The notes below the pieces were generated by a model. That model saw nothing but the letters and a program-made list of their open reading frames with translations. It searched no databases and was not told the origin of the DNA. A stretch of DNA of 64,000 bases, from NCBI GenBank assembly GCA_013373175.1, contig JABXII010000006.1:62001-126000 (forward strand). Reading direction: 5' to 3'. This DNA is from Campylobacteraceae bacterium. GTDB lineage: Bacteria > Campylobacterota > Campylobacteria > Campylobacterales > Arcobacteraceae. The number at the start of each line of letters is the position of its first letter. Position 1 is the first letter of the stretch. Positions 1 to 64,000 of this stretch are shown here, one piece after another. Made by a program: the position numbers and the translations under genes.

Positions 1-519
1 CAAAATACTAAAAAACAAATTCACTACATGAGAGATACAATTGATGGTTTTCTTAGTTTTTTTAATCCAGATAAAAATAAAAATAAATTTGAAATTAAAA
101 AAGTTATTGAAAGTACACAAGAGTTACTTGGTTCTCAAATAAAAAAAGCAAATGTAGCCTTAGAAACTCAAATGCTCTCTAATTACACTTTAAGTGGTAT
201 TGATATGGAGTTATCTCAGGTTTTAATTAATCTAATTACAAACTCAATACAAGCCTTTGAAGAAAAGAAAATTGAAAATAGAAAAATTGAAATTATTACT
301 TTTTCAAAAGATGAAAAACATTATCTTATTATAAGTGATAATGCAGGTGGAATAGAAGAAGAAAATCTAGAAAAGATATTTGACCCATACTATACAACAA
401 AAGAAGAAGGTACAGGTGTTGGGTTATATATGGTTAAATTAGTAATTAAAAATAGTTACAATGGTAACCTAAAAATAGAAAACTTTGAAAATGGAGTTAG
501 GTTTATTATTCAGTTTTAA
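1..519 (+). CDS. Sensor histidine kinase, C-terminal part (cut by window start)
   Basis: The reading frame is open from base 1 (QNTKKQIHYMRDTIDGF), so the first ATG at 28 is internal and the gene starts outside the window. What remains is the end of the dimerisation helix (RDTIDGFLSFFNPDK, as follows the H-box in IAHQWRQPL-type kinases) and a full HATPase_c domain. The N box is INLITNSIQAF, the G1 box is DNAGGI, and the G2 box is GTGVGLYMVKLVI. It would autophosphorylate a histidine and pass the phosphate to a response regulator that is not visible here. The sensing domain is missing from the window, so the stimulus is unknown. It converges with the next gene, separated by only 4 bases. Confidence 0.9.
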   Translation, partial: QNTKKQIHYMRDTIDGFLSFFNPDKNKNKFEIKKVIESTQELLGSQIKKANVALETQMLSNYTLSGIDMELSQVLINLITNSIQAFEEKKIENRKIEIITFSKDEKHYLIISDNAGGIEEENLEKIFDPYYTTKEEGTGVGLYMVKLVIKNSYNGNLKIENFENGVRFIIQF

Positions 520-523
520 TCAA

Positions 524-2116
524 CTATTTTGGTTGATTAAACTGTAGTATAAACTCTACTTCAATACCTGCTTCAGTTTTAACAAAATTAACAGGATAAT
601 TAATATTTATAGAGTACATTTCATTATTTAGAACTTCTATTATTTTAAAGAATTCTAATGGAGATTGAATTAATATATTTACAAGATAATCAAAGCTTAC
701 ATTTGTTTCTTTAGAACTAGATTTAAAGTTTACTCTAGCTTCTTTAGGAAATAGCATTTTTATTTGCTCTGTTACTGTTATAATAGACATAAACTCATTC
801 TTTAAGTAAACATCTTTATACTCTTTAGTTCCTATTTGATTTTTATCTTTGAAGCCTTGTACATCAATAGTTGCTTTTAAAACAGGTTTTTTACTCTCTT
901 TAAAAGTTATATTAACTTCTTCATACTCTTTTTGTAATTCTGGTTTAATTACTTTTATGAAGGTATCTTTATTTAACATATTAACATCAAGTAGTAATCT
1001 ATCATTGTCAACTGTTAATTCAGTTAAAACCATATCATAAGGAATTACTTCTAAAGCTTTTAGTACTTTAAATTCAAGCTTTGAATTTATCTCTATATGA
1101 TTTGGAAGAATAACCTTTCTTTTAATAGGTTTATTCACTACTTCAACAGGTTTTGATACTGTTTTTGAAACTGTTTTTTTATTTTCAAATCCTAGCCATT
1201 TTTTATATGGCAATACAAAAGCACTTGCAGAGAAAACTACAGCAAATATAGCTAAGGCTATAATAAAGTTTCTAAGATTATTTGTAGGTTTAGGTCTTGG
1301 TTTTATAAAACTCTTATAGGCATGTTTATCTTTTGATAATTCAAATAACTCTTCATCAACTGAAATAGGATGATAAGTTGTATCAATCATAAACTCATCA
1401 CTCATTTGTTGTATTTGTTCATTTGTAAGGATTTTAATATTATAAAGTAGAGAAATTCTTTCTATAAATATATTTTTGCTTTTTGAATAAAACTCTTCGA
1501 TTGTATTTTGAATAGCTTCATTTAATTCTAAAACATACACTTCATCAAAAAGTTTTTGTCCTAATACTTCATTTTCATAAAATTTACTCTTTTTAATATC
1601 ATCAAAAGCCGTTAAGTTAATCTTTTTATTAAATATAATCTCATTTTTTTCGTTTAAAACTACAAAAAATGCTTGGTCATTAAAAAGCAATGCAACTAAA
1701 TTATTATTGCAAGGGTTTTGTTCTATATGAAGATTTAAAACATGATAAGCAGAGAAAATATAATCTACTCCACATTTTTCAAAATAGTTTCTAGTTTCAA
1801 AAAGATTGTTTTTAGAAACAGCAATATTATAATCATCATTTAATACTGTGATTTCATAGTCCTTAGGTCTTGGACTTTTCTTTTTTAAAAGTATTGTATC
1901 ATCTGCAATTAACAAACTTGAAATATATGTATTATTTATCTCTGAAGCATGATGATTAAGTTTAGTAGCAATATCTCTTCCTAAGATATCATCTTTTGCA
2001 ATAAATGTAGAACTATTAGTTTCTACTATATCATTATTATTAAGTTTTTTATAATTGATTTTTAACTGGTTAGTGTATTTTATTGCATTTATATATAATG
2101 ATTCTTTAGAAAACAT
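524..2116 (-). CDS. Conserved bitopic membrane protein of unknown function
   Basis: The 530-residue protein has one clear membrane helix (about residues 281-302). About 275 residues lie on the N-terminal side and about 200 on the C-terminal side. The N-terminal half contains alternating hydrophobic strands around ALLFNDQAFFVVLNEKNE that recall actin-like PilM/GspL folds. With the single helix and the C-terminal alpha/beta region this could be a PilM-PilN-like arrangement, but that is only an inference. It sits at the end of a minus-strand run behind the acyltransferase and miaB. This is the same place that an uncharacterised protein occupies in Campylobacter (Cj0456c neighbourhood). No catalytic motif was recognised. 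Confidence 0.75.
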   Translation of the reverse strand: MFSKESLYINAIKYTNQLKINYKKLNNNDIVETNSSTFIAKDDILGRDIATKLNHHASEINNTYISSLLIADDTILLKKKSPRPKDYEITVLNDDYNIAVSKNNLFETRNYFEKCGVDYIFSAYHVLNLHIEQNPCNNNLVALLFNDQAFFVVLNEKNEIIFNKKINLTAFDDIKKSKFYENEVLGQKLFDEVYVLELNEAIQNTIEEFYSKSKNIFIERISLLYNIKILTNEQIQQMSDEFMIDTTYHPISVDEELFELSKDKHAYKSFIKPRPKPTNNLRNFIIALAIFAVVFSASAFVLPYKKWLGFENKKTVSKTVSKPVEVVNKPIKRKVILPNHIEINSKLEFKVLKALEVIPYDMVLTELTVDNDRLLLDVNMLNKDTFIKVIKPELQKEYEEVNITFKESKKPVLKATIDVQGFKDKNQIGTKEYKDVYLKNEFMSIITVTEQIKMLFPKEARVNFKSSSKETNVSFDYLVNILIQSPLEFFKIIEVLNNEMYSININYPVNFVKTEAGIEVEFILQFNQPK

Positions 2117-2130
2117 TTTGAACTTTTCCT

Positions 2131-2745
2131 TTAATCCATCGCATTAACTAACATTTTTTCTTTTATAAATGCTTTTGCTTCATCCATTTCCATTTGTGAA
2201 ATATCAATTGGTTCTTCTATAAAAAACTCTAATCTCCCAAAAGGTTTAGGCACTATAAATTTATCCCAAGAGTTAAACTGCCAATATTTTGTAGCTTTAC
2301 AATTAAACACTAAGATTTTAGCATTAGTCTTCTTTGAAATAGCTACTATTCCATCTGCAACAGAATGTCTAGGTCCTCTTGGTCCATCTGGTGTAATAGC
2401 AATATCATTTTTAGCTTTTATTTCTTTAATAGCAGCAATTAATGCTTTTGCTCCACCTTTACTGCTTGAACCTCTTATAGAATGAATACCTAAATACTCA
2501 ACTGTTCTTGTAATTGCTTCACCATCTTTGTGTTGGCTTATCATTGCACTTACTTTTCCAGTGGGTTTTAATTTTTTGTAATTATATGGTTGCATTAAAA
2601 GTTCACCATGCCAAAAGGCAATGACAAAAGATTCATTTTCATCTATTTGCGGATGGTGAAAAACTTTTTTACTTGTAAGGTAAATAAACCTTACAAATAA
2701 TTGTAAAATAAAAGGCACTACTCTTGTTATTAAGAATGCTTTCAT
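2131..2745 (-). CDS. Lysophospholipid acyltransferase-like protein (DUF374/LPLAT)
   Basis: The 204-residue protein of the DUF374 subgroup of lysophospholipid acyltransferases has an N-terminal hydrophobic segment (VVPFILQLFVRFIYLT). The acyltransferase box is degenerate (AFWHGELLMQPY), followed by the conserved TPDGPRGPRHSVADG block typical of DUF374. Members probably acylate a lipid or a lipid A-like substrate at the inner membrane; the substrate here cannot be read from sequence. Its start codon overlaps the miaB stop by one base, so the two are translationally coupled. The association with miaB is conserved in Campylobacterota (Cj0457c-Cj0458c). Confidence 0.85.
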   Translation of the reverse strand: MKAFLITRVVPFILQLFVRFIYLTSKKVFHHPQIDENESFVIAFWHGELLMQPYNYKKLKPTGKVSAMISQHKDGEAITRTVEYLGIHSIRGSSSKGGAKALIAAIKEIKAKNDIAITPDGPRGPRHSVADGIVAISKKTNAKILVFNCKATKYWQFNSWDKFIVPKPFGRLEFFIEEPIDISQMEMDEAKAFIKEKMLVNAMD

Positions 2746-4058
2746 TAGCTTATAATTTCACCTTTTAGTGCAGTTCTTGTTGCGCCAGTTATTTTTACTT
2801 TTACTATTTCACCTAATAGCTCATCACTACCTTTTACAAAAACTTGACAATAGTTATCTGTAAAACCAGCAATCTCACCATTTGGTTTTAAAGACTCAAA
2901 TAAAACTTCTACAGTTTTTCCAACATTTGAATCCATTAATTCACTTTGATGTAATTTATGAAGTTCAATTACTTCTGTAAGTCTTTCACTTCCAATTTTA
3001 TCTTCAATCTCTAAGTCTTTAAACTCTAAAGCTTTAGTATTTGGTCTTGGAGAATATTTAAAGTTAAAAATTTGGTCAAATTTAACTTGTTTGATTACAT
3101 CAATTGTATCTTCAAAATCTTCTTGAGATTCACCAGGGAAAGCTACAATAATATCAGTAGTAATTCTTACATTTGGAACTAAATCTCTAATCTTCTTAGC
3201 TCTATTTAAAAACCACTCTTTTGTATATCCTCTTTTCATAGCTTTTAATACTTTTGTAGAACCACTTTGTAAAGGCATATGGATACATTTAGATATTTTT
3301 GGATTTTTTGCAAACTCTTCAATAAACTCATCATCCATATGTAATGGATGTGGAGAAGTAAATCTAATTCTTTCTAAACCTTCTACTTTAGATACTTCTT
3401 GTAAAAGTTTAGTAAAGTTTGTTTTTTTTCTTCCATCAGAGAATCTTCTTCCATAAGAATTTACATTTTGACCTAGTAAAGTTACTTCTTTAGCACCTTT
3501 TGCTACATCTTTTTCAACTTGTTCTACAATCATTTCAGGAGGAATAGATATCTCATCCCCTCTTGTTGCAGGAACAATACAATAAGTACACTCTTTATCA
3601 CATCCAATAGAAATATTCACAGATGTTTTATATAAGGAATTAGAATTTTGTGCAAATTGGTAAGTTGAGTCATCATAGTCAATATCAATCTCAACAGAAC
3701 CTTTTTTATCAACTACATCTTTGATTTTTGAAATATTTCTAGCCCCAATTACAAAATCTACATATGGAGCTCTTTTTATAATATCTTGACCTAAGTGTGA
3801 AGCCGTGCAACCACACACTCCAATCTTAGCGTCTTTTTTCTTTTTAATATTAAATTGTCCAATCTCTGAAAACAGTTTTTGAACAGGTTTTTCTCTTACT
3901 GAACAAGTATTAATAATAATTAAATCAGCATCTTCCATCTGATCTGTTGTTGTATAATTTTTATGTTCTTTTAGTTCAGCAATTATATGTTGGCTATCAG
4001 TGTCATTCATTTGACACCCTAGCGTTTGTATAAATAGTTTTTTTTCTTCTTTACTCAT
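2745..4058 (-). CDS. miaB: tRNA-2-methylthio-N6-dimethylallyladenosine synthase
   Basis: A radical-SAM methylthiotransferase that converts i6A37 to ms2i6A37 in tRNAs reading UNN codons. The N-terminal UPF0004 domain holds three cluster-binding cysteines (TLGCQMN, NTCSVRE, GVCGCTA). The radical SAM CxxxCxxC motif is CDKECTYC (about residue 153), and the C-terminal TRAM domain runs to the end. At 437 residues it has the usual MiaB length. It is the promoter-proximal member of miaB / acyltransferase / bitopic protein, with the small HP0268-type gene 21 bases upstream. Confidence 0.96.
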
Positions 4059-4079
4059 TTATTTTCATTCACTTTATTA

Positions 4080-4322
4080 TTATAAAGCATGTACCTCATA
4101 CATGTACTCTTCATCAGCAAGTCCGTATTTAACTTCTCTGAAATATACGTTATATCCCTCATCTTCTAACGCATCAACTAAAGACATCATATCTTTATGA
4201 GAGTTGTCTCTATCAAAATAGAATATTTTTTCACCGCTTTTATTTAACTCTTCTTTAATCTTATCAAGTTGAACTTTTTTTGGTTTTTCAGTAAGTTCAT
4301 TTCTTGCAAATAATAATTCCAT
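4080..4322 (-). CDS. HP0268-family small nuclease
   Basis: The 80-residue protein matches the Helicobacter HP0268 family (Campylobacter Cj0459c): same length, same start (MELLFARNELT) and an acidic central segment (YFDRDNSHKDMM). HP0268 has been described as a nicking or purine-specific nuclease with a Smr-like fold; that is family knowledge and is not shown by this sequence. It precedes miaB and is divergent from nusA, an arrangement kept across the phylum. A Shine-Dalgarno-like AAGGTAATTAA precedes the ATG. Confidence 0.85.
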   Translation of the reverse strand: MELLFARNELTEKPKKVQLDKIKEELNKSGEKIFYFDRDNSHKDMMSLVDALEDEGYNVYFREVKYGLADEEYMYEVHAL

Positions 4323-4472
4323 TTAATTACCTTTTTGTTTTTAATTAGCTAAATAGTTTATCTTAAAGTTGCTTTAATTTGTATAAAAGAAGTTTTTGAT
4401 ATAATATTGTTCTATTCCACATTGAAAATCAAAAAACATTACATTTCAATGTTAAAAAAAGAAGGTAATTTA

Positions 4473-5639
4473 ATGGATAAAATTATTGATATACTGGATT
4501 CTATTGCCTATGAAAAAGGCCTAAAAGTAGAAGAAGTTGAAACAGCTTTAAAAGAAGCATTAATAAAAACTGCCGAAAAAATGGTAGATGAAACATTAAC
4601 ATTTGATGCAAATATAGATAGAGTAAATAAAAAATTAGAGCTTTCACAAAAAGTAGAAGTTGTGCCAGATGGAGATAGTAGATCTTTAGGGCTTGATAAA
4701 GAAGGGAACAATATTAATCCTGAAAACTTTATTGAGTTAAGTGAAGCACAAGAGATTGATCCTGACTTAGAAGTTGGAGATACAGTTGATTATGACCTAG
4801 AGTTTGAAAACATGGGAAGAAATGCTGCAACAATCTTACATAGCAACTTTGAATATAGAGTACAAAGATATTTAGAAGAAACTTTAGTTAGTAAATATAA
4901 AAATAAAATTGGAAAAACTATTAACGGTACAGTAACTAGAGTTGACAGACAAGAAAACACTTTTGTTGAAATTGGTGAAGTAAAAGGTATGCTTCCAAGA
5001 AAATCTAGAATCAAAGGTGAGTTCTTTAAAGTTGGAGATACAGTCAAAGCTGTAGTAAAAGCTGTAAATATTGATAAAGCTAATGGTTTAATTATTGAGT
5101 TATCAAGAACTGCACCTAAATTCTTAGAATCTCTTTTAAGAGCAGAAGTTCCTGAATTAAAAGATGAAATCATTTCTATTGAAGCAAGTGCTAGAATCCC
5201 AGGAAGTAGAGCTAAGATTGCTTTAACTACAACTGATCCATCTGTTGACCCAATTGGTTCAATCGTAGGTGTAAAAGGTGTTAGAATTTCTGCTGTTTCA
5301 GCGCAACTTCATGGAGAAAACATTGATTGTGTTGAGTATTCATCAATTCCTGAAATGTTTATTTCAAGAGCTTTATCTCCTGCTATTATTCAAACAGTTA
5401 AAATTGAAAAACCAGCAGAAGGAAATGATAAAGGTAAAGCAGTAGTTACTATTCCAAGTGATCAAAAATCAAAGGCAATTGGTAAAGCTGGATTAAATAT
5501 CAGACTTGCATCAATGTTAACTAGATATGAAATTGAACTTGTAGAAGTTGGCGGTTCATCTTCTTCAACAGCAGGTTCTGATAACCAAGATGTTGAAAAA
5601 ACAACAGATACTGCAAGCTTAGAGGCACTATTTAAGTAA
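4473..5639 (+). CDS. nusA: Transcription termination/antitermination factor NusA
   Basis: NusA binds RNA polymerase and nascent RNA and governs pausing, termination and antitermination. The chosen start (MDKIIDILDSIAYEKG) has AAGAAGG just upstream. An in-frame ATG 66 bases earlier gives an unlikely N-terminal tail. Domains are the N-terminal RNAP-binding domain (1-125), an S1 domain (around GTVTRVDRQENTFVEIGEVKG), and two KH domains (PGSRAKIALTT...IVGVKGVRIS and IGKAGLNIRLASML). The 388-residue protein lacks the C-terminal acidic repeats of the E. coli protein, as is usual in this phylum. Its stop overlaps the cysS start by one base. Confidence 0.97.
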   Translation: MDKIIDILDSIAYEKGLKVEEVETALKEALIKTAEKMVDETLTFDANIDRVNKKLELSQKVEVVPDGDSRSLGLDKEGNNINPENFIELSEAQEIDPDLEVGDTVDYDLEFENMGRNAATILHSNFEYRVQRYLEETLVSKYKNKIGKTINGTVTRVDRQENTFVEIGEVKGMLPRKSRIKGEFFKVGDTVKAVVKAVNIDKANGLIIELSRTAPKFLESLLRAEVPELKDEIISIEASARIPGSRAKIALTTTDPSVDPIGSIVGVKGVRISAVSAQLHGENIDCVEYSSIPEMFISRALSPAIIQTVKIEKPAEGNDKGKAVVTIPSDQKSKAIGKAGLNIRLASMLTRYEIELVEVGGSSSSTAGSDNQDVEKTTDTASLEALFK

Positions 5640-7039
5640 TGGCACTATTTGTTTATGACTCAGTTAAAAAAGAGAAGATTGAGTTTCAACCAATAAAAAA
5701 TAATGATGTAAAAGTTTATGTTTGTGGACCTACAGTGTACGATGATTCGCACTTAGGTCACGCAAGATCTGCAATTGCCTTTGATATACTACACAGAACA
5801 CTTAAAGCAAATAACTACAATGTTACTATGACTAAAAACTTCACAGATATTGATGATAAAATTATCAAAAAAATGAATGATACAAATAAATCATTGGAAG
5901 AAGTTACAAACCACTATATTGATGCATATAAAAATGATATGCATATTTTAAATATCTTAGATAATACTTTAGAACCAAAAGCAACACAAAATCTTGATGT
6001 GATGATTGAAATGATTGAAGATTTAATCTCAAAAGATATAGCCTATGCCACAAGTGATGGTATATATTTTGATGTTTCTAAAGATGAAAACTATGGAAGT
6101 CTTTCAAAAAGAGCAAGTGATGAAAACTCACAAGCAAGAGTTGAAGCAAATACTGAAAAAAGAAATTCAAGTGATTTTGCCCTTTGGAAATTTGAAAAAG
6201 AAAATGATGTAAGTTTTGAGTCTTCTTTTGGTAAAGGAAGACCAGGTTGGCACATTGAGTGTTCTGCTATGATTAATAAACATCTTGCATACAAAGATGA
6301 GCCTTTCCAAATTGATATTCATGGTGGAGGAGCTGACCTTTTATTTCCTCACCATGAAAATGAAGCTGCACAAACAAGATGTTCTTCAAAAGCTTCTTTA
6401 GCTAAATATTGGATGCATAATGGCTTTGTGACAATTGATGGAGAGAAAATGAGTAAATCTTTAGGGAACTCATTTTTCTTAAAAGATATTGTAAAGTCAT
6501 ACTCAGGAGAAGTTATAAGATTTTATCTTTTAACAGCTCAATATAGAACAAATTTCAACTTTAATGAAGAGGATTTAATAGCTTCTAAAAAAAGACTTGA
6601 TAAGTTCTATAGAGTTAAGAAAAGAGTTTATGGTTTAGGAAAATCAGCTGTAAATAAAGAGCTTAAAGAGAATATTCTAAAAGCTTTAAATGATGATTTA
6701 AATACTCCAAAAGCAATCTCTATAATTGATGAATACATAACTAAAGCAAATGAAACTTTAGATAAAGAACCAAAAAATAAAAATATCAAAAAAGAATTAG
6801 TTTCAAGTTTTGAATTTATAAATGAGGTACTAGGAATTGGATTTAATGATGCCTTCACATATTTCCAATTTGGTGTGTCACATGAAGATATTGAAAAAAT
6901 TGAACAACTAATCTTAAAAAGAACAGAAGCTAAAAAAAACAAAGATTTTGAAACTGCTGATAAAATCAGAGAAGAGATTTCTTCATTAGATGTGTCTATC
7001 ATGGATACTCTTAATGGTACAGTATGGGAAAAGCATTAA
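5639..7039 (+). CDS. cysS: Cysteinyl-tRNA synthetase
   Basis: A class I aminoacyl-tRNA synthetase of 466 residues that charges tRNA-Cys. The HIGH signature is in GPTVYDDSHLGHARS, with the zinc and substrate cysteine in YVCGPT near residue 28. A second zinc region is GWHIECSAM, and HGGGADLLFPHHENE is characteristic of CysRS. KMSKS is in GEKMSKSLGN. The ATG overlaps the nusA stop (TAATG), so the pair is probably translationally coupled. A hairpin lies directly at its stop codon. Confidence 0.98.
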   Translation: MALFVYDSVKKEKIEFQPIKNNDVKVYVCGPTVYDDSHLGHARSAIAFDILHRTLKANNYNVTMTKNFTDIDDKIIKKMNDTNKSLEEVTNHYIDAYKNDMHILNILDNTLEPKATQNLDVMIEMIEDLISKDIAYATSDGIYFDVSKDENYGSLSKRASDENSQARVEANTEKRNSSDFALWKFEKENDVSFESSFGKGRPGWHIECSAMINKHLAYKDEPFQIDIHGGGADLLFPHHENEAAQTRCSSKASLAKYWMHNGFVTIDGEKMSKSLGNSFFLKDIVKSYSGEVIRFYLLTAQYRTNFNFNEEDLIASKKRLDKFYRVKKRVYGLGKSAVNKELKENILKALNDDLNTPKAISIIDEYITKANETLDKEPKNKNIKKELVSSFEFINEVLGIGFNDAFTYFQFGVSHEDIEKIEQLILKRTEAKKNKDFETADKIREEISSLDVSIMDTLNGTVWEKH

Positions 7040-7051
7040 GCTTTTTCCATA
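7023..7051 (+). terminator. Hairpin at the end of cysS
   Basis: TATGGGAAAAGC and GCTTTTTCCATA pair over 12 positions (one G-T pair) around a 5-base loop that contains the cysS stop. It probably ends the nusA-cysS transcript. There is no clear downstream T run. Confidence 0.6.
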
Positions 7052-7179
7052 AACTTAAAATTATACTACTGCTACAAAACTAAACATCTTTATATTGCTA
7101 TTTTATTGCTATTAATGAATATCATACAAATGTCACAAATTCCATCTAGAATTAACTTTACATTTTAGAAGGAGTTGAT

Positions 7180-8871
7180 ATGGGAATTGGATTACAAGCA
7201 CTTTTTGCTGCTTTACCAATATTCATTGCTGCAATACTTTTAGTTGGTCTTAGAATGCCTGCTAAAAAAGCAATGCCTATTGTTTATCTTGCGACTGCTG
7301 CGGTTGCATACACAGTTTGGGAAGTTACATTTAATAGAGTTTTAGCTTCCACTATTCAAGGTTTACTTATTACAGTTGCTGTTTTATGGATTATTTTTGG
7401 TGCAATTTTATTACTAAATACACTAAAGCATTCAGGGGCAATTGCAGTAATTAGACAAGGGTTTAATAACATTAGCCCAGATAGAAGAGTTCAAGTAGTT
7501 ATTATTGCTTGGTTATTTGGTTCATTTATTGAAGGTGCATCAGGATTTGGTACACCAGCAGCAATTGCAGCACCACTTTTAGTTGCAATTGGTTTCCCAG
7601 CTATGGCGGCTGTAATGGTTGGGATGATGATTCAAAGTACACCAGTATCATTTGGAGCAGTAGGAACTCCAATTTTAATTGGTGTAAATAAAGGTTTAGA
7701 TAGTGAATCTATTGGAGCAACTCTTCAAAGCTTAGGTTCAAACTGGGAAGCTTACTTACAAGTAATTACAAGTGAAGTTGCTATCGTTCATGCAATTACG
7801 GGAACACTTATTCCACTATTTATGGTAATGATGCTAACAAGATTCTTTGGTAGAAATAAGTCTTGGACTGAAGGTTTAAATATTATTCCATTTGCTATTT
7901 TTGGTGGTTTAGCATTTACTATTCCTTATGCATTAACAGGTGTATTCTTAGGAGCTGAATTCCCATCATTAGTTGGTGCTTTAATTGGTTTACCTATTGT
8001 TGTAATTGCTGCAAAAAAAGGTTTCCTTTTACCAAAAACAAGTTGGGATTTTGCACCAAAAGAAGAGTGGCCTATTCATTGGGTAAGTAAACTAGAATTA
8101 AAACTTGATGCAATGAGTGTAAAAGCAGATATGTCATTAACTAAAGCTTGGATTCCATATGTATTAGTTGCTGTGATTCTTGTAATTACAAGAGTTTCAG
8201 ATGAAGCTAAAGCCTTTGTAAAAGCGTGGATTATTCCATTCAAAGATATTATGGGTGAAGGTTTAGGATATGCAATTACTCCATTATATTTACCAGGTGG
8301 TATCTTAGTATTTGTTGCACTTGTAACTTACTTTTTACATAAAATGGAATTTAAAGAGATGAAAGCTGCAATTGGTGAATCTTCAAAAGTTATGCTTGGA
8401 GCTGGATTTGTTCTTATATTTACTATTCCATTAGTTAGAATTTTAATTAACTCAGGAGTTAATGAATCAGGGTTTGATTCTATGCCTGTTGCTATGGCAA
8501 ATTTTGTTGCTACTTCAGTTGGTGATATTTATCCATTATTTGCTCCTATGGTTGGTGCATTAGGTGCATTTATCGCTGGAAGTAATACAGTTTCAAATAT
8601 GATGTTATCACAGTTTCAATTTGGTGTTGCCGATGCACTTGGAGTTTCAACTGCATTTATGATTGCACTACAAGCAGTTGGAGCAGCAGCTGGTAATATG
8701 ATTGCAATTCACAATGTTGTTGCAGCAAGTGCTACTGTTGGGCTACTTGACCAAGAGGGTGAAACATTAAGAAGAACAATTATTCCTACACTTTACTATT
8801 GTTTAGTAGCTGGTATCTTAGGTTTAGTTGGAATGTATGTGCTAGGATTAGCAGATCCATTAATGAAGTAA
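7180..8871 (+). CDS. lctP: L-lactate permease
   Basis: A 563-residue multi-spanning inner-membrane transporter of the LctP family (lactate and glycolate uptake by proton symport). About 12-14 hydrophobic helices are visible. The family signature [20 protein letters not shown] is intact near residues 115-135, and the C-terminal half holds [14 protein letters not shown]. The start has a strong AGAAGGAG site 6 bases upstream. It is transcribed alone: cysS ends 140 bases upstream, and a bidirectional terminator lies at its stop. It points to lactate as a carbon source, as known for Campylobacter LctP. Confidence 0.96.
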
Positions 8872-8898
8872 CTATAAAGGCTTAACTGCCTTTATAGT
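8871..8898. terminator. Bidirectional terminator between lctP and fbpC
   Basis: ACTATAAAGGC and GCCTTTATAGT form a perfect 11-bp stem with a 6-base loop. The stem begins on the last base of the lctP stop codon and is followed by T/A-rich sequence on both sides. It serves two convergent genes. Confidence 0.8.
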
Positions 8899-8920
8899 TC
8901 ATTTTAAAATATAAATTTAT

Positions 8921-9925
8921 TTATAGCTTTTTTCTAACTATTTGAATATCTTTTAAATCAATATCTAAATAACACTTCTCTTTGCTATTTAAGCAATCAA
9001 TACAAAAAGATTTTACCGTTAATTCTAAGTTGTCATAATTTACTAAAGATACTTCAAGCTCATAATAATCACCACAATAAGAAATATCTAAAATAGAAGC
9101 TTCAATTTTAGAACTATCTGCCGTTACTTCAATTTTATCTATAGGAATAACAGCTAAGTTCTCAGAAGAGATACTTGAACCTAAATCCTCTATAAGCTTA
9201 GTAGGAAGTTTATTAATTCTATTTAAAAAGTTTGCAATGTAGTATGATTTTGGTTTTTCAAAAAGCTCTTTAGCTGTGCCAAATTGCTCTATTTTTTTGT
9301 CATTTATTATTGCAATTTTATCAGACATACTTAAAGCTTCTTTTTGGTCGTGTGTAACTAAAATTGCACTAAGACCTAACTCTTTTATCATCTTTTTTAA
9401 CCAAACTTTTGTTTTATTTCTTAAAATTGTATCAAGGTTTGAAAAAGGCTCATCTAAAAGCAATACTTTAGGCTCATAAGCCAAAACTCTTGCTATTGAA
9501 ACCCTTTGCTGCTGTCCACCACTTAACTCATGTATTTGCTTATGTCTATGGTCAAATAAATCAAACTGCTTTAATAAAGCATCTACTCTTCTTTGTTTTT
9601 CATCTTGTTTTAATTTATAAAGTGCAAACTCAATATTTTCTCTAACATTTAAATGGGGGAATAAAGCATAATCTTGAAAGATATATCCAATGTCTTTATT
9701 GCATTGGTTTTTACCATTATTAACTAAACAAGTCTCATTTAAAAATATCTCTCCTTTATAATCATCATGCAAAGAAGCAATACATCTAAGAATTGTACTT
9801 TTACCACATCCACTAGGACCTAAAATAGTTACAATTTCACCTGCTTCAACACTAAAAGAGATATCCTCTAAAATCTTTGTTTCGCCAAAAGAAACTGCTA
9901 AATCTTTTACACTAATTCCTATCAT
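8921..9925 (-). CDS. fbpC: Ferric iron ABC transporter, ATP-binding protein
   Basis: A 334-residue ABC ATPase that would energise periplasmic-binding-protein-dependent Fe3+ import. Walker A is GPSGCGKST (about 36-44), the Q-loop is FQDYALFPHL, the ABC signature is LSGGQQQRVSIARVLA, Walker B is VLLLDEPFSNLD, and the switch histidine is VTHDQKEAL. A C-terminal TOBE-like regulatory region follows. It is last of three minus-strand genes and is 6 bases from the permease gene. The order FbpA-FbpB-FbpC equals cfbpABC of Campylobacter (Cj0175c-Cj0173c). Confidence 0.93.
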   Translation of the reverse strand: MIGISVKDLAVSFGETKILEDISFSVEAGEIVTILGPSGCGKSTILRCIASLHDDYKGEIFLNETCLVNNGKNQCNKDIGYIFQDYALFPHLNVRENIEFALYKLKQDEKQRRVDALLKQFDLFDHRHKQIHELSGGQQQRVSIARVLAYEPKVLLLDEPFSNLDTILRNKTKVWLKKMIKELGLSAILVTHDQKEALSMSDKIAIINDKKIEQFGTAKELFEKPKSYYIANFLNRINKLPTKLIEDLGSSISSENLAVIPIDKIEVTADSSKIEASILDISYCGDYYELEVSLVNYDNLELTVKSFCIDCLNSKEKCYLDIDLKDIQIVRKKL

Positions 9926-9931
9926 GAATTA

Positions 9932-11512
9932 TCAATCCTTAATCATATTTTTAAGTAATATTAAAACTGAGATTATTCCTAAAGCTACAATAAACATCGC
10001 TGGAACACTTGATTCAACTACTTGAGCTTGCATTACAAGTTCATGGGATAATACTGCTAATGTATCATAGTTAAATGGTCTTAAAATCATTGTAAGAGGT
10101 AACTCTTTAATTACCTCAATAAATATAACAATAAAACTTGCCATAGTAGAGTTTTTTAGTAAAGGAAACATTACTTTGTAAAAAGTTTGAAAAGTTCCAG
10201 TACCCATTGTTTTACAAGCATCATCATAGCTTTGAGGAATTTTTGCAAAACCTGACTCATAATTATTTATAGAAATTGCAATAAATCTAACGGCATAACC
10301 AAAAATTACTGCTATTACTGTACCACTAATTAAAATATCAAGACTTCTATCTATAATTGAAAAGAAACTAAGTATTCCAACTGCAACAACCGCACCTGGA
10401 ATAGAATATCCTAACTTAGAAATTTGCATTAAACTATCTGTTAATTTACTTTTATGAAGTCTTACATTATAAACTATAACTAGGGCTAAAATAGTAATAA
10501 ATATTGCAGAGAAAATTCCAAGGGACAATGTTTGATAAAGTATTACTAAAAAATCTTCATCAATTACTTCTTTGTATGATCTATAAAACCATACTGACAT
10601 TTGTGAAAATGGTAATAAAAAACCAAAGAAAAAAGGAAGAAAACAAGCAATAAATGCAAAAACATTACTAAATCCTGTTAATCTTTGTTTTGCAATTGGT
10701 TTAAAATCCTTTCCACTACTTTTATATCTTTTATTTCTTCTTTGAAACTTCTCTAAAAAAATTAAAGTAAAAATAAATAACATTAACATAGAAGCTAGTT
10801 TTGAAGCATCTTCAACACTTCCCATACCAAACCAAGTTCTAAAAATACCAGTTACAAAAGTTGCAACTCCATAGTAATCCATAACTCCAAAATCTGCAAC
10901 TGCTTCCATTACTGCTAAAATTACACCTGCAACTATTGCTGGTCTTGAAATAGGAATTACTACTTTATAAAAAATTTGGAAATTACTTAATCCCATAGTT
11001 TTTGAAGCATCTATAATTGATGAAGATTCTGCTCTTAAGTATGTTTTACAGATTAGATAAACATATGGATATAAAACCAAAGACATTACAATAATAGCAC
11101 CTTCAATAGACATAATATCAAAGAAATAAACTTCAGATAAATCTTTTCCTAGTAAATCTAAAATAAAAGTTGTCACACTCCCTGTAATATCAAACATTCC
11201 ACCATAAATGTATGCAACTATATATGTAGGAATTGCAAAGGGTAAAATCAATGCATAATGAAAAAATGAAGAACCAGTAAAGGTAAAAAGTGAAGTTAGA
11301 TATGCTGTTGTAAAGCCTAGAATAGCAGTTAATACTGCTACACCTACCATAATATATAATGAATTAAAAATATATTCAAATAGTACAGTATCCACTAGAT
11401 GTTTCCAGTTTTCACCGCCTATAAATATATTTGTAAATAAAATAATTGCTGGTATTGAAATAAGTAGTGTTATAAAAACACTACTTATTGTAAGTTTGTT
11501 TAAATGTTTCAA
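9932..11512 (-). CDS. fbpB: Ferric iron ABC transporter, fused double permease
   Basis: A 526-residue inner-membrane permease made of two homologous binding-protein-dependent transport domains, as in FbpB/SfuB. There are about 12 helices in all. EAA-like loops are at ASKTMGLSNFQIFYKVVIPISRPAI in the first half and ACKTMGTGTFQTFYKVMFPLLKNS in the second. The loops contact FbpC. It lies between fbpA (16 bases upstream) and fbpC (6 bases downstream), so the three are one operon. Confidence 0.94.
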   Translation of the reverse strand: MKHLNKLTISSVFITLLISIPAIILFTNIFIGGENWKHLVDTVLFEYIFNSLYIMVGVAVLTAILGFTTAYLTSLFTFTGSSFFHYALILPFAIPTYIVAYIYGGMFDITGSVTTFILDLLGKDLSEVYFFDIMSIEGAIIVMSLVLYPYVYLICKTYLRAESSSIIDASKTMGLSNFQIFYKVVIPISRPAIVAGVILAVMEAVADFGVMDYYGVATFVTGIFRTWFGMGSVEDASKLASMLMLFIFTLIFLEKFQRRNKRYKSSGKDFKPIAKQRLTGFSNVFAFIACFLPFFFGFLLPFSQMSVWFYRSYKEVIDEDFLVILYQTLSLGIFSAIFITILALVIVYNVRLHKSKLTDSLMQISKLGYSIPGAVVAVGILSFFSIIDRSLDILISGTVIAVIFGYAVRFIAISINNYESGFAKIPQSYDDACKTMGTGTFQTFYKVMFPLLKNSTMASFIVIFIEVIKELPLTMILRPFNYDTLAVLSHELVMQAQVVESSVPAMFIVALGIISVLILLKNMIKD

Positions 11513-11528
11513 ATTTGTCTAAAGCCTC

Positions 11529-12536
11529 TTATCTCCAACCTGCTTGGTCGAAGATTTTAACAGCTTTAGCATTATTTTCACCTAAAGTATTAATAGAGAT
11601 TTTGTCATCTTCAAATGTTCCCCATGAAGCAACTAGCTTAGATGGTTTAACACTTTTTAATATTGGGTATTCAAAGTTACCTTTAGCAAATAATTCTTGT
11701 GCATCTGGGCTTGCTAAGAATTCAATAAATTTAATTGCATTTTCTTTATTTGGAGCATATTTAGCTACACCTGCACCTGAAACATTAATATGAGTTCCAC
11801 CATTTTCAAACGTAGGGAAGAAAATTTTAACTTTTTTTACAGCTTCTGCTTGTGCAAGTTCTTTGTTATCTACCATTTTACCAATATAATAAGTATTTGC
11901 AATTGCTATTTCACCTATTCCATTAGCTATTGCTTTAACTTGATATCTATCATTTCCTTTTGGTTTTCTAGCCATATTTGCAACAATACCTTTTGCCCAC
12001 TCTAAAGCTTTTGCTTCTCCATGATGAGCAATCATTGCTGCTAATAATGATTGGTTATAAATATTATTTGAAGATCTAACCATGATTTTCCCCTTAAATT
12101 TAGGGTCAGCTAAGTCTTCATAAGTTGATAACTCTTTTTCAATTCCAGTTCCAATTCTATATACTGCAACTCTTGATCTTTTTGTAAGAGCAAACCATTT
12201 ATTATCTTTGTCTCTTAGTTGTGATGGGATATTTTTTGTTAAATAATCTGAATTAATTGATTGTAAAATATCTTTTTGTTTTGCTTGATATAATCTTCCT
12301 GCATCTACAGTAATTAAAACATCTGCAGGTGAATTTTCACCTTCACTCTCAATTCTTTTAATTAAAGCACTTGCTTTTGCTTTTACAACATTTACTTTAA
12401 TTCCAGTTTTTTCTTCAAACATTTTAAATAATTGTTTATCTGTATCATAATGCCTATGAGAGTAAACATTTACTTCATTTGCAGCAAATAGTGAGCTTGC
12501 TAATACAAGTGTTCCTAAGGCTAATTTCTTTAACAT
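11529..12536 (-). CDS. fbpA: Ferric iron ABC transporter, periplasmic binding protein
   Basis: The 335-residue protein starts with a signal peptide (MLKKLALGTLVLASSLFAAN, cleavage about residue 19). The mature part is a type II periplasmic binding fold of the Fe3+ family: EVNVYSHRHYDTDKQLF at the start, the TVDAGRLYQAK segment, and ATP-transporter contact surfaces. A pair of tyrosines in IANTYYIGKM fits the Tyr-Tyr iron ligands of FbpA proteins. First gene of the fbpABC operon, with two Fur-box-like sites in its promoter region, so iron repression is expected. Confidence 0.94.
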   Translation of the reverse strand: MLKKLALGTLVLASSLFAANEVNVYSHRHYDTDKQLFKMFEEKTGIKVNVVKAKASALIKRIESEGENSPADVLITVDAGRLYQAKQKDILQSINSDYLTKNIPSQLRDKDNKWFALTKRSRVAVYRIGTGIEKELSTYEDLADPKFKGKIMVRSSNNIYNQSLLAAMIAHHGEAKALEWAKGIVANMARKPKGNDRYQVKAIANGIGEIAIANTYYIGKMVDNKELAQAEAVKKVKIFFPTFENGGTHINVSGAGVAKYAPNKENAIKFIEFLASPDAQELFAKGNFEYPILKSVKPSKLVASWGTFEDDKISINTLGENNAKAVKIFDQAGWR

Positions 12537-12550
12537 ACCTGTCCTTTTTA

Positions 12551-12571
12551 TTAATGATAATAGTTATTGAA
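12551..12571. promoter_or_regulatory. Fur-box-like site 1 upstream of fbpA
   Basis: TTAATGATAATAGTTATTGAA resembles the classical Fur consensus (ATGATAAT core, then an inverted ATTAT-like half). It lies 15-35 bases before the fbpA start, where bound Fur would block the promoter or leader. No binding data are available here. Confidence 0.65.
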
Positions 12572-12611
12572 ATACTATTGAATTAACTCTTAGTTCTACC
12601 TTAATATTAAG

Positions 12612-12631
12612 AACGATTATCATAATATAAT
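12612..12631. promoter_or_regulatory. Fur-box-like site 2 upstream of fbpA
   Basis: On the minus strand this reads as ATTATGATAATCGTT, again with the ATGATAATC core. Site 2 is about 60 bases upstream of site 1, which suggests that Fur binds on both sides of the fbpA promoter. The only other gene near it, rpsR, ends toward it, so fbpA is the target. Confidence 0.65.
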
Positions 12632-12641
12632 TTAGACATAA

Positions 12642-12676
12642 AAAAAGGGAAAAAGCACAAAGCTTCTTCCCCTTTT
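12642..12676 (-). terminator. Terminator of the rpsF-ssb-rpsR operon
   Basis: On the minus strand AAAAGGGGAAGAAGC pairs imperfectly with GCTTTTTCCCTTTT across a short loop and runs into TTTTTTT. It lies 19 bases after the rpsR stop and fits a Rho-independent terminator. Confidence 0.75.
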
Positions 12677-12694
12677 ACTCAGATTACTTTTTAA

Positions 12695-12952
12695 TTACTT
12701 TGCGTATGCTGCGTCAGTAACATCTTGAGTATTTACAATATAAGGAACTAGTGCCATGTGTCTAGCTCTTTTAATTGCTTTTTCTACCATTTCTTGAGCA
12801 TTTTTAGAGTTACCAGTAAGTCTTCTTGGCATAATCTTACCTCTCTCACTCATAGATAGTTTTAATAAATCAGTGTTTTTATAATCAATGAAATCAATTT
12901 TCATCTCAGTATATTTACAAAATTTTTTTCCGTATTTTCTTCTTTCAGCCAT
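12695..12952 (-). CDS. rpsR: Ribosomal protein S18
   Basis: An 85-residue small-subunit protein with the conserved S18 core: [31 protein letters not shown], and [17 protein letters not shown]. The length is usual for the phylum. It is the last gene of rpsF-ssb-rpsR, 15 bases after ssb, and is followed by a strong terminator. Confidence 0.97.
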
Positions 12953-12967
12953 TTTTATTCCTTATTC

Positions 12968-13501
12968 CTAGAATGGTATTTCATCGTCATCGATATCGAT
13001 CTCAGGTATGTTTTGCTCAGGTGCTTTTTGCATTGCCTGACTATTCATACCACCATAACTATTTTGCCCAGCATTTTGCTGTGGTTGATTGTATTGATTT
13101 TGTTGTGGTTGATTATAACTATTTTGAGGATTGTTATATCCTACTTGGTTATCTTGCCCCATATTTTGTGAATCTGATTTAGTATCTAACATTTTCATAG
13201 TATCAACTCTTAGAGCATGTTTACTTCTGTTAGAACCATCTTGTGCAGTCCACTGTTCAAAAACTAATCTACCTTCTAATAAAACTTTAGAACCTTTTCT
13301 TAAGTACTGATTAGCAACTTCTGCAGATCTTCCAAAGATATTAAAATCTAAGAAACAAACTTCATCTTTTTGTTCACCAGTTTGAGTTTTATATCTATGA
13401 CTTGTAGCAATTGCACCTTTTGCTAGTGCTGCTCCATTAGGCATATATCTTAACTCAATATCTCTTGTTAGATTTCCTACCATTACTACTTTATTATACA
13501 T
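12968..13501 (-). CDS. ssb: Single-stranded DNA-binding protein
   Basis: The 177-residue SSB has an N-terminal OB fold (MYNKVVMVGNLTRDIELRY to about residue 110) and a Gln/Asn/Tyr-rich flexible linker. It ends in the acidic tip DIDDDEIPF, which recruits replication and repair partners. It is co-transcribed with rpsF and rpsR, the standard bacterial arrangement. SSB is also a partner of DprA/RecA during transformation, and dprA in this genome is interrupted. Confidence 0.97.
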   Translation of the reverse strand: MYNKVVMVGNLTRDIELRYMPNGAALAKGAIATSHRYKTQTGEQKDEVCFLDFNIFGRSAEVANQYLRKGSKVLLEGRLVFEQWTAQDGSNRSKHALRVDTMKMLDTKSDSQNMGQDNQVGYNNPQNSYNQPQQNQYNQPQQNAGQNSYGGMNSQAMQKAPEQNIPEIDIDDDEIPF

Positions 13502-13524
13502 AAGATTGTCCTATTTTGCTTTGA

Positions 13525-13878
13525 TTAGTTAGCTTTTTTTGCTGCTTCATCGCTCATTTTAGTCCATGCAGCGATTTCTTTTTTGCTTTCGTATTTAATG
13601 AAAATAAATCTAATAATATTTTCGTTAATTCTATAGTTTCTTTCGATTTCTTTTAATGAAGCTGGTTCACCTTTGAAATATGCAACAAAGTAGTAACCTC
13701 TTTTATGCTTTTCAATTTCATATGCTAATGGTCTTGAACCCATATCATCACAAGCAACGATTTCTCCACCATTTTTAGTGATTAAAGTTTTCACAGCTTC
13801 GATTTGTGCCGCAGTCTCTTCTTCAGTAAGAGTTGGCTTAACAATAAACATTGTTTCATAATGTTTTAATTTTGACAT
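13525..13878 (-). CDS. rpsF: Ribosomal protein S6
   Basis: A 117-residue S6 protein: [16 protein letters not shown] at the start, [20 protein letters not shown] in the middle, and [14 protein letters not shown] near the end. A very strong AAAAGGAGATATT site precedes the ATG, as expected for a ribosomal gene. First gene of rpsF-ssb-rpsR. Confidence 0.97.
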
Positions 13879-13952
13879 CTAATATCTCCTTTTAGTTTGT
13901 GCCGGTATCTTTACAAATATCAGCAAGGACTTTTTTTGTAAAGTTGCTGATT

Positions 13953-14933
13953 TTATCTAATTAAAACTGAAATTTTTCTAAGACAAGCTTGTAAATAAAG
14001 ATTTGAATCGGAAATTTTTGAAGATTTTAGCTCTAATTCAATATTTAAAAGATATGTAAGTATTTCTAAGAACTTTTCTGGTTTGATATTTATTGCAAGT
14101 CTTGTTTTCTTTTCCCAAACATTTTTAGGGGGAACAAAACCTAATATTTCTTTTGCATTTGGTTCACCAAATACTCTTGCATATGAGCTAATCATAAATA
14201 ATTGTTGCACAAATGAAGTTACTTGTGTTAATAAATAAATTTCATTCATACCCTCTTCTAGTAAGATTGATAACTCTTCACTTATATCAGCAGAAGATAA
14301 TAAATTATGTAAGAAGTCTTCAAAGTTTACAGCTCCTATACCAAAGCAGTGAGCATTCACTTTGTCTGTTGAAATTTTTTCATTCAAAATTGCAAGTTTT
14401 TCTAAATCATTAATGCATAAAGATAGATCTTGTCTATGCATAAAATAAAGATGATTTAATGCAGACATTTCATAATTTAAATTTAGACTTCTAGCATGGT
14501 TTTCTATAAGTTTTACAGCTTCATTTGCAAAAGGAGAAAAAAGTCTAACACTTACAGATTTTGTTTTAGCAGTGAAATATCCACCCATAGCTTTAAAATC
14601 ACTATCACCCATGCAAGCAAAGATAACTTTTGAATCAGGATTTATATTGCAAGCTTCTATTAATTCGCTTACTTCTTTTTTAGGAAGTTTTTTTTCAATT
14701 TTAATAATAAGTATATTGTTTGATGCAAATAAAGATGATTGAAGTAATTTATCTTTTGCATATTTAAAATTATAATCATCATAATATAATTTTTCTATTT
14801 CATCTTTACTACCTAAACTATTAGACACTAAATTAGTGTAATAATCTATTAAAAAAGATGACTGCCCATAAAACATGTAGGCATTAAAGGTTTCATTTTG
14901 TCTTAACTTATTATCAAATTCGTTTCTATACAT
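13953..14933 (-). CDS. holA: DNA polymerase III delta subunit
   Basis: The 326-residue protein resembles the diverged HolA of Campylobacterota. It starts with MYRNEFDNKLRQNETFNAYMF, then has FYGQSSFLIDYY (the degenerate ATPase region), a LFASNNILIIKIEKKLPKKE segment and an all-helical C-terminal collar domain. It would open the beta sliding clamp within the clamp loader. The holA / rnr / ilvC order is the same as in C. jejuni (Cj0630c-Cj0632). Divergence is high, so the call rests on both sequence and gene order. Confidence 0.8.
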   Translation of the reverse strand: MYRNEFDNKLRQNETFNAYMFYGQSSFLIDYYTNLVSNSLGSKDEIEKLYYDDYNFKYAKDKLLQSSLFASNNILIIKIEKKLPKKEVSELIEACNINPDSKVIFACMGDSDFKAMGGYFTAKTKSVSVRLFSPFANEAVKLIENHARSLNLNYEMSALNHLYFMHRQDLSLCINDLEKLAILNEKISTDKVNAHCFGIGAVNFEDFLHNLLSSADISEELSILLEEGMNEIYLLTQVTSFVQQLFMISSYARVFGEPNAKEILGFVPPKNVWEKKTRLAINIKPEKFLEILTYLLNIELELKSSKISDSNLYLQACLRKISVLIR

Positions 14934-15024
14934 TTTGAAATAATAGCTAAAACTTGCTTTTTTTGTACTTTTCTTTTTTTATGAAAACAATTTGTTACAA
15001 TGTCAAAAACGAAAGGTTATATTT

Positions 15025-15423
15025 ATGGATATTGAAATTTCTACCCCAGCATTATTATTTCCAGCTGTATCTTTACTATTACTTGCTTATACAAATAGAT
15101 TTCTTACAACAGGACAATTAATTAGAGCCTTAAGCTCGCAAGCAAGAAAAGGTGAAATAGGTGAATATAAAGGACAAATTGATAATTTGAAAAAAAGACT
15201 TGAATTAACAAAGTGGATGCAATTTTTTGGGGTTTTATCACTTTTGATGTGTACAATCTCTATGTTTTGTCTTTTTTTAGGGTTTTATATCTTTGGTAAA
15301 CAAATCTTTGGATTAAGTTTGATTTTTATGTGTTTATCCCTTGGTATTTCTATTTGGGAAGTTTATATCTCTTCAAATGCCTTAAATCTTGAATTAAAAG
15401 ACTTGATGGAAAAATGTAGTTAG
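15025..15423 (+). CDS. DUF2721 membrane protein
   Basis: The start is placed at MDIEISTPALLFPAVS, which has GAAAGG 10 bases upstream. An earlier in-frame ATG adds 11 unlikely residues. The 132-residue protein has three hydrophobic helices: near the N-terminus (ALLFPAVSLLLLAYTNRF) and a pair at MQFFGVLSLLMCTISMF and FGLSLIFMCLSLGISIWEV. A charged connecting helix lies between them. This is the layout of DUF2721 proteins, whose function is unknown. It is inserted between holA and rnr in the opposite direction. Confidence 0.8.
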   Translation: MDIEISTPALLFPAVSLLLLAYTNRFLTTGQLIRALSSQARKGEIGEYKGQIDNLKKRLELTKWMQFFGVLSLLMCTISMFCLFLGFYIFGKQIFGLSLIFMCLSLGISIWEVYISSNALNLELKDLMEKCS

Positions 15424-15426
15424 TTT

Positions 15427-15459
15427 AAAGACAAGAGAAAACAAAAATCTCTTGTCTTT
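15427..15459. terminator. Bidirectional terminator between the DUF2721 gene and rnr
   Basis: AAAGACAAGAGA and TCTCTTGTCTTT form a perfect 12-bp stem with a 9-base A-rich loop, with T-rich and A-rich flanks. It ends two convergent genes. Confidence 0.85.
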
Positions 15460-15463
15460 TTAT

Positions 15464-17320
15464 TTAGTACTTTAAGGAACCAAAAACTTTTTTAGTAATA
15501 ATATCACTTGATTTTATCACTACTTTTTGTTTAGAAAATAGTACTTGTCCTTTATAGTTATCTAAATGAATCTTCATCCCTGGAACTAAACCATAAGCCA
15601 CGCACGTCCCTTTTTCATTATCAGTAATCTTAACTTTTACCTCAGCCCCTAAATTCTTAGCAGCCCATCTTGCATATTTTCTATCTTCAAAGTCCCAAAC
15701 CATTTGGTCTATCTTTCTTTCTTGAATAGAGATATGTTCACATATTTCATCTATGTTCTTTGGAGTTTTTTTACTTTTTAACATTCTGTGAAGAACTAAA
15801 TCAGAGTATCTTCTAATTGGACTTGTAAAGTGAGAATAAGAAGAAAAACCTAAACCAAAGTGTCCTAAGTTTTTAGAAGAGTATTTAGCTTGTGTTTGCG
15901 CATGAATAATCAGCTCATCAATTTCATCTTTTATTACTGAATGTTTAGCTTTCTTTTGAATATGTGTAATTGTATCATGTACATCATTTTGCAGTTTTGC
16001 ATTTATTCCTAAGGCATTTACATCATCAACTAATTTTGAAATAGCTTTAAAAGGTGGTTCCTCATGTATTCTAAAAATGCCAACTGTATTTACTTTTTTA
16101 CTTGCTTCAATATTTGCTAAAAGCATACACTCTTCAACTAACTGGTGAGAGGGTGAAGAAGTTTCAACATCAATACCCTCTAATTCATATTGTCTATTTA
16201 ATTTTAATCTATACTCTACACTTCTAAAATCGTAACCTTTTTTAAGTCTCTCTTGTCTATAAGACTTTGTAACTTCATATAAAGATACTAAAGTATCAAA
16301 AATAGCTTTTTCTTCTTTTGTATGAGTATCAAATTTACCATCAAGTACCCTATCAATTCTTCCATATGAGAATTTTCTTCTTGATTTTATAATTGCTTCA
16401 AAAACTTCTGATTTTAAGACTGCTTTGTTTTCAATATCTAAATAGATTTTAAATACATAAGAGTATCTCTCAACTCCTTCTTTTAAAGAACACATATCTT
16501 CACTAAGCTCATTTGGAAGCATTGGCAAAACTTTTCCTGGAAGATATGCAGAAGTACTTTTTTTAAAAGCTAGTTTATCAAGTTCACTTCCCTCTTTTAC
16601 AAAATATGAAACATCAGCAATTGCTACATATAGAACTTTCTCTTCTTCATCATAATAAATTGCATCATCATGGTCTTTTGCACTAGCAGGGTCAATTGTA
16701 GTAAAAGCTAAATGAGTTAAATCAACTCTCTCATTTGAATCGTCCATTTTTGCTTCTACACTCAATGGCTTTTGTAATCTAAACTCTTCATTATATAGAT
16801 AAAGTGATATTTGTTCATCTATTTTTGCATCACTTATATTCCCAAGTTTTTTTATCACTTCAAAATTTTTATCATCAATTAACAAAATATCTTCTTCATT
16901 TGCTTCAAGCTCTTTTTTTACTTGAAGTTCAATATTCTCTTTTAAAGTATAAAACTTGTTATCTCTTTTATAAACTAAAACTTCTTTTTTTGTTCCTTGT
17001 AAAACCCTTATGATTTTTGCTTTAGTTTTACTTCTAGGATTAAAAACTCTTTTTGCTAGAACTAAATCATTATCATAAGCTCCTTCTAGATTTTCAAAAT
17101 CAATTCTAATATCTTTGTATTCATTTGATAAATCTTTTAAGGTTGCAGTATTTTTATTAATCTTTACAATGGCTACTTTGTATTTTGAGTTTATTTCAAA
17201 GGTATTATTCTCTTTTGTTATAATCACTTCTTCATCTATAAAAGGCTTTAGTACTTCTAATTCATTATTTGAAAAATCGTTTATTCCTTTTTCAATTTTT
17301 GTAAAAATCTTCTTTAACAA
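15464..17320 (-). CDS. rnr: Ribonuclease R
   Basis: A 618-residue 3'-5' exoribonuclease of the RNB family. The core catalytic block is FTTIDPASAKDHDDAIYY, with the metal-binding aspartates near residue 214. Further RNB motifs are PNELSEDMCSLKEG and HFTSPIRRYSDLVLHRM. It lacks most of the C-terminal S1 and basic tail of the E. coli enzyme, which is about 813 residues; short versions are normal in Campylobacter. It would degrade structured RNA. Its promoter region is shared with the divergent binding protein gene at 17,395. Confidence 0.94.
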   Translation of the reverse strand: MLKKIFTKIEKGINDFSNNELEVLKPFIDEEVIITKENNTFEINSKYKVAIVKINKNTATLKDLSNEYKDIRIDFENLEGAYDNDLVLAKRVFNPRSKTKAKIIRVLQGTKKEVLVYKRDNKFYTLKENIELQVKKELEANEEDILLIDDKNFEVIKKLGNISDAKIDEQISLYLYNEEFRLQKPLSVEAKMDDSNERVDLTHLAFTTIDPASAKDHDDAIYYDEEEKVLYVAIADVSYFVKEGSELDKLAFKKSTSAYLPGKVLPMLPNELSEDMCSLKEGVERYSYVFKIYLDIENKAVLKSEVFEAIIKSRRKFSYGRIDRVLDGKFDTHTKEEKAIFDTLVSLYEVTKSYRQERLKKGYDFRSVEYRLKLNRQYELEGIDVETSSPSHQLVEECMLLANIEASKKVNTVGIFRIHEEPPFKAISKLVDDVNALGINAKLQNDVHDTITHIQKKAKHSVIKDEIDELIIHAQTQAKYSSKNLGHFGLGFSSYSHFTSPIRRYSDLVLHRMLKSKKTPKNIDEICEHISIQERKIDQMVWDFEDRKYARWAAKNLGAEVKVKITDNEKGTCVAYGLVPGMKIHLDNYKGQVLFSKQKVVIKSSDIITKKVFGSLKY

Positions 17321-17394
17321 GATTTATCCTTTAATTAATATTTTGTTATATATTTGATATAATTTTATTTTTAAGTTTATTCAAAGGGCTTTGA

Positions 17395-18153
17395 ATGTTT
17401 TATAAAATAATTATTTCTCTTATTCTATTATTAAATTCTTCTTCTTTAGCAAATAGTATCAAACCTACACTTATATTCTATTGTGGAATTACAATGGTTA
17501 AACCTATTAAAGAGATGGCAAAATTTATTGAAGATAAATATAACTGTACTATCAAGATTTCTCAAGGTGCTTCAAAAGACTTATATGACTCTTTAAAGTA
17601 CTCAAAAGTAGGTGATTTATTTCTTCCAGGAAGTAACTCATATAGAACAAATAATTTAAAAGATGGATATCTACTTGAAGCAGTTAAAGTTGGATATAAC
17701 CAAGCTGCTATATTTGTAAGAAAAGATAAAAATAAACAAAAAATTGATTTAGAAGATTTTGTAAAAACATCTTTATCTTCAATTTTGTGTAATCCTAAAT
17801 CAGGAAGCATTGGAAGAGAAACAAAGGTAATATTTGAGAAGTACAAAGGCAAAGAGTTTTTTTATGAGGCTTATGATAATTCTGTTGAAATAGGAACAGA
17901 TTCAAGAAACTTAAATAAAGCACTTATTGAGAATAGAGCTGACATAACTATAAATTGGCGTTCTACAGCTTTTTGGCAAGAAAATAATGAATATATAGAT
18001 ATAATAGAAATAGATGAAAAGTTCGCTAAAAAAGAGGAACTTAAAATATCATTACTAAAATTTTCACAAAACAAAGATATTGCAAGAACTTTTATGGAGT
18101 TTGCAATTTCTAAAGAAGGACAAGCAATTATGAAAAAATATGGTTTTTTGTAG
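17395..18153 (+). CDS. Periplasmic oxyanion-type (ModA-like) substrate-binding protein
   Basis: The 252-residue protein has a signal peptide (MFYKIIISLILLLNSSSLAN) and a type II binding fold like ModA/WtpA. LIFYCGITMVKPIKEMAKF and ISQGASKDLYDSL provide the ligand loop regions, and DLFLPGSNSY the hinge side. There is no permease or ATPase gene nearby. It ends 8 bases before a histidine kinase. It is therefore more likely a sensory binding protein that presents a ligand to the kinase than a transport component. The ligand could be molybdate, tungstate, phosphonate-like or another small anion; sequence alone does not decide. Confidence 0.8.
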   Translation: MFYKIIISLILLLNSSSLANSIKPTLIFYCGITMVKPIKEMAKFIEDKYNCTIKISQGASKDLYDSLKYSKVGDLFLPGSNSYRTNNLKDGYLLEAVKVGYNQAAIFVRKDKNKQKIDLEDFVKTSLSSILCNPKSGSIGRETKVIFEKYKGKEFFYEAYDNSVEIGTDSRNLNKALIENRADITINWRSTAFWQENNEYIDIIEIDEKFAKKEELKISLLKFSQNKDIARTFMEFAISKEGQAIMKKYGFL

Positions 18154-18161
18154 GGTGATTT

Positions 18162-20183
18162 TTGTTTAAAAACTTCTCTTACACTCTAAAAAATCTAATC
18201 TTACTACTACTAGTTTTTGTCTTTGGTCTCTCATTTTTAATTCTTTTACATCTATTTTTTCTTAATCTTATTGAAAATCTAGATAAAAAGACTGAAAACC
18301 TAAAAGCAAAAATGGAAATTGGGGAATTAATTGTAAATGACCTACATAAAATACGTTCTGATTTTTATGAATTAGCAACCTCTACTACAAATGTAAAAGG
18401 TATGAAACTTATAAATCAAAGAATTGAAAATAAAGTAGAAGAGATAGAAGATAGTTTAAATATTCTAGAAAATGGTGGAACACTGCAAAGAACTATTAGA
18501 CTAAATATTGTAGGACACAACGATACTAAAAAAGTAATCATTTATAAAAAAGAAAGCAATAATATCTCCCTAGAAGTTATTGACTTAAGTCCCAAAATTA
18601 TCCAATTTGAAGAGATGCTTCAAACTTTAAATGAACTTTTAGAAAAACAATTTACACTAAGAAGAGAAAATGATTTCCAAGGTTTTTTAGAACAAAATAA
18701 AACCATAAAAAGATTTTATAAAAGTACTCCTGCTTTTTTTGTAAGAGTTACAGAAAATGCAAATAGGCTTCTGTATGAAGGAGCTATTGAATTAACAAAA
18801 CTACAAGCTGAAATAAAAAAACAAAAAAAACAATATATTCAATTAGAACTTCTTTTAATTTTAATGATTATCTTAACAGTATTAATATTAGGTTTACTAA
18901 TTGCCATTCAGATAAATAAAAATAGTAAAAAACTTCAGATACAAGAGCGTTCAACAAGAGGTATTTTGGATGCACAAAAAAACATTGTAGTTGTTAGCAA
19001 TGGTGATTATATGATTGATGCAAACCAAGCACTAATTGACTTTTTTGATGATTATGACAGCTTTGATGACTTCAAAAAAGAGCATATTTGTATTTGTGAT
19101 TTTTTTATTGATATAGAAGATGATGATTATGTTATTGATAAAGATTATGAGGGAAGGATGTGGTTCGAATATATCTTAGACAATCCAAATAAACTTCACA
19201 AAGTAGCAATGTATAAAGAAAAAGAATTAAACTATTTTACTATCACTGCTACAAAGAAAATATTAGATTCAAAAGAGTTTATTGTTATTGTTGCACTTAA
19301 TAATATTACCAAAGAAATTGAGACACAAAAGGAACTAAAAGCTCTAAATGATAATCTTGAAAATATGGTAAATGACAAAACAAAAGAGTTAAAAGATTTA
19401 AATGAAAATCTAGAGTTAAAAATCAAAGAAGAAGTTGAAAAAAATAGAGAAAAAGATAAAACTTTAATCCAACAAGGAAGATTTGCTGCTTTAGGAGAGA
19501 TGATAGGAAACATTGCTCACCAATGGAGGCAACCTTTATCTGCAATCTCATCTACAGCTTCAGCTGTACAAGTTCAAAGGGAACTTGGAATTGCAACGGA
19601 TAAAGATATAGATGAATCCTATGTTTCTATTATGAAATATGTTCAATTTTTAAACCAAACAATTGAAGACTTTAGAAGCTTCTTTAGAAAAGACAAAGAA
19701 CAAATCAAATTTAATATAATAGAGGTTTTAAATAACTCTATAACAATTACAAGTGCTGTTTTCAAAGACTATGAAATAGTTTTAACCCTTGATATAAAAG
19801 AAGAACAACTAATTTCAAAAGGCTTTCCAAATGAGCTTTCACAAGTATTTTTAAATATACTAAATAATGCAAAAGATGTTTTAAAAGATAAAAAGTTTGA
19901 AAAAAGGCATGTTTATATAAAAGCTTATAGTACAAACCAAAACAATGTTATTGATATCTTCGATAGCGCAGGAGGAATCCCAGCACATATAAAAGACAAA
20001 GTATTTGACCCTTATTTTACTACAAAACATAAATCCCAAGGTACAGGTATCGGACTTTATATGAGTAAAGATATTATTGAAAAACATATGAATGGCTCTT
20101 TAACAGCCATGAATTCAGACTTTTTTATTGAACAATATCATTATTTTGGTGCTTGCTTTAAAATAGAATTACCCAAACTTTAG
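18162..20183 (+). CDS. Membrane sensor histidine kinase coupled to the binding protein
   Basis: The start is a TTG (MFKNFSYTLKN) preceded by AGGGTG; no ATG fits, because the first membrane helix begins at residue 11. The 673-residue protein has helix 1 (LILLLLVFVFGLSFLILL), a helical periplasmic domain of about 190 residues, and helix 2 (LELLLILMIILTVLILGLLIAI). A PAS-like region (about 265-390) and a coiled coil follow. The phosphoacceptor box is GNIAHQWRQPL (His about 453), and the HATPase domain has DSAGGIP and GTGIGLYMS. It is transcribed directly after the ModA-like gene, so the bound ligand probably controls it. The cognate regulator is not in the window. Confidence 0.9.
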   Translation: MFKNFSYTLKNLILLLLVFVFGLSFLILLHLFFLNLIENLDKKTENLKAKMEIGELIVNDLHKIRSDFYELATSTTNVKGMKLINQRIENKVEEIEDSLNILENGGTLQRTIRLNIVGHNDTKKVIIYKKESNNISLEVIDLSPKIIQFEEMLQTLNELLEKQFTLRRENDFQGFLEQNKTIKRFYKSTPAFFVRVTENANRLLYEGAIELTKLQAEIKKQKKQYIQLELLLILMIILTVLILGLLIAIQINKNSKKLQIQERSTRGILDAQKNIVVVSNGDYMIDANQALIDFFDDYDSFDDFKKEHICICDFFIDIEDDDYVIDKDYEGRMWFEYILDNPNKLHKVAMYKEKELNYFTITATKKILDSKEFIVIVALNNITKEIETQKELKALNDNLENMVNDKTKELKDLNENLELKIKEEVEKNREKDKTLIQQGRFAALGEMIGNIAHQWRQPLSAISSTASAVQVQRELGIATDKDIDESYVSIMKYVQFLNQTIEDFRSFFRKDKEQIKFNIIEVLNNSITITSAVFKDYEIVLTLDIKEEQLISKGFPNELSQVFLNILNNAKDVLKDKKFEKRHVYIKAYSTNQNNVIDIFDSAGGIPAHIKDKVFDPYFTTKHKSQGTGIGLYMSKDIIEKHMNGSLTAMNSDFFIEQYHYFGACFKIELPKL

Positions 20184-21254
<1,071 letters not shown>

Positions 21255-21260
21255 TTATTT

Positions 21261-21295
21261 AAGTAAGAGAGTTTAACTCTCTTGCTTCTTTTTTT
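21261..21295 (+). terminator. Terminator after ilvC
   Basis: AAGTAAGAGAG and CTCTCTTGCTT pair with one mismatch around a TTTAA loop, followed by CTTTTTTT. It ends just before the next ATG, so the next gene has no room for its own promoter downstream of it. Confidence 0.85.
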
Positions 21296-21297
21296 AC

Positions 21298-22395
21298 ATG
21301 GCAAAAAGAAAAACTAGACGAAAATCTACTAAAACAAAACATACTAAATCACAAAATATTAATTTCAAACTGATTAATATACTACTATTAATAATTCTTG
21401 CCCTAATTATTGCAATTGCAGTTTTAATATATTTAATCGACAATAATAAAATTGAAGAATCTAAAAAAGAGATTTCAAATATTGAAAAGAAAATCAAAAA
21501 AGATATAACTAAGATACAAGAAACAAGCGAAGATAAATTAAATAAATATGTAAAAAATATTGAAGTAAAAAAAGACAAATTTGAGGAATATACTGAAGAT
21601 TTATATAAAGAGTATATTCATGAAAAAACAAAAGATACAACTAAAAAAACAGAAGACAAAAAACTTAATAAAGAAACTAAAAAAGAAGATGATATACAAA
21701 CAGAAGAAATTCCAGTATTTCATAAAACACTTCCTTTTAAAACTAATAAACCTAAATTAGCAATTGTTATTGATGATGTTACAACACAATATCAAATAAA
21801 TAGGATTAATAGTATTGGTTATAAAGCTACTATGTCAATACTTCCTCCTACTTCAAGAAATGGAAGTACAATTGAAATGGTAAATAGCTTACCTTTTTAT
21901 ATGATACATTTTCCAATGGAAGCAAAATTCTTCAAAGGTGAAGAACAAGGAACACTTCATATAAAAGACTCTTATGAAAAGATTGAAAAAAGAGTTGCAC
22001 AAATTAGAAATTGGTATCCAACTGCAAAATTTACAAATAATCATACGGGAAGTAAATTCACTCAAGACACACAAGCCATGGATAAACTATTTAAAGCTTT
22101 AACAAAATATAACTTCACTTTTGTAGATAGTAGAACTACTAGTAAAAGTAAGGGTAAAATTATGGCAAAAAAGTATAAGATGCCATACATTGCAAGAAAT
22201 ATATTCTTAGACAATGAACAAAAGTTCGGCTACATACAAAATCAACTAAAAAAAGCAATAAGAATTGCCAAAAAAAGAGGTTATGCCATTGCTATTGGTC
22301 ATCCACATGATATCACCTTAAAAGTATTAAAAGAGTCAAAACCTTTACTAAAAGACTTAGAACTTATCTATATAAATCAACTACCTATTTTATAA
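21298..22395 (+). CDS. Divergent polysaccharide deacetylase family protein
   Basis: The 365-residue protein has a basic N-terminus (MAKRKTRRKSTKTKH), one membrane helix (about 27-46) and a Lys/Glu-rich coiled linker (50-135). It ends in a divergent polysaccharide deacetylase domain (PF04748, YibQ-like) beginning LAIVIDDVTTQYQINRI. The conserved HFPMEA, NNHTGSKFT and IGHPHDITL blocks are present. Its role in the periplasm is not settled; it may act on envelope glycans. No Shine-Dalgarno site is seen before the ATG, which sits directly on the ilvC terminator T run, so readthrough or leaderless translation is possible. The gene precedes dprA, as Cj0633 precedes Cj0634. Confidence 0.88.
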   Translation: MAKRKTRRKSTKTKHTKSQNINFKLINILLLIILALIIAIAVLIYLIDNNKIEESKKEISNIEKKIKKDITKIQETSEDKLNKYVKNIEVKKDKFEEYTEDLYKEYIHEKTKDTTKKTEDKKLNKETKKEDDIQTEEIPVFHKTLPFKTNKPKLAIVIDDVTTQYQINRINSIGYKATMSILPPTSRNGSTIEMVNSLPFYMIHFPMEAKFFKGEEQGTLHIKDSYEKIEKRVAQIRNWYPTAKFTNNHTGSKFTQDTQAMDKLFKALTKYNFTFVDSRTTSKSKGKIMAKKYKMPYIARNIFLDNEQKFGYIQNQLKKAIRIAKKRGYAIAIGHPHDITLKVLKESKPLLKDLELIYINQLPIL

Positions 22396-22456
22396 TTTTA
22401 TTTATTATTTTTAAAGTTTAATTCTTATATCATTTTTAAAATCAAAGGTTTTTAAA

Positions 22457-22861
22457 ATGATAGATAAAATTGATTTTCATATAAAAGAATTAGACTCAAT
22501 GAAGAAATATCCTAAAGAACTTTTTTATATAGGTAATAAAAATATTTTACAAAAAAGAAAAGTTTCAATTGTTGGTTCTAGAAAACCTAATTTATATTCA
22601 CAAAAAATGACCCACTTACTTTCACAAGGTTTAGCACAAAGAGATATAGTAGTTGTAAGTGGTGCAGCTATTGGCGTTGACAGTATAGCTCACAAAGCAG
22701 CAAAAGCACAAAATACAATTGCAGTAGTTGCAAATGGTTTAGATATAAAATATCCAGCTATTAATAAAAGACTAATTGAAGAGATTGAAACTAAAGGCTT
22801 AATGCTTAGTTCATATAAAGAAGGTGAAAAAGCTAGAAACTATAGCTTTGTACAATTCTAA
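22457..22861 (+). pseudogene. dprA: dprA, 5' fragment (interrupted by the integrative element)
   Basis: DprA loads RecA on incoming single-stranded DNA during natural transformation. This fragment keeps residues 1-133: SIVGSRKPNLYSQ (the GxRxPT-type motif), VVSGAAIGVDSIAHKAA and the nucleotide-fold ends. It breaks in ARNYSFVQ, and the frame then enters the element and ends at once with F-stop. The rest of the gene is at 45,612-45,983. Joining codon CAA (22,853) to AGA (45,612) gives YSFVQ-RNEIVVSLGE, exactly the conserved DprA sequence, and a 256-residue protein of normal size. The Rossmann fold is cut, so the fragment should be inactive. Confidence 0.93.
22854..22861 (+). repeat. Left flanking direct repeat (att-like) AATTCTAA
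   Basis: The same 8 bases occur at 45,604-45,611 at the other end of the element. The stop codon created at each dprA break lies in the repeat. For Tn554-type elements a short core of about 6 bases (here TTCTAA) at both ends is expected. Confidence 0.7.
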
Positions 22862-22863
22862 GT

Positions 22864-22964
22864 AATATTGAATAGTTGAATATAAATATCAAATCAGTAA
22901 TATTATATAGCTTTTATTATAACTCCTAACTAATAATGTTTCTACTAAGTAGTATTGAATATTA
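22864..22964. repeat. Left-end recombinase-site-like repeats
   Basis: AATATTGAAT (22,864), GTTGAATAT (22,875) and ATTGAATATTAG (22,954) lie within 100 bases of the left border. They are inverted relative to AATATTCAAT / AATATTCAAC near the right border. The rest of the stretch to 23,139 is AT-rich and shows no gene. Confidence 0.55.
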
Positions 22965-23139
22965 GAAATATGTAAATTTATACTATAAAAACCATTACTG
23001 GCTACAATTATTTTTTCTATTAAAGGAAAGATTTAATCATTAAAGATATCTTAAAATACTAATCTTATATGAGCTTTCTAATTTCAGGCTCTTATAATTG
23101 TAGTTAAAGTTAAACTATTTTCTCTTTTTTAAATATATC

Positions 23140-24015
23140 TTACTCAATAATTGATTTTAAAAATTCTGAATTTGACAGTTTAAACATTTTTTGACATTCT
23201 TGTATATTTTTCCTGTAATTATAGAAAGTATAATCCTTTTTTGGTTCTATACCATTTTTAAAAACGATAAAAGAATATAACTCGTCACAAACTTCATTAC
23301 TATGAAGCATATTGTTCACTTCAATATAATTTGTTAACTTTTCAAAAGACGTTATATATATTAAAGTACTTAAAATAATAGTAATAAAAAGATTCAAATA
23401 TGCAATTCTTTTTTTTGTAAATATTTCAATTAAAAACTTTCTCGATTTAAAAAGTAAAATTACATAAAGTATTAACAATAATAAAAAAATGAATGACATA
23501 GATATTATTAGAATTAAGCCAAAATATTCTTTTTTATTAACACTTATATAATAAAGGCTTAAGTCTACAGAAAGTATTAAACATAAAAAAATTAACGGCA
23601 TAAAAATATTAAAGAGTTTTATATTTAAAATTATAATTGATTTAAAATACTCAAAATTAATACCTTTTTTTAAAAGAAAAAAGAAACATATTACTATTGA
23701 ATAAATTAATAATATAGAAAAATTTTTCAAATAAAAAGGTATAAAATAAAATTCATTTATCATACGATTAAAATCATAATGTAAAACCTCGAACTCCACA
23801 CCTAAATAAACATAAAAGTTAATAGTTAATATCCCTACTAAAGTATATGCAAACTGTAACCATATATCAGATAAGGTGCATCTTGTACTTAGTGAATGTT
23901 TTATAATCTCTTTAATTGTTTTACCACAATATACAATATATATGAAAGGTAAAAACCATATTTGTTTTATATACTGTTCTACACTATTATCACTATAAAT
24001 ATTACTCTTATGCAC
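23140..24015 (-). CDS. Multi-spanning membrane protein, last gene of the CBASS-containing operon
   Basis: The 291-residue protein is strongly hydrophobic from about residue 15 to 215. It has roughly five or six membrane helices (WFLPFIYIVYC, LQFAYTLVGILTINFYVYL, ILLIYSIVICFFFLL, IFMPLIFLCLILSVDL, LILIISMSFIFLLLLILYV, LFITIILSTLIYI) and a charged C-terminal tail of about 60 residues. No family was recognised. The start overlaps the end of the preceding gene by 8 bases, so the two are probably co-translated. A membrane-disrupting or sensing role in defence is possible but is only a guess from context. Confidence 0.7.
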   Translation of the reverse strand: MHKSNIYSDNSVEQYIKQIWFLPFIYIVYCGKTIKEIIKHSLSTRCTLSDIWLQFAYTLVGILTINFYVYLGVEFEVLHYDFNRMINEFYFIPFYLKNFSILLIYSIVICFFFLLKKGINFEYFKSIIILNIKLFNIFMPLIFLCLILSVDLSLYYISVNKKEYFGLILIISMSFIFLLLLILYVILLFKSRKFLIEIFTKKRIAYLNLFITIILSTLIYITSFEKLTNYIEVNNMLHSNEVCDELYSFIVFKNGIEPKKDYTFYNYRKNIQECQKMFKLSNSEFLKSIIE

Positions 24016-24619
24016 TAATTTCTCCTATTAATTTGCAAAATATTTTATAATCAAATACAGGATTACTTTTTATAATTCTATTATAAAGAGTTTGTCTTGT
24101 TTGTATTTTTCTCCAATCAATATAATATTCAATAACACGCACATCCTTCATAAAATATGTTGCATCATACATCTGTAAAAAACTACCAATAATTGTTCTA
24201 TGATGCCCTTCCAATATAGCAGCAAATTTTCTATTATAAATATCATTAAATACATAATATGTTGGCTTATCAGTTCTATTTTCGTTAAAACCATTAAAAA
24301 AATACTCAGGATCTTTTTTAATAGAAGTATCTATGATTTTTTTTATATTACTTTTTTCTTTTAATATAATATCAAAAGAATTTATAGCACTACAATAATA
24401 TGGTTCATGCACAGTTGCAATAACATTTAATGGCTTTAAATTGTAATTCTCGTGAGTGATTTTTTTAACTTCATATTTCTCTATTAATTCATTAATTGTC
24501 AAGTCTCCAAATTTACTACAATGAAAATCTAATAATGTTTTATTATAATTAATATGAGTTTTACAAGAATCAATTAAGTGATTTATTAAACTTTGAGCAT
24601 TAGAACTTCTAATAAACAA
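24008..24619 (-). CDS. ParB/sulfiredoxin-fold-like protein
   Basis: The 203-residue protein contains AAILEGHHRTIIGSFLQ near residues 133-149. This resembles the ParB-type signature (Gly-x-His-Arg at the start of a helix) of the ParB/Srx nucleotide-binding fold. That fold occurs in ParB CTPases, sulfiredoxin and several nucleases or kinases. The preceding strands (NVIATVHEPYYC...SFDIILKE) fit the fold. No helix-turn-helix follows, so it is not a partition protein. It overlaps the membrane protein gene and follows the cysteine-protease-like gene by 20 bases. The fold assignment is tentative. Confidence 0.6.
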   Translation of the reverse strand: MFIRSSNAQSLINHLIDSCKTHINYNKTLLDFHCSKFGDLTINELIEKYEVKKITHENYNLKPLNVIATVHEPYYCSAINSFDIILKEKSNIKKIIDTSIKKDPEYFFNGFNENRTDKPTYYVFNDIYNRKFAAILEGHHRTIIGSFLQMYDATYFMKDVRVIEYYIDWRKIQTRQTLYNRIIKSNPVFDYKIFCKLIGEISA

Positions 24620-24639
24620 TTCATTTACATTTATTATAC

Positions 24640-25215
24640 CTATCCTTTGACTTTACATTTTTTTATTAATTCTTTTAATCCATTATTTAATGCTTCAATT
24701 TGTGTATTTGACAGAATATATTTTGGGATATACTCTAATTCCTGTGGTATGTGATCTCTTTTAGCTATAAATGCACCTTTATTTTTTCCAAAACTTGATG
24801 AAAAATATTTATTTAAAATATGAGATTCATCTTGTTCTCCTGCTGTTCTAAAAATTGAGATATCTGCAACAATACCGTTAATTTCAATCCAACAATGACC
24901 ATCCCATATATCTTTAATATATGTATCTGAATTTATATCAGTAGGTAAATTACTATTGCAGCTAAATATAGTATTGCCAAAAAGTTTTAAGTCACCTGCT
25001 ACAACAATGGCAGGAATTGAATAATTTTCATTCAATATATATGCCCACCTTGCACTCATCAATGCACATAATGCAGGAAGTATTGGAACTTCTGTTAATA
25101 GATCTATTCCTGTTTGTTTTAATATCTCAATATCATCATAAATATATTCCATATATTCTTTTTTTTCTTCAATACTTTTATATTTTTCAATTAATTTATA
25201 TATCATCTCATCCAT
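24640..25215 (-). CDS. Transglutaminase/papain-fold-like protein with a Cys-His-Asp triad
   Basis: The 191-residue protein shows the order of a transglutaminase-like cysteine peptidase fold. Cys50 lies at a helix start (LPALCALMSARWAYIL), His107 in a strand (DGHCWIEINGI) and Asp118 in the next strand (VADISIF). The local pattern GHCW-IEI-NG-xxxDxS is typical of bacterial transglutaminase-like proteins such as BtrH/McjB-type enzymes. The substrate is unknown. It begins 2 bases after the nuclease stop, so it is in the same transcript. It could process a neighbouring protein, for example the nuclease; this is inference. Confidence 0.65.
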   Translation of the reverse strand: MDEMIYKLIEKYKSIEEKKEYMEYIYDDIEILKQTGIDLLTEVPILPALCALMSARWAYILNENYSIPAIVVAGDLKLFGNTIFSCNSNLPTDINSDTYIKDIWDGHCWIEINGIVADISIFRTAGEQDESHILNKYFSSSFGKNKGAFIAKRDHIPQELEYIPKYILSNTQIEALNNGLKELIKKCKVKG

Positions 25216-25217
25216 TT

Positions 25218-25886
25218 TTATCTTCTCAATACTTTACAATCAATTTCATGATCTCTTAATTTATCACTTTTATAATCAATATCTAAAATATTTTCATATT
25301 TAAAACATCTCTCAAATTTTGCATCATTGTTATAATATATTCTATACAAAGTTGTTGGTATTACTATATCATTTCCTATTTTGTTATTAAGGTTATCATA
25401 CTTAGCTATTGATATAGAATTTATATAGCCTAACTTTTGAGCTAGTGTTCTTCCATATCTTTCTACTTTAGTCCAAGTTCTTTGATTAACCTTTGCACTT
25501 TGAGGTATTATATTTGCCATTGTATAGGCTTTATTTAATGCTTTTTTATTATAATCAAAATCTGCATCTGCAACTATAAAATGACCTCTGTTCCAATCTT
25601 TGCCATATCCTGTATAATCTTTATATTTAGTCCTATATTTCATAGGGATAGTTTTTTCATTGTAAAATCTAGGTCTTTTTTTAATATCATCTTTAGTATT
25701 AACTCTATCTCCATAAAGAGTTACCCAGCCAGATAGAGCACCTTTATATTTATAGCTATAACAGATTTTATATAGTTGTTTATCAACTATTTGGTCACAT
25801 TGTTTTGCATCAACATAATCTTCTAAAGATGCTGCATAAGAAATACTTGTTAAAAGCAGTAAGATGAATAATAATTGTTTTTTCAT
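25218..25886 (-). CDS. Secreted DNA/RNA non-specific endonuclease (NucA/EndA type)
   Basis: The start is placed at MKKQLLFILLLLTSISYAA, which has AAAGGC upstream; an in-frame ATG five codons earlier is less likely. The signal peptide is clear. The beta-beta-alpha-metal core is DWNRGHFIVAD (His102 is the general base; the usual Asp of DRGH is Asn). It continues with TMANIIPQSAKVNQRTW (Asn134, metal) and ERYGR (Glu142). Secreted nucleases of this family on Campylobacter elements (dns type) reduce natural transformation. It lies 22 bases after the DUF6602-like gene and inside the CBASS-containing operon, but the signal peptide sends it outside the cytoplasm. Confidence 0.88.
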   Translation of the reverse strand: MKKQLLFILLLLTSISYAASLEDYVDAKQCDQIVDKQLYKICYSYKYKGALSGWVTLYGDRVNTKDDIKKRPRFYNEKTIPMKYRTKYKDYTGYGKDWNRGHFIVADADFDYNKKALNKAYTMANIIPQSAKVNQRTWTKVERYGRTLAQKLGYINSISIAKYDNLNNKIGNDIVIPTTLYRIYYNNDAKFERCFKYENILDIDYKSDKLRDHEIDCKVLRR

Positions 25887-25908
25887 AATTAAGCCTTTCA
25901 TTATTCAA

Positions 25909-26730
25909 TTATAACTCTTGATCTATTGGAAAACCAATTGAAGAAGAATATGCATTTAAATCAATAGCAGAAACTGTTCCTATTGCTTGTTGAAGGTATC
26001 TTGTTAATTGAAGAAAAAAAGTAACTAAAGAATTTTCAGTAGAACTAAAAATTATCTTGTTTGCAGTTCTTGTATTATAGTAATTGAGGTATCTTTCTTC
26101 AAACTGTTTTTTATCTTTTAAATCAGTATTTTCTTCTCCATTATAATCAATATAAAAACTTCCATAATCTGCTATACAACCAATATCTAAAGCACCTAAA
26201 CCAGATTGAGCTTTTAAATGTTTTTCCAATGTAGTATTATTCTCATGAGTAAAACTATTTGATGTAGCTAAAATACCTCCTAGTATTTTTGTAAAAGGTC
26301 TTGGAGGCATTTTTACACCAGAATTAATCATATTAGTTGATGTTCTTTTTAGTTGCCTAACACTTTTGATTTTATCTGCTGCATATTTAATATAGTCTTT
26401 ATTTATCTCTGGTTTAACTTCAAAAATAGCAAATACTCCCTCTGCAGGAATATAATGAAACCCATTTTGAGAAAAAATAAATGGCGTATACCAATTATCA
26501 TAAATTACTATATCTATTTGATCACTTGTATTTCCCTCATGATCAATAACTATCGCTTTGTCTACACTATACCTATTTGGAAGATATTTTTGTAGCCATT
26601 CAATCCATGCATTTTCAAGAGCATCACCTTTTGAGCCTGGGTGCTCTATAAATTCTCTATTCGTATTTAACTGTGCAGTCATTTGTTTCTGCAAACCTTC
26701 AAATAATGATTCTAAACTAACTTTATTCAT
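25909..26730 (-). CDS. DUF6602-like PD-(D/E)XK nuclease-fold protein, possible CBASS effector
   Basis: The 273-residue protein begins with a helical segment, then GDALENAWIEWLQKYLP. The restriction-endonuclease-like core follows: SDQIDIVIYD (metal-binding Asp), then FAIFEVKPE (E-x-K) about 35 residues later. These fit the PD-(D/E)XK pattern of the DUF6602 family. Its start overlaps the Cap3 stop by 8 bases, a strong sign that it belongs to the CBASS unit. No cyclic-nucleotide receptor domain (SAVED, STING, NucC-like) was recognised, so if it is the effector its ligand-sensing part would be new. It may instead be an accessory nuclease. Confidence 0.7.
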   Translation of the reverse strand: MNKVSLESLFEGLQKQMTAQLNTNREFIEHPGSKGDALENAWIEWLQKYLPNRYSVDKAIVIDHEGNTSDQIDIVIYDNWYTPFIFSQNGFHYIPAEGVFAIFEVKPEINKDYIKYAADKIKSVRQLKRTSTNMINSGVKMPPRPFTKILGGILATSNSFTHENNTTLEKHLKAQSGLGALDIGCIADYGSFYIDYNGEENTDLKDKKQFEERYLNYYNTRTANKIIFSSTENSLVTFFLQLTRYLQQAIGTVSAIDLNAYSSSIGFPIDQEL

Positions 26731-27187
26731 ATCTATGTAATCCTTTATTGTTATAAAAATAAATTGAAAACTCTTCCACCTTATTTTTCTTTATTCCTAA
26801 AATTAAAAGTATTGGATTTTTTATATTAACAGTGTCACTTTCTGCTATTGAAATCATAGCATTTAAGTCTGTACTACTATACATTGAATTTCCATTTGGA
26901 TGAGAATGCCATTCTCCAATATAATATTGTTCTTTTTCTTCATATAGTTTTTTTAATGTTTCTGATAGATTACTTACACTTCTTTTATAAAAGAAAAGCG
27001 ATTTTTTTTGTATTTTGGGAGTTATAAAATCTCTTATATAGAGTGTTCTAAAATCTGATGAATAGTTACCTATTAATATACCTCCTGATTCATTAGGAAA
27101 GTTCTTAATTGCTATATTAGTAAGTTTATTTAATAATTCATCTTCTATAGATAAAAAAAGCTTATTATTTTTATTTATAAAATCCAT
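26723..27187 (-). CDS. cap3: CBASS deconjugase Cap3 (JAB/MPN metalloprotease)
   Basis: The 154-residue JAMM protease has Glu33 in NESGGILIGNY and the zinc motif GEWHSHPNGNSMYSSTDLNAM (His94, His96, Ser104, Asp107). In type II CBASS, Cap3 removes Cap2-attached CD-NTase from target proteins and so limits signalling. It starts inside the Cap2 stop (TAATG) and overlaps the DUF6602-like gene by 8 bases. Short single-domain form as usual for Cap3. Confidence 0.92.
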   Translation of the reverse strand: MDFINKNNKLFLSIEDELLNKLTNIAIKNFPNESGGILIGNYSSDFRTLYIRDFITPKIQKKSLFFYKRSVSNLSETLKKLYEEKEQYYIGEWHSHPNGNSMYSSTDLNAMISIAESDTVNIKNPILLILGIKKNKVEEFSIYFYNNKGLHRYE

Positions 27188-28830
27188 TAATACTCTTTTA
27201 TTTTTAGATTTGCTGAAGTTGAATCTGATTTAATTACAAAATTTCTTTTTTCTATTTGCTCATTAAAAATTAAGTTTATTTGTTTTAATGCTATTTGAAT
27301 TAAGGCATTAATATCATTATATGAAGCTTTAAATGTTGGACTCCAACAGCCAGTTGGCTCATATAAATTTTTTGTATCATTATTTAATATATTAGAGAAT
27401 TGTTTGATTACAAAGTCATAGATATTAGGATAAAAAGCACAAACTAACTCTTTAGCATGGTTTGTAATGGATAAGTTTATAATTTCACAGTCTAGTTTTA
27501 ACGAGTTAAATATATACATTAAATCATTATCAGTACTACAATCAAATACAATATCATAATCATTTATATTTTGAATCAAACTTTCTTTTGCATCATTATC
27601 ATTATAAAAAGATTTCATTACCCATTCAAAATATTCATCTTTTATAACGTTTACATTAACAAAAGGTGAAATTGCATTTAAAATACTCTCTAATTCTAAT
27701 GTTTTATCAGTAAGACCATGTTGAAAAAAGTATTCTGATCTACATACATTTTCAATTTCTTTAACATCAAAATCAGCAATATCAATATTTTTACAACCTC
27801 CCCTTGTTAATGTTTTTGCAACATTACTACCTATTGCCCCTATACCTATTATTAATATTTTACTATTTGTAATTTTATTAGAAAATGCTCCTCTTCCAAA
27901 AAAATAGTTATATGAGATATCTCTAGTTATGGCCCAAGTTATTTCTTCATTTTTCAATTCATAATTCAATTTTTTTGATACTGTAATAGTTAAACTCGTT
28001 CTCTTTACAGGTATTTTAATAAGATTTATAATAGCAACTTGCCAATGAATCTGATTTTCAACTGTTTTATAACCAATAAATAAAGGAATATTTAAATTCT
28101 TTTTTTTTAAATCATATAGAAATCTTAAAAATTCTTGTGAAAATAAACCTTGAAAATCCTTCCAATTCTTTAGAATAAATCTGTCATATTTTACAGGTTG
28201 TTCTTTTATAAAGTAGAATAAACCCTTTGCAGTATCTTCAGAATCTATATAATGTTTGTTAAATTGACAAAAAGGTTCTATATTATTTATTTTAAAACTT
28301 TTAACTAAAAAATTTTCATTAACTTCTTTTTTATAAATTGCTTCATTAATTTTAATTAAAGAGACATCACCAAAGTCACCTTTTTGGAAAGAGTACTCTA
28401 CCTTTGTAAATAGAAAAGTGATATACCTTCTATCCAACAAGTATTCAGGGACAATAATATGTTCATAATTGAAATCATGATCTTTATTTATATAATATTT
28501 TAGAATCCAAGCCTTTAAAGAATTAAAGTCAATAATTAACTTTTTTTCTATATTTGTATTATGAGATGTATGAATACATATATTTCCACCTTCCATTACA
28601 TGATTACAATTTAATAAATCTTCATTAATAAACTTAATTGATTCATTATCTCTATCTTTAAATGGGTACTGTGCAGTTATTATAAATTCAAAATCTAACC
28701 CTTTGGGTAATTCATCAAATTTAATTTGGACTTTTCCTTTTAAAAATAGTTCATACTCTTCTAAATAATAAAGTTCAGATACAAAATCTATTGAAGATAT
28801 TGTTTTTCCAATTAATTCTTTATTGATCAT
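27187..28830 (-). CDS. cap2: CBASS conjugation enzyme Cap2 (E2-E1 fusion)
   Basis: The 547-residue protein has an N-terminal E2-like domain with the catalytic cysteine in VMEGGNICIHTS (Cys85). The central region (about 180-320) is followed by a ThiF/E1 adenylation domain: ILIIGIGAIGSNVAKTL nucleotide loop (327-341) and acidic DFDVKEIENVCRSEYF. The putative E1 cysteine is GCWSPTF (Cys495). In known type II CBASS, Cap2 attaches the C-terminal glycine of the CD-NTase to cellular proteins and primes second-messenger synthesis. It lies 9 bases after the CD-NTase gene. All key residues are present. Confidence 0.93.
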   Translation of the reverse strand: MINKELIGKTISSIDFVSELYYLEEYELFLKGKVQIKFDELPKGLDFEFIITAQYPFKDRDNESIKFINEDLLNCNHVMEGGNICIHTSHNTNIEKKLIIDFNSLKAWILKYYINKDHDFNYEHIIVPEYLLDRRYITFLFTKVEYSFQKGDFGDVSLIKINEAIYKKEVNENFLVKSFKINNIEPFCQFNKHYIDSEDTAKGLFYFIKEQPVKYDRFILKNWKDFQGLFSQEFLRFLYDLKKKNLNIPLFIGYKTVENQIHWQVAIINLIKIPVKRTSLTITVSKKLNYELKNEEITWAITRDISYNYFFGRGAFSNKITNSKILIIGIGAIGSNVAKTLTRGGCKNIDIADFDVKEIENVCRSEYFFQHGLTDKTLELESILNAISPFVNVNVIKDEYFEWVMKSFYNDNDAKESLIQNINDYDIVFDCSTDNDLMYIFNSLKLDCEIINLSITNHAKELVCAFYPNIYDFVIKQFSNILNNDTKNLYEPTGCWSPTFKASYNDINALIQIALKQINLIFNEQIEKRNFVIKSDSTSANLKIKEY

Positions 28831-28839
28831 AAACTATTT

Positions 28840-29937
28840 TCAACCAAACCTAGTATCTGGTGGAACTGAAGCTAATGAAGCACTTCCTTCTTTTACTCCA
28901 TATCTATTTTCTGAATTATCTTCTTCAAATTCTTCATTCATCGGAAAATATATTTTTATATCATTTTCATCATCTTCAATATTTTTAATAATTCTTCTCA
29001 TATCATTTGAGAATTCTTCTCTTTCATATTCAGTAAGTGTTTCAATAACATTATTATTTGAATTACCAGGATCTTTTAATGTGAAGTTTTCTTGATTTAC
29101 ATTATTTTCTATATACTCCATTACACTTTTTAATTGTTCCCATAAATTGCCATTAATATATGATTTATCAAAAGCTTTTATAGTTATTAATTCAATTAAA
29201 AAAGACTTATACTTTTCTGAATTTCTATATTTCCATATTTTTAATAATCTAATAATCTTTCTTTCATTCTGTTTAGCTTTAATATGTTGAATTTGAGCAT
29301 CAATATTTGTTTGAATATAAGTGTTTTTAGCAAGTAGACCAAATTGTGAGTTAACATATAAATTTAACTTTTTGTCTTCTATATATTTATCTTCATTTAG
29401 TTCTCTTCCTGGAACTATATCCAAATTAATAACATCTCCATCTTCATCTGAATAAAATTCAATACCTATTGAAACTTTTTGTTTTCTAACTGTTGCAACA
29501 TCATAATACTTTTCATAAAGAAGTTCATATACATCATCAAATAGTTCTTCAAGTGTATTAAAAGAGCTTCTTTTGAATGGCACTACAACATCTAAATCAA
29601 ACTTACAATTAATTGCAGTAGATTTTGCATAAGAACCTGAATTTAGAGGATTATATATTTTCCCTTTATAGTTACTTTCAATTAACTCTTTTACTTCTTT
29701 TCTTTTATCTTGATATTTAGATAACAACTCATCAATATGTGCCATTCTATGTGAGTCTAACACCCTTTGTAAATAGTCTTCTTTCGATTCTAACAATTCA
29801 TCTCCTTTATTCCATATCTTATCTATTACATACAAACCAATTAGAACATATCCAAAAAGTCTCAAGCTTTTATACTTGTCATTTTGAAAAAAATCTTCTA
29901 TTTTTTCTTTTATTGATTCTATTTCTTTTAACTTCAT
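28840..29937 (-). CDS. CBASS cyclic oligonucleotide synthase (CD-NTase)
   Basis: The 365-residue nucleotidyltransferase has GSYAKSTAI (101-109) and FDLDVVVPF (Asp114, Asp116). The third acidic residue lies in VINLDIVPG (Asp173). These are the core motifs of CD-NTases. The end of the chain is a low-complexity tail closing with PPDTRFG, so the last residue is glycine, as needed for Cap2 conjugation. An N-terminal hydrophobic stretch (about 25-42) is unusual and may be a helix of the fold or a membrane contact. The product and clade cannot be fixed from sequence. It lies 54 bases after the SIR2-like gene. Confidence 0.92.
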   Translation of the reverse strand: MKLKEIESIKEKIEDFFQNDKYKSLRLFGYVLIGLYVIDKIWNKGDELLESKEDYLQRVLDSHRMAHIDELLSKYQDKRKEVKELIESNYKGKIYNPLNSGSYAKSTAINCKFDLDVVVPFKRSSFNTLEELFDDVYELLYEKYYDVATVRKQKVSIGIEFYSDEDGDVINLDIVPGRELNEDKYIEDKKLNLYVNSQFGLLAKNTYIQTNIDAQIQHIKAKQNERKIIRLLKIWKYRNSEKYKSFLIELITIKAFDKSYINGNLWEQLKSVMEYIENNVNQENFTLKDPGNSNNNVIETLTEYEREEFSNDMRRIIKNIEDDENDIKIYFPMNEEFEEDNSENRYGVKEGSASLASVPPDTRFG

Positions 29938-29991
29938 TCATCCACTTACTAATAATTTATAATATTAATTAATATTATTATACTATCATAT

Positions 29992-31149
29992 TCATACATT
30001 GTTTTTAATAAGTCTCTTTCTAGATAAATCTCGAAAAGTTTGATTAAATTTTATATCCATCTTTTTATTTTTTTTGTTTAAAAAATTTAAAAAACCTTTG
30101 TTTTGTATTTCTACTTGATCTGAAATATGTTTAAAATCATTTGGAATTTCTTTAATATATGGATTAACAATGATTATCTTTCTCTCAGTAGAAAATGCTA
30201 GCCAATCATAAACTACACTGTTTATGTGTTTATCTTGAAAGCTGTACCCAATACAATACAACTCATTAACATAATTTATATGTCCTTTAAAAATTTTAAA
30301 AAACCAATCATCCATATTATGAGATACTTTTGATGAGTATTTATGTTTTCCCGACATAATTGTCATTCTTAAAAACTGTAAAACATTATTTTCATCATAA
30401 TATGTAATTTCATTTGTACATTTAACACCTTGTTTTATAGTAGGATCATTAGAAATAAGTTGATTTATACCTTTTATTAGGGTACTATCATTCCCAATAT
30501 TGTGTGCTAATTTTAAATAACTTTTTCCATCTAAGTAAGTAAATATATCTAAAGAACCATGTAGTTTAACAAGATTAATTCCTGCTTCATTATAAATAAA
30601 TTTAAATCTATTCTTTTCCATATCCTCTCTAGATAACTCTTCAAACTTAATTCCAGAAATTTCTTTATATGTATTAAAACCACACTTTAGTGGTATTTGA
30701 TAATGTTTTGCAATCATTTCAATTATTAGATCATGGTTTAAACTAAAAATCCAAAGTGGTTTTTCTGAGCAAAAGTTTTTAATTTCTTCTAGCAGATATA
30801 ATCTTTCATTGATAAATTGTTCATTATTAGTGTGTCTTTCTAATAGAAGGATAAAAACTGCTTCTAAATACTTTCCCAATACTGCATACCATTCTTGATA
30901 AAGTTGATTATTTCCTCTAGTACGATTTATCTCCACTTCTATTCTTCCAATAATATCTTCATAGTTCATAGAATTATCATTTAACAAGGGATATAAAACT
31001 TCTTCAATCTTTCTAGAGACTTTATAATAAGGTGCATTCCAGTTTCTTAAAATTGACCTTTTAAATTCAATAGTTAATTCATCAACTAGAGGTAATCCTA
31101 ATTCATAAGAAGCTCCTGCTCCAAGTAAAAATCCAGTAGTTCTAGTCAT
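29992..31149 (-). CDS. SIR2-like NADase candidate, first gene of the CBASS-containing operon
   Basis: The 385-residue protein starts with TTGFLLGAGASYELGLP (NAD-binding GAGAS, 10-14). IFSLNHDLIIEM (Asn138, Asp140) and LVKLHGSLDIF (catalytic-type His197) follow, then LYCIGYSFQDKHIN. This is the signature order of defence SIR2 proteins (SIR2_2 type), which hydrolyse NAD+ when triggered. The C-terminal 100 residues are unassigned and could hold the activation surface. It is the first gene of the operon with AGAGGA at its start. A TATAAT box lies 30 bases upstream. It may be the CBASS effector, although a recognised cyclic-nucleotide receptor domain is absent. Confidence 0.85.
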   Translation of the reverse strand: MTRTTGFLLGAGASYELGLPLVDELTIEFKRSILRNWNAPYYKVSRKIEEVLYPLLNDNSMNYEDIIGRIEVEINRTRGNNQLYQEWYAVLGKYLEAVFILLLERHTNNEQFINERLYLLEEIKNFCSEKPLWIFSLNHDLIIEMIAKHYQIPLKCGFNTYKEISGIKFEELSREDMEKNRFKFIYNEAGINLVKLHGSLDIFTYLDGKSYLKLAHNIGNDSTLIKGINQLISNDPTIKQGVKCTNEITYYDENNVLQFLRMTIMSGKHKYSSKVSHNMDDWFFKIFKGHINYVNELYCIGYSFQDKHINSVVYDWLAFSTERKIIIVNPYIKEIPNDFKHISDQVEIQNKGFLNFLNKKNKKMDIKFNQTFRDLSRKRLIKNNV

Positions 31150-31179
31150 GGTATTCCTCTATAATTAATTAATATAATA

Positions 31180-31185
31180 ATTATA
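31180..31185 (-). promoter_or_regulatory. -10 box (TATAAT) of the SIR2/CBASS operon
   Basis: On the minus strand TATAAT lies about 30 bases before the SIR2-like start, with an extended TATG upstream. No good -35 box is visible, so the promoter may be extended-10 type or activated. It is in a 150-base divergent region shared with the plus-strand Xre pair. Confidence 0.5.
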
Positions 31186-31249
31186 CATACTTCTTAATAG
31201 TATCATGATAAGTATTTTATTTTGTAATCTAGTTAATGTATTTATTTTT

Positions 31250-31278
31250 TTGAGCATTATATTTAAATGTGTTATGAT
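31250..31278 (+). promoter_or_regulatory. Promoter of the Xre-type pair
   Basis: TTGAGC, then 17 bases, then TATGAT, a near-consensus sigma-70 promoter. The transcript would start near 31,285. This excludes the upstream in-frame ATG at 31,267 and supports ATG 31,303 as the start of the next gene. Confidence 0.65.
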
Positions 31279-31302
31279 ATAAAAAATCATAAGAGTACTG
31301 TA

Positions 31303-31698
31303 ATGAGTAAAAGTAAAATAAGAATAAATCCATCATTGAAATACAAAATAAAGAGAAGAGCTAATAAAGTTGGTATAGACTTACAGAATTTATACAAAGT
31401 AGCCAACTTAGATAAAAAAGATGTTATAAGACTTTTAAATTCTGAATTTACTTCAAAAAATTCAATTGAAAAAACAACTCAAATATTAGGTCTTAACTCT
31501 TATGGGAAAGAGATTAAATCTGTCAACCAATTAAGAAAAGATAGAGCTAGGTCTAAAGCAATTAGAGTTGTATCAATGGTACAAGACACTTCATCTTTAG
31601 AAGAACTAGGCTTAGAATCTATGGCAATTAAAAGAATGATTGTTAGAACTGAAAAAGAATTTTTAAAAGGTCCATATAGTTCAAGGCTATGGAAATAA
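31303..31698 (+). CDS. Xre-type antitoxin-like DNA-binding protein
   Basis: The 131-residue protein has an N-terminal helix-turn-helix region of Xre type (about 10-65; LDKKDVIRLLNSEF) and a conserved-looking tail. SMVQDTSSLEELGLESMAIK and a closing SSRLW fit antitoxins whose C-terminus contacts the partner toxin. It lies 1-28 bases upstream of the next gene, depending on the start of that gene, and is divergent from the CBASS operon. It could also repress that operon through the shared intergenic region, as CapH does in other CBASS loci; this is inference. Confidence 0.65.
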   Translation: MSKSKIRINPSLKYKIKRRANKVGIDLQNLYKVANLDKKDVIRLLNSEFTSKNSIEKTTQILGLNSYGKEIKSVNQLRKDRARSKAIRVVSMVQDTSSLEELGLESMAIKRMIVRTEKEFLKGPYSSRLWK

Positions 31699-31726
31699 TT
31701 TGAGTAATGAATTATCAGAGGAATTA

Positions 31727-32335
31727 ATGAAGGATCTACAATTTAATGATAATATGAATATATCTATCTCAAAACACGCAATTAAAAGAAGAAAACACTA
31801 TACTCCAATAGACAAAGATATTTTAATTAATCTAGTAAAGCAAATTAATGAAAAGTATCGCATCTCAAAAAAAGATAATAACACATATAAAATAGCTCAC
31901 AATGGTGCGATTGCAATCATTAAAAAAACTGATAACTCTTTACTTTTAGTTACTGCATATGGTTTTAAAAGATATGATTATAGAATTGACAATACAAACT
32001 TTAAAGTCTCAATAGCTCTATCAATACAAAAACGAAAGAAAATTAGAGAAGATAACAAAGGTATAATACACAAAATATATAGAATAAACTTTTTAGGTAA
32101 AAAAGTTGAGTGTGGTTCAATATCAGATATTTCAAAGAGTGAACACTCAAAAGATAAAAAACAAATTGATAACTTTAAGTATAAAATAGTTTTAAATGGA
32201 AAGTTATTCATAAAATTTCAAAATATTCCTATGAAACAAAATCATTTGTACTTTAATAATTTTGATGAGATATCTAATATTGCACATTTTGAAAATGATG
32301 TATTTATGTTGAATGATTTTACAAGAAACAATTAA
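31727..32335 (+). CDS. Toxin-like partner of the Xre protein, function unknown
   Basis: The start is taken at ATG 31,727, which has AGAGGA 4 bases upstream; a TTG at 31,700 in the same frame overlaps less well with a ribosome site but cannot be excluded. The 202-residue protein begins with ISISKHAIKRRKHYTPIDKDI, an Ala-x-x-Arg/His pattern seen at the N-terminus of small RNase-like toxins (DUF4258/BrnT-like). The rest matches no family I know and has a C-terminal extension of about 120 residues. It is translationally next to the Xre-type gene, so a toxin-antitoxin pair is likely. Confidence 0.5.
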   Translation: MKDLQFNDNMNISISKHAIKRRKHYTPIDKDILINLVKQINEKYRISKKDNNTYKIAHNGAIAIIKKTDNSLLLVTAYGFKRYDYRIDNTNFKVSIALSIQKRKKIREDNKGIIHKIYRINFLGKKVECGSISDISKSEHSKDKKQIDNFKYKIVLNGKLFIKFQNIPMKQNHLYFNNFDEISNIAHFENDVFMLNDFTRNN

Positions 32336-32393
32336 TATATTTAGAATTATTATTTAAATATAATTTATAAACTTAAAAGAGAAGGAATATTAA

Positions 32394-32957
32394 TTGAGCA
32401 TTTATGAAAAAGCTTTTTTTATGCTTGTAGGAGGTGTTTTAGTTTCTATAATAAATCATTTTTATGTGAAAAAAAGAGAACGAGAAAATGAGATACGTAA
32501 ATATTTATTTCAAATTGCTAACAATATGAGAACACTTCAATTTAAATACACTAAATCTTATAACTTCTTTGTAGAAAATAACTTTAAAGAGGGACAAAAA
32601 GCAAGAAGTGATTTTTTGAAAATTTATAATGAAACATATAATTTAATATATTTTTATTTTGAAGAAATTGCAGAGATGTACACTTCTGAAATGACATTCG
32701 TAGTAGATAATTTGTATAAAATGGAAGAACTATATAAAAAAAGAATTAAAAAAGATGAACTTAATATAAAACGAAATGAAATAAATGAATTTTTGTTTGA
32801 GGACCAATATCTTATTGGAGAAAATAAATTCTTTTATGAACTCTATGAATCAATAAAAATCAAATTAAAATCTCCTCTTAAAATAATTGATTTTAATAAA
32901 ATCGATTATGATGACATTTTAAAGTATGACCCTAGTAATACTAGACAAAGGATGTAA
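32394..32957 (+). CDS. Membrane-anchored helical protein of unknown function
   Basis: The start is a TTG with AGAAGGA 6 bases upstream. The 187-residue protein has one N-terminal helix (FFMLVGGVLVSIINHFYV) followed by KKRERENEIRKYL. The rest is a helical cytoplasmic body with many aromatic and charged residues. No known motif is seen. It follows the Xre pair in the same direction after 58 bases and may be part of that transcript. Cargo of the element. Confidence 0.6.
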   Translation: MSIYEKAFFMLVGGVLVSIINHFYVKKRERENEIRKYLFQIANNMRTLQFKYTKSYNFFVENNFKEGQKARSDFLKIYNETYNLIYFYFEEIAEMYTSEMTFVVDNLYKMEELYKKRIKKDELNIKRNEINEFLFEDQYLIGENKFFYELYESIKIKLKSPLKIIDFNKIDYDDILKYDPSNTRQRM

Positions 32958-33011
32958 CACTGTCTACAGGTTGTTGAATTTGTTATTATAACTCTTTTCT
33001 TTGTCTCATTC

Positions 33012-33051
33012 TATAGGTTATTAAACAAGTTATAAATATCTTTATAACTAA
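33012..33051 (+). repeat. 40-bp imperfect direct repeat, copy 1
   Basis: TATAGGTTATTAAACAAGTT followed by a shared AT-rich tail occurs again at 34,187-34,226 with 34 of 40 identical positions. A shorter partial copy (ACAGGTTGTTGAA) begins near 32,964. It lies between genes and may mark past recombination in the cargo. Confidence 0.6.
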
Positions 33052-33106
33052 TTTTTAGAATTATTATTTCTCATTTTTGTATCCTAAATTTTGCTGACAT
33101 ATTACT

Positions 33107-33835
33107 TCATCTTGTCTTCCAAATATTAATATATTTACTAGGTACTCTTACAAAATTATTATTTTGAAATAAATTAAACTTTTTTAAAACCCATTCTATT
33201 ATTATATATTTTCTTTTAGTAGATATTTTTTTTGGTTCCTCACCTTTTTCATAGAAATACTCGATTTCATACTTTTCACATACGATTCTAATAGTTTTTT
33301 CTTTTCTTGATACAAATACCCCTTGATCGTTTTTTAATTTTTTAAAAAATGACTTAATATTTGGGTCTAAATCATATCTATCTCGAATAAGAACTTGTTT
33401 TAATTTTGTTTTATTATTAGCACTAATCCAACAACATGCACCAACTAACCTATGATTTCCATTAGAACAAGTTAAAAGTCCATCATAGTCTATAAATCTC
33501 AATGTATTTGTAGCATTATCTGCTGGAAAATTTTGTAACTTAATATCACTTTCAAAATAATCAAATACTTGATTAGTCCATCCCTCTCCAGTTATCCATT
33601 CATTAACTAGTTCTCTCCAAGTTCTTACATCCTCAATCCATTTATCACTTCTGCTCAATGCAACTATATTATAAATAGAAACATCATCATAATAGTCTTC
33701 ATTTTCAGTATATATAGTAAATTTATCTAATATAAAATTTATATCAGAACTATTAACTACCTGTTCCTCAAGAAGTTCATTATTACTATTTAATACAGCT
33801 TCTCTAAGTTTTTCAATCGGTTTTTTTTCAATCAT
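33107..33835 (-). CDS. ParB-fold-like protein, orphan cargo gene
   Basis: The 242-residue protein contains LLTCSNGNHRLVGACCW (residues 120-136), matching the ParB/Srx-type Gly-Asn-His-Arg helix start. A preceding strand and helix run from SDKWIEDVRTWREL to TNQVFDYF. No helix-turn-helix partner region is seen; the basic C-terminus (TKRKYIIIEWVLKKFN) could bind nucleic acid. It is transcribed alone on the minus strand between two noncoding stretches. Fold call is tentative, function unknown. It is the second ParB-like gene in the element and does not closely resemble the first. Confidence 0.55.
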   Translation of the reverse strand: MIEKKPIEKLREAVLNSNNELLEEQVVNSSDINFILDKFTIYTENEDYYDDVSIYNIVALSRSDKWIEDVRTWRELVNEWITGEGWTNQVFDYFESDIKLQNFPADNATNTLRFIDYDGLLTCSNGNHRLVGACCWISANNKTKLKQVLIRDRYDLDPNIKSFFKKLKNDQGVFVSRKEKTIRIVCEKYEIEYFYEKGEEPKKISTKRKYIIIEWVLKKFNLFQNNNFVRVPSKYINIWKTR

Positions 33836-34278
33836 TTATATCCCTTATATTAAAATTTATTGATTAATTTTAATTACCTATCACTTAACCCTTCATCAAG
33901 ATATTTGATGATAGGATAAATAAAAACTCTAGAATTTGTCCTTTACCAATTTTTATTTCAGCGGTTACATTTATGTTATCTTCTAGATATCTCTTTTATT
34001 CTACTAAAAAGCTTATTAGCATATAATCTCAAATGAAGTTAAAAAATAAATTACCAAAAAATTAGCTTCAGCTCACCGCCTATCAGTAAAAAATCAAATT
34101 ATATTATCAATTATATACTATCGACATACTTTATTTGTATTCAAATTTTAGATTAAGATTTTATTTTATATCTATTTTTCATAAGGTACAGGTTGTTAAA
34201 CAGTTTATAAATATTTTTATAACTTATCTTTATAACAATTTGTACATCATCTTTTTTGTTTTATTTCTTCTTGACAAA
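33836..34278. other. Intergenic region without a clear gene
   Basis: The stretch is AT-rich with stop codons in all frames. It holds a short dyad CATCAAGATATTTGATG near 33,894-33,910 and the second copy of the 40-bp repeat. The plus-strand frame from 34,135 is phenylalanine- and isoleucine-rich and covers the antisense of the gene remnant, so it is not taken as a gene. Confidence 0.6.
34187..34226 (+). repeat. 40-bp imperfect direct repeat, copy 2
   Basis: Partner of the repeat at 33,012-33,051 (34 of 40 identical). It lies about 50 bases beyond the 3' end of the truncated second trypsin-NACHT gene. Confidence 0.6.
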
Positions 34279-34389
34279 TCAAACTATAATGACTTCTTCT
34301 TTTTTAAAGAGCATAAAAATATCTTTTACTTTATCTTCAATTTTAACTGTACATTTGCATTTGAGATGTTCTATCAAGGAATTATTCAT
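34279..34389 (-). pseudogene. 5' remnant of a second trypsin-NACHT gene
   Basis: On the minus strand a 36-codon frame begins MNNSLIEHLKCKCTVKIED. The large trypsin-NACHT protein begins MNNPLIEHLKYKCTVRIEA. The DNA is matched over about 54 bases (34,334-34,389 against 38,924-38,979), then similarity ends and a stop follows. Its ATG overlaps the last bases of the Trypco1 gene, as in a coupled pair. It therefore looks like the beginning of a second paralogue that stood directly after Trypco1 and has been lost, or the scar of a partial duplication. Confidence 0.75.
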
Positions 34390-34693
34390 TTTCCCATTCT
34401 AATGTAACTTCAAAATTTGCAGTACCAGTACCTTTTACTAATAAGGCAGTTAATTCTCCAGATTCTATTCCAAGTGATAATCCCATTTTTAATGATATTT
34501 TTTTTGCTGTTGTTTCCTTTAATGGTTCAATTGTTGAAGCAGCTATTTTTATAATGGTTTTATTGAAATCTTCCATTTTCATTATCATATTTTCATCTGC
34601 AATATCAATCTCACCACCAAAATCTGTAGCTTCCATTTTAATAATAGTGCCATCATCTAATTCTATATTAACAGGCTTATTTTTTTTCTTCAT
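34382..34693 (-). CDS. Trypsin-co-occurring domain protein (Trypco1, CU044_2847 family)
   Basis: The 103-residue beta-rich protein has IELDDGTIIKMEATDF at the start and MEDFNKTIIKIAASTIEPLK in the middle. It ends LSLGIESGELTALLVKGTG, then ANFEVTLEW. This is the profile of Trypco1 proteins, which Kaur and colleagues found next to trypsin-type proteases in NACHT/STAND conflict systems. It lies 53 bases after the trypsin-NACHT-HEAT gene, and its 3' end overlaps a remnant of a second such gene. It probably is a substrate, inhibitor or adaptor of the protease; which of these is not known. Confidence 0.82.
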   Translation of the reverse strand: MKKKNKPVNIELDDGTIIKMEATDFGGEIDIADENMIMKMEDFNKTIIKIAASTIEPLKETTAKKISLKMGLSLGIESGELTALLVKGTGTANFEVTLEWENE

Positions 34694-34746
34694 TGTTACT
34701 CCTTTGTTTTTTATAACAACTAATAAAGTTGTAATTCTAATTTAAT

Positions 34747-37700
34747 TTAGATATTAAATTTTTTTTCATTAAAAAAATTTTCAATATCATCAAAAAATTG
34801 CTTTGTAGCTTTTTCTTTTGAAGAGATTAATTTTCCATCTATAATTATGTTTAGTTTTTCATCTTTAATAAAAAGTGGGTGCTGATCATGAGAAATCTTT
34901 TCTAACAAAATATTAGGGATTTTATTTAAATAGCCATTAATATCTATCTTTACAATGTCTGCAATAGTATCTCTTACACATTCATGTATATTTTCATCTT
35001 GAATTATAGAAAAAAGAGTTTCTAAATGTTCATCATTTAGAATATTTTGTTTAGCTAAATCTTTTGCAATATCTCTTCTTGTAAGGTGAAATATGCTCTC
35101 ATCTTTAAGTATAATAATAAGACTTTTTAATACATTATTATCTTGAATATTTTGTTTAGCTAAAGCTTTTACAATATCACTTCTTGTATAGCTATCAATA
35201 TTCTCATTTTTAATTATGGAAATAAGACTTTCTAATAAATCATTATTTTGAATGTTTTGATGAGATAAAGCGTCTGTAATCTCTTTACTTGTAAAGTTAT
35301 GAATACGTTCATTTTTAATTATGGCAATAAAACTTTTAAATACATCCTTATTATGAAGATTATATTTAGTTAAAGCTCTTTCAATATCTACTCTTTCATA
35401 TCTAGATATACTTTCATCTTTAGTTATATTAACAAGACTTCTTAATAAATTTTTATCTTGAATATTTTGCCTTGCTAAAGCTTTGGAAATATGTACTCTT
35501 TCAAATTGATCTACATTTTCATCTTTAACTATATCAATAAAACTTTTTAATAAGTCCTTATCTTGAATATTTTGTTTAGCTAAAGCTTTGGAAATATATA
35601 CTCTTACAAATTTTGATATACTTTCACTTTTAATTATGGCAATAAAACTTTTTAATAAATCCTTATTTTGAATACTTTGTTTAGCTAAAGCTTCTGCAAT
35701 ATCTCTTCTTGTATATATATTTATACTTTCATCTTTAATCATATTAATAAGATTTTTTAACAAATCCTTATTTTTAGCTAAAGTTTTTGCAATATCTCCT
35801 CTTGTATCTTCATTTATACTTTCATCTTTAATCATATCAAGAAGATTCCTTAACAAATCCTTATTTTGAATACTTTGTTTAGCTAAAGTTTTTGCAATAT
35901 CTCCTCTTGAATATTCATATATACTTTTATTTTTAATTATGGCAATAAAACTTTTAAATACTTTCTTATCTTGAATATTGTGTCTAGCTAAAGATTTTGC
36001 AATATCTCTTCTTGTAAATTCATATATTCTTTCATCTTTAAGTATATCAATAAGACTTTTTAATACTTTCTTATCTTGAATATTGTGTCTAGCTAAAGAT
36101 TTTGCAATATCACCTCTTGTAAATTCATATATTCTTTCATCTTTAAGTATATCAATAAGACTTTTGACTAAATTATTATTTTGAATTTTCTGTCTAGATA
36201 AAACTTTTGCAATATCTCCTCGTATATATTGATTTATACTTTCATCCTTAATTGTATCAATAAGATTTTTTAATACATTCTTATCTTGTATATTGTGTCT
36301 AGTTAAAATTTGTATAGTATATTTTCTTGCATATCCATCTATATTTTTATCCTTAAGCATAAAAATAAGACTTTTTAATACATTATTATCTTGTATATTT
36401 TGTTTTTCAAAAGTGTTTTCAATGTATATTCTATCATATCCACTTAGAGTTTGATCTTTAAGCATATCAATAAGATTCTTTAATAAATCATCATCTTGTA
36501 TATTTTGATCACCTAAAGCTCTTACAATAGCTACTCTTGCATCTATATTTATATTTTCATTGTTAAGCATATCAATAAGATTCTTTAATAAATCATCATT
36601 TATATTTTGATCACATAAAGCTTCTACAATAGCTACTCTTACAACTATATTTATACTTTCATCGCGGAGCATATCAATAAGATTTTTTAATAAATCATTA
36701 TTTTGAATGCTTTGCTTAGCTAAAACTTTTGTAATAGCTTTTCTTACAGCTATTTCTATACTTTTATCTTTAAGTGTGGAGGTAAGGCTTTTTAATATAT
36801 CCTTATCTTGAATATTGTGTCTAACTAAAGCTTCTAGAATAGTTACTCTAGTATCTCCCTTTATCTTTTCATTTTTAATAATTGATATAAGTTCTTCTAA
36901 AAGTTCATCATTTTTAACATAATTAACATTCGAAAATAAATCACGTAAAGGAATATCTTTTCTAATAAATAAATAAATTATATTAATAATATCTTGATTA
37001 GCTTTAGAAATATATGTAGATTGTATTTGATCTTCTTTAATCTCTTTTAAACAATTAAAGATCAATAATGGCTGATATACTTTTGTTAAATCTTTAGGCT
37101 CATCGCCCAAAGAATCTAAAAAAAACTCTTTTTGCTCAATTACACCACCTAAAAAGTAGAAAAAAAGTTGCATATGCGGGAAGTACTTATATGTGTAAAT
37201 AATTTCTTTAAGTTTTGATTCCTCAAGTTTTGAAACATATAAAGCTGCAAAATATTCTTGAAAACTAAGATGCAAAAATTCATAGTTATTTAATACTTCA
37301 CTAACAGATTCTAAATTACTTTTTAAGAATCCTGATTTTAGTACAAAATCACTAAATAAAGTTATCTTATCACCAACAGTTTTTTTTACCATTTTTTTAT
37401 TTATAATAATTGTTTGTTGAATTAAACCTTCATATGCCAATTCTCCTAATAGATTAAAAATATCAGTTTTCTTATTTTGAAGATACTTTGTATCATTTAT
37501 CTTAGTGTATTCGTAAAATATATAATCTATAATATTTGAATATAGATCAGTCATAGTACTATTATTAGTAAAAATATCCTTATACTTTGGGTTATCCCAT
37601 AAAGAAGATATCATTTCAAGCATAAGTGGTATATATGATATTTGTTTAATGTCTAAATTAGTATCTAAATAATTATTCAAACTTTCAGACAAGTCTTTTT

Positions 37701-38979
37701 TATGGTTATAAAATTTATTTACATAATTTACAACATTTTTATTTGTAAATCCAATTGTTTCAAAGTATTGATTTATCTCAAAATTACTTTTATGATAACC
37801 GTAAGGTCTAGAAGTTAAAATATAATTAGGTATATTTTCAATTTCACCTTTAAAATAATTTGCTAATTCAGAATTTAATTCATCGTAACCATCAAATAAA
37901 AATAGAGTTTTAGATAAGTGTGGTTTTAGTTCATCATGTATATTTTTACTTGAGTACAGGTCTATGTATGTTCGTCTGATTAAATTAAAAACTCCATCTT
38001 TTTTTAAGTTTCTAAGTTTTACATAAATCACATACTTAAATTCTTGATATAACTTACCTTTAGCCCAGTTATATACGATATATTGACAAAGAGTTGTTTT
38101 ACCAACACCTGCTTTTCCATAAATCATTGCTCTTGTTTTGTTATCTACGCTAGATTTATTAACTATATCTTCAATATTTATTATTTTTTTTGGTTTTTGT
38201 ATCTCTTCATAATTATTAATTATTGAATCTCTATGAAAATATTTTTCATCTTCTTTTTTATCTTCTTTTTTATCTTCTAATATAATTGCTAGATTAATAT
38301 AAATATCTTCAATGTTTCTTTTATTTTTATCGATTAAAAAAGAGATTGTATTAAATTTATTTAGATATTTAGATTGTAACTTATATTCTAAGGATTCAGA
38401 TAATTCTTGCCATTTACTAATTTGATCTTTTACATCAAGATTTAAATTATTAAAGATAATTTTTGATGTGGAAATGCCACGACCACCTAGGTGAAAGTCT
38501 TTATTGCGGGACCTACTCACAATACCACACACTTTTGAATTTTGAGTATTGAGTATAGCAGAACCACTAAATCCTCCAATAAAATGACCATCTTTAAATT
38601 TTAATAGATCATCATTGCACTCTTCATAGAGGTAAGTTAAAGTATCACCATTTTCTTTAAAGTTTTGAGGAAAACCATAACTGAAGCAAGTATCATTTAT
38701 TTTTATTGTATCATCTAGAGCAACTGAATCCTTATTATTAAATTCATATTCTATTAGAGCTAAATCTATATCAGAGTTTTGATGTTTTTGAATATTATCT
38801 TTATTTAAAATAAACTCTTTATTATTCCAATAAATTTTTATATTATCAGATTTTTTTACTACATGATAACAAGTTAAAATTTTATCTTTAGCAATAAAAA
38901 AACCTGTTCCAATTTTGCCACTAGCTTCAATTCTAACTGTACATTTGTATTTGAGATGTTCGATTAATGGATTATTCAT
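34747..38979 (-). CDS. Trypsin-like protease-NACHT-HEAT repeat protein (STAND antiphage system)
   Basis: The 1410-residue protein begins with a trypsin-like domain (1-175). The triad is His39 (ILTCYHVV), Asp72 (SDIDLALIEY) and Ser138 (GGFSGSAIL). A helical linker (180-275) leads to a NACHT ATPase: Walker A GKAGVGKTT (288-296), Walker B LFLFDGYDEL (359-368), and ILTSRPYG sensor. Winged-helix and helical parts follow, with typical EFLHLSFQEYFAALYV. The C-terminal part is about 19 HEAT-like repeats of 35 residues. Such proteins oligomerise on sensing a phage component and release an effector; here this would be proteolysis. It is expected to be cytoplasmic, with Trypco1 next to it. No signal peptide. 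Confidence 0.9.
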   Translation of the reverse strand: MNNPLIEHLKYKCTVRIEASGKIGTGFFIAKDKILTCYHVVKKSDNIKIYWNNKEFILNKDNIQKHQNSDIDLALIEYEFNNKDSVALDDTIKINDTCFSYGFPQNFKENGDTLTYLYEECNDDLLKFKDGHFIGGFSGSAILNTQNSKVCGIVSRSRNKDFHLGGRGISTSKIIFNNLNLDVKDQISKWQELSESLEYKLQSKYLNKFNTISFLIDKNKRNIEDIYINLAIILEDKKEDKKEDEKYFHRDSIINNYEEIQKPKKIINIEDIVNKSSVDNKTRAMIYGKAGVGKTTLCQYIVYNWAKGKLYQEFKYVIYVKLRNLKKDGVFNLIRRTYIDLYSSKNIHDELKPHLSKTLFLFDGYDELNSELANYFKGEIENIPNYILTSRPYGYHKSNFEINQYFETIGFTNKNVVNYVNKFYNHKKDLSESLNNYLDTNLDIKQISYIPLMLEMISSLWDNPKYKDIFTNNSTMTDLYSNIIDYIFYEYTKINDTKYLQNKKTDIFNLLGELAYEGLIQQTIIINKKMVKKTVGDKITLFSDFVLKSGFLKSNLESVSEVLNNYEFLHLSFQEYFAALYVSKLEESKLKEIIYTYKYFPHMQLFFYFLGGVIEQKEFFLDSLGDEPKDLTKVYQPLLIFNCLKEIKEDQIQSTYISKANQDIINIIYLFIRKDIPLRDLFSNVNYVKNDELLEELISIIKNEKIKGDTRVTILEALVRHNIQDKDILKSLTSTLKDKSIEIAVRKAITKVLAKQSIQNNDLLKNLIDMLRDESINIVVRVAIVEALCDQNINDDLLKNLIDMLNNENINIDARVAIVRALGDQNIQDDDLLKNLIDMLKDQTLSGYDRIYIENTFEKQNIQDNNVLKSLIFMLKDKNIDGYARKYTIQILTRHNIQDKNVLKNLIDTIKDESINQYIRGDIAKVLSRQKIQNNNLVKSLIDILKDERIYEFTRGDIAKSLARHNIQDKKVLKSLIDILKDERIYEFTRRDIAKSLARHNIQDKKVFKSFIAIIKNKSIYEYSRGDIAKTLAKQSIQNKDLLRNLLDMIKDESINEDTRGDIAKTLAKNKDLLKNLINMIKDESINIYTRRDIAEALAKQSIQNKDLLKSFIAIIKSESISKFVRVYISKALAKQNIQDKDLLKSFIDIVKDENVDQFERVHISKALARQNIQDKNLLRSLVNITKDESISRYERVDIERALTKYNLHNKDVFKSFIAIIKNERIHNFTSKEITDALSHQNIQNNDLLESLISIIKNENIDSYTRSDIVKALAKQNIQDNNVLKSLIIILKDESIFHLTRRDIAKDLAKQNILNDEHLETLFSIIQDENIHECVRDTIADIVKIDINGYLNKIPNILLEKISHDQHPLFIKDEKLNIIIDGKLISSKEKATKQFFDDIENFFNEKKFNI
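34910..36905 (-). repeat. Array of about nineteen 105-bp HEAT-repeat units inside the NACHT gene
   Basis: Each unit encodes about 35 residues of the form LKSLIDILKDERIYEFTRGD + IAKSLARHNIQDKKV. Two adjacent units near 35,970-36,180 are almost identical at DNA level and encode 33 of 35 identical residues, which points to recent tandem duplication. One unit near 35,770 has lost four codons (AKNKDL in place of AKQSIQNKDL). Such arrays expand and contract by slippage or unequal recombination. Confidence 0.85.
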
Positions 38980-39707
38980 TGTAACTCTTTAAATTATTTA
39001 TTGTTGTGGCTATTAATATTATAAATTTTATTTAATTAGATATAAAAATGAAATAAAATTTGTAATTTTTCGTATACTTAACTTGATGTGATCTATCAAT
39101 AGGAAATAGAACACACAATTCAGGATAATCTTTTTCTAAACCTCTTATATTTGGAACACGAAGTACTCAAGTGAGTTTTCCGTGTTCCACAAAGTGTTCA
39201 AAAAGTAGAATTTAGAGATTCTCACAAATCCTTAGGATTTTTTGAACAACAAGATTGACTTGTTTAAATTATAAATCTAAACAATATCATCATAAATATA
39301 ATCTGTTTTAATGAACACCTTTTAAGTAAAATAATTATAAAAAACTTGTATTACAGTATTTATATAATCATAAAAACTCTATAATCTAATCTTTAATACT
39401 TTAAAGGAATATTTTGAAAAAAGTTATAATATCCACAATATTTTATCGTCCCTACTAATTGCAAACTAACCAAACAAACAATTCAAATATATCTATGTAA
39501 ATCTTATTACCAAACCATCTAGTGGATTAAAAGCTCAACTTCATGGCATGGTCTTAGATGATATTTATAAATCATATTCAAAAGATATTCTTATTAAAAA
39601 TTGTATCTATATGACTTAATACAACTCCACTTAACAGATTAATAACAGTATCAATTAGTACCAAATACATTACATTTTTCAATCGACTTTTCATATAACT
39701 CCCTTTT
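38980..39707. other. 728-bp intergenic stretch with hairpins and a possible decayed gene
   Basis: No intact gene is seen. GGAACACG and CGTGTTCC (39,153-39,188) form an 8-bp stem with an inner ACTC/GAGT pair. AAATCC-TTA-GGATTT with a following T run (39,226-39,243) looks like a weak terminator on the plus strand. A plus-strand frame at about 39,465-39,620 reads KPSSGLKAQLHGMVLDDIYK and further without an initiator; it could be a gene remnant. The stretch separates the NACHT gene from the recombinase module. Confidence 0.6.
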
Positions 39708-42560
39708 TTACTTTTTCTCAGAAATTTCTTTAATAAAAGACGTTAATAGACCCTTCTTCTTTGCATCAATATAATATTCCATCAAATAATCTATTGCATC
39801 TACATTATCATTAATCAACTCTACTACCTTTTCTTCTTCATTCATACTTTGAGCAAATTGAATAGCTTTAATAGTTAATAATTTGAGCCCATAATCATCT
39901 TGTTCAACACCCATAAGTTTTGCCTGATAGCAATTTTCTAAGTATGCTAAACTACTGTTTACTTCTCTTGCTTCTATTACTTTATTCTGTACATATAACA
40001 TAAGAGAATTATCTTCTATACTTTTTGTGATATCACTTTCAATTTTATCAAGTATCTCATGCCAGCCCATAATCTCTTCAACTAGTAATTCCAATTTAGT
40101 TGCTTTTGTATCTGAATATCTAGTGCCCACTTTCTTCTCTTGCTCATGTTCTTTTGATAATCTAACAAATGATGTCATGGCTAAATTTGCCATATGAATA
40201 ATTCCATCTAAAAATAACCTTCCAGTAATAAAGTAACTGCACAAGGAACACTTACGTTCTCTTCCTTCGGGACATTGAACTCCAGGACAAATACCACTAA
40301 TCATTGGAAACCATGAAGTAGGATGTTTAATAGATGCTATATTAATCCCTGAATCAATATCAAGAGAATCTTGTAAAGTTGAAGCCTTTCTTTTCATAGA
40401 GAACAATCCATTTTCTCTAAAAGCCTTTTTTATATCTTTTGGATTTGAAGTATCATAATGGCAAGGTATTTCATTAAAAATAAAACTCTCTACATTATTA
40501 ACTAGTTCTTCTGGCTGATCAAACCTTAACTTTTGTACAGCACTTTGTAAAATCTCTTTTTTCTCCTCTTGAGTGAATTTAGTATATACATTAACAATCA
40601 TATTGTAATCTACATGGCCAGTTAGCATTAGTAATACATTTAAGTTTACCCCTGCATAAAGGTATCTAGTGATTCCTGTAACTCTTATAGCATGTATGTT
40701 ATAAGCAACTTGTATTTTTTTTATTAGATATGTATCATTTGCTTGGTTTAATTCCTCTATGGTTCTAAAAAACTCTTTACTATCTTTTTTCCATGCTACA
40801 TTTGATTTATATTTTATATATCCAGACTGATAAGCATTATTTATTTTTATTTGATAAGTACATAGAAGCTTGATTAGATATACTTTATGTTGAAAAGGGG
40901 TGATTGGTTGAAGTGAATTTGGTATTAAAAATAATGGTTCAATATCTTCCCAAGGTGTATTCTCCTCATTATTGTATTTATATTGTGGTAGGGTTGGATA
41001 ATACTCTTTATTCCACTGCAAATAATCTTTTAAGATATTAAGTTCTTCCCAAACATTAGGTATCTCTTGTAACATATCTCTATTTACATTTTTATCTGTA
41101 TTTATAATAAATCTTTCTAGGTTTCCATCATGGTTAAACACTAAAGATTTATTCCTACATAAATGTCTTAATTGTCCACCTCTTATTGGTATATTTAAAT
41201 GCATTAACATCATAAGTGGTTGGACAGGATAAATATCTTTAAATTCCCACCAATCTAAATTTGCTTTTGAAGGCTCCCATACTGTACTGGGTTTAGGTGG
41301 GTTTGTTGTAAGTATTTTTTTTAATTCATTAAGCATCTCTTGAGGCATTGCATTTCTTGAAGTAATAGTTCGTCTCTTCTTTTTTCTTTTAGGTATATTT
41401 CTTTTTGCAAATGGTGTTATTAAACCACAAAACTGCAAAAACTTGTTCACGACACTAAGTGCCTCATATTGACTTCCCTCAGCAATATTTTGTAATTGTA
41501 AATATTTAAAAAAAGTATTTTTATTGTTTACATCAAACATACTATTCACAGTATTCTCATCAAAGGTATCAAGATCCTCTTGCTCTTTTATAATATATTT
41601 AAACATATGATTGATTGCTACCATGTACTTTTTTCTTGTAGCTGTTTTTATACCATCTATATAAAGCCGTTGTAGATATAAATTTGCATCTGTTTTTAAA
41701 GAAAATAGTTTGTGTGTTTTATCAATACTCAGCCACTCAAAGGGATCTTTTTTCATATCATAAACTATTGTTTGTGGATTTGTTCTAATAGAATTAGTAA
41801 AAATATTTGGAGTATCGATATTTGATACCCCCGATTCTAATAGATATAACCGAATTTTATTTAGCACTGAAATCTTTCGAGGAAAACTAACTATATTATC
41901 TTTATTCTTGAAACAATATGTTTGAAATTGATTTATATCCTCATTCATTATGTCCTCTTTTGTACTCCAAAGACAACAGGATATTATTCCATCAAGTGTT
42001 TTTAATTCTGAACGTGCATATTTTTTATCTTTTGATTTAAGTATTAACTCATGTAATTCTAAATATAGTTTATTTGTTTTAAACAATTTACTAAAATCAT
42101 ATTTAAAGTGAGATATTGCTTTTGTAGTAATTGGAAATAGCAGTTTTTTATGATATCTTTGATAAACAAAAAATCTTGTTAAGATACTTATTGGAGTAAA
42201 AAACTTTCCATTGATTCGAATACTAGATGAATCATTATACATTGATATCATCTTTTCATAATCTGTTGTAACGAGAATAGAATAAATTCCATCTGTATAC
42301 TTAAAGTCTAATATATCCAAACCATTTCCAAAACCAAATAGATTTTTTAAGGTTCCAGAAAAGCTAACAAAGTTATTACTCCCCTCTTTATAGTTTCGTA
42401 TTTCTGGTTTCTTATTTAATGAAGTATGTTTAAGTTCATGCGATATAAAATGATCACAAAAAGCAAACCAGTCTTTCTTGATACTATTTTTTGCAGTATT
42501 TAATATCAAGATATCATCTGTTAAATTTACGCAAGGTAATACATCTACAAATTTATACAT
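39708..42560 (-). CDS. Large tyrosine recombinase, TnpB-like (Tn554 type)
   Basis: The 950-residue tyrosine recombinase has the catalytic set Arg460 (IPIRGGQLRHL), His623/Arg626 (IHAIRVTG), His649 (LLMLTGHVDY) and Tyr659 (VNVYTKF). A zinc-binding-like cluster CPGVQCPEGRERKCSLC (Cys758, 763, 771, 774) follows. A long N-terminal region (1-300) precedes the DNA-binding core. The architecture and the order tnpA, small gene, tnpB are those of Tn554-type and related strand-biased elements. The start overlaps the small gene by one base, so all three are one operon. Confidence 0.88.
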   Translation of the reverse strand: MYKFVDVLPCVNLTDDILILNTAKNSIKKDWFAFCDHFISHELKHTSLNKKPEIRNYKEGSNNFVSFSGTLKNLFGFGNGLDILDFKYTDGIYSILVTTDYEKMISMYNDSSSIRINGKFFTPISILTRFFVYQRYHKKLLFPITTKAISHFKYDFSKLFKTNKLYLELHELILKSKDKKYARSELKTLDGIISCCLWSTKEDIMNEDINQFQTYCFKNKDNIVSFPRKISVLNKIRLYLLESGVSNIDTPNIFTNSIRTNPQTIVYDMKKDPFEWLSIDKTHKLFSLKTDANLYLQRLYIDGIKTATRKKYMVAINHMFKYIIKEQEDLDTFDENTVNSMFDVNNKNTFFKYLQLQNIAEGSQYEALSVVNKFLQFCGLITPFAKRNIPKRKKKRRTITSRNAMPQEMLNELKKILTTNPPKPSTVWEPSKANLDWWEFKDIYPVQPLMMLMHLNIPIRGGQLRHLCRNKSLVFNHDGNLERFIINTDKNVNRDMLQEIPNVWEELNILKDYLQWNKEYYPTLPQYKYNNEENTPWEDIEPLFLIPNSLQPITPFQHKVYLIKLLCTYQIKINNAYQSGYIKYKSNVAWKKDSKEFFRTIEELNQANDTYLIKKIQVAYNIHAIRVTGITRYLYAGVNLNVLLMLTGHVDYNMIVNVYTKFTQEEKKEILQSAVQKLRFDQPEELVNNVESFIFNEIPCHYDTSNPKDIKKAFRENGLFSMKRKASTLQDSLDIDSGINIASIKHPTSWFPMISGICPGVQCPEGRERKCSLCSYFITGRLFLDGIIHMANLAMTSFVRLSKEHEQEKKVGTRYSDTKATKLELLVEEIMGWHEILDKIESDITKSIEDNSLMLYVQNKVIEAREVNSSLAYLENCYQAKLMGVEQDDYGLKLLTIKAIQFAQSMNEEEKVVELINDNVDAIDYLMEYYIDAKKKGLLTSFIKEISEKK

Positions 42561-43141
42561 TATGAATCCTCCATAATTAATTTATATCCATTTCTATGTA
42601 ACAATATATCTCCAAGTTGAACCAAAACTAAAGCTTCTTTTTTCATATCATATTCGGCTAATCCTAATTCATAAAGCCTTTGAATAAGACCCTTTGATGC
42701 CTGTTGTATCAACTGATTTTTTTCTATTTCTTCGTAACTTGACATATCAAAAGAGTTTAAATTACCACCATATTTTTTTAACACTTCTCTTAGTAGTTTG
42801 TTCTCTTTTTTGATCTTTTCCATTTCAATTTTTATAGAAAATAACTCAATTCTGATATCTCCATCAGTTTTAAAACCCTTAGGTCCTTCATTAGAGCCCA
42901 TTTCTTGTTGAGCTTTTTGAATCATTTGTTTATATATAATGTTTTTACTAATTGCTGATGCAGAAATACCTTTTTCTCCTAAAACGGAGTCTGCAATTAA
43001 ATATGAAGTCTTTGAAACATTGTTTGCTGATAATTCACCATTTAATGCAACTATTTTATCTATAGTTTTTTGTACTAACATCACATTTATTTCCACACGC
43101 TTATCCCTAAATTCTTTTAAATTATCTTTTTTAACTTTCAT
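42560..43141 (-). CDS. TnpC-like accessory protein (DUF6262 type)
   Basis: The 193-residue basic helical protein has an N-terminal predicted DNA-binding part (NNVSKTSYLIADSVLGEKG, then SASAISKNIIY). A coiled coil (IELFSIKIEMEKIKKENKLL) follows. No recombinase catalytic residues are present. Tn554-type elements carry such a small TnpC, which stimulates or orients recombination. It lies 1 base after the TnpA-like gene and overlaps the TnpB-like gene by one base. Confidence 0.75.
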   Translation of the reverse strand: MKVKKDNLKEFRDKRVEINVMLVQKTIDKIVALNGELSANNVSKTSYLIADSVLGEKGISASAISKNIIYKQMIQKAQQEMGSNEGPKGFKTDGDIRIELFSIKIEMEKIKKENKLLREVLKKYGGNLNSFDMSSYEEIEKNQLIQQASKGLIQRLYELGLAEYDMKKEALVLVQLGDILLHRNGYKLIMEDS

Positions 43142-43142
43142 G

Positions 43143-44441
43143 CTAAATCCTCTTTTGACTATTTTCTATTGCTTTTTTAAGTAACTCTTTTTTCATCTCA
43201 AAACTCATATTAAAGTAAATCATAGTTGATTCTAATGAGCTATGTCCCATTGCATTTTTTGTCCAACTTATTAAAGCATCATTCCCCGTATGTCCATAAA
43301 GTTTAGCAGCCATAAAACCAAACATATGGCGTAACGAATGTAAACTATAATGTTCCAAACTATCTTCACTAAGTTCAAGTCTTTTTAACTTTTGTAATAA
43401 ACTTTTAAATGACTTATTAACTTCTCTTGTTCGTAATCTATTTCCACTTTTTGTGACAAATAGAAATGGATGTCTTGGAATTCTAGATGCTTCAGGCAAA
43501 TAATACTTTGTACTGACATATTCAACAAGTGTTGAAAAAAATATAGTTTTATATTTTGGATTTATCCAATGAAGAGGTTCATACTCATAAGGAATTGGAT
43601 ATTTGAATTGTAGATCAAGAACATTATGTGGTTTATCAAAATGTACATCAATATTATATTCTTCTTTTAACCATTTAACTCGTTTGTTTCCATATATATC
43701 TTTATCATCACTTTTAGGATCAATAAGCCATACTTCTTGTTTTTCATAATCCACATCATAAATTGTTAGGTTTAATGCCTGTCCTATTCTTGCACTACAA
43801 GCGCCACATAATAAATAAATTAGTCTTTCTCTTGGATTTGATAACTCTAATAGATTATCAAATAAATCTAAGGGGAAACTCTTTAGGCTTTGGCTACTCC
43901 TGATTCTTTTTTTATATGGTTTAACAAATTCTCGTTTGAAAGTAGTTAGTTCATAGTTAATTTGTGCTTTCTTCATATTAACAGAAGACAAAAAAGAATA
44001 TTGAGCTTTTCTATTTTCATATGCCTTATTAATTGAATTACTGTCATGCATTAAATGTAAATCTTCAACAAAGAAAAAATAAGATTTAATTCCTGCCATT
44101 TCCTTATCAATTGTTTCTCTCGTCATTGATTTAGATAAATATATTTCAATTGAAACCATTTGATTATTAATTAGTATTTCTTCATTAATTCTAAAACCCG
44201 TTTTTAGATCTTCTCTATATCGAGCTTGATAAAAAGGGAAAGCTTCATTATCTTTAACATTATTGTATAAACTCCAAATCCAGAACCTTTCCATACTTTT
44301 CATATAAGAAGAGATTGTACCCAACGATAAATTTCGTAGATTTCTCATCCAATTTGACCACTCTTTTGATTTATACAATTCAACTAATTCATTGTTATAT
44401 AAAAAAGCAAGTGTATAATCATTACCAATATTTATTTTCAT
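43143..44441 (-). CDS. Tyrosine recombinase, TnpA-like (Tn554 type)
   Basis: The 432-residue integrase has all catalytic residues: Arg218 (SARIGQALNL), His368/Arg371 (YSLHSLRHMF), His400 (NAMGHSS) and Tyr409 (TMIYFNM). The N-terminal SAM-like core-binding part (WMRNLRNLSLGTISSYMKSM) is present. It is the first gene of the recombination operon, 139 bases from the divergent regulator. It cleaves and joins the element ends; the target here is the dprA site. Confidence 0.92.
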   Translation of the reverse strand: MKINIGNDYTLAFLYNNELVELYKSKEWSNWMRNLRNLSLGTISSYMKSMERFWIWSLYNNVKDNEAFPFYQARYREDLKTGFRINEEILINNQMVSIEIYLSKSMTRETIDKEMAGIKSYFFFVEDLHLMHDSNSINKAYENRKAQYSFLSSVNMKKAQINYELTTFKREFVKPYKKRIRSSQSLKSFPLDLFDNLLELSNPRERLIYLLCGACSARIGQALNLTIYDVDYEKQEVWLIDPKSDDKDIYGNKRVKWLKEEYNIDVHFDKPHNVLDLQFKYPIPYEYEPLHWINPKYKTIFFSTLVEYVSTKYYLPEASRIPRHPFLFVTKSGNRLRTREVNKSFKSLLQKLKRLELSEDSLEHYSLHSLRHMFGFMAAKLYGHTGNDALISWTKNAMGHSSLESTMIYFNMSFEMKKELLKKAIENSQKRI

Positions 44442-44493
44442 TTATCTCCTTGATTTGAAATTTTATTTATTTTAAAAGCACTTGACAAAAAAC

Positions 44494-44508
44494 TTAACAA
44501 TTCGTTAA
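44494..44508. promoter_or_regulatory. Operator-like dyad between recombinase and regulator genes
   Basis: TTAACAATTCGTTAA is a perfect 5-bp inverted repeat (TTAAC/GTTAA, 5-base spacer) centred between the divergent starts. GTTAA also recurs at 44,528. A CI-like protein encoded next door could bind it. Confidence 0.45.
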
Positions 44509-44528
44509 CCCCTTTAAATTAATTTAAG

Positions 44529-44556
44529 TTAATCACTAAAAAATTATGAATATAAT
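44529..44556 (+). promoter_or_regulatory. Promoter of the CI-like regulator
   Basis: TATAAT (44,551-44,556) lies 16 bases after a weak TTAATC -35 and 24 bases before the ATG at 44,581. The dyad at 44,494-44,508 lies about 20 bases upstream of the -35. Confidence 0.5.
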
Positions 44557-44580
44557 ATTTAATTACAGGATTGGGAAAAA

Positions 44581-45078
44581 ATGGAAGAATATAAATTTAA
44601 TAAAGAATTATTATATAAATTAGAATCCATATATGCACGTGATGGGTTAACAAAAGTTAATGAAAAAGATATAGCAAAAGCCATGGGAATGTCGCCTGAA
44701 CATTTTTCAAGATATAAAAAAGAAAAAAGAATTCCATATAAATATCTAATACCATTTTGCATGGATAACCATATCAACATAAACTGGATTCTATATACAA
44801 ACTCAAATTTGTTATATGAAATTGAAAATACTCAAAATATAAAGATCTGGAGTGAATGTAGACAAAATTTATTAAGCAGAATAAGAGGAAAATATACAAA
44901 AGGTTGTGAAAAAGTACAAACTTTCCATAGCTATAATACAGAGTATTTTGAAACAGATAAAGATATATATAATTTCTTTTATAATAAAAATAAATCATCA
45001 TGTAAATCAAAATACAAAATTATATTTTTAATTCTATTGTCATTTGTATTAGGATATCTGATTGGAACATTTCTTTAA
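44581..45078 (+). CDS. CI-repressor-like DNA-binding protein with C-terminal membrane anchor
   Basis: The 165-residue protein has an N-terminal phage CI-type helix-turn-helix: DIAKAMGMSPEHFSRYKKEK (30-49) within the MEEYKFNKELLYKLESIY...WILYT domain. A basic linker follows and one membrane helix closes the protein (IIFLILLSFVLGYLIGTF, about 147-164). There is no peptidase domain as in LexA/CI. It is divergent from the recombinase operon, so it probably controls excision or integration. Membrane anchoring of such a regulator is unusual. It overlaps the last bases of the next gene. Confidence 0.78.
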   Translation: MEEYKFNKELLYKLESIYARDGLTKVNEKDIAKAMGMSPEHFSRYKKEKRIPYKYLIPFCMDNHININWILYTNSNLLYEIENTQNIKIWSECRQNLLSRIRGKYTKGCEKVQTFHSYNTEYFETDKDIYNFFYNKNKSSCKSKYKIIFLILLSFVLGYLIGTFL

Positions 45079-45494
45079 TATGCATAATCATTATCCAATG
45101 TACTTAAAGAGGAAGAAAAAGAGTCTTTTCTTTCTTCTAAATCAATTGTATTAACCTTAAGTACACTAGGCTCAAATAAAGCTACCAAATAAACAACAAT
45201 TTTACTAGCATATTTAAATTCAACAATAATCTCTTTCTTTTCTTTATCAACTTTTTCTTTAGGTCCAAATTTAATTTTAATTATACTTGTAACTTTTGGA
45301 CCACTACAATAATTAGAAGCTTTTAATTCAATATATTTATAACTCAATTTTTTATTGTGCTTTTTCTGGTAATTCAATTTATATTCTATAAATAATGATT
45401 CAGGGATAATTAATTCTAAATCTCTAATATCTCCAATACCAATTAAATTATAAATTTTTTCAACTATATCATCCCACTCTTTTGTAACTATCAT
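45075..45494 (-). CDS. Hypothetical protein at the right end of the element
   Basis: The start is placed at MIVTKEWDDIVEKIYNLIG, which has AAAGGA 6 bases upstream; a frame start 21 bases earlier is inside the terminal repeats. The 139-residue protein is alpha/beta with LELIIPESLFIEYKL and conserved-looking CSGPKVTSIIKIKFGPKEK. No family was recognised. It converges with the CI-like gene by 4 bases and reads inward from the right border. Confidence 0.6.
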   Translation of the reverse strand: MIVTKEWDDIVEKIYNLIGIGDIRDLELIIPESLFIEYKLNYQKKHNKKLSYKYIELKASNYCSGPKVTSIIKIKFGPKEKVDKEKKEIIVEFKYASKIVVYLVALFEPSVLKVNTIDLEERKDSFSSSLSTLDNDYAY

Positions 45495-45506
45495 TTCTTT
45501 TCCTTT

Positions 45507-45597
45507 AATATTCAATTTAAATGCTCAATATTCAATAATATGAATATTGAAATACCTTTATTTATGGTTTTCTATCAATATTCAATTAATATTCAAC
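45507..45597. repeat. Right-end repeat cluster (AATATTCAAT type)
   Basis: AATATTCAAT/C occurs at 45,507, 45,527, 45,577 and 45,588, and an inverted copy lies at 45,542. They resemble, in opposite orientation, the TTGAATAT repeats at the left border. They lie within 100 bases of the junction and probably bind the recombinases. Confidence 0.65.
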
Positions 45598-45611
45598 ACC
45601 GAGAATTCTAA

Positions 45612-45983
45612 AGAAATGAGATAGTTGTATCCCTTGGAGAAGTTCTGATTGTAACTTATGCAGATGAAAAAAGTGGAACCTTAACTTCAATAGATTATGC
45701 ACTTAAAATGGGCAAAAAAGTATATACTATTCCCCATAGATTAGATGAAAGTTTGGGAACTCAAAAACTTTTAGAAAAAGGTTTAATTGAACCTATTTAT
45801 TGTATTGAAACCTTTTTAAACTCTTTTAATAATATTAAAAAAGACGAAGATGAACTAACAAGCTATTTAAGAACTTTTCCAAGATACGAGGAAGCTATAT
45901 CAAAGTATGCTAGTAGAATATTTGAGTTAGAACTTGAAGGAAGTATTATAGTTGAAAATGGACTTATTAAGCCCACTTTCTAA
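45612..45983 (+). pseudogene. dprA: dprA, 3' fragment
   Basis: The frame from RNEIVVSLGEVLIVTYADEK continues to the natural end. It holds the DprA C-terminal Rossmann part (KSGTLTSIDYALKMGKKVYT) and the winged-helix-like tail. It lacks a start; an ATG at 45,708 is internal. An in-frame stop (TAA 45,609-45,611) precedes it in the element core. Together with 22,457-22,855 it makes one 256-residue DprA. Confidence 0.93.
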
Positions 45984-45984
45984 T

Positions 45985-47172
45985 TTAGGTACTACACATT
46001 TTTTTAGGTTTTGAAAACCTAATAATTAAATATCCTAAAATACCAGATAAAAAAGAACCAATTAAAATGGCTAACTTATCAGTATAAAAGAATATATCAG
46101 ATTCATTATAAGCTAAAGAATTAATAAATAAACTCATGGTAAATCCAATACCTGTTAAAACTGAAACTCCATATATTTGTTGCCAAGTTGCACATTTAGG
46201 CAGATTTGCTAATTTATATTTTACAGCTAGGAAAGTAAATAAAAATACCCCAAGTTGTTTACCTACAAAAAGACCAATAATAACCCCTAAAGAAACCCCT
46301 GTTGTAATTTTTTCTATGGACATATCTCTTAAATCAACCCCTGCATTTACAAAAGCAAATAGAGGTAAAATATAAAAAGCAACCCAATAGTGTAATTGGT
46401 GCTCTACTGTTTTTGCAGGAGAAACCCTTTTTCTATTTTCATTTATAGCATTTAGTGGAATTGTAAATGCAACAATAATCCCTGCTAAAGTGGCATGTAC
46501 ACCTGATTTTAATACAAAAATCCAAAGTATTGCACCTATAATCCAATAAAAACCTAATTTGGTTACATGAAATCTATTTAATATAATAAGAAGTAAAATA
46601 CATATTGCAGCCATTGATATGGCATGAAAAGATAAATCTGAAGTATAAAACATCGCAATAATTAATATAGCACCTAAATCATCAAAAATAGCAAGTGCCA
46701 TTAAAAAGATTTTTAAAGTAGTAGGAACTCTTTTTCCTAAAAGAGATAAAATCCCTAAGGCAAAGGCAATATCCGTTGCGGTTGGTATTGCCCAGCCTCG
46801 TAAGGCAAAATCATCTCCATAATTAAACATAACAAATATAACAGCTGGTACTACCATTCCACCAAGAGCGGCTATTGCTGGAAGTGCTATTTTGGAGGGG
46901 CTTGAAAGATGTCCTGCTATTAGTTCTCTTTTTATTTCTAAACCAATAAGCAAAAAGAAAATAGCCATTAAACCATCATTTATCCATAAAATCAATGGTT
47001 TATCAATATCTAAAATACTTTCAATTTTAAAAGTTATATTAGTATGTAAAAAAGTAGTATAAAACCCTGAATAATCAGAGTTTCGTAAGGCTAAAGCTAT
47101 AATTGTTACAAATATCAAAATAAGTCCGGAAGTAGACTCACTTTTCATAAATTTTTTAACTAATATTTTCAT
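45985..47172 (-). CDS. nhaA: Na+/H+ antiporter NhaA
   Basis: The 395-residue protein has about 12 helices. The transport aspartates lie in PTATDIAFALGIL and MALAIFDDLGAILIIAMF, with the NhaA pattern LKIFLMALAIFDDLGA. The N-terminus is SGLILIFVTIIALALRNS. It expels Na+ in exchange for protons, fitting a halotolerant or marine-type relative. AAGGC precedes the ATG. It ends 1 base from the dprA stop, convergent. Confidence 0.95.
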   Translation of the reverse strand: MKILVKKFMKSESTSGLILIFVTIIALALRNSDYSGFYTTFLHTNITFKIESILDIDKPLILWINDGLMAIFFLLIGLEIKRELIAGHLSSPSKIALPAIAALGGMVVPAVIFVMFNYGDDFALRGWAIPTATDIAFALGILSLLGKRVPTTLKIFLMALAIFDDLGAILIIAMFYTSDLSFHAISMAAICILLLIILNRFHVTKLGFYWIIGAILWIFVLKSGVHATLAGIIVAFTIPLNAINENRKRVSPAKTVEHQLHYWVAFYILPLFAFVNAGVDLRDMSIEKITTGVSLGVIIGLFVGKQLGVFLFTFLAVKYKLANLPKCATWQQIYGVSVLTGIGFTMSLFINSLAYNESDIFFYTDKLAILIGSFLSGILGYLIIRFSKPKKMCST

Positions 47173-47257
47173 TTTTTTGCCTTAATCTTTATGATAATAA
47201 CTATATTTTATTATTAAAAACTTTACACAAAATTAAATTATTATCTTTTTTAGATTA

Positions 47258-48565
47258 CTAATTATGTCTTAATTGATAAGTTATATCACCTGCTCCCACT
47301 CCTAAAACTATACCATCTGTAATCTCTTTAATAATTTTCCCATCTTTTACAAGTTCTACTTTACCTTCACTTGTTTTTAAACTATCTGCAAAGGTAGGAT
47401 TATACATTGAAAACTCTTTTTCAAAGTCTATATCGATTTTTTGTTCACCTGGAATAGTCCAAATTGGTAAGATAACTAATTCATCACATCTTCTAAAACA
47501 CTTTTTAAAGCCTTCTAAATTGTCATTAGTTCTACTATATTTGTGTGGTTGCCAAATTACAACTCTTTTATCAATATTTGTTAAATTGTCATATACTTCT
47601 ACTGATTTCATAGTTGCTTCAATTTCTGTTGGGTGATGTGCATAATCATCAACCACTACAAGCTCTTTGTTTTTTTGAACAATATCAAATCTCTTTTTAA
47701 TACCCTTATAGTTTAAAAGATTTTTTCTAATCTCTTCTATATCAAGCTCATCTAAAGCAGCTAAAATAGCTAATGAAGCATCTATTGCAATATGATATCC
47801 AAAACCCCAAACCTCAAAAGAACCAAGCTCTTTTAAATCAAATCTAGTATGTGGCTCACCATCTTTTAAAAGGTATGATAGATTTTTAATATCATTACTT
47901 GGGTAAAGATATATTGCTTCTTTTATATCAAGCTTTTTTATATACTCATCTTCACCATTTAAAACTCTTTTTTTACCTAAATTAATAAACTTTTTATAGG
48001 CTTCAAAAAACTTTTCATAATCATATTGGTAATATTCCATATGTTCTGGTTCAGCATTTGTAACAATTGAGCAATAAGGATTTGAAAGTAAAAAGCTTGC
48101 GTCTGATTCATCAGCCTCAAAAGATACTAAATCATTTACATATCTAAAATTAGAACCAAAATCTTTAGAGATAGCTCCAATTAAAGCAGAACTTTCTAAA
48201 ATAGAAGCTAAGATAGCTGTTGTAGTAGATTTACCATGAGCTCCTGCAACACAATAGTTTTTCTTGTCACCTAAAATAATAGGTAAAGCTTCTTTTCTAG
48301 AAATAGTTCTTATTTGTTTTAATCTAGCTTCTATTAACTCTGGGTTTTCATCTGTTACAGCAGCAGAATAAATAACAATATCTAAATCATCACTAATATT
48401 TTTTGCATCTTGTGGACAAAAAACTTTAATACCCTCTTGTTCTAAAGCTTTAGTTATAGGAGAACTTTTTATATCAGAACCACAAACTTCATGCCCATCA
48501 TTTTTTAAAAATCTTGCAAGGGCTGATAGCCCTATTCCACCAATACCAATAAAATGTACTTTCAT
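47258..48565 (-). CDS. murC: UDP-N-acetylmuramate-L-alanine ligase
   Basis: A 435-residue Mur ligase that adds L-alanine to UDP-MurNAc. The N-terminal domain is HFIGIGGIGLSALARFLKND, the ATP loop is GAHGKSTTTAILASIL, and a further motif is FEADESDASFL. The C-terminal domain has VVVDDYAHHPTEIEATM. The start overlaps the stop of the upstream gene by one base. Part of a minus-strand run from the TrkA-like gene to murC. Confidence 0.97.
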   Translation of the reverse strand: MKVHFIGIGGIGLSALARFLKNDGHEVCGSDIKSSPITKALEQEGIKVFCPQDAKNISDDLDIVIYSAAVTDENPELIEARLKQIRTISRKEALPIILGDKKNYCVAGAHGKSTTTAILASILESSALIGAISKDFGSNFRYVNDLVSFEADESDASFLLSNPYCSIVTNAEPEHMEYYQYDYEKFFEAYKKFINLGKKRVLNGEDEYIKKLDIKEAIYLYPSNDIKNLSYLLKDGEPHTRFDLKELGSFEVWGFGYHIAIDASLAILAALDELDIEEIRKNLLNYKGIKKRFDIVQKNKELVVVDDYAHHPTEIEATMKSVEVYDNLTNIDKRVVIWQPHKYSRTNDNLEGFKKCFRRCDELVILPIWTIPGEQKIDIDFEKEFSMYNPTFADSLKTSEGKVELVKDGKIIKEITDGIVLGVGAGDITYQLRHN

Positions 48566-49146
48566 TAAGATTCCAGTAAATGTTTTAAGTTTTCAAACTC
48601 TTTTTTTAGAAGTTCACTATTATCTTCTAATAAAGTTTTAATATCATTGTTAAAACTAGTTATAAAATATCCATACTTTTCTTCACTATTGCAAGCATTC
48701 ATATTTACTTCTTTTTCATAGAAATCATCTAATGAAACTTTATTTGCTAAAGCTATAATATGAACTAGTAAAGACTCTTTTAAAGTTTCATCTTCAACAA
48801 TATTTGATAATACAAATAATAAATCCTTTGCACCATCAAAGTTATCATAACTCCACTTTTCAATACCATGTTCATAAAGTGCTCTTACATAAAAAAGTTG
48901 ATCATTTTCTAAAGATAGTTTTTGATTATTATTTACAATAACTTCAACTTTTTCAAATGATGTTTCTAAGATTGTTTGGTAAACAGAGTTTATTTTTTCT
49001 TCATCTAAATCTAAAATCAACATTGAATCTAAAACTTCATAAAGTGCTGCAATATCTTTTGCTGCAACTGCATTGATTCTTGTTGTTTCTAAATAATCCA
49101 AGAACTCTGGATTAGTTCTAGCTTCTTGTAACTCTTGTTTATCCAT
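48565..49146 (-). CDS. Conserved hypothetical helical protein upstream of murC
   Basis: The start is taken at ATG 49,146 (MDKQELQEARTNPEFLDYLE), with AAAGGA 8 bases upstream; a TTG one codon earlier is also possible. The 193-residue acidic protein is almost all helix, with TPR-like pairs (ALYEVLDSMLILDLDEEKIN, ALYEHGIEKWSYDNFDGAKD). No known domain is certain. It overlaps the aminotransferase by 8 bases and murC by 1, so it is tightly coupled and may aid peptidoglycan synthesis. Confidence 0.75.
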   Translation of the reverse strand: MDKQELQEARTNPEFLDYLETTRINAVAAKDIAALYEVLDSMLILDLDEEKINSVYQTILETSFEKVEVIVNNNQKLSLENDQLFYVRALYEHGIEKWSYDNFDGAKDLLFVLSNIVEDETLKESLLVHIIALANKVSLDDFYEKEVNMNACNSEEKYGYFITSFNNDIKTLLEDNSELLKKEFENLKHLLES

Positions 49147-50269
49147 CAATAAAATCCTTTAACCTTTTTAATACTTCTTTTGTTCTTTCTTCATTTTCAA
49201 CTAAAGCAATTCTTACATAACCTTTTCCAATACCATTTCTTCCAAGGAAACTTCCAGGTAATACTTTAATATGTTTCTCTTTATAAAGATTTCTTGTAAA
49301 CTCTAATTCATCTTCAACCTCAAGCCAAATATAGAAAGTTGCTTTTGGAGGTTTTATTCCTAAAATCTCTTGTGCTAATTCAAAGTTTCTTTTATATATT
49401 TTTCTAAACCCATTTACATGAGAAGTTTCACTCCAAGCTAAGGCTGCTGTTTTTTGTAAAGGAACTGGACTTGCACATCCAACATATGTTCTATATTGCA
49501 TGTACTCTTCTAATATCTCTTTATCCCCTGCAATAAATCCACTTCTAAGACCTGGTGCAGAACTTCTTTTTGAAATAGAGTTCATTACAAGTACATTTTT
49601 AAAAGATGTATTTCCAACCTCAACACTTGCTTCAAGCAGTGATACAGGTTTATCTTTTTCGTCAAAGTATATTTCAGAATAACACTCATCATTAACTAAA
49701 ATAAAATCAAATTCTAATGCTTTTTTAACCCAATCTCCTAACTCTTCTTTTGTCATCTCTGCTGATGTAGGATTATTTGGATAGTTTAAAATTACTAAAT
49801 CACACTTCTTTAACTCTTCATCACTAAGTGTTGCTTTAAAATCATTTTCTTTTGTTAAATCAATATGAATAACTTGCGCCCTACTAGCTACAGCAGCACC
49901 TTCATAGATTTGATAGAAAGGATTAGTAAATGCAATTACTGGGTCTTTTTTATCAAAAAGAGCAAATTGAGGAAAGTTAAATAAAACTTCTCTCGTACCA
50001 AAAGTTGGTATTATTTCACTCATTTGTAATTCAACATTAAATCTATTTTTTACAAAAGAAAGCATTGCTTCTTTAAGCTCTGGTAAACCTGCACTTGCTG
50101 GATATTTTTGTAAAAATGATGTTGTATTTTTTAACTCATCTTGAATAAATTTTGGTGTTTCAAATTTTGGTTCACCAATTGTTAAAGCTGATAGCTCATA
50201 GTTTTCATTTGGTGTAATATCTTTTAAAAGTTCAGTTAACTTTTCAAAAGGGTATTTTTCAAATTTCAT
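49139..50269 (-). CDS. dapC: Succinyldiaminopimelate aminotransferase-like protein
   Basis: A 376-residue class I/II PLP aminotransferase. The PLP lysine is in NSISKRSSAPGLRSGF, the cofactor-binding motif is LILNYPNNPTSAEM, and the substrate arginine lies near KGYVRIALVENEER. The closest function from context and family is DapC, which makes N-succinyl-LL-diaminopimelate for lysine and peptidoglycan (HP0624-like, also next to murC in Helicobacter). Other aspartate-type transaminase roles are not excluded. Confidence 0.82.
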   Translation of the reverse strand: MKFEKYPFEKLTELLKDITPNENYELSALTIGEPKFETPKFIQDELKNTTSFLQKYPASAGLPELKEAMLSFVKNRFNVELQMSEIIPTFGTREVLFNFPQFALFDKKDPVIAFTNPFYQIYEGAAVASRAQVIHIDLTKENDFKATLSDEELKKCDLVILNYPNNPTSAEMTKEELGDWVKKALEFDFILVNDECYSEIYFDEKDKPVSLLEASVEVGNTSFKNVLVMNSISKRSSAPGLRSGFIAGDKEILEEYMQYRTYVGCASPVPLQKTAALAWSETSHVNGFRKIYKRNFELAQEILGIKPPKATFYIWLEVEDELEFTRNLYKEKHIKVLPGSFLGRNGIGKGYVRIALVENEERTKEVLKRLKDFIDG

Positions 50270-50277
50270 TTTTTTCC

Positions 50278-51705
50278 TTATTCCTCAATAACTGGTATTA
50301 ATAATTGACTATATTTTTTCATATCAAAAGATATTAAATCAGGGTTTGTATATAAAAATTTCCATGAAAATCTTTGTTTAAACATCTCATTTTTTAGAGG
50401 CAAAATCTGTAAAGTATTTGTTTGCTTCTTAAGCTCTCTAATTGGATTGTTATCATTTGAAATAATTTCAACTTTTTGATTAAATATCTTTGCTAGATTT
50501 TCAAAATGGTTTAATAAAGTAGTTTTATCTATTTCTTCACCAATTGGGTCCATATCAAAAATCTTTGTTTTTGTTTTTAATTGACTTGCAACATCAAAAA
50601 TTACAGGAGATATTTGCTCATAAGAGTTTATATCATTAACTAAAACTGTTGTTTTTTTAATACTTCCTGTTAACTCTGTTCCTAATTTATAAATTGGTAC
50701 TGTCAGAGTCTTTATTTCCCTTGCATACTCTTTTATCTTGAACATTTCATTAGTAAGAATAACCATACCAATATCATACTTTTTCATATCACTTTTAAGT
50801 TGTTTCTTCATAGGTTCATAATGGTAATCCATTCTAATTAAAACAGAATCATCATTTTTGAAACTTTCTTTGATTAAATCAAGTATTCCAACATTTGTTG
50901 GTCTAGTTATTCTAATAATCATTTTTGTACTTTTAAACATATTGTTTAAGTACCTTACCTCTTTGATTACATCGAGTATTCTTTGCTTTGACTCAATATA
51001 CATATCCAAGTAAAAATATAAGTGATGACCAAATGGCATAGGAAACTGTCCTTGTGATTTTCCTATTGCATTATATACTTGCATTAAAACTCTTGGTTTT
51101 CCAATTACTAAGATTATGTCATTTGGTTTTAAAATAAGTGAAGGCTTAATATTTATTAATCTTTCATTTCTATATAAACCAAATATCTTCCATTCATTTT
51201 GTTCAATTGAGCCAATATATCTATAGGCATATGAACTACCAAATGGAATTTTAATTTCCATAATTTCACCTTGTTTTAACCCAATATTTTGAGCCATTAC
51301 AGGGATGTTTGGTAGTCTTTCAACCATACCATTTGCTAATACTTCAATTCCCTTGTAGATATTTAAGTAGGGGTCTTCAATTTCAATTCCCCAATAATCT
51401 AAAATAGAAATATGTAAAGTATTTTTTCTAGCTTTAATATTTTTAATTACATTTAACATCTCATCTTTTGAGTTAAGAGCTACTAATGCTTGGATATGAA
51501 TATCCTTATCTAGTACCATAGCTAACTTAGATTCTGATGTTGGGTCAAACTTATAAAATGTAAAGTTTGAAGGCTTTTGTTCAGGTAATATTGCATCATT
51601 CATATAAACTACATCATAATTGTTTTCTGTCGTATTTGACTCAACAATTCTTTTCATTAATTTTTTTGCAACAATACCATCAAGAATAACTAATATCTTT
51701 TTCAT
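50278..51705 (-). CDS. TrkA-like NAD-binding regulatory protein (COG3400)
   Basis: The 475-residue soluble protein begins KKILVILDGIVAKKLMKRIV, a TrkA-N-like Rossmann start, and has an RCK_C/TrkA-C region (about 145-215; RNERLINIKPSLILKPNDII then LVIGKP). A further alpha/beta domain lies at the end. It may gate a potassium or other ion channel, but no channel gene is near. The neighbour tgt is divergent, as HP0282-type genes stand next to tgt in Helicobacter. Confidence 0.8.
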   Translation of the reverse strand: MKKILVILDGIVAKKLMKRIVESNTTENNYDVVYMNDAILPEQKPSNFTFYKFDPTSESKLAMVLDKDIHIQALVALNSKDEMLNVIKNIKARKNTLHISILDYWGIEIEDPYLNIYKGIEVLANGMVERLPNIPVMAQNIGLKQGEIMEIKIPFGSSYAYRYIGSIEQNEWKIFGLYRNERLINIKPSLILKPNDIILVIGKPRVLMQVYNAIGKSQGQFPMPFGHHLYFYLDMYIESKQRILDVIKEVRYLNNMFKSTKMIIRITRPTNVGILDLIKESFKNDDSVLIRMDYHYEPMKKQLKSDMKKYDIGMVILTNEMFKIKEYAREIKTLTVPIYKLGTELTGSIKKTTVLVNDINSYEQISPVIFDVASQLKTKTKIFDMDPIGEEIDKTTLLNHFENLAKIFNQKVEIISNDNNPIRELKKQTNTLQILPLKNEMFKQRFSWKFLYTNPDLISFDMKKYSQLLIPVIEE

Positions 51706-51707
51706 GA

Positions 51708-52921
<1,214 letters not shown>

Positions 52922-52923
<2 letters not shown>

Positions 52924-53038
52924 ACATCATAAAGTTTTTAACAACTAAGTAAGAAAAGAATAATACTAAAACAATTAATACAATTAAAGTTTTATCAATT
53001 GATGCTTTTTTCAATTGTTTTTTCTTTTTTATCTTCAT
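52922..53038 (-). CDS. Possible 38-residue membrane protein
   Basis: ATG at 53,038 opens a 38-codon frame: a basic start (MKIKKKKQLKKASIDK) followed by one helix (LIVLIVLVLFFSYLVV) and KNFMM. AAGGA lies 11 bases upstream, a little long. The basic-then-hydrophobic pattern and the end at a bidirectional terminator support a real gene, but its size gives low certainty. No family is known to me. Confidence 0.45.
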
Positions 53039-53246
53039 CACTGTTCATTCCTTTTTCAATATCTTTTATAACTTATTTAAGTTTATCATCAACATACTTA
53101 GTAAATGATGTTTTCTTTTAAAATTCACTTTTTTATAAGCACAAAAGAGTTTACTAAAACTAAGGAAGATAATCTCTTTTTTCTATTTAATTATTCTAAA
53201 ACTCTTTTTAGTTATAATTTGACCACTTTACAAGTTAAGGAAAATT
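53039..53246. other. Intergenic region before gatC
   Basis: An AT-rich stretch without a recognisable gene. The gatC ribosome site AAGGAAAATT ends it. Confidence 0.5.
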
Positions 53247-53537
53247 ATGACTGTAGATGATAAATTAATTGAAAAATTATCAAAATTATCAAGCTTAGAA
53301 ATCGAAGATTCAAGAAAAGAGAACCTAAAGTCGGAACTAGCTGACATTATTAACTTTGTTGAAAACCTAAATGAAATTGATGTATCAAATATTGAAGCTA
53401 CATTCAACACTGTTGAGGGTGGAACTCCACTAAGAGAAGATGAAGCAAAGCAAGACTTAGAATTATCTAAACATATTTTAGACAATGCTCCAAAAAGTGA
53501 AGATGGATACTTTATAGTACCAAAAATCATTGAATAA
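53247..53537 (+). CDS. gatC: Asp/Glu-tRNA amidotransferase subunit C
   Basis: The 96-residue GatC has the usual LIEKLSKLSSLEIEDSRKE start and ends in the conserved NAPKSEDGYFIVPKIIE. It is the small stabilising subunit of the GatCAB complex that forms Gln-tRNA and/or Asn-tRNA. gatA and gatB are not in this window, which is common in the phylum. Confidence 0.95.
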   Translation: MTVDDKLIEKLSKLSSLEIEDSRKENLKSELADIINFVENLNEIDVSNIEATFNTVEGGTPLREDEAKQDLELSKHILDNAPKSEDGYFIVPKIIE

Positions 53538-53552
53538 TACAGGAACAGATAT

Positions 53553-53894
53553 ATGATAAAAGTTTATGGAATAAAAACTTGTAATTCAGTAAGAAATGCA
53601 CTAAAGTTTTTTAAAGACAATGACATAGAAGTAGAATTTTCTGATATAAGAAAAGATCCACCTTCTGCTCAATCAATTACTACTTGGGCCAAAAAAGGTG
53701 GAATAGATGTTGCTTTTAATTCAAAAGGAACAAAATACAGAACACTAAAATTAAAAGAATTAAATTTAGATGATTCTGGAAAACTTGAATGGCTAATAAA
53801 AGAGCCAATGCTTTTAAAAAGACCTGTTATTGAATACAATGATGATGTATTAATAGGTTTTAAAGAAGAGCTTTATAAAGAGACTTTTTTATAG
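53553..53894 (+). CDS. ArsC/Spx-family protein (YffB-like)
   Basis: The 113-residue thioredoxin-fold protein has VYGIKTCNSVRNALKFFKDN at the start, with a single Cys (CNSV) instead of CxxC. A RPVIEYNDDVLIGF end is typical of ArsC/Spx/YffB. It may be a reductase or redox regulator; arsenate reduction is not implied. It lies 15 bases after gatC and ends overlapping the next gene by 6 bases, convergent. Confidence 0.85.
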   Translation: MIKVYGIKTCNSVRNALKFFKDNDIEVEFSDIRKDPPSAQSITTWAKKGGIDVAFNSKGTKYRTLKLKELNLDDSGKLEWLIKEPMLLKRPVIEYNDDVLIGFKEELYKETFL

Positions 53895-53901
53895 TCTCTT
53901 T
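53877..53901. terminator. Bidirectional terminator after the ArsC/Spx gene
   Basis: AAAGAGACT and AGTCTCTTT form a 9-bp stem around TTTTTAT, and both genes end within it. Confidence 0.7.
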
Positions 53902-54953
53902 ATATCTAAAATAGGTTCTTCCTCTACATTAAAAGTTTCTACTTCATAAAAATTATCTTTGTGTGACAATAAAATATAAGACTCATTAGATTCAGAACTT
54001 TTAATCATCCATGAACTAGGTTTATCTATTGTGATATTTTCAAAACCTATCTTACTATATTGATTAAATAACTCTTCTTTTAAACTCTCAAAAGTTAAAT
54101 CATATCTTTCATCAATACTAATTTTAAAACTATTATCAGTTTTTGTAATTTCAGGTTCATTAATTGGTTTTTCTTCTTTTATAGGTTGATGGTTAATTAA
54201 ATATTCATAGGTAACAGATATAAATGCTATTATTAAAACTGTTATAAAAACATTTAATAAAGAGTATAAAACAGAAAGCTTTTGTGAGATTAAGGCCATT
54301 AAAAATTCAATTGCTAACCCATAAACAAACCCTAGCAATGTAGCTAATATTAAAGGTATAACTACAACAGTAAAGAAAACTAAAGTCTTATGATTTTTTG
54401 TTAAATTTAAAGAATCAAAAAGTCCTATTGGCTTATCAACTGCAATTGTAGGAAAAGTTAAAGACATTCTTGAAAATAAGACTAATACAGAAATTCCAAT
54501 AAAAACAATACTTGCTGTAGCAAAAATATTTGCTATAAAAGAACCAAATAGTGCATCAAAAATAGCTTTTGCTAGAAATAGTAATCCTACATATAATATC
54601 AAAGCAAATAGCACTAAAAAGATTGTCATATAAATTACTTTTAACATAAAAGTAAGTTCTCTTTTTGATAAAGTAAGGATTCCAAAAGTGGGAGTTTTAT
54701 CTTCAGGCAGTAAAAGTATTCTATGAACTGTAATTGACATAAGAACACTTATCAAAAAAGAAAGTAAAATTAAAAGAAGAGGTAAACTATTACTAATATT
54801 ATTATCTACACCTAAAGTAATACTTCGTATATCAGTAGGTAAATAGTTCTCAATTATTGTTAAAATAATAAAAGGAACAATCAAAGCTTTTATTAAAATA
54901 TTTTTCTTTGCAACTAATAAATCTAATGTTCTTTTAAATATCTCTTTATACAT
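53889..54953 (-). CDS. Multi-spanning membrane protein with C-terminal cytoplasmic domain, unknown function
   Basis: The 354-residue protein has about six helices (ALIVPFIILTIIENYLP, LPLLLILLSFLISVLMS, VIYMTIFLVLFALILYVGLL, IANIFATASIVFIGISVLVL, LVFFTVVVIPLILATLLGFV, LLNVFITVLIIAFISVTYEY). The C-terminal 90 residues are hydrophilic. The helices up to about 260 resemble glycerophosphoryl diester phosphodiesterase membrane-domain-like proteins; this is a weak likeness. No catalytic residue seen. Confidence 0.7.
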   Translation of the reverse strand: MYKEIFKRTLDLLVAKKNILIKALIVPFIILTIIENYLPTDIRSITLGVDNNISNSLPLLLILLSFLISVLMSITVHRILLLPEDKTPTFGILTLSKRELTFMLKVIYMTIFLVLFALILYVGLLFLAKAIFDALFGSFIANIFATASIVFIGISVLVLFSRMSLTFPTIAVDKPIGLFDSLNLTKNHKTLVFFTVVVIPLILATLLGFVYGLAIEFLMALISQKLSVLYSLLNVFITVLIIAFISVTYEYLINHQPIKEEKPINEPEITKTDNSFKISIDERYDLTFESLKEELFNQYSKIGFENITIDKPSSWMIKSSESNESYILLSHKDNFYEVETFNVEEEPILDIKRL

Positions 54954-55016
54954 ATATTATCCTTTAAAATAATCAGTGCGATTATATTAAAAAGAATATT
55001 AAACTACAGTCTATTT

Positions 55017-55038
55017 ATAAAAAAGAGCCTTTGCTCTT
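55017..55038 (-). terminator. Terminator of aroF
   Basis: On the minus strand AAGAGC-AAAG-GCTCTT is followed by TTTT; it lies 14 bases after the aroF stop. Confidence 0.75.
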
Positions 55039-55051
55039 CTTTATAAGGATG

Positions 55052-56404
55052 TTAAGCTCTTGCTTCTTTTAAAGTTTCAGCAATCATAAATGATAATTCT
55101 AAAGCTTGATCAGCATTTAGTCTTGGATCACATTGAGTATGGTATCTGCTAGAAAGACCTTCAGCAGTAATAGCAGAACTTGAACTTCCTGTACATTCAG
55201 TTACATTTTGCCCTGTCATTTCTAAATGAATACCACCTGCGTGTGTACCTTCAGCTTTATGAATTTGAAAGAACTGTTTTACTTCACCTAAAATAGATTC
55301 AAAATCTCTTGTTTTGTATCCATTATCAGTTTTAATAGTATTTCCATGCATTGGGTCAGATGACCATAATACATTTTTACCTTCTTCTTTTACTCTTTTT
55401 AGTAAAGTAGGGAATTTATCTGCAATTTTTTCATTACCCATTCTAACAATAAGATTTAATCTTCCAGCTTCATTTTCTGGATTTAAAGCATCTATTAGTT
55501 TAATAAGTTCATCTTCTTGCATTGTAGGACCAACTTTACATCCAATAGGGTTTTTAATACCTCTAAAGTATTCTAAATGTGCTCCATCTAAATCTCTTGT
55601 TCTATCTCCAATCCATAACATGTGAGCAGAACAATCATACCAATCACCAGTTAAAGAGTCTTGTCTTGTAAGAGCTTCTTCATAGTTTAAAAGTAATGCT
55701 TCATGAGAAGTATAAAGAACTGTTTCTTTTAATTGAGCTGTATTTTCAGCTGTAATTCCACATGATTGCATAAAGTCTAGTGTTTCTGAAATCTTATTTG
55801 CTAAGTTTTCATACATTTCACCAAGTCTATTATCTTTTACAAAATCAAGGTTCCATGAATGAACTTTATTTAAATCAGCCATACCACCTCTTGCAAATGC
55901 TCTTAAAAGGTTAAGAGTTGCTGCACTTTGATTATATGCTTTTAATAACTTTTTAGCTTTTGGTGCTCTATCTTTTTCATTGAAGCCCATATTATTTACA
56001 ATATCACCTCTATATGAAGGTAAAGCTATTCCATTTACTTCTTCAAAATCTGCAGATCTTGGTTTTGCAAATTGACCTGCAATTCTTCCTACTTTTACAA
56101 CTGGACATCCACCTGAAAAAGTTAAAACAATTGCCATTTGCATCATTACTTTAAATAAATCTTTTATATTATTTGCATTGAAAGCATTAAATGATTCAGC
56201 ACAGTCTCCACCTTGTAATAAAAATGATTTTCCATTTACTACATCAGCTAATTGAGATTTTAAGTTTCTAGCTTCCTCTGCAAAAATTAAAGGAGGGTAA
56301 GAAGCTAATTCATTCTCTACTTTTTTTAATTTTTCTAAATCTTTATATGTTGGTTGTTGCTTAATAGGGAAATCTCTCCAGCTATTTGGACTCCAAGCTT
56401 TCAT
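55052..56404 (-). CDS. aroF: Class II 3-deoxy-7-phosphoheptulonate (DAHP) synthase
   Basis: The 450-residue plant/Mycobacterium-type (class II) enzyme condenses PEP and erythrose-4-phosphate at the start of the aromatic pathway. It shows [16 protein letters not shown] at the start, [12 protein letters not shown] and [19 protein letters not shown]. Later motifs are [31 protein letters not shown] and [17 protein letters not shown]. The metal site Cys is in GDCAESF. In Campylobacter the same enzyme is annotated aroG. Confidence 0.95.
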
Positions 56405-56501
56405 TCTATAACCTTTTTTACTATTGAAATTGGAAAAATTTTATCCAAAAAGAACTTTAAGTTAACTGGAAATTAAGAGGGATTAAAGTAGTTAAACTAC
56501 T

Positions 56502-57503
56502 TTAATCTGCTTTTCTTGCAAGCTTATTTAGAAGGTCAGCAAATGACTCTTTGAATGCATCTAAACCATCATTTAATAGCTTAGTATATACTTCTTTTAT
56601 ATCAATATCTTTTGATTCTAATAGTTTAAAATACTTGTTACACTCTTCTTCGCTTATTATTTTTGAAGGTGTTTTTTGTCCATTTTCTAACCAATCTTCA
56701 ATAGTAGCTAATGGCGCAGTATTTACAGAATGAGGATAAATTAAAGTATCAATATAATAACTTGCTCTTAACTCATCACCTTTTACTCCTGTACTTGCAA
56801 AAAGTGTTCTAATGTTTTTGTTTTCAAACTTTTCAACTTCATGGTAACATTTAGTTGCATTTACAATTCCAAGTTTAGCAGTCTCTAAACCTTTTGAAAC
56901 CATTTTATTATCACACATTCTATCAAGTCTTGAAACAAACACAGAGATAACTGCTTTAATATCTTTATTTGAAGCTTTTATTCCCTCATCAAGTGCTTGT
57001 GCACATTTTATAGCTTGTTCTGGTGAAAAAATTAAAGTTGCATTTACATGAATACCTGCACTTGTAAGCTCTTTCATTGCTTCATATCCAGCTTCTGTTG
57101 CAGGAACTTTAATCATAACATTGTCTTCACCAATAAGTGAATTTAATCTCATTCCTTCTTCTACAGTTCCCTTTGTATCATCACAAAGTGTTGGGTCAAC
57201 TTCAATTGAAATAAACCCATCATTATTGTCTTCTAAATGTAAATCATATAAAAGTTCAGCTGCTCTTCTAATATCTGAAACTGCTAACTCTTCATAAATA
57301 GTTTTTGCTTCATTTGCTTTTAGCATTTGAAGTTGTTGATCATATGCTGCTGAATTCGTAATAGAAGATTCAAAAATTGCTGGGTTAGAAGTAGCTCCAT
57401 GTATTACTTCATCTTTAATAATATCTTGAAATCTATTCTCTAAAAAGTCTCTTTCTATAAAATCACACCATAAAGAGTAATTAATATCTTCTTTTAAACT
57501 CAT
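56502..57503 (-). CDS. tal: Transaldolase
   Basis: The 333-residue transaldolase carries a Schiff-base lysine (VMIKVPATEAG) and the aldolase patterns GATSNPAIFESSI and SVFVSRLDRMCDN. It moves dihydroxyacetone units between sedoheptulose-7-P and glyceraldehyde-3-P and supplies erythrose-4-P for the aroF reaction next to it. A perfect 11-bp dyad (56,481-56,507) overlaps the stop but has no T run. Confidence 0.95.
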   Translation of the reverse strand: MSLKEDINYSLWCDFIERDFLENRFQDIIKDEVIHGATSNPAIFESSITNSAAYDQQLQMLKANEAKTIYEELAVSDIRRAAELLYDLHLEDNNDGFISIEVDPTLCDDTKGTVEEGMRLNSLIGEDNVMIKVPATEAGYEAMKELTSAGIHVNATLIFSPEQAIKCAQALDEGIKASNKDIKAVISVFVSRLDRMCDNKMVSKGLETAKLGIVNATKCYHEVEKFENKNIRTLFASTGVKGDELRASYYIDTLIYPHSVNTAPLATIEDWLENGQKTPSKIISEEECNKYFKLLESKDIDIKEVYTKLLNDGLDAFKESFADLLNKLARKAD

Positions 57504-57536
57504 TCATTATCCTTTTTTTTTGCGTAAAACGCTTTG

Positions 57537-58157
57537 TTATATGTAGTCTAATATTTTTGTTAAATCTTTCTCATCAACAATAATATTAGCTTCTTTTTTT
57601 AATATATCTTTTGCACAAAATGCAACTTTTTTTGCTGCATAAGGGAACATTGAAACATCATTTGCTCCATCCCCTGCTACTAAAGTATTTTCTTGTGATA
57701 CTCCAAGCATGGCTTGAACTCTTTGAATCATATCACCTTTAGAAAAACCAAACATCATATCTCCACCAACAAGACCTGTTAAAATTCCATCTTTTTCATG
57801 TAAGATATTAGAAAAGTCTGCATCTATTCCTAGTTTTTCTTTTGCTGGACCTGTTCCTATTCTAAAACCTCCTGAGAAACAAACTACTTTGTAGCCTTGT
57901 TTTTTAAGTTCAGAAATTAATTCAAAAGCACCTGGCATAAGAGGTAAATCTTTGCAAATTTCTACAGCTTTTGCATATTCTAAACCTTTTAGTAAAGATA
58001 CTCTTTCAACTAAAGATTCAAAAAAGTCAAGCTCCCCTGCCATTGCTTTTTCAGTAATACTTGCAACTTTTTCTTCTAGTCCCAAAGGCTTAGCTAAAAA
58101 GTCTATTGTTTCTCCATCCATTAAAGTTGAATCGAAATCAAATACAGCTAACTTCAT
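57537..58157 (-). CDS. serB: Phosphoserine phosphatase
   Basis: The 206-residue HAD phosphatase makes serine. Motif I is FDFDSTLMDGE (Asp nucleophile), motif II is VCFSGGFRIGTG, motif III contains KGDMIQ, and motif IV is AGDGANDVSMF. There is no N-terminal ACT domain, as in Campylobacter SerB. The gap to tal is 33 bases, so they are probably co-transcribed. Confidence 0.94.
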   Translation of the reverse strand: MKLAVFDFDSTLMDGETIDFLAKPLGLEEKVASITEKAMAGELDFFESLVERVSLLKGLEYAKAVEICKDLPLMPGAFELISELKKQGYKVVCFSGGFRIGTGPAKEKLGIDADFSNILHEKDGILTGLVGGDMMFGFSKGDMIQRVQAMLGVSQENTLVAGDGANDVSMFPYAAKKVAFCAKDILKKEANIIVDEKDLTKILDYI

Positions 58158-58223
58158 ATATATTTTCCTAGTTTTATTCTTTTAAGGTTATAATATTATC
58201 CAAATTTTACTAAAGGAAACTGA

Positions 58224-58604
58224 TTGAAGTTAGCTTGCATTGATATTGGACTTAAAAGAATAGGACTTGCAATTTGTCTGCAAGGTGATATTGTCACGCC
58301 TCTTCCTGCTATCTTAAGAAAGAATAGAAACCAAGCTTCAAATGATGTTTTAAAAGTTTTAGATGAGTGGGAAATTGATACATTAATAGTTGGATATCCA
58401 AGTGCAAGTCTTGATATGCAAAAAAGAATTAAGCATTTTGTAAATCTACTTGATTTTAAAAAGGAAGTTATTTTTCAAGAGGAGAATATGAGCTCAATTG
58501 AAGCAGAAGATTTGATGAAAGGCGATATCAAATATAAAAGAGATGGTAGAGTTGATTCCCTTGCAGCTAAAATTATACTTGAAAGATATCTTAGTAAAAA
58601 CTAA
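58224..58604 (+). CDS. ruvX: Putative Holliday junction resolvase RuvX (YqgF)
   Basis: The 126-residue YqgF-type protein begins MKLACIDIGLKRIGLAI with a TTG start (58,224) and AAAGGA 6 bases upstream. RNase-H-like motifs: ACIDIGLKRIG, LIVGYPSA and ENMSSIEAEDL, with RDGRVDSLAAKIILE at the end. It has a role in 16S rRNA 5' processing or junction resolution in other bacteria. In C. jejuni it stands next to dprA; here it is about 13 kb away. Confidence 0.92.
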   Translation: MKLACIDIGLKRIGLAICLQGDIVTPLPAILRKNRNQASNDVLKVLDEWEIDTLIVGYPSASLDMQKRIKHFVNLLDFKKEVIFQEENMSSIEAEDLMKGDIKYKRDGRVDSLAAKIILERYLSKN

Positions 58605-58609
58605 TCTCT

Positions 58610-58960
58610 TTATTTATTTAGATTGTGTACCACAGCTATTGCAACACCTTTATCATGTGTTATTGAAAGTGATGTTTTTTTAATCTTATATTTCTTTCGT
58701 AAAGCCTTAGAGTATTTTAATTTAGGGGCACCTTTTTTGTCTTTTTTTATTTTTAAATCATGAAAAGAGCACTCTTTTCCTATACCTGTACCAATTGCTT
58801 TACTCGCAGCTTCTTTTGCTGCCCAAAAACCTGCTGCTGTTTCAAATCTTTTTATTAATTCAATCTCTTCATCACTTAAAAATCTTTCATAGGCTTTTCG
58901 CCCAAACTTTTCATACATATTTTTAATTCTATCAATTGAAGTTATATCTATTCCTACCAT
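58610..58960 (-). CDS. acpS: Holo-acyl-carrier-protein synthase
   Basis: The 116-residue AcpS transfers the phosphopantetheine arm to ACP. VGIDITSIDRIKNMYEKFG and AGFWAAKEAASKAIGTG give the Mg2+ and CoA residues. The end is LSITHDKGVAIAVVH. It converges with ruvX, with 5 bases between them. Confidence 0.95.
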   Translation of the reverse strand: MVGIDITSIDRIKNMYEKFGRKAYERFLSDEEIELIKRFETAAGFWAAKEAASKAIGTGIGKECSFHDLKIKKDKKGAPKLKYSKALRKKYKIKKTSLSITHDKGVAIAVVHNLNK

Positions 58961-59120
58961 TGCTTACCTTTATTTTGAAATTATACTTTTTTATATGTTA
59001 GTTTTCCAAATAAGCTTTTTTTTGGTTTCTAAAGTAGTTTTTACACTAATAAATAAATGTAATTTTAAGTTATCTTTAACAAGGACTTATATAAAATATA
59101 AGTATATTTAGGACATTAGT

Positions 59121-60800
59121 ATGGAAAATAAAGATAAAATTAAGAATAAACTAGAAGAACACTTTTTTGAAATAATAGATCAAGCAAGAAATGGAATCAC
59201 AATATGTGACCCTAACCAAGAAGATAACCCATTAATTTATGTAAATAAAGCTTTCACCGAAACTTTCGGATATACTTTTGATGAGTCAGTTGGCAAAAAC
59301 TGTAGATTTTTACAAGGGACAGATAGAGACCAAGCAAACCTTGAAGTAATTAGAGATGCAATTAAAACTGAATCTGAAGTTCAAACTGTATTAAGAAACT
59401 ACACAAAAGATGGAGAACTTGTATATAACGAAGTAAAAGTAAGTCCAATCTTTGATAAAAATACAGGGGAGTTAAAGTTTTTTTTAGGAATTCAAAAAGA
59501 TATAACAAAAAGTTCTTATAGACCAAATACAAAATCAATCTATGAAGACCAAGTTACAGATAAGATACTTAAAGAGTTTGCACAAAGTGCATCGAAGATT
59601 GATTCTGATTCACTAATTCAAGAATTAAATATTTATCAAGCAGAACTATTAGCACAAAATGATGAATTAGTTCAAAAAGATAAAAGTCTACAAGCATTAA
59701 ATGAAGAGTTCTCTTCTTTATTTTTAGATGCCCCAATTCCTTATTTACTTATTGACTCCAATTTAGAGATTAAAAGATTTAATCACCTTGCAGATGAATA
59801 TTTAGGAATTTCAAACTCTAAACTAATGATTAAATCACTGTTTTTTTATATAAAAAGAGACAATATTCAAAAAATAATCTCTTGGATAACTAATAAAGAT
59901 TATAATAAATTTGCAATGGAAATTGATGTTCTTTGTAAGTATGGAAATAAAAGAAGATTTAAATTCAGTGCAAAAGAGTATATGTTAGATAATTCTTTAT
60001 TAATGTTATCTCTTATAGATATTCAAGAAGAGTATGAAATAAAAAGTAACCTTGAAGAGAAGGTACAAGAAGAGTTAGATAAAAGAATTAGTCACGAAAA
60101 GTATATAGAAAAGCAAGCAAAACTTGCATCTATGGGTGAAATGATTGATGTAATTGCTCATCAATGGCTAAATCCTTTAACTATAATAAGCCTTTATGCC
60201 CAAAATAGTAGTACTGCAATAAGAGAGCTTGAACATAAAATTGAACAATTGGATGATATAGCTTATGACTTAGGAGAAATTGAAAGGCAAACAAAACATT
60301 TAGTGAATACTTTAAATGAATTTAGATCGTTTTTTAGACCTGATAAAAACTCTGAATTAATTTCTATGAAAGTCATTATTGATTCCGTTCTTGTTTTAAT
60401 AAAAGATGAATTAAGAAAAAATAGAATAACTATAAATATAGAGTATGAAAAAGATTTTAAAGTTAAAGTTATTGAAAACCAATTTAAGCATGTACTTATA
60501 AATCTTTTTACAAATACAAGAGATGCATTCAATGAAAATAATATAAAAGAAAAAAAGATAAATATAAAGCTTGAAGAAGAAGAGAGCTATCATATTTTAA
60601 AATATTTCGACAATGCAGGTGGAATACATGAAGATAACTTGCCTAAACTGTTTGATTTGAATTTTACAACTAAAAGCAGTGGAAAAGGTACAGGGATAGG
60701 TCTTTATCTTTGTGAACAGATAATTAAAAAATTTACGTGTGGGATAGAAGTTTGCAATTATGAAGATGGAGTATGTTTCACAATAAAATTTCCAAAGTAA
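59121..60800 (+). CDS. LOV-domain blue-light histidine kinase
   Basis: The 559-residue soluble protein begins with a LOV domain (about 13-130). The flavin-adduct signature GKNCRFLQGTDRDQANL has the photoactive Cys61. Other LOV features are NPLIYVNKAFTETFGY, LRNYTKDGELVYNEV and GIQKDITKS. A helical part and a second PAS-like domain (about 190-300) follow. Then the H-box ASMGEMIDVIAHQWLNPL (His about 347) and HATPase (LINLFTNTRDAF, FDNAGGIHE, GTGIGLYL) are seen. Blue light would form the Cys-FMN adduct and change kinase activity. The partner regulator could be the REC-GGDEF-EAL protein downstream; this is inference. Confidence 0.92.
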   Translation: MENKDKIKNKLEEHFFEIIDQARNGITICDPNQEDNPLIYVNKAFTETFGYTFDESVGKNCRFLQGTDRDQANLEVIRDAIKTESEVQTVLRNYTKDGELVYNEVKVSPIFDKNTGELKFFLGIQKDITKSSYRPNTKSIYEDQVTDKILKEFAQSASKIDSDSLIQELNIYQAELLAQNDELVQKDKSLQALNEEFSSLFLDAPIPYLLIDSNLEIKRFNHLADEYLGISNSKLMIKSLFFYIKRDNIQKIISWITNKDYNKFAMEIDVLCKYGNKRRFKFSAKEYMLDNSLLMLSLIDIQEEYEIKSNLEEKVQEELDKRISHEKYIEKQAKLASMGEMIDVIAHQWLNPLTIISLYAQNSSTAIRELEHKIEQLDDIAYDLGEIERQTKHLVNTLNEFRSFFRPDKNSELISMKVIIDSVLVLIKDELRKNRITINIEYEKDFKVKVIENQFKHVLINLFTNTRDAFNENNIKEKKINIKLEEEESYHILKYFDNAGGIHEDNLPKLFDLNFTTKSSGKGTGIGLYLCEQIIKKFTCGIEVCNYEDGVCFTIKFPK

Positions 60801-60806
60801 GAAGTT

Positions 60807-61844
60807 TTATATCTCTTCTAGCTTACTTAAATAAAAATCTGTTTTGAAAAGCTTTGAAGGATTAACTATATTTTCAAAAGCAGCTCCTGCAATTCCTATT
60901 TCTAAATTTTGTGGAAATATCTTTTTATCTTTTCTTATTTCTTCAACAATTAAAGCTACATCAATCAAACTAGCTTTTAAAGTAGCGGAAAAAATCACAT
61001 AATCAGGTCTAAATTCCATTATTGCTTTTTTTATCTCTTTTGTAGGCATACTAGTACCTAAAGAAGTAACTTTATACCCTAGTTTTCTATATACTAATGC
61101 TGCTATTTTTATTGCAAGACCATGATATTCATGGGGTGCTACTGTCAAAAAAATATGCTTATCTTTACTTTTATTCTCTTCTAAATTTTCAATAATATTT
61201 AAAATAACTGCTTCTAAAGTATTTGTTGCTATATGCTCTTTTGCTACTGAAATTTCATTTGATTCCCATCTAAAACCAACATATTTCATAGCATTTGATA
61301 TTGTAGTGTTATAAGTTTCTAAAAACTCTTTTATATTAGATACATTATTAGTAAAGTATTCAGTTATATAAGGACTGTTTCCAATTATTAAATTTTTTGC
61401 AAAATCAACAGCTTCAACATCATCCAAAATATATCTTTTATATGAAGCTTCTTTCTTTAGGTCTTCATGTTTATCTTCAAGTTCATTTGCCAAGGATTCA
61501 ATTTCAATACAATCTAGTTTTAACATATGTTTTTTACAAACTTCTTCAAAAAGTCTATTTAACAAAATAAAAAAATCTAAATCTACTTTTTTAAAAAAAT
61601 AGACTCTATACAGCCAAAGTTGGTACTCCAAAAAGAAACTAGCCTTTTGGAAATAAAAGGCTACAAGAATCATTTTAAAGTGATACTTTATTATGTAATG
61701 TATCTCATTTTCATGTATTATTTGTAAAGTATCTATAACTATTGGCAAAGTCGAATTTCTTATTTGCTCTTCTAAATCCAATGTTATTTCAAAAGAGTGT
61801 CGTTGCAAGGCTTCATAAACTTTTTTTCTTTCATTAATCTTCAT
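60807..61844 (-). CDS. B12-binding-domain sensor protein, translationally coupled to the c-di-GMP protein
   Basis: The start is taken at MKINERKKVYEALQRHSFEI, which has GGAG 8 bases upstream; a longer frame start inside the upstream gene is less likely. The 345-residue protein has an N-terminal helical region and a C-terminal cobalamin-binding-like domain (about 220-345). Residues HEYHGLAIKIAALVYRKLGY and VTSLGTSMPTKEIKKAI resemble the B12-binding fold of CarH/LitR-type and methionine-synthase-like proteins. The DxHxxG motif reads E-Y-H-G-L-A. It overlaps the end of the GGDEF-EAL gene by 11 bases. Light or cobalamin sensing is possible. Confidence 0.75.
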   Translation of the reverse strand: MKINERKKVYEALQRHSFEITLDLEEQIRNSTLPIVIDTLQIIHENEIHYIIKYHFKMILVAFYFQKASFFLEYQLWLYRVYFFKKVDLDFFILLNRLFEEVCKKHMLKLDCIEIESLANELEDKHEDLKKEASYKRYILDDVEAVDFAKNLIIGNSPYITEYFTNNVSNIKEFLETYNTTISNAMKYVGFRWESNEISVAKEHIATNTLEAVILNIIENLEENKSKDKHIFLTVAPHEYHGLAIKIAALVYRKLGYKVTSLGTSMPTKEIKKAIMEFRPDYVIFSATLKASLIDVALIVEEIRKDKKIFPQNLEIGIAGAAFENIVNPSKLFKTDFYLSKLEEI

Positions 61845-64000
61845 TTTTAAAACTCCAATCATTTTGGATAATAGATTTGATTGGACTAGGTTTACAGTAA
61901 TAATAACCTTGTGCGACATCAACATTAAGTTCTCTTAATATTTTTGTATGTTCTAAAGTTTCAACACCTTCTGCTTGTATTTCATATTTGAAAATATTTG
62001 CAATGTTAACTATTGCTTTAACCATATCATTATCATCATTATCACTTATCATATCTAAAATAAATGATTTATCAATTTTAATTTTATTAACTGGAAGTTT
62101 TTTTAAATAACTCAAAGAAGAATAACCTGTACCAAAGTCATCTATAGCAATACTTAAACCTTCTTTTCTAAGTTTTTTTAGCACCTCAATTGCTTTTTTG
62201 CTATCTTGCATTATTGATGTTTCTGTAACCTCTAATTCTATATTTTTAGAAGAAATATTAAATTCATTTAATATATTTCTTACTTTTTGATAATAGTTTT
62301 TTTTAGTTAATTCTTGAGAAGAAACATTTACACTTAATACAAAATTTTTACCAAATTTATTTAATAAAAGAGGAAGTGTCTCACAAGCTTTTTTTAATAC
62401 GAACTCATCAATCTCTTCAATGAAACCATGATGTTCTGCAGATTCAATAAAAATCTCAGGAGAAATAAAACCTTTTTCAGGGTGTTCCCATCTTATAAGT
62501 GCTTCAGCACCTATTACATTCTCTTTTTTTGTGTCAACTACTAATTGATAATATACTTCAAAGCTTTTTTGTTTTATAGCCTCTTTTAAATCTGTATATA
62601 AAGAAACTTTTTCCATCAAGTCTTCTGTCATAGTTTTATTATAAACCATTACAGAGTTTCTTCCATTTTTCTTAACTTCATACATTGCAGCATCTGCATT
62701 TTTTGATAATTCTTTTGCACTTAATCCATGGGTTGGAAAAATTGAGATTCCAATAGATAAAGAAAGGTAAAATATTTTGCCATCTATGTTAAATGGTTTA
62801 TTTATCTCATCATTTAATTTTTTAGAAATTAAAACAATATCGCTTAACTCTTTGATATTATCAATTATTACATTGAATTCATCTCCACCTATTCTTGCAA
62901 TAATATCTTCTTTTCTTAAGACTTTTAAAAAGCGCTTTGCAACCTCTTTTAATACTAAATCTCCTATATCATGACCAGCTGTATCATTTACTTGTTTGAA
63001 ATTATCTAAGTCAATAAATAATAAAGCAAATTTTCTAGTGTTTCTAATTGCTTTTTCTATTGTTTTTTTTAGCATATTTTCAAACTGTGACTTGTTTAAA
63101 AGTCCTGTTAAGTGGTCATGATTGGCATAAAAGTAAAGTTTTTTATCTGTCTCTTTTAAAGATGATATATCAGTGAAAATTGCCATATAGTTTAACTCTT
63201 TTGTATATTTATCTACAACAGTTGTAATAGATAACCACTCAGGATAAACTTCCCCATTTTTTCTTCTATTCCATATTTCTCCTTGCCATGAGCCAATATG
63301 TTTTAATGAATCCCACAAATTTTCATAAAAATATTTGTCATGGACCCCTGATCTTAATATCTTTGGGGATTTTCCAATAACCTCATCTTTAGTGTATCCT
63401 GTGATTTTACAAAAGGCATCATTAATAGTAAATATTTTTCCTTTGTCATCTGTTATTAGAACACCTTCATTACTATGTTCAAAAAACTTTGCTGACTTTC
63501 TAAGAGTTTCTATTTTCTCTTTTTCTTTAGTCTCTTCTAAACACACCTGTACAATACTATTTTCAGATGATTCATAAAAAAGAGATTTAAACCATTTATT
63601 ATTTATCTTTTTTTCAATAGTATAAACTTCTCTTGTTTTTAGATTTTGAACAATTGAAGTAAAGTCTGCTTCACAATTTTTTATATCATCAAAATGAAAT
63701 TCACTTCTTTTTTCAATTTCATTAAACCTTGAATAAAGAGTGTTTGCATAAACCAAAAAACCTTTTTTGTTGTATATTGCAATATTTAAAGAAGCACTAT
63801 CTATTGCATCAATAATTGTTTTTTGTTTACTTTGTAAATATTTACTTTTTAGTATTTGATTTGAGGAATCTTTTAAGATATTATCAAATTTATTTATATC
63901 AATTGGCTTTGTTAAATAAAAGATTTTTTGTTCTAAATGCTCTTTAGGTAGTTTTAGTTGCTTATTGAAAAAAGGAGAAATAACTACTAAAAATCCTTCT
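61834..64000 (-). CDS. Receiver-PAS-GGDEF-EAL c-di-GMP protein (cut by window end)
   Basis: The frame is open to the window edge; a TTG at 63,756 is internal. The visible N-terminus (GFLVVISPFFNKQLKLP, then YLTKPIDINKFDNILKD) is the end of a response-regulator receiver, with the conserved Lys-Pro. Two PAS regions follow: one around residues IYNKKGFLVYANTLYSRFN, and one with KFFEHSNEGVLITDDKG and GEVYPEWLSI. The GGDEF domain has IARIGGDEFNVI. The EAL domain has GAEALIRWEHPEKG, DDFGTGYSSLSYLK and AEGVETLEH, so both domains look intact. It may be phosphorylated by a kinase such as the LOV kinase downstream. Confidence 0.9.
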   Translation of the reverse strand, partial: EGFLVVISPFFNKQLKLPKEHLEQKIFYLTKPIDINKFDNILKDSSNQILKSKYLQSKQKTIIDAIDSASLNIAIYNKKGFLVYANTLYSRFNEIEKRSEFHFDDIKNCEADFTSIVQNLKTREVYTIEKKINNKWFKSLFYESSENSIVQVCLEETKEKEKIETLRKSAKFFEHSNEGVLITDDKGKIFTINDAFCKITGYTKDEVIGKSPKILRSGVHDKYFYENLWDSLKHIGSWQGEIWNRRKNGEVYPEWLSITTVVDKYTKELNYMAIFTDISSLKETDKKLYFYANHDHLTGLLNKSQFENMLKKTIEKAIRNTRKFALLFIDLDNFKQVNDTAGHDIGDLVLKEVAKRFLKVLRKEDIIARIGGDEFNVIIDNIKELSDIVLISKKLNDEINKPFNIDGKIFYLSLSIGISIFPTHGLSAKELSKNADAAMYEVKKNGRNSVMVYNKTMTEDLMEKVSLYTDLKEAIKQKSFEVYYQLVVDTKKENVIGAEALIRWEHPEKGFISPEIFIESAEHHGFIEEIDEFVLKKACETLPLLLNKFGKNFVLSVNVSSQELTKKNYYQKVRNILNEFNISSKNIELEVTETSIMQDSKKAIEVLKKLRKEGLSIAIDDFGTGYSSLSYLKKLPVNKIKIDKSFILDMISDNDDNDMVKAIVNIANIFKYEIQAEGVETLEHTKILRELNVDVAQGYYYCKPSPIKSIIQNDWSFKNED

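Follow-up and report, generated by a model that had tools for sequence, protein, structure and literature searches.

The window analysed here, a stretch of 64,000 nucleotides, carries a CBASS operon with four further genes directly behind it, for a nuclease, a 191-aa protein with a Cys-His-Asp triad, a 203-aa protein and a 291-aa membrane protein, and the question is whether these genes form a defence or toxin module, an extension of CBASS, or cargo of separate origins. The layout given by the first-pass annotation was reproduced from the ORF list of the window: all four reading frames lie on the minus strand (Table 1), with a gap of 22 bases between nucC and the nuclease gene, and gaps of 2, 20 and -8 bases within the four-gene block. 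An alternative start of the nuclease, at ATG 25901, is possible.

Table 1. Island, interrupted dprA gene, CBASS operon and recombinase genes, with positions as numbered in the window.
Feature	Position	Strand	Evidence or remark
dprA codons 1-133, left piece	22457..22855	+	88% identity to intact 256-aa DprA of G004
Mobile defence island	22856..45611		~22.8 kb, inserted in dprA
291-aa membrane protein	23140..24015	-	GTG start behind AGGAGA
203-aa G-x-H-R-T protein, rare family	24008..24619	-	TTG start
191-aa transglutaminase-like protein (predicted fold)	24640..25215	-	Cys50-His107-Asp118
Nuclease, exported Endonuclease_NS DNase (predicted)	25218..25886	-	222 aa from ATG at 25886
NucC, CBASS effector nuclease	25909..26730	-	PADLOC NucC effector 1.8e-98; PDB 6p7o NucC 4.8e-48
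Cap3 JAB isopeptidase	26723..27187	-	profile matches including PADLOC
Cap2 E1-E2	27187..28830	-	PADLOC E1-E2 6.6e-205
CD-NTase	28840..29937	-	PADLOC cyclase 8.6e-84
SIR2-like protein, first gene of run	29992..31149	-	PADLOC SIR2 models
950-aa large tyrosine recombinase	39708..42560	-	HxxR...GH...Y motif; trio relatives
193-aa protein between recombinases, probable recombination partner	42560..43141	-	conserved beside both recombinases in G018, G088, G075
432-aa tyrosine recombinase	43143..44441	-	Phage_integrase 2.6e-14; HxxR...GH...Y
dprA codons 134-254, right piece	45612..45974	+	86% identity to same G004 DprA

The gene immediately upstream of the block, formerly labelled DUF6602-like, is nucC, its match PDB 6p7o being the solved E. 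coli NucC, so that a CBASS effector is already present in the operon ahead of the four genes. A type II CBASS is complete with a cyclase, Cap2, Cap3 and an effector, and the cyclase, the Cap2 E1-E2 protein, the Cap3 JAB protein and the effector were all found within one run. Taken together, the SIR2-like, CD-NTase, Cap2, Cap3 and NucC genes thus form a type II CBASS that includes an effector, to which the four genes have been added at the back. The SIR2-like gene precedes the CD-NTase gene by 54 bases and, given this position and the presence of NucC, the operon may have two effectors, SIR2 and NucC.

The four genes would be co-transcribed with the CBASS operon. No terminator-like site was found in 22800-31400 (0 against 0.9 expected), and promoter-like sites were not enriched over shuffles in this AT-rich DNA (73 against 79), so the scan shows no promoter for the block, whether shared with the operon or its own. 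Base composition does not distinguish the block from its surroundings, the membrane protein gene having the lowest GC (0.199).

All four proteins were searched for relatives, and none of the 96 fetched loci held two of the four genes; likewise, the four were not found recurring together or with CBASS in these loci, and relatives of the 191-aa and 203-aa proteins occur without the other block genes. Because the loci were mostly chosen for holding one block gene or a recombinase, and the stretches span about 2-19 kb, this is a fair, not an exhaustive, test of co-occurrence, with tiny samples for the relatives of the 203-aa protein (two genomes) and of the membrane protein (one genome). By sequence comparison, the four genes fit separate cargo and not a conserved module. 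Of the earlier suggestion of independent cargo behind a shared promoter, the cargo part is borne out by these counts and by the unrelated contexts, whereas the promoter scan stood at chance.

The nuclease belongs to the Endonuclease_NS family (PF01223, 3.2e-29; 102.6 bits against a Pfam gathering score of 23) and also matches EndoG (2.9e-10). Its N-terminus, MKKQLLFILLLLTSISYA, is signal-peptide-like, as it is in most relatives in an 18-sequence alignment; together with the family match, this agrees with the first-pass description of a secreted nuclease, and the protein is probably exported. The active-site region reads NRGHF...N...E, and in the same alignment RGH, the metal-site Asn of MANIIPQ and the Glu of KVE align with the relatives. 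The Asp of the usual D-R-G-H is an Asn (N-R-G-H) in this protein and in its 72-80% identical relatives, a clade that also has extra residues there; because of this variant, nuclease activity is presumed but not assured.

Matches of the nuclease were found in 20 of 150 order-level relative genomes. The neighbourhoods of the closer relatives, in Campylobacterota, contain ParA, the T4SS protein TraG, Rad52/Gp157 or a phage integrase, and no mobile-element markers were found around the relatives in three genomes (G019, G110, G130). The nuclease occurs alone on plasmids, prophages and islands, apart from the other block genes, and in the window it is carried by a mobile element, the dprA-splitting island with tyrosine recombinases. 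The first-pass annotation had also proposed a polymorphic or immunity set, in which a secreted toxin would be accompanied by a processing protease and an immunity protein. The adjacency of the nuclease, the Cys-His-Asp protein and the membrane protein would suit such a set; however, the nuclease combines a Sec-type signal with a bare nuclease domain and has no toxin delivery domain, it stands without these neighbours elsewhere, and the Cys of the protease-like family is not conserved, which makes this reading extremely improbable.

Among phage and plasmid records, the nuclease comes closest to nucA of Campylobacter CJIE4 (34.5%, 7e-28) and to plasmid nucleases (about 34%). The CJIE1 enzyme, Dns, is a member of another nuclease family. 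In published work, CJIE1, CJIE2 and CJIE4 all have nucleases that block natural transformation (PMC4372405, PMC10893306, PMC4774983), those of CJIE2 and CJIE4 are reported to cut double-stranded DNA outside the cytoplasm, and tested relatives of the present nuclease are linked to transformation and biofilm effects (PMC4372405). A different role for an exported nuclease would be that of an anti-phage or anti-plasmid barrier, cutting DNA on its way through the periplasm and so adding a line of defence outside that of CBASS/NucC. Its place directly behind NucC and the signal-peptide-like N-terminus of most relatives would agree with this role, as would the congener genome G004, where a 43%-identical, predicted exported nuclease follows an operon of DUF1508, E1-E2 and JAB genes in a different island. 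However, most relatives are on plasmids and prophages without such operons, and those tested are tied to transformation and biofilm effects; the barrier role is therefore considered unlikely. The island that holds this G004 nuclease, on contig 5 (L064, L049, L065), is Tn7-like (TnsB, TnsC) and splits comM.

For the 191-aa protein, the AF2 model is good (pLDDT 83.5), and in it C50 starts the helix 50-65, H107 starts the strand 107-112 and D118 ends the strand 115-118, so that the predicted structure places the previously noted triad Cys50-His107-Asp118 as in a transglutaminase/papain-type triad. The best structural matches (VIA-align) were 2hly (Z 8.4) and S. pyogenes TglA (Z 7.7), values near 8 being modest, and other transglutaminase-like enzymes ranked below these. 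Profile matches to Transglut_core/DUF2026 were weak, with the best at 0.012, present in 5 of 20 family members and none at gathering level. From the model, the structural matches and these weak profile matches, a transglutaminase-like fold is likely, and catalysis by the protein of the window is possible. Relatives were found at 17 genome loci and on three viral contigs, with no recurring partner gene among them. The motif W-D-G-H-x-W is invariant in the family; the catalytic Cys is not conserved, being Ser in three members (L080, L081, L085) and Ala in a fourth (L014).

This protein also bears on whether the four genes work as an accessory module of CBASS, with, for example, the protease-like protein acting on Cap2/Cap3-type conjugates and the membrane protein serving as a second effector. 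The transglutaminase-like fold includes isopeptidases and deamidases, and the 2-base gap and 8-base overlap reflect the tight spacing that such a module would have; nevertheless, the loss of the Cys in several family members, the absence of any pair of block genes from the 96 loci and the fact that a type II CBASS already has all its parts in the cyclase, Cap2, Cap3 and effector leave this reading very unlikely. Both it and the polymorphic toxin set were rejected because no recurrence was found in the fetched loci.

The ParB fold earlier assigned to the 203-aa protein was not confirmed, as searches of Pfam, NCBIfam, PADLOC and PDB sequences gave no match and PHROG a single one at 0.063, hhalign against a real ParB gave 0.4% and a single-sequence model reached a pLDDT of 31.8, leaving only the G-x-H-R-T motif. 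Clear relatives occur in two genomes only: in G086 as the C-terminal portion of a larger protein of 514 aa with HEYSH (HExxH), and in G055 as two proteins encoded near one gene for an E1-E2-JAB protein and one for an MBL-fold protein. In the 514-aa fusion (L016:8100-9644), a metalloprotease-like part with HEYSHIILGH is joined to the 203-aa-related domain. No match of the 203-aa protein was found in plasmids or phages, and a 242-aa GNHR-motif protein on the same island (33107-33835) is weakly similar to its family. The 291-aa protein has about five hydrophobic segments by hydropathy, in keeping with its earlier description as a membrane protein. Its one clear relative, in G033, adjoins a 719-aa ORF that by eye resembles a tyrosine recombinase, and it has no match in plasmids. 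Scans of viral contigs with the 191-aa, 203-aa and membrane proteins returned three relatives only, all of the 191-aa protein.

The block forms the left edge of a mobile island, with its end 284 bases from the edge, a context that the first-pass annotation had missed, along with the identity of NucC, the insertion in dprA and the inhibition of transformation reported for related nucleases. The island has a GC of 0.246 against 0.28-0.29 in the flanks, and it breaks dprA exactly between codons 133 and 134, with no codon lost and a perfect register relative to the congener DprA (256 aa). The genome has no second dprA copy, and the dprA frame is full-length and open in the 12 same-genus relatives checked (12/12). 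In the genome of the window, comEC and comM have open frames, so that of the competence genes checked it is dprA that is broken. Both recombinases of the 432/193/950-aa trio have the HxxR...GH...Y motif, and relatives of the trio (L067, L069) are inserted in comM of G088 and G069. The island also encodes a 1410-aa NACHT protein (34747-38979) whose N-terminal domain is trypsin-like and which contains repeats; this gene probably serves defence as well. Two further proteins, of 143 aa (31267-31698) and 211 aa (31700-32335), are 90% and 85% identical, respectively, to two proteins encoded about 10 kb apart on the Tn7-like island in comM of G004.

Here it is proposed, with reasonable though not strong confidence, that the genes following the CBASS operon, at the left end of the dprA island, are a mixture, one for an anti-transformation DNase and the others unrelated cargo. 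In this proposal, the tyrosine recombinases would have inserted the ~22.8-kb defence island into dprA, and transcription of the four genes, if there is any, would extend that of a CBASS operon that is complete at NucC. The signal peptide would export the nuclease, which would cut double-stranded DNA outside the cytoplasm, and nuclease and broken dprA may together lower natural transformation of the host. The lowered transformation would in turn protect the island from removal by incoming DNA, as in the chromosomal curing model (PMC4774983, PMC11472951); this model and the anti-transformation effect of related DNases are taken from those papers and would apply here by analogy. The transglutaminase-like, GxHRT and membrane proteins would be three more pieces of cargo, each from a different source, and nothing seen here ties their action to the nuclease or CBASS. 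Aliarcobacter butzleri is naturally competent (PMC8308473); counting against the proposal, DprA has been reported as non-essential for transformation in C. jejuni and H. pylori (PMC8308473). If the proposal is true, an apparent new toxin or defence module becomes a testable case of conflict between mobile islands and host DNA uptake, in which a CBASS island disrupts dprA and also encodes a DNase of the transformation-blocking kind. More tentatively, and rather less likely than not, a family of defence islands of Campylobacterota may preferentially enter competence genes, some of them adding an exported DNase, so that a single element would unite phage defence and two separate obstacles to transformation; the targets seen were dprA here, comM in G088 and G069, and comM, with the Tn7-like element, in G004.

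Compared with known systems, the operon has the gene order of type II CBASS with NucC (CD-NTase, Cap2, Cap3, NucC), but differs in the SIR2-like gene in front and the four unrelated genes behind. The 191-aa protein shares its predicted fold and Cys-His-Asp placement with transglutaminase-like/DUF2026 proteins (2hly, TglA); in contrast to these, it has no gathering-level Pfam match and its Cys is not family-wide. Like the Campylobacter CJIE2 and CJIE4 endonucleases (CJE0566, CJE1441), the nuclease is an Endonuclease_NS protein with a putative signal peptide, carried by an integrated element in the same phylum; however, it is about 34% identical to the CJIE4 enzyme and has the N-R-G-H variant, and those enzymes are prophage-borne, whereas it is found on a tyrosine-recombinase defence island in dprA. 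The make-up of the recombinase trio resembles that of SE, GInt and Tn554 elements (PMC10214605), and for SEs a strand-biased circle and a 6-bp footprint have been described (PMC10214605). Element-borne DNases and competence-gene disruption, including CBASS loci within comM, have been described previously (PMC11472951); no description of dprA serving naturally as the target for an island of this sort was found in the literature searched. As in the Acinetobacter comM islands (AbaR/Tn7-like, CBASS-bearing), defence cargo is placed in a competence gene (PMC11472951), although the present island targets dprA, uses Tn554/GInt/SE-like recombinases and adds a predicted exported DNase, and the dprA insertion could thereby carry what is known of comM over to a further gene and a further phylum.

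What the first reader, a model, noticed from the sequence alone, without database searches (positions are those of the whole stretch)
34279..34389. Fragment of a second trypsin-NACHT gene directly after Trypco1
The minus-strand start MNNSLIEHLKCKCTV shares about 54 bases with the start of the intact gene, then diverges. Its ATG overlaps the end of Trypco1. This suggests either that a Trypco1 gene was followed by a paralogue that is now lost, or that partial duplication brought a new start there. It shows turnover of this locus.
Basis: seen in the sequence. Interest (0 to 1): 0.6.

Follow-up and report, generated by a model that had tools for sequence, protein, structure and literature searches.

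The report
Stub of a lost immune protease gene
A bacterial defence island holds the first 18 codons of a second protease-type immune gene, sitting just after its usual partner gene but cut off and joined to debris of mobile DNA; it is an ordinary but clear example of gene loss in such islands.

Summary
34332-34390 (minus) matches the start of the intact trypsin-NACHT gene (38922-38980) at 88% over 59 nt, far above chance. The match starts at the ATG and stops after codon 18. The ATG overlaps the Trypco1 stop by 8 nt, exactly as in another genome where Trypco1 overlaps a full trypsin-STAND gene. In 4 of 4 outside Trypco1 loci read, the next gene downstream is trypsin-like (3 by Pfam or record annotation, 1 by motif only). 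So this is the 5' stub of a lost, Trypco1-coupled trypsin-type gene.

Codons 19-36 are a piece of a small tyrosine recombinase (KVKDIFMLFKKEEVIIV / KVKDINTIFEKEELIIV; 0 of 1000 shuffles as good). The stop codon is the first three bases of a transposon-like inverted-repeat end, of which the window has three. The 36-aa ORF is a chance chimera, not a conserved peptide. Whether the lost gene had a NACHT domain cannot be known. Ordinary turnover in a defence island; low to moderate interest.

The parts
34336..34390 (-). 5' stub of a second trypsin-type gene: codons 1-18 (34336-34389) plus one base before the ATG
   Evidence: 88% over 59 nt to 38922-38980; codon table
34282..34335 (-). 54-nt piece, in frame, matching residues 62-79 of a ~198-aa tyrosine recombinase (codons 19-36 of the ORF)
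   Evidence: 80% over 51 nt to L092; protein score 57, shuffled maximum 39 in 1000; the same site in 7 of 26 recombinase loci
34181..34281 (-). one-ended remnant of a small inverted-repeat element; its first bases TGA give the ORF its stop
   Evidence: 84% over 101 nt to L029; inverted-repeat pattern; PWM score 20.1
34382..34693 (-). Trypco1 (PF19493; NCBIfam CU044_2847 family), 103 aa, intact; overlaps the stub's ATG by 8 nt
   Evidence: Pfam E 4.8e-13; NCBIfam
34747..38979 (-). intact trypsin-NACHT protein with a long C-terminal array of ~35-aa repeats, 1410 aa; the related full-length gene
   Evidence: Pfam NACHT 3e-19, Trypsin_2 1.3e-9; 105-nt DNA repeats
39089..39280 (+). second inverted-repeat element end, pointing away from the trypsin locus on its other side
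   Evidence: PWM score 26.6; 83% over 122 nt to L057, 75% over 179 nt to L093
33012..33104 (-). third inverted-repeat element end, 2 nt after the stop of the 242-aa ORF 33107-33835
   Evidence: PWM score 20.9; 76% over 99 nt to L029; 84% over 49 nt to 34187-34235

Best explanation
The stretch is what is left of a second trypsin-type gene, translated in overlap with Trypco1. The usual unit is Trypco1 followed at once by a gene that begins with a trypsin-like protease domain; here one such gene stood after Trypco1, while a related trypsin-NACHT gene stood before it. A rearrangement joined codon 18 of the second gene to the middle of a tyrosine-recombinase gene, and a small inverted-repeat element lies directly after that, so that its first three bases end the reading frame. 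Ribosomes that finish Trypco1 could restart on the ATG and make a 36-residue chimera, but nothing suggests that it has a function. Trypco1 itself is intact and now lies behind the surviving trypsin-NACHT gene, which keeps its protease triad motifs and Walker motifs. Shown: homology, boundaries, three-part make-up, overlap, order in other genomes. Inferred: that the second gene was once full length, the order of events, and that the surviving pair still works as a defence.
For: Homology from the ATG through codon 18 only. The same 8-nt overlap of Trypco1 with a full trypsin + nSTAND gene in G390; a trypsin-like gene next downstream of Trypco1 in 4 of 4 outside loci read: G390 overlap 8 nt, G402 gap 8 nt, Allocoleopsis plasmid gap 9 nt, Crocosphaera gap about 201 nt. 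The N-terminal motif of the stub (LK.KCTV.I) is shared with the Crocosphaera protein (LKNCTVRL). Codons 19-36 are recombinase. The stop lies in an inverted-repeat end found in 11 of 104 genomes of the family, reversed-pattern control 0. The peptide is not conserved: next best of 100 genomes E 0.026. No second copy of the trypsin-NACHT body in its own genome at E <= 1e-10.
Against: Only 18 codons remain, so the former full length is inferred. No genome was found with the order trypsin-NACHT, Trypco1, trypsin gene intact. In one search only 4 candidates per genome were scored for the long repetitive query. The fourth outside trypsin-like gene (G402, 6747-7493) has no Pfam hit and is trypsin-like by motif only. 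One outside locus has no tight coupling (gap about 201 nt). The G390 protein lacks the CTV motif, so the close likeness of stub and intact gene is special to this locus.
Confidence: 0.8

Rival explanations
1. A short partial duplication: only the first ~59 nt of the intact gene were copied behind Trypco1, and no full second gene ever stood there.
For: Only 59 nt match; no other part of the intact gene is found in the flanks.
Against: The copy would have to begin within one base of the ATG and land with the same 8-nt overlap that a full Trypco1-coupled gene shows in G390. A trypsin-like gene is expected at this place (4 of 4 loci). With 12% difference the copy is not recent.
Confidence: 0.12
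2. A conserved small peptide gene coupled to Trypco1.
For: Intact 36-codon ORF, start coupled to the Trypco1 stop.
Against: No relative in 99 other genomes at E < 0.02; 0 exact matches of a 33-base piece in viral contigs; the frame is built from three unrelated pieces.
Confidence: 0.03
3. The locus is a composite transposon-like unit (like a TIME-COMP): the trypsin-NACHT/Trypco1 segment 34282-39088 was moved in by the two inverted-repeat elements at its sides, and the stub marks the ragged edge of the moved unit. (Compatible with the best explanation; it concerns how the unit came here.)
For: Inverted-repeat ends lie on both sides and point away from the segment, as expected for cargo between two small elements; TIME-COMPs move intervening DNA (PMC13367494, abstract).
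Against: The far ends of both elements were not found in the window; no target duplication was shown; no Tn3-type transposase was found or looked for.
Confidence: 0.2

Closest known systems
Trypco1 / trypsin-like peptidase pairs of bacterial conflict systems (eLife 2020, PMC7159879; passages read)
   Same: Trypco1 next to a gene with a trypsin-like N-terminus fused to a STAND-type NTPase; the paper reports frequent neighbourhood of Trypco1 or Trypco2 and trypsin-like peptidases
   Different: Here the partner downstream of Trypco1 is only a stub and the intact trypsin-NACHT gene lies upstream; the VMAP/MoxR-vWA ternary genes described in the paper were not looked for here
[quoted passage not shown] PMC4133298 search listing only)
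   Same: 224-bp inverted-repeat element in G020 (L051 7295-7518) and an 844-bp relative that carries only a serine resolvase between two such ends (L091 8290-9133)
   Different: Ends begin TGATCTGTCAAC, not GGGG as in classical Tn3 (recalled); no Tn3-type transposase seen; the window copies are one-ended remnants
Gamma-mobile-trio (GMT) elements (named by NCBIfam models; papers only as a search listing)
   Same: Island carries a trio of genes with two recombinases that weakly match GmtY and GmtZ, and defence cargo
   Different: Both scores are far below the curated cut-offs (51 of 340 bits, 49 of 600); the middle gene matches nothing

Membership tests
Trypco1 (PF19493) | Match over the curated cut-off | tested here: met
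   50 bits, cut-off 24.6; also NCBIfam NF041216 51.4 bits, cut-off 23
Trypco1-coupled trypsin-type gene (for the stub) | Position directly after Trypco1 on the same strand, with overlap or a short gap | tested here: met
   8-nt overlap, as in G390; order the same in 4 of 4 outside loci
Trypco1-coupled trypsin-type gene (for the stub) | Trypsin-like domain with His/Asp/Ser | tested here: not met
   Only codons 1-18 remain; in the intact gene the motifs with the catalytic residues start at residues 36, 70 and 136; hence called a stub, not a member
Trypsin-NACHT (lost second gene) | NACHT domain after the protease | not testable with these tools
   No sequence left beyond codon 18
TIME (for the elements at 34281, 33104, 39089) | Terminal inverted repeats at both ends, 50-500 bp | tested here: not met
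   In the window one end each; met by the relative in G020, 224 bp
TIME (for the elements at 34281, 33104, 39089) | Origin from a Tn3-family transposon | not tested
   A resolvase between such ends in L091 (PF00239) fits; transposase not sought
TIME-COMP | Two complete TIMEs around cargo | tested here: not met
   Ends on both sides, far ends not found
GMT element | GmtY and GmtZ over curated cut-offs | tested here: not met
   51.3 of 340 bits and 49.1 of 600 bits

The most novel reading that the evidence does not exclude
Trypco1 has changed partner: it lost the trypsin gene with which it was co-translated and now serves the trypsin-NACHT gene upstream of it, in an island whose modules are cut, moved and joined by a family of resolvase-linked inverted-repeat elements that recur at the edges of cargo genes across this bacterial family.
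Probability: 0.2. Interest if true: 0.45.

Novelty: new member of a known kind. Interest (0 to 1): 0.27.

Why it matters
It documents, base by base, how an immune-type gene was lost from a defence island: stub, recombinase piece, inverted-repeat end. It also gives Trypco1, a poorly understood partner protein, a natural case in which the downstream protease gene is gone while a related one upstream is intact, which makes the question of partner specificity testable. As a gene remnant it is ordinary.

Tried and rejected
Remnant of the C-terminus of the lost paralogue in codons 19-36: rejected, no likeness to the intact gene (77 of 200 shuffles as good), and a better source (tyrosine recombinase) found.

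Stand-alone conserved peptide: rejected.

A second small gene after the stub (49-aa ORF in G020): rejected; its relatives hold stops and it lies inside the inverted-repeat element.

IS3 as source of the inverted repeats: considered from memory because of the TGA start, dropped after the resolvase-only element in L091; the parent transposon was not identified.

Searching for the trypsin-NACHT protein in genome contigs (1 locus), viral contigs (none) and plasmids (4 records, none covering 80% of the query) gave only distant relatives. The G096 and G070 matches have NACHT without an N-terminal trypsin in the ORFs read and no Trypco1 that I saw. No structure prediction was run; the question did not need one.

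Full report
Observation. The minus-strand ORF 34389-34279 codes for MNNSLIEHLKCKCTVKIEDKVKDIFMLFKKEEVIIV. Its first 59 nt, from one base before the ATG, match the start of the 1410-aa trypsin-NACHT gene (38979-34747) at 88%. The match is not chance: E 2.5e-15 in the window, score 81 against a shuffled maximum of 34 in 200. Of the 18 shared codons, 15 give the same residue; differences are at codons 4, 5, 6, 11 and 16. There is no likeness upstream of the two ATGs (22 of 60 against a background of 18.3 +/- 3.7).

Setting. The order on the minus strand is trypsin-NACHT (Pfam NACHT and Trypsin_2), Trypco1 (PF19493, 50 bits), stub. The stub's ATG overlaps the Trypco1 stop by 8 nt. Trypco1 is rare here: 3 of 398 genomes of the order and 2 of 397 in an overlapping draw from the phylum. 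I read four Trypco1 loci outside the window. G390: Trypco1 10142-10447 and a trypsin + nSTAND gene 10440-13127, again with an 8-nt overlap. G402: gap of 8 nt to a 248-aa ORF that is trypsin-like by motif only (no Pfam hit). Allocoleopsis plasmid NC_019739: gap of 9 nt to an annotated serine protease. Crocosphaera L021: gap of about 201 nt to a trypsin/STAND ORF. So 4 of 4 have a trypsin-like gene next downstream. By annotation or by eye, none has one directly upstream. The stub stands where the partner of Trypco1 is expected.

What follows codon 18. Codons 19-36 do not resemble the intact gene. They match residues 62-79 of a small tyrosine recombinase (Phage_integrase, PF00589): KVKDIFMLFKKEEVIIV against KVKDINTIFEKEELIIV, score 57, shuffled maximum 39 in 1000; DNA 80% over 51 nt. 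Among 26 loci with relatives of this recombinase, 7 show the matching site (L102-L107, L124); the other 19 do not. The hit was already as a weak match (G041, E 0.5), which I passed over at first.

At 34281 the sequence becomes TGATTTGTCAAGAAGAAATAAAACA. This is an end of a small inverted-repeat element: 34181-34281 is 84% identical to part of a 224-bp element in G020 that has inverted ends. A pattern for the end occurs in 11 of 104 genomes of the family, with no match of the reversed control in the genomes listed. A weight matrix from 20 distinct ends (loci of the window's own genome left out) finds three ends in the window: 39089 (+), 33104 (-), 34281 (-), with scores 26.6, 20.9 and 20.1. The best score in 20 simulated windows was 13.7, and the next window site scored 9.9. 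In G138 an 844-bp element holds only a serine resolvase between two such ends, which suggests a Tn3-like origin; no transposase was sought. The two ends at 34281 and 39089 lie on either side of the trypsin locus and point away from it. Their far ends were not found, so a composite, mobile unit is possible but not shown.

Reading. The 36-aa ORF is a three-part chimera: 18 codons of a trypsin-type gene, 18 codons of a recombinase, and a stop supplied by an inverted-repeat end. The simplest history is that a full trypsin-type gene was co-translated with Trypco1 and was lost by rearrangement. The rival, a short duplication that began at the ATG and landed in the same overlap, cannot be excluded but needs coincidences. 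Whether the lost gene had a NACHT domain is open. The surviving gene keeps TCYHVV, DIDLALIEY, GFSGSA, GKAGVGKTT and LFDGYDE motifs (their meaning as catalytic and Walker motifs is recalled), so the surviving pair may still work.

Known background. Trypco1 and Trypco2 were named in eLife 2020 (PMC7159879, passages) as frequent neighbours of trypsin-like peptidases in conflict systems; PNAS 2024 (PMC10907252, passages) calls them adapter domains. A full-text search for 'Trypco1' found only these two papers in the held library. Composite units bounded by TIMEs are described in PMC13367494 (abstract and outline). No paper describing this locus was looked for beyond.

Island. The locus lies in an insertion that splits dprA: halves at 22457-22861 and about 45617-45983. 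In the other 15 of 15 genomes of the genus the frame is 255-287 aa long. The insertion carries a recombinase trio (39708-44441) weakly like GMT recombinases and a CBASS operon with E1-E2, JAB and NucC.

Verdict. Observation confirmed; interpretation partly supported; an ordinary gene remnant, with a well-resolved anatomy.

Noticed in passing
22457-22861 and about 45617-45983: dprA is split by the ~22.8-kb island; the other 15 of 15 genomes of the genus have an unbroken frame of 255-287 aa. Possible loss of natural transformation.
   Followed up: partly
39708-44441: Three-gene recombinase module (432, 193 and 950 aa) with weak matches to GmtY and GmtZ, below cut-offs; relatives of the 950-aa protein in 5 of 104 genomes of the family, own genome included.
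   Followed up: partly
25909-29937: CBASS operon: oligonucleotide cyclase, E1-E2, JAB, NucC, followed by a 227-aa ORF 25218-25901 with no PADLOC hit.
   Followed up: partly
29992-31149: SIR2-like protein with PADLOC matches to SIR2 and Aga_SIR2 models.
   Followed up: no
33867-34003: Non-coding stretch about 80% identical over 123-134 nt to the 3' end of a 118-aa ORF in G003 (L030) and to a place in G013, and 74% over 121 nt to one in G033; I read it from memory as an HlyD-type C-terminus, Pfam found nothing for the ORF. Another gene remnant.
   Followed up: partly
33104 and 34281 (minus), 39089 (plus); L029, L051, L091-L095: A family of inverted-repeat elements (TGATCTGTCAACAGAAAATAGGACA) found in several genomes of this bacterial family, in several cases near defence-type or restriction genes (by eye); one form carries only a serine resolvase.
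   Followed up: partly
33107-33835: 242-aa ORF without Pfam, NCBIfam or PADLOC match whose stop lies 2 nt before an inverted-repeat end, so its 3' end may be truncated as well.
   Followed up: no
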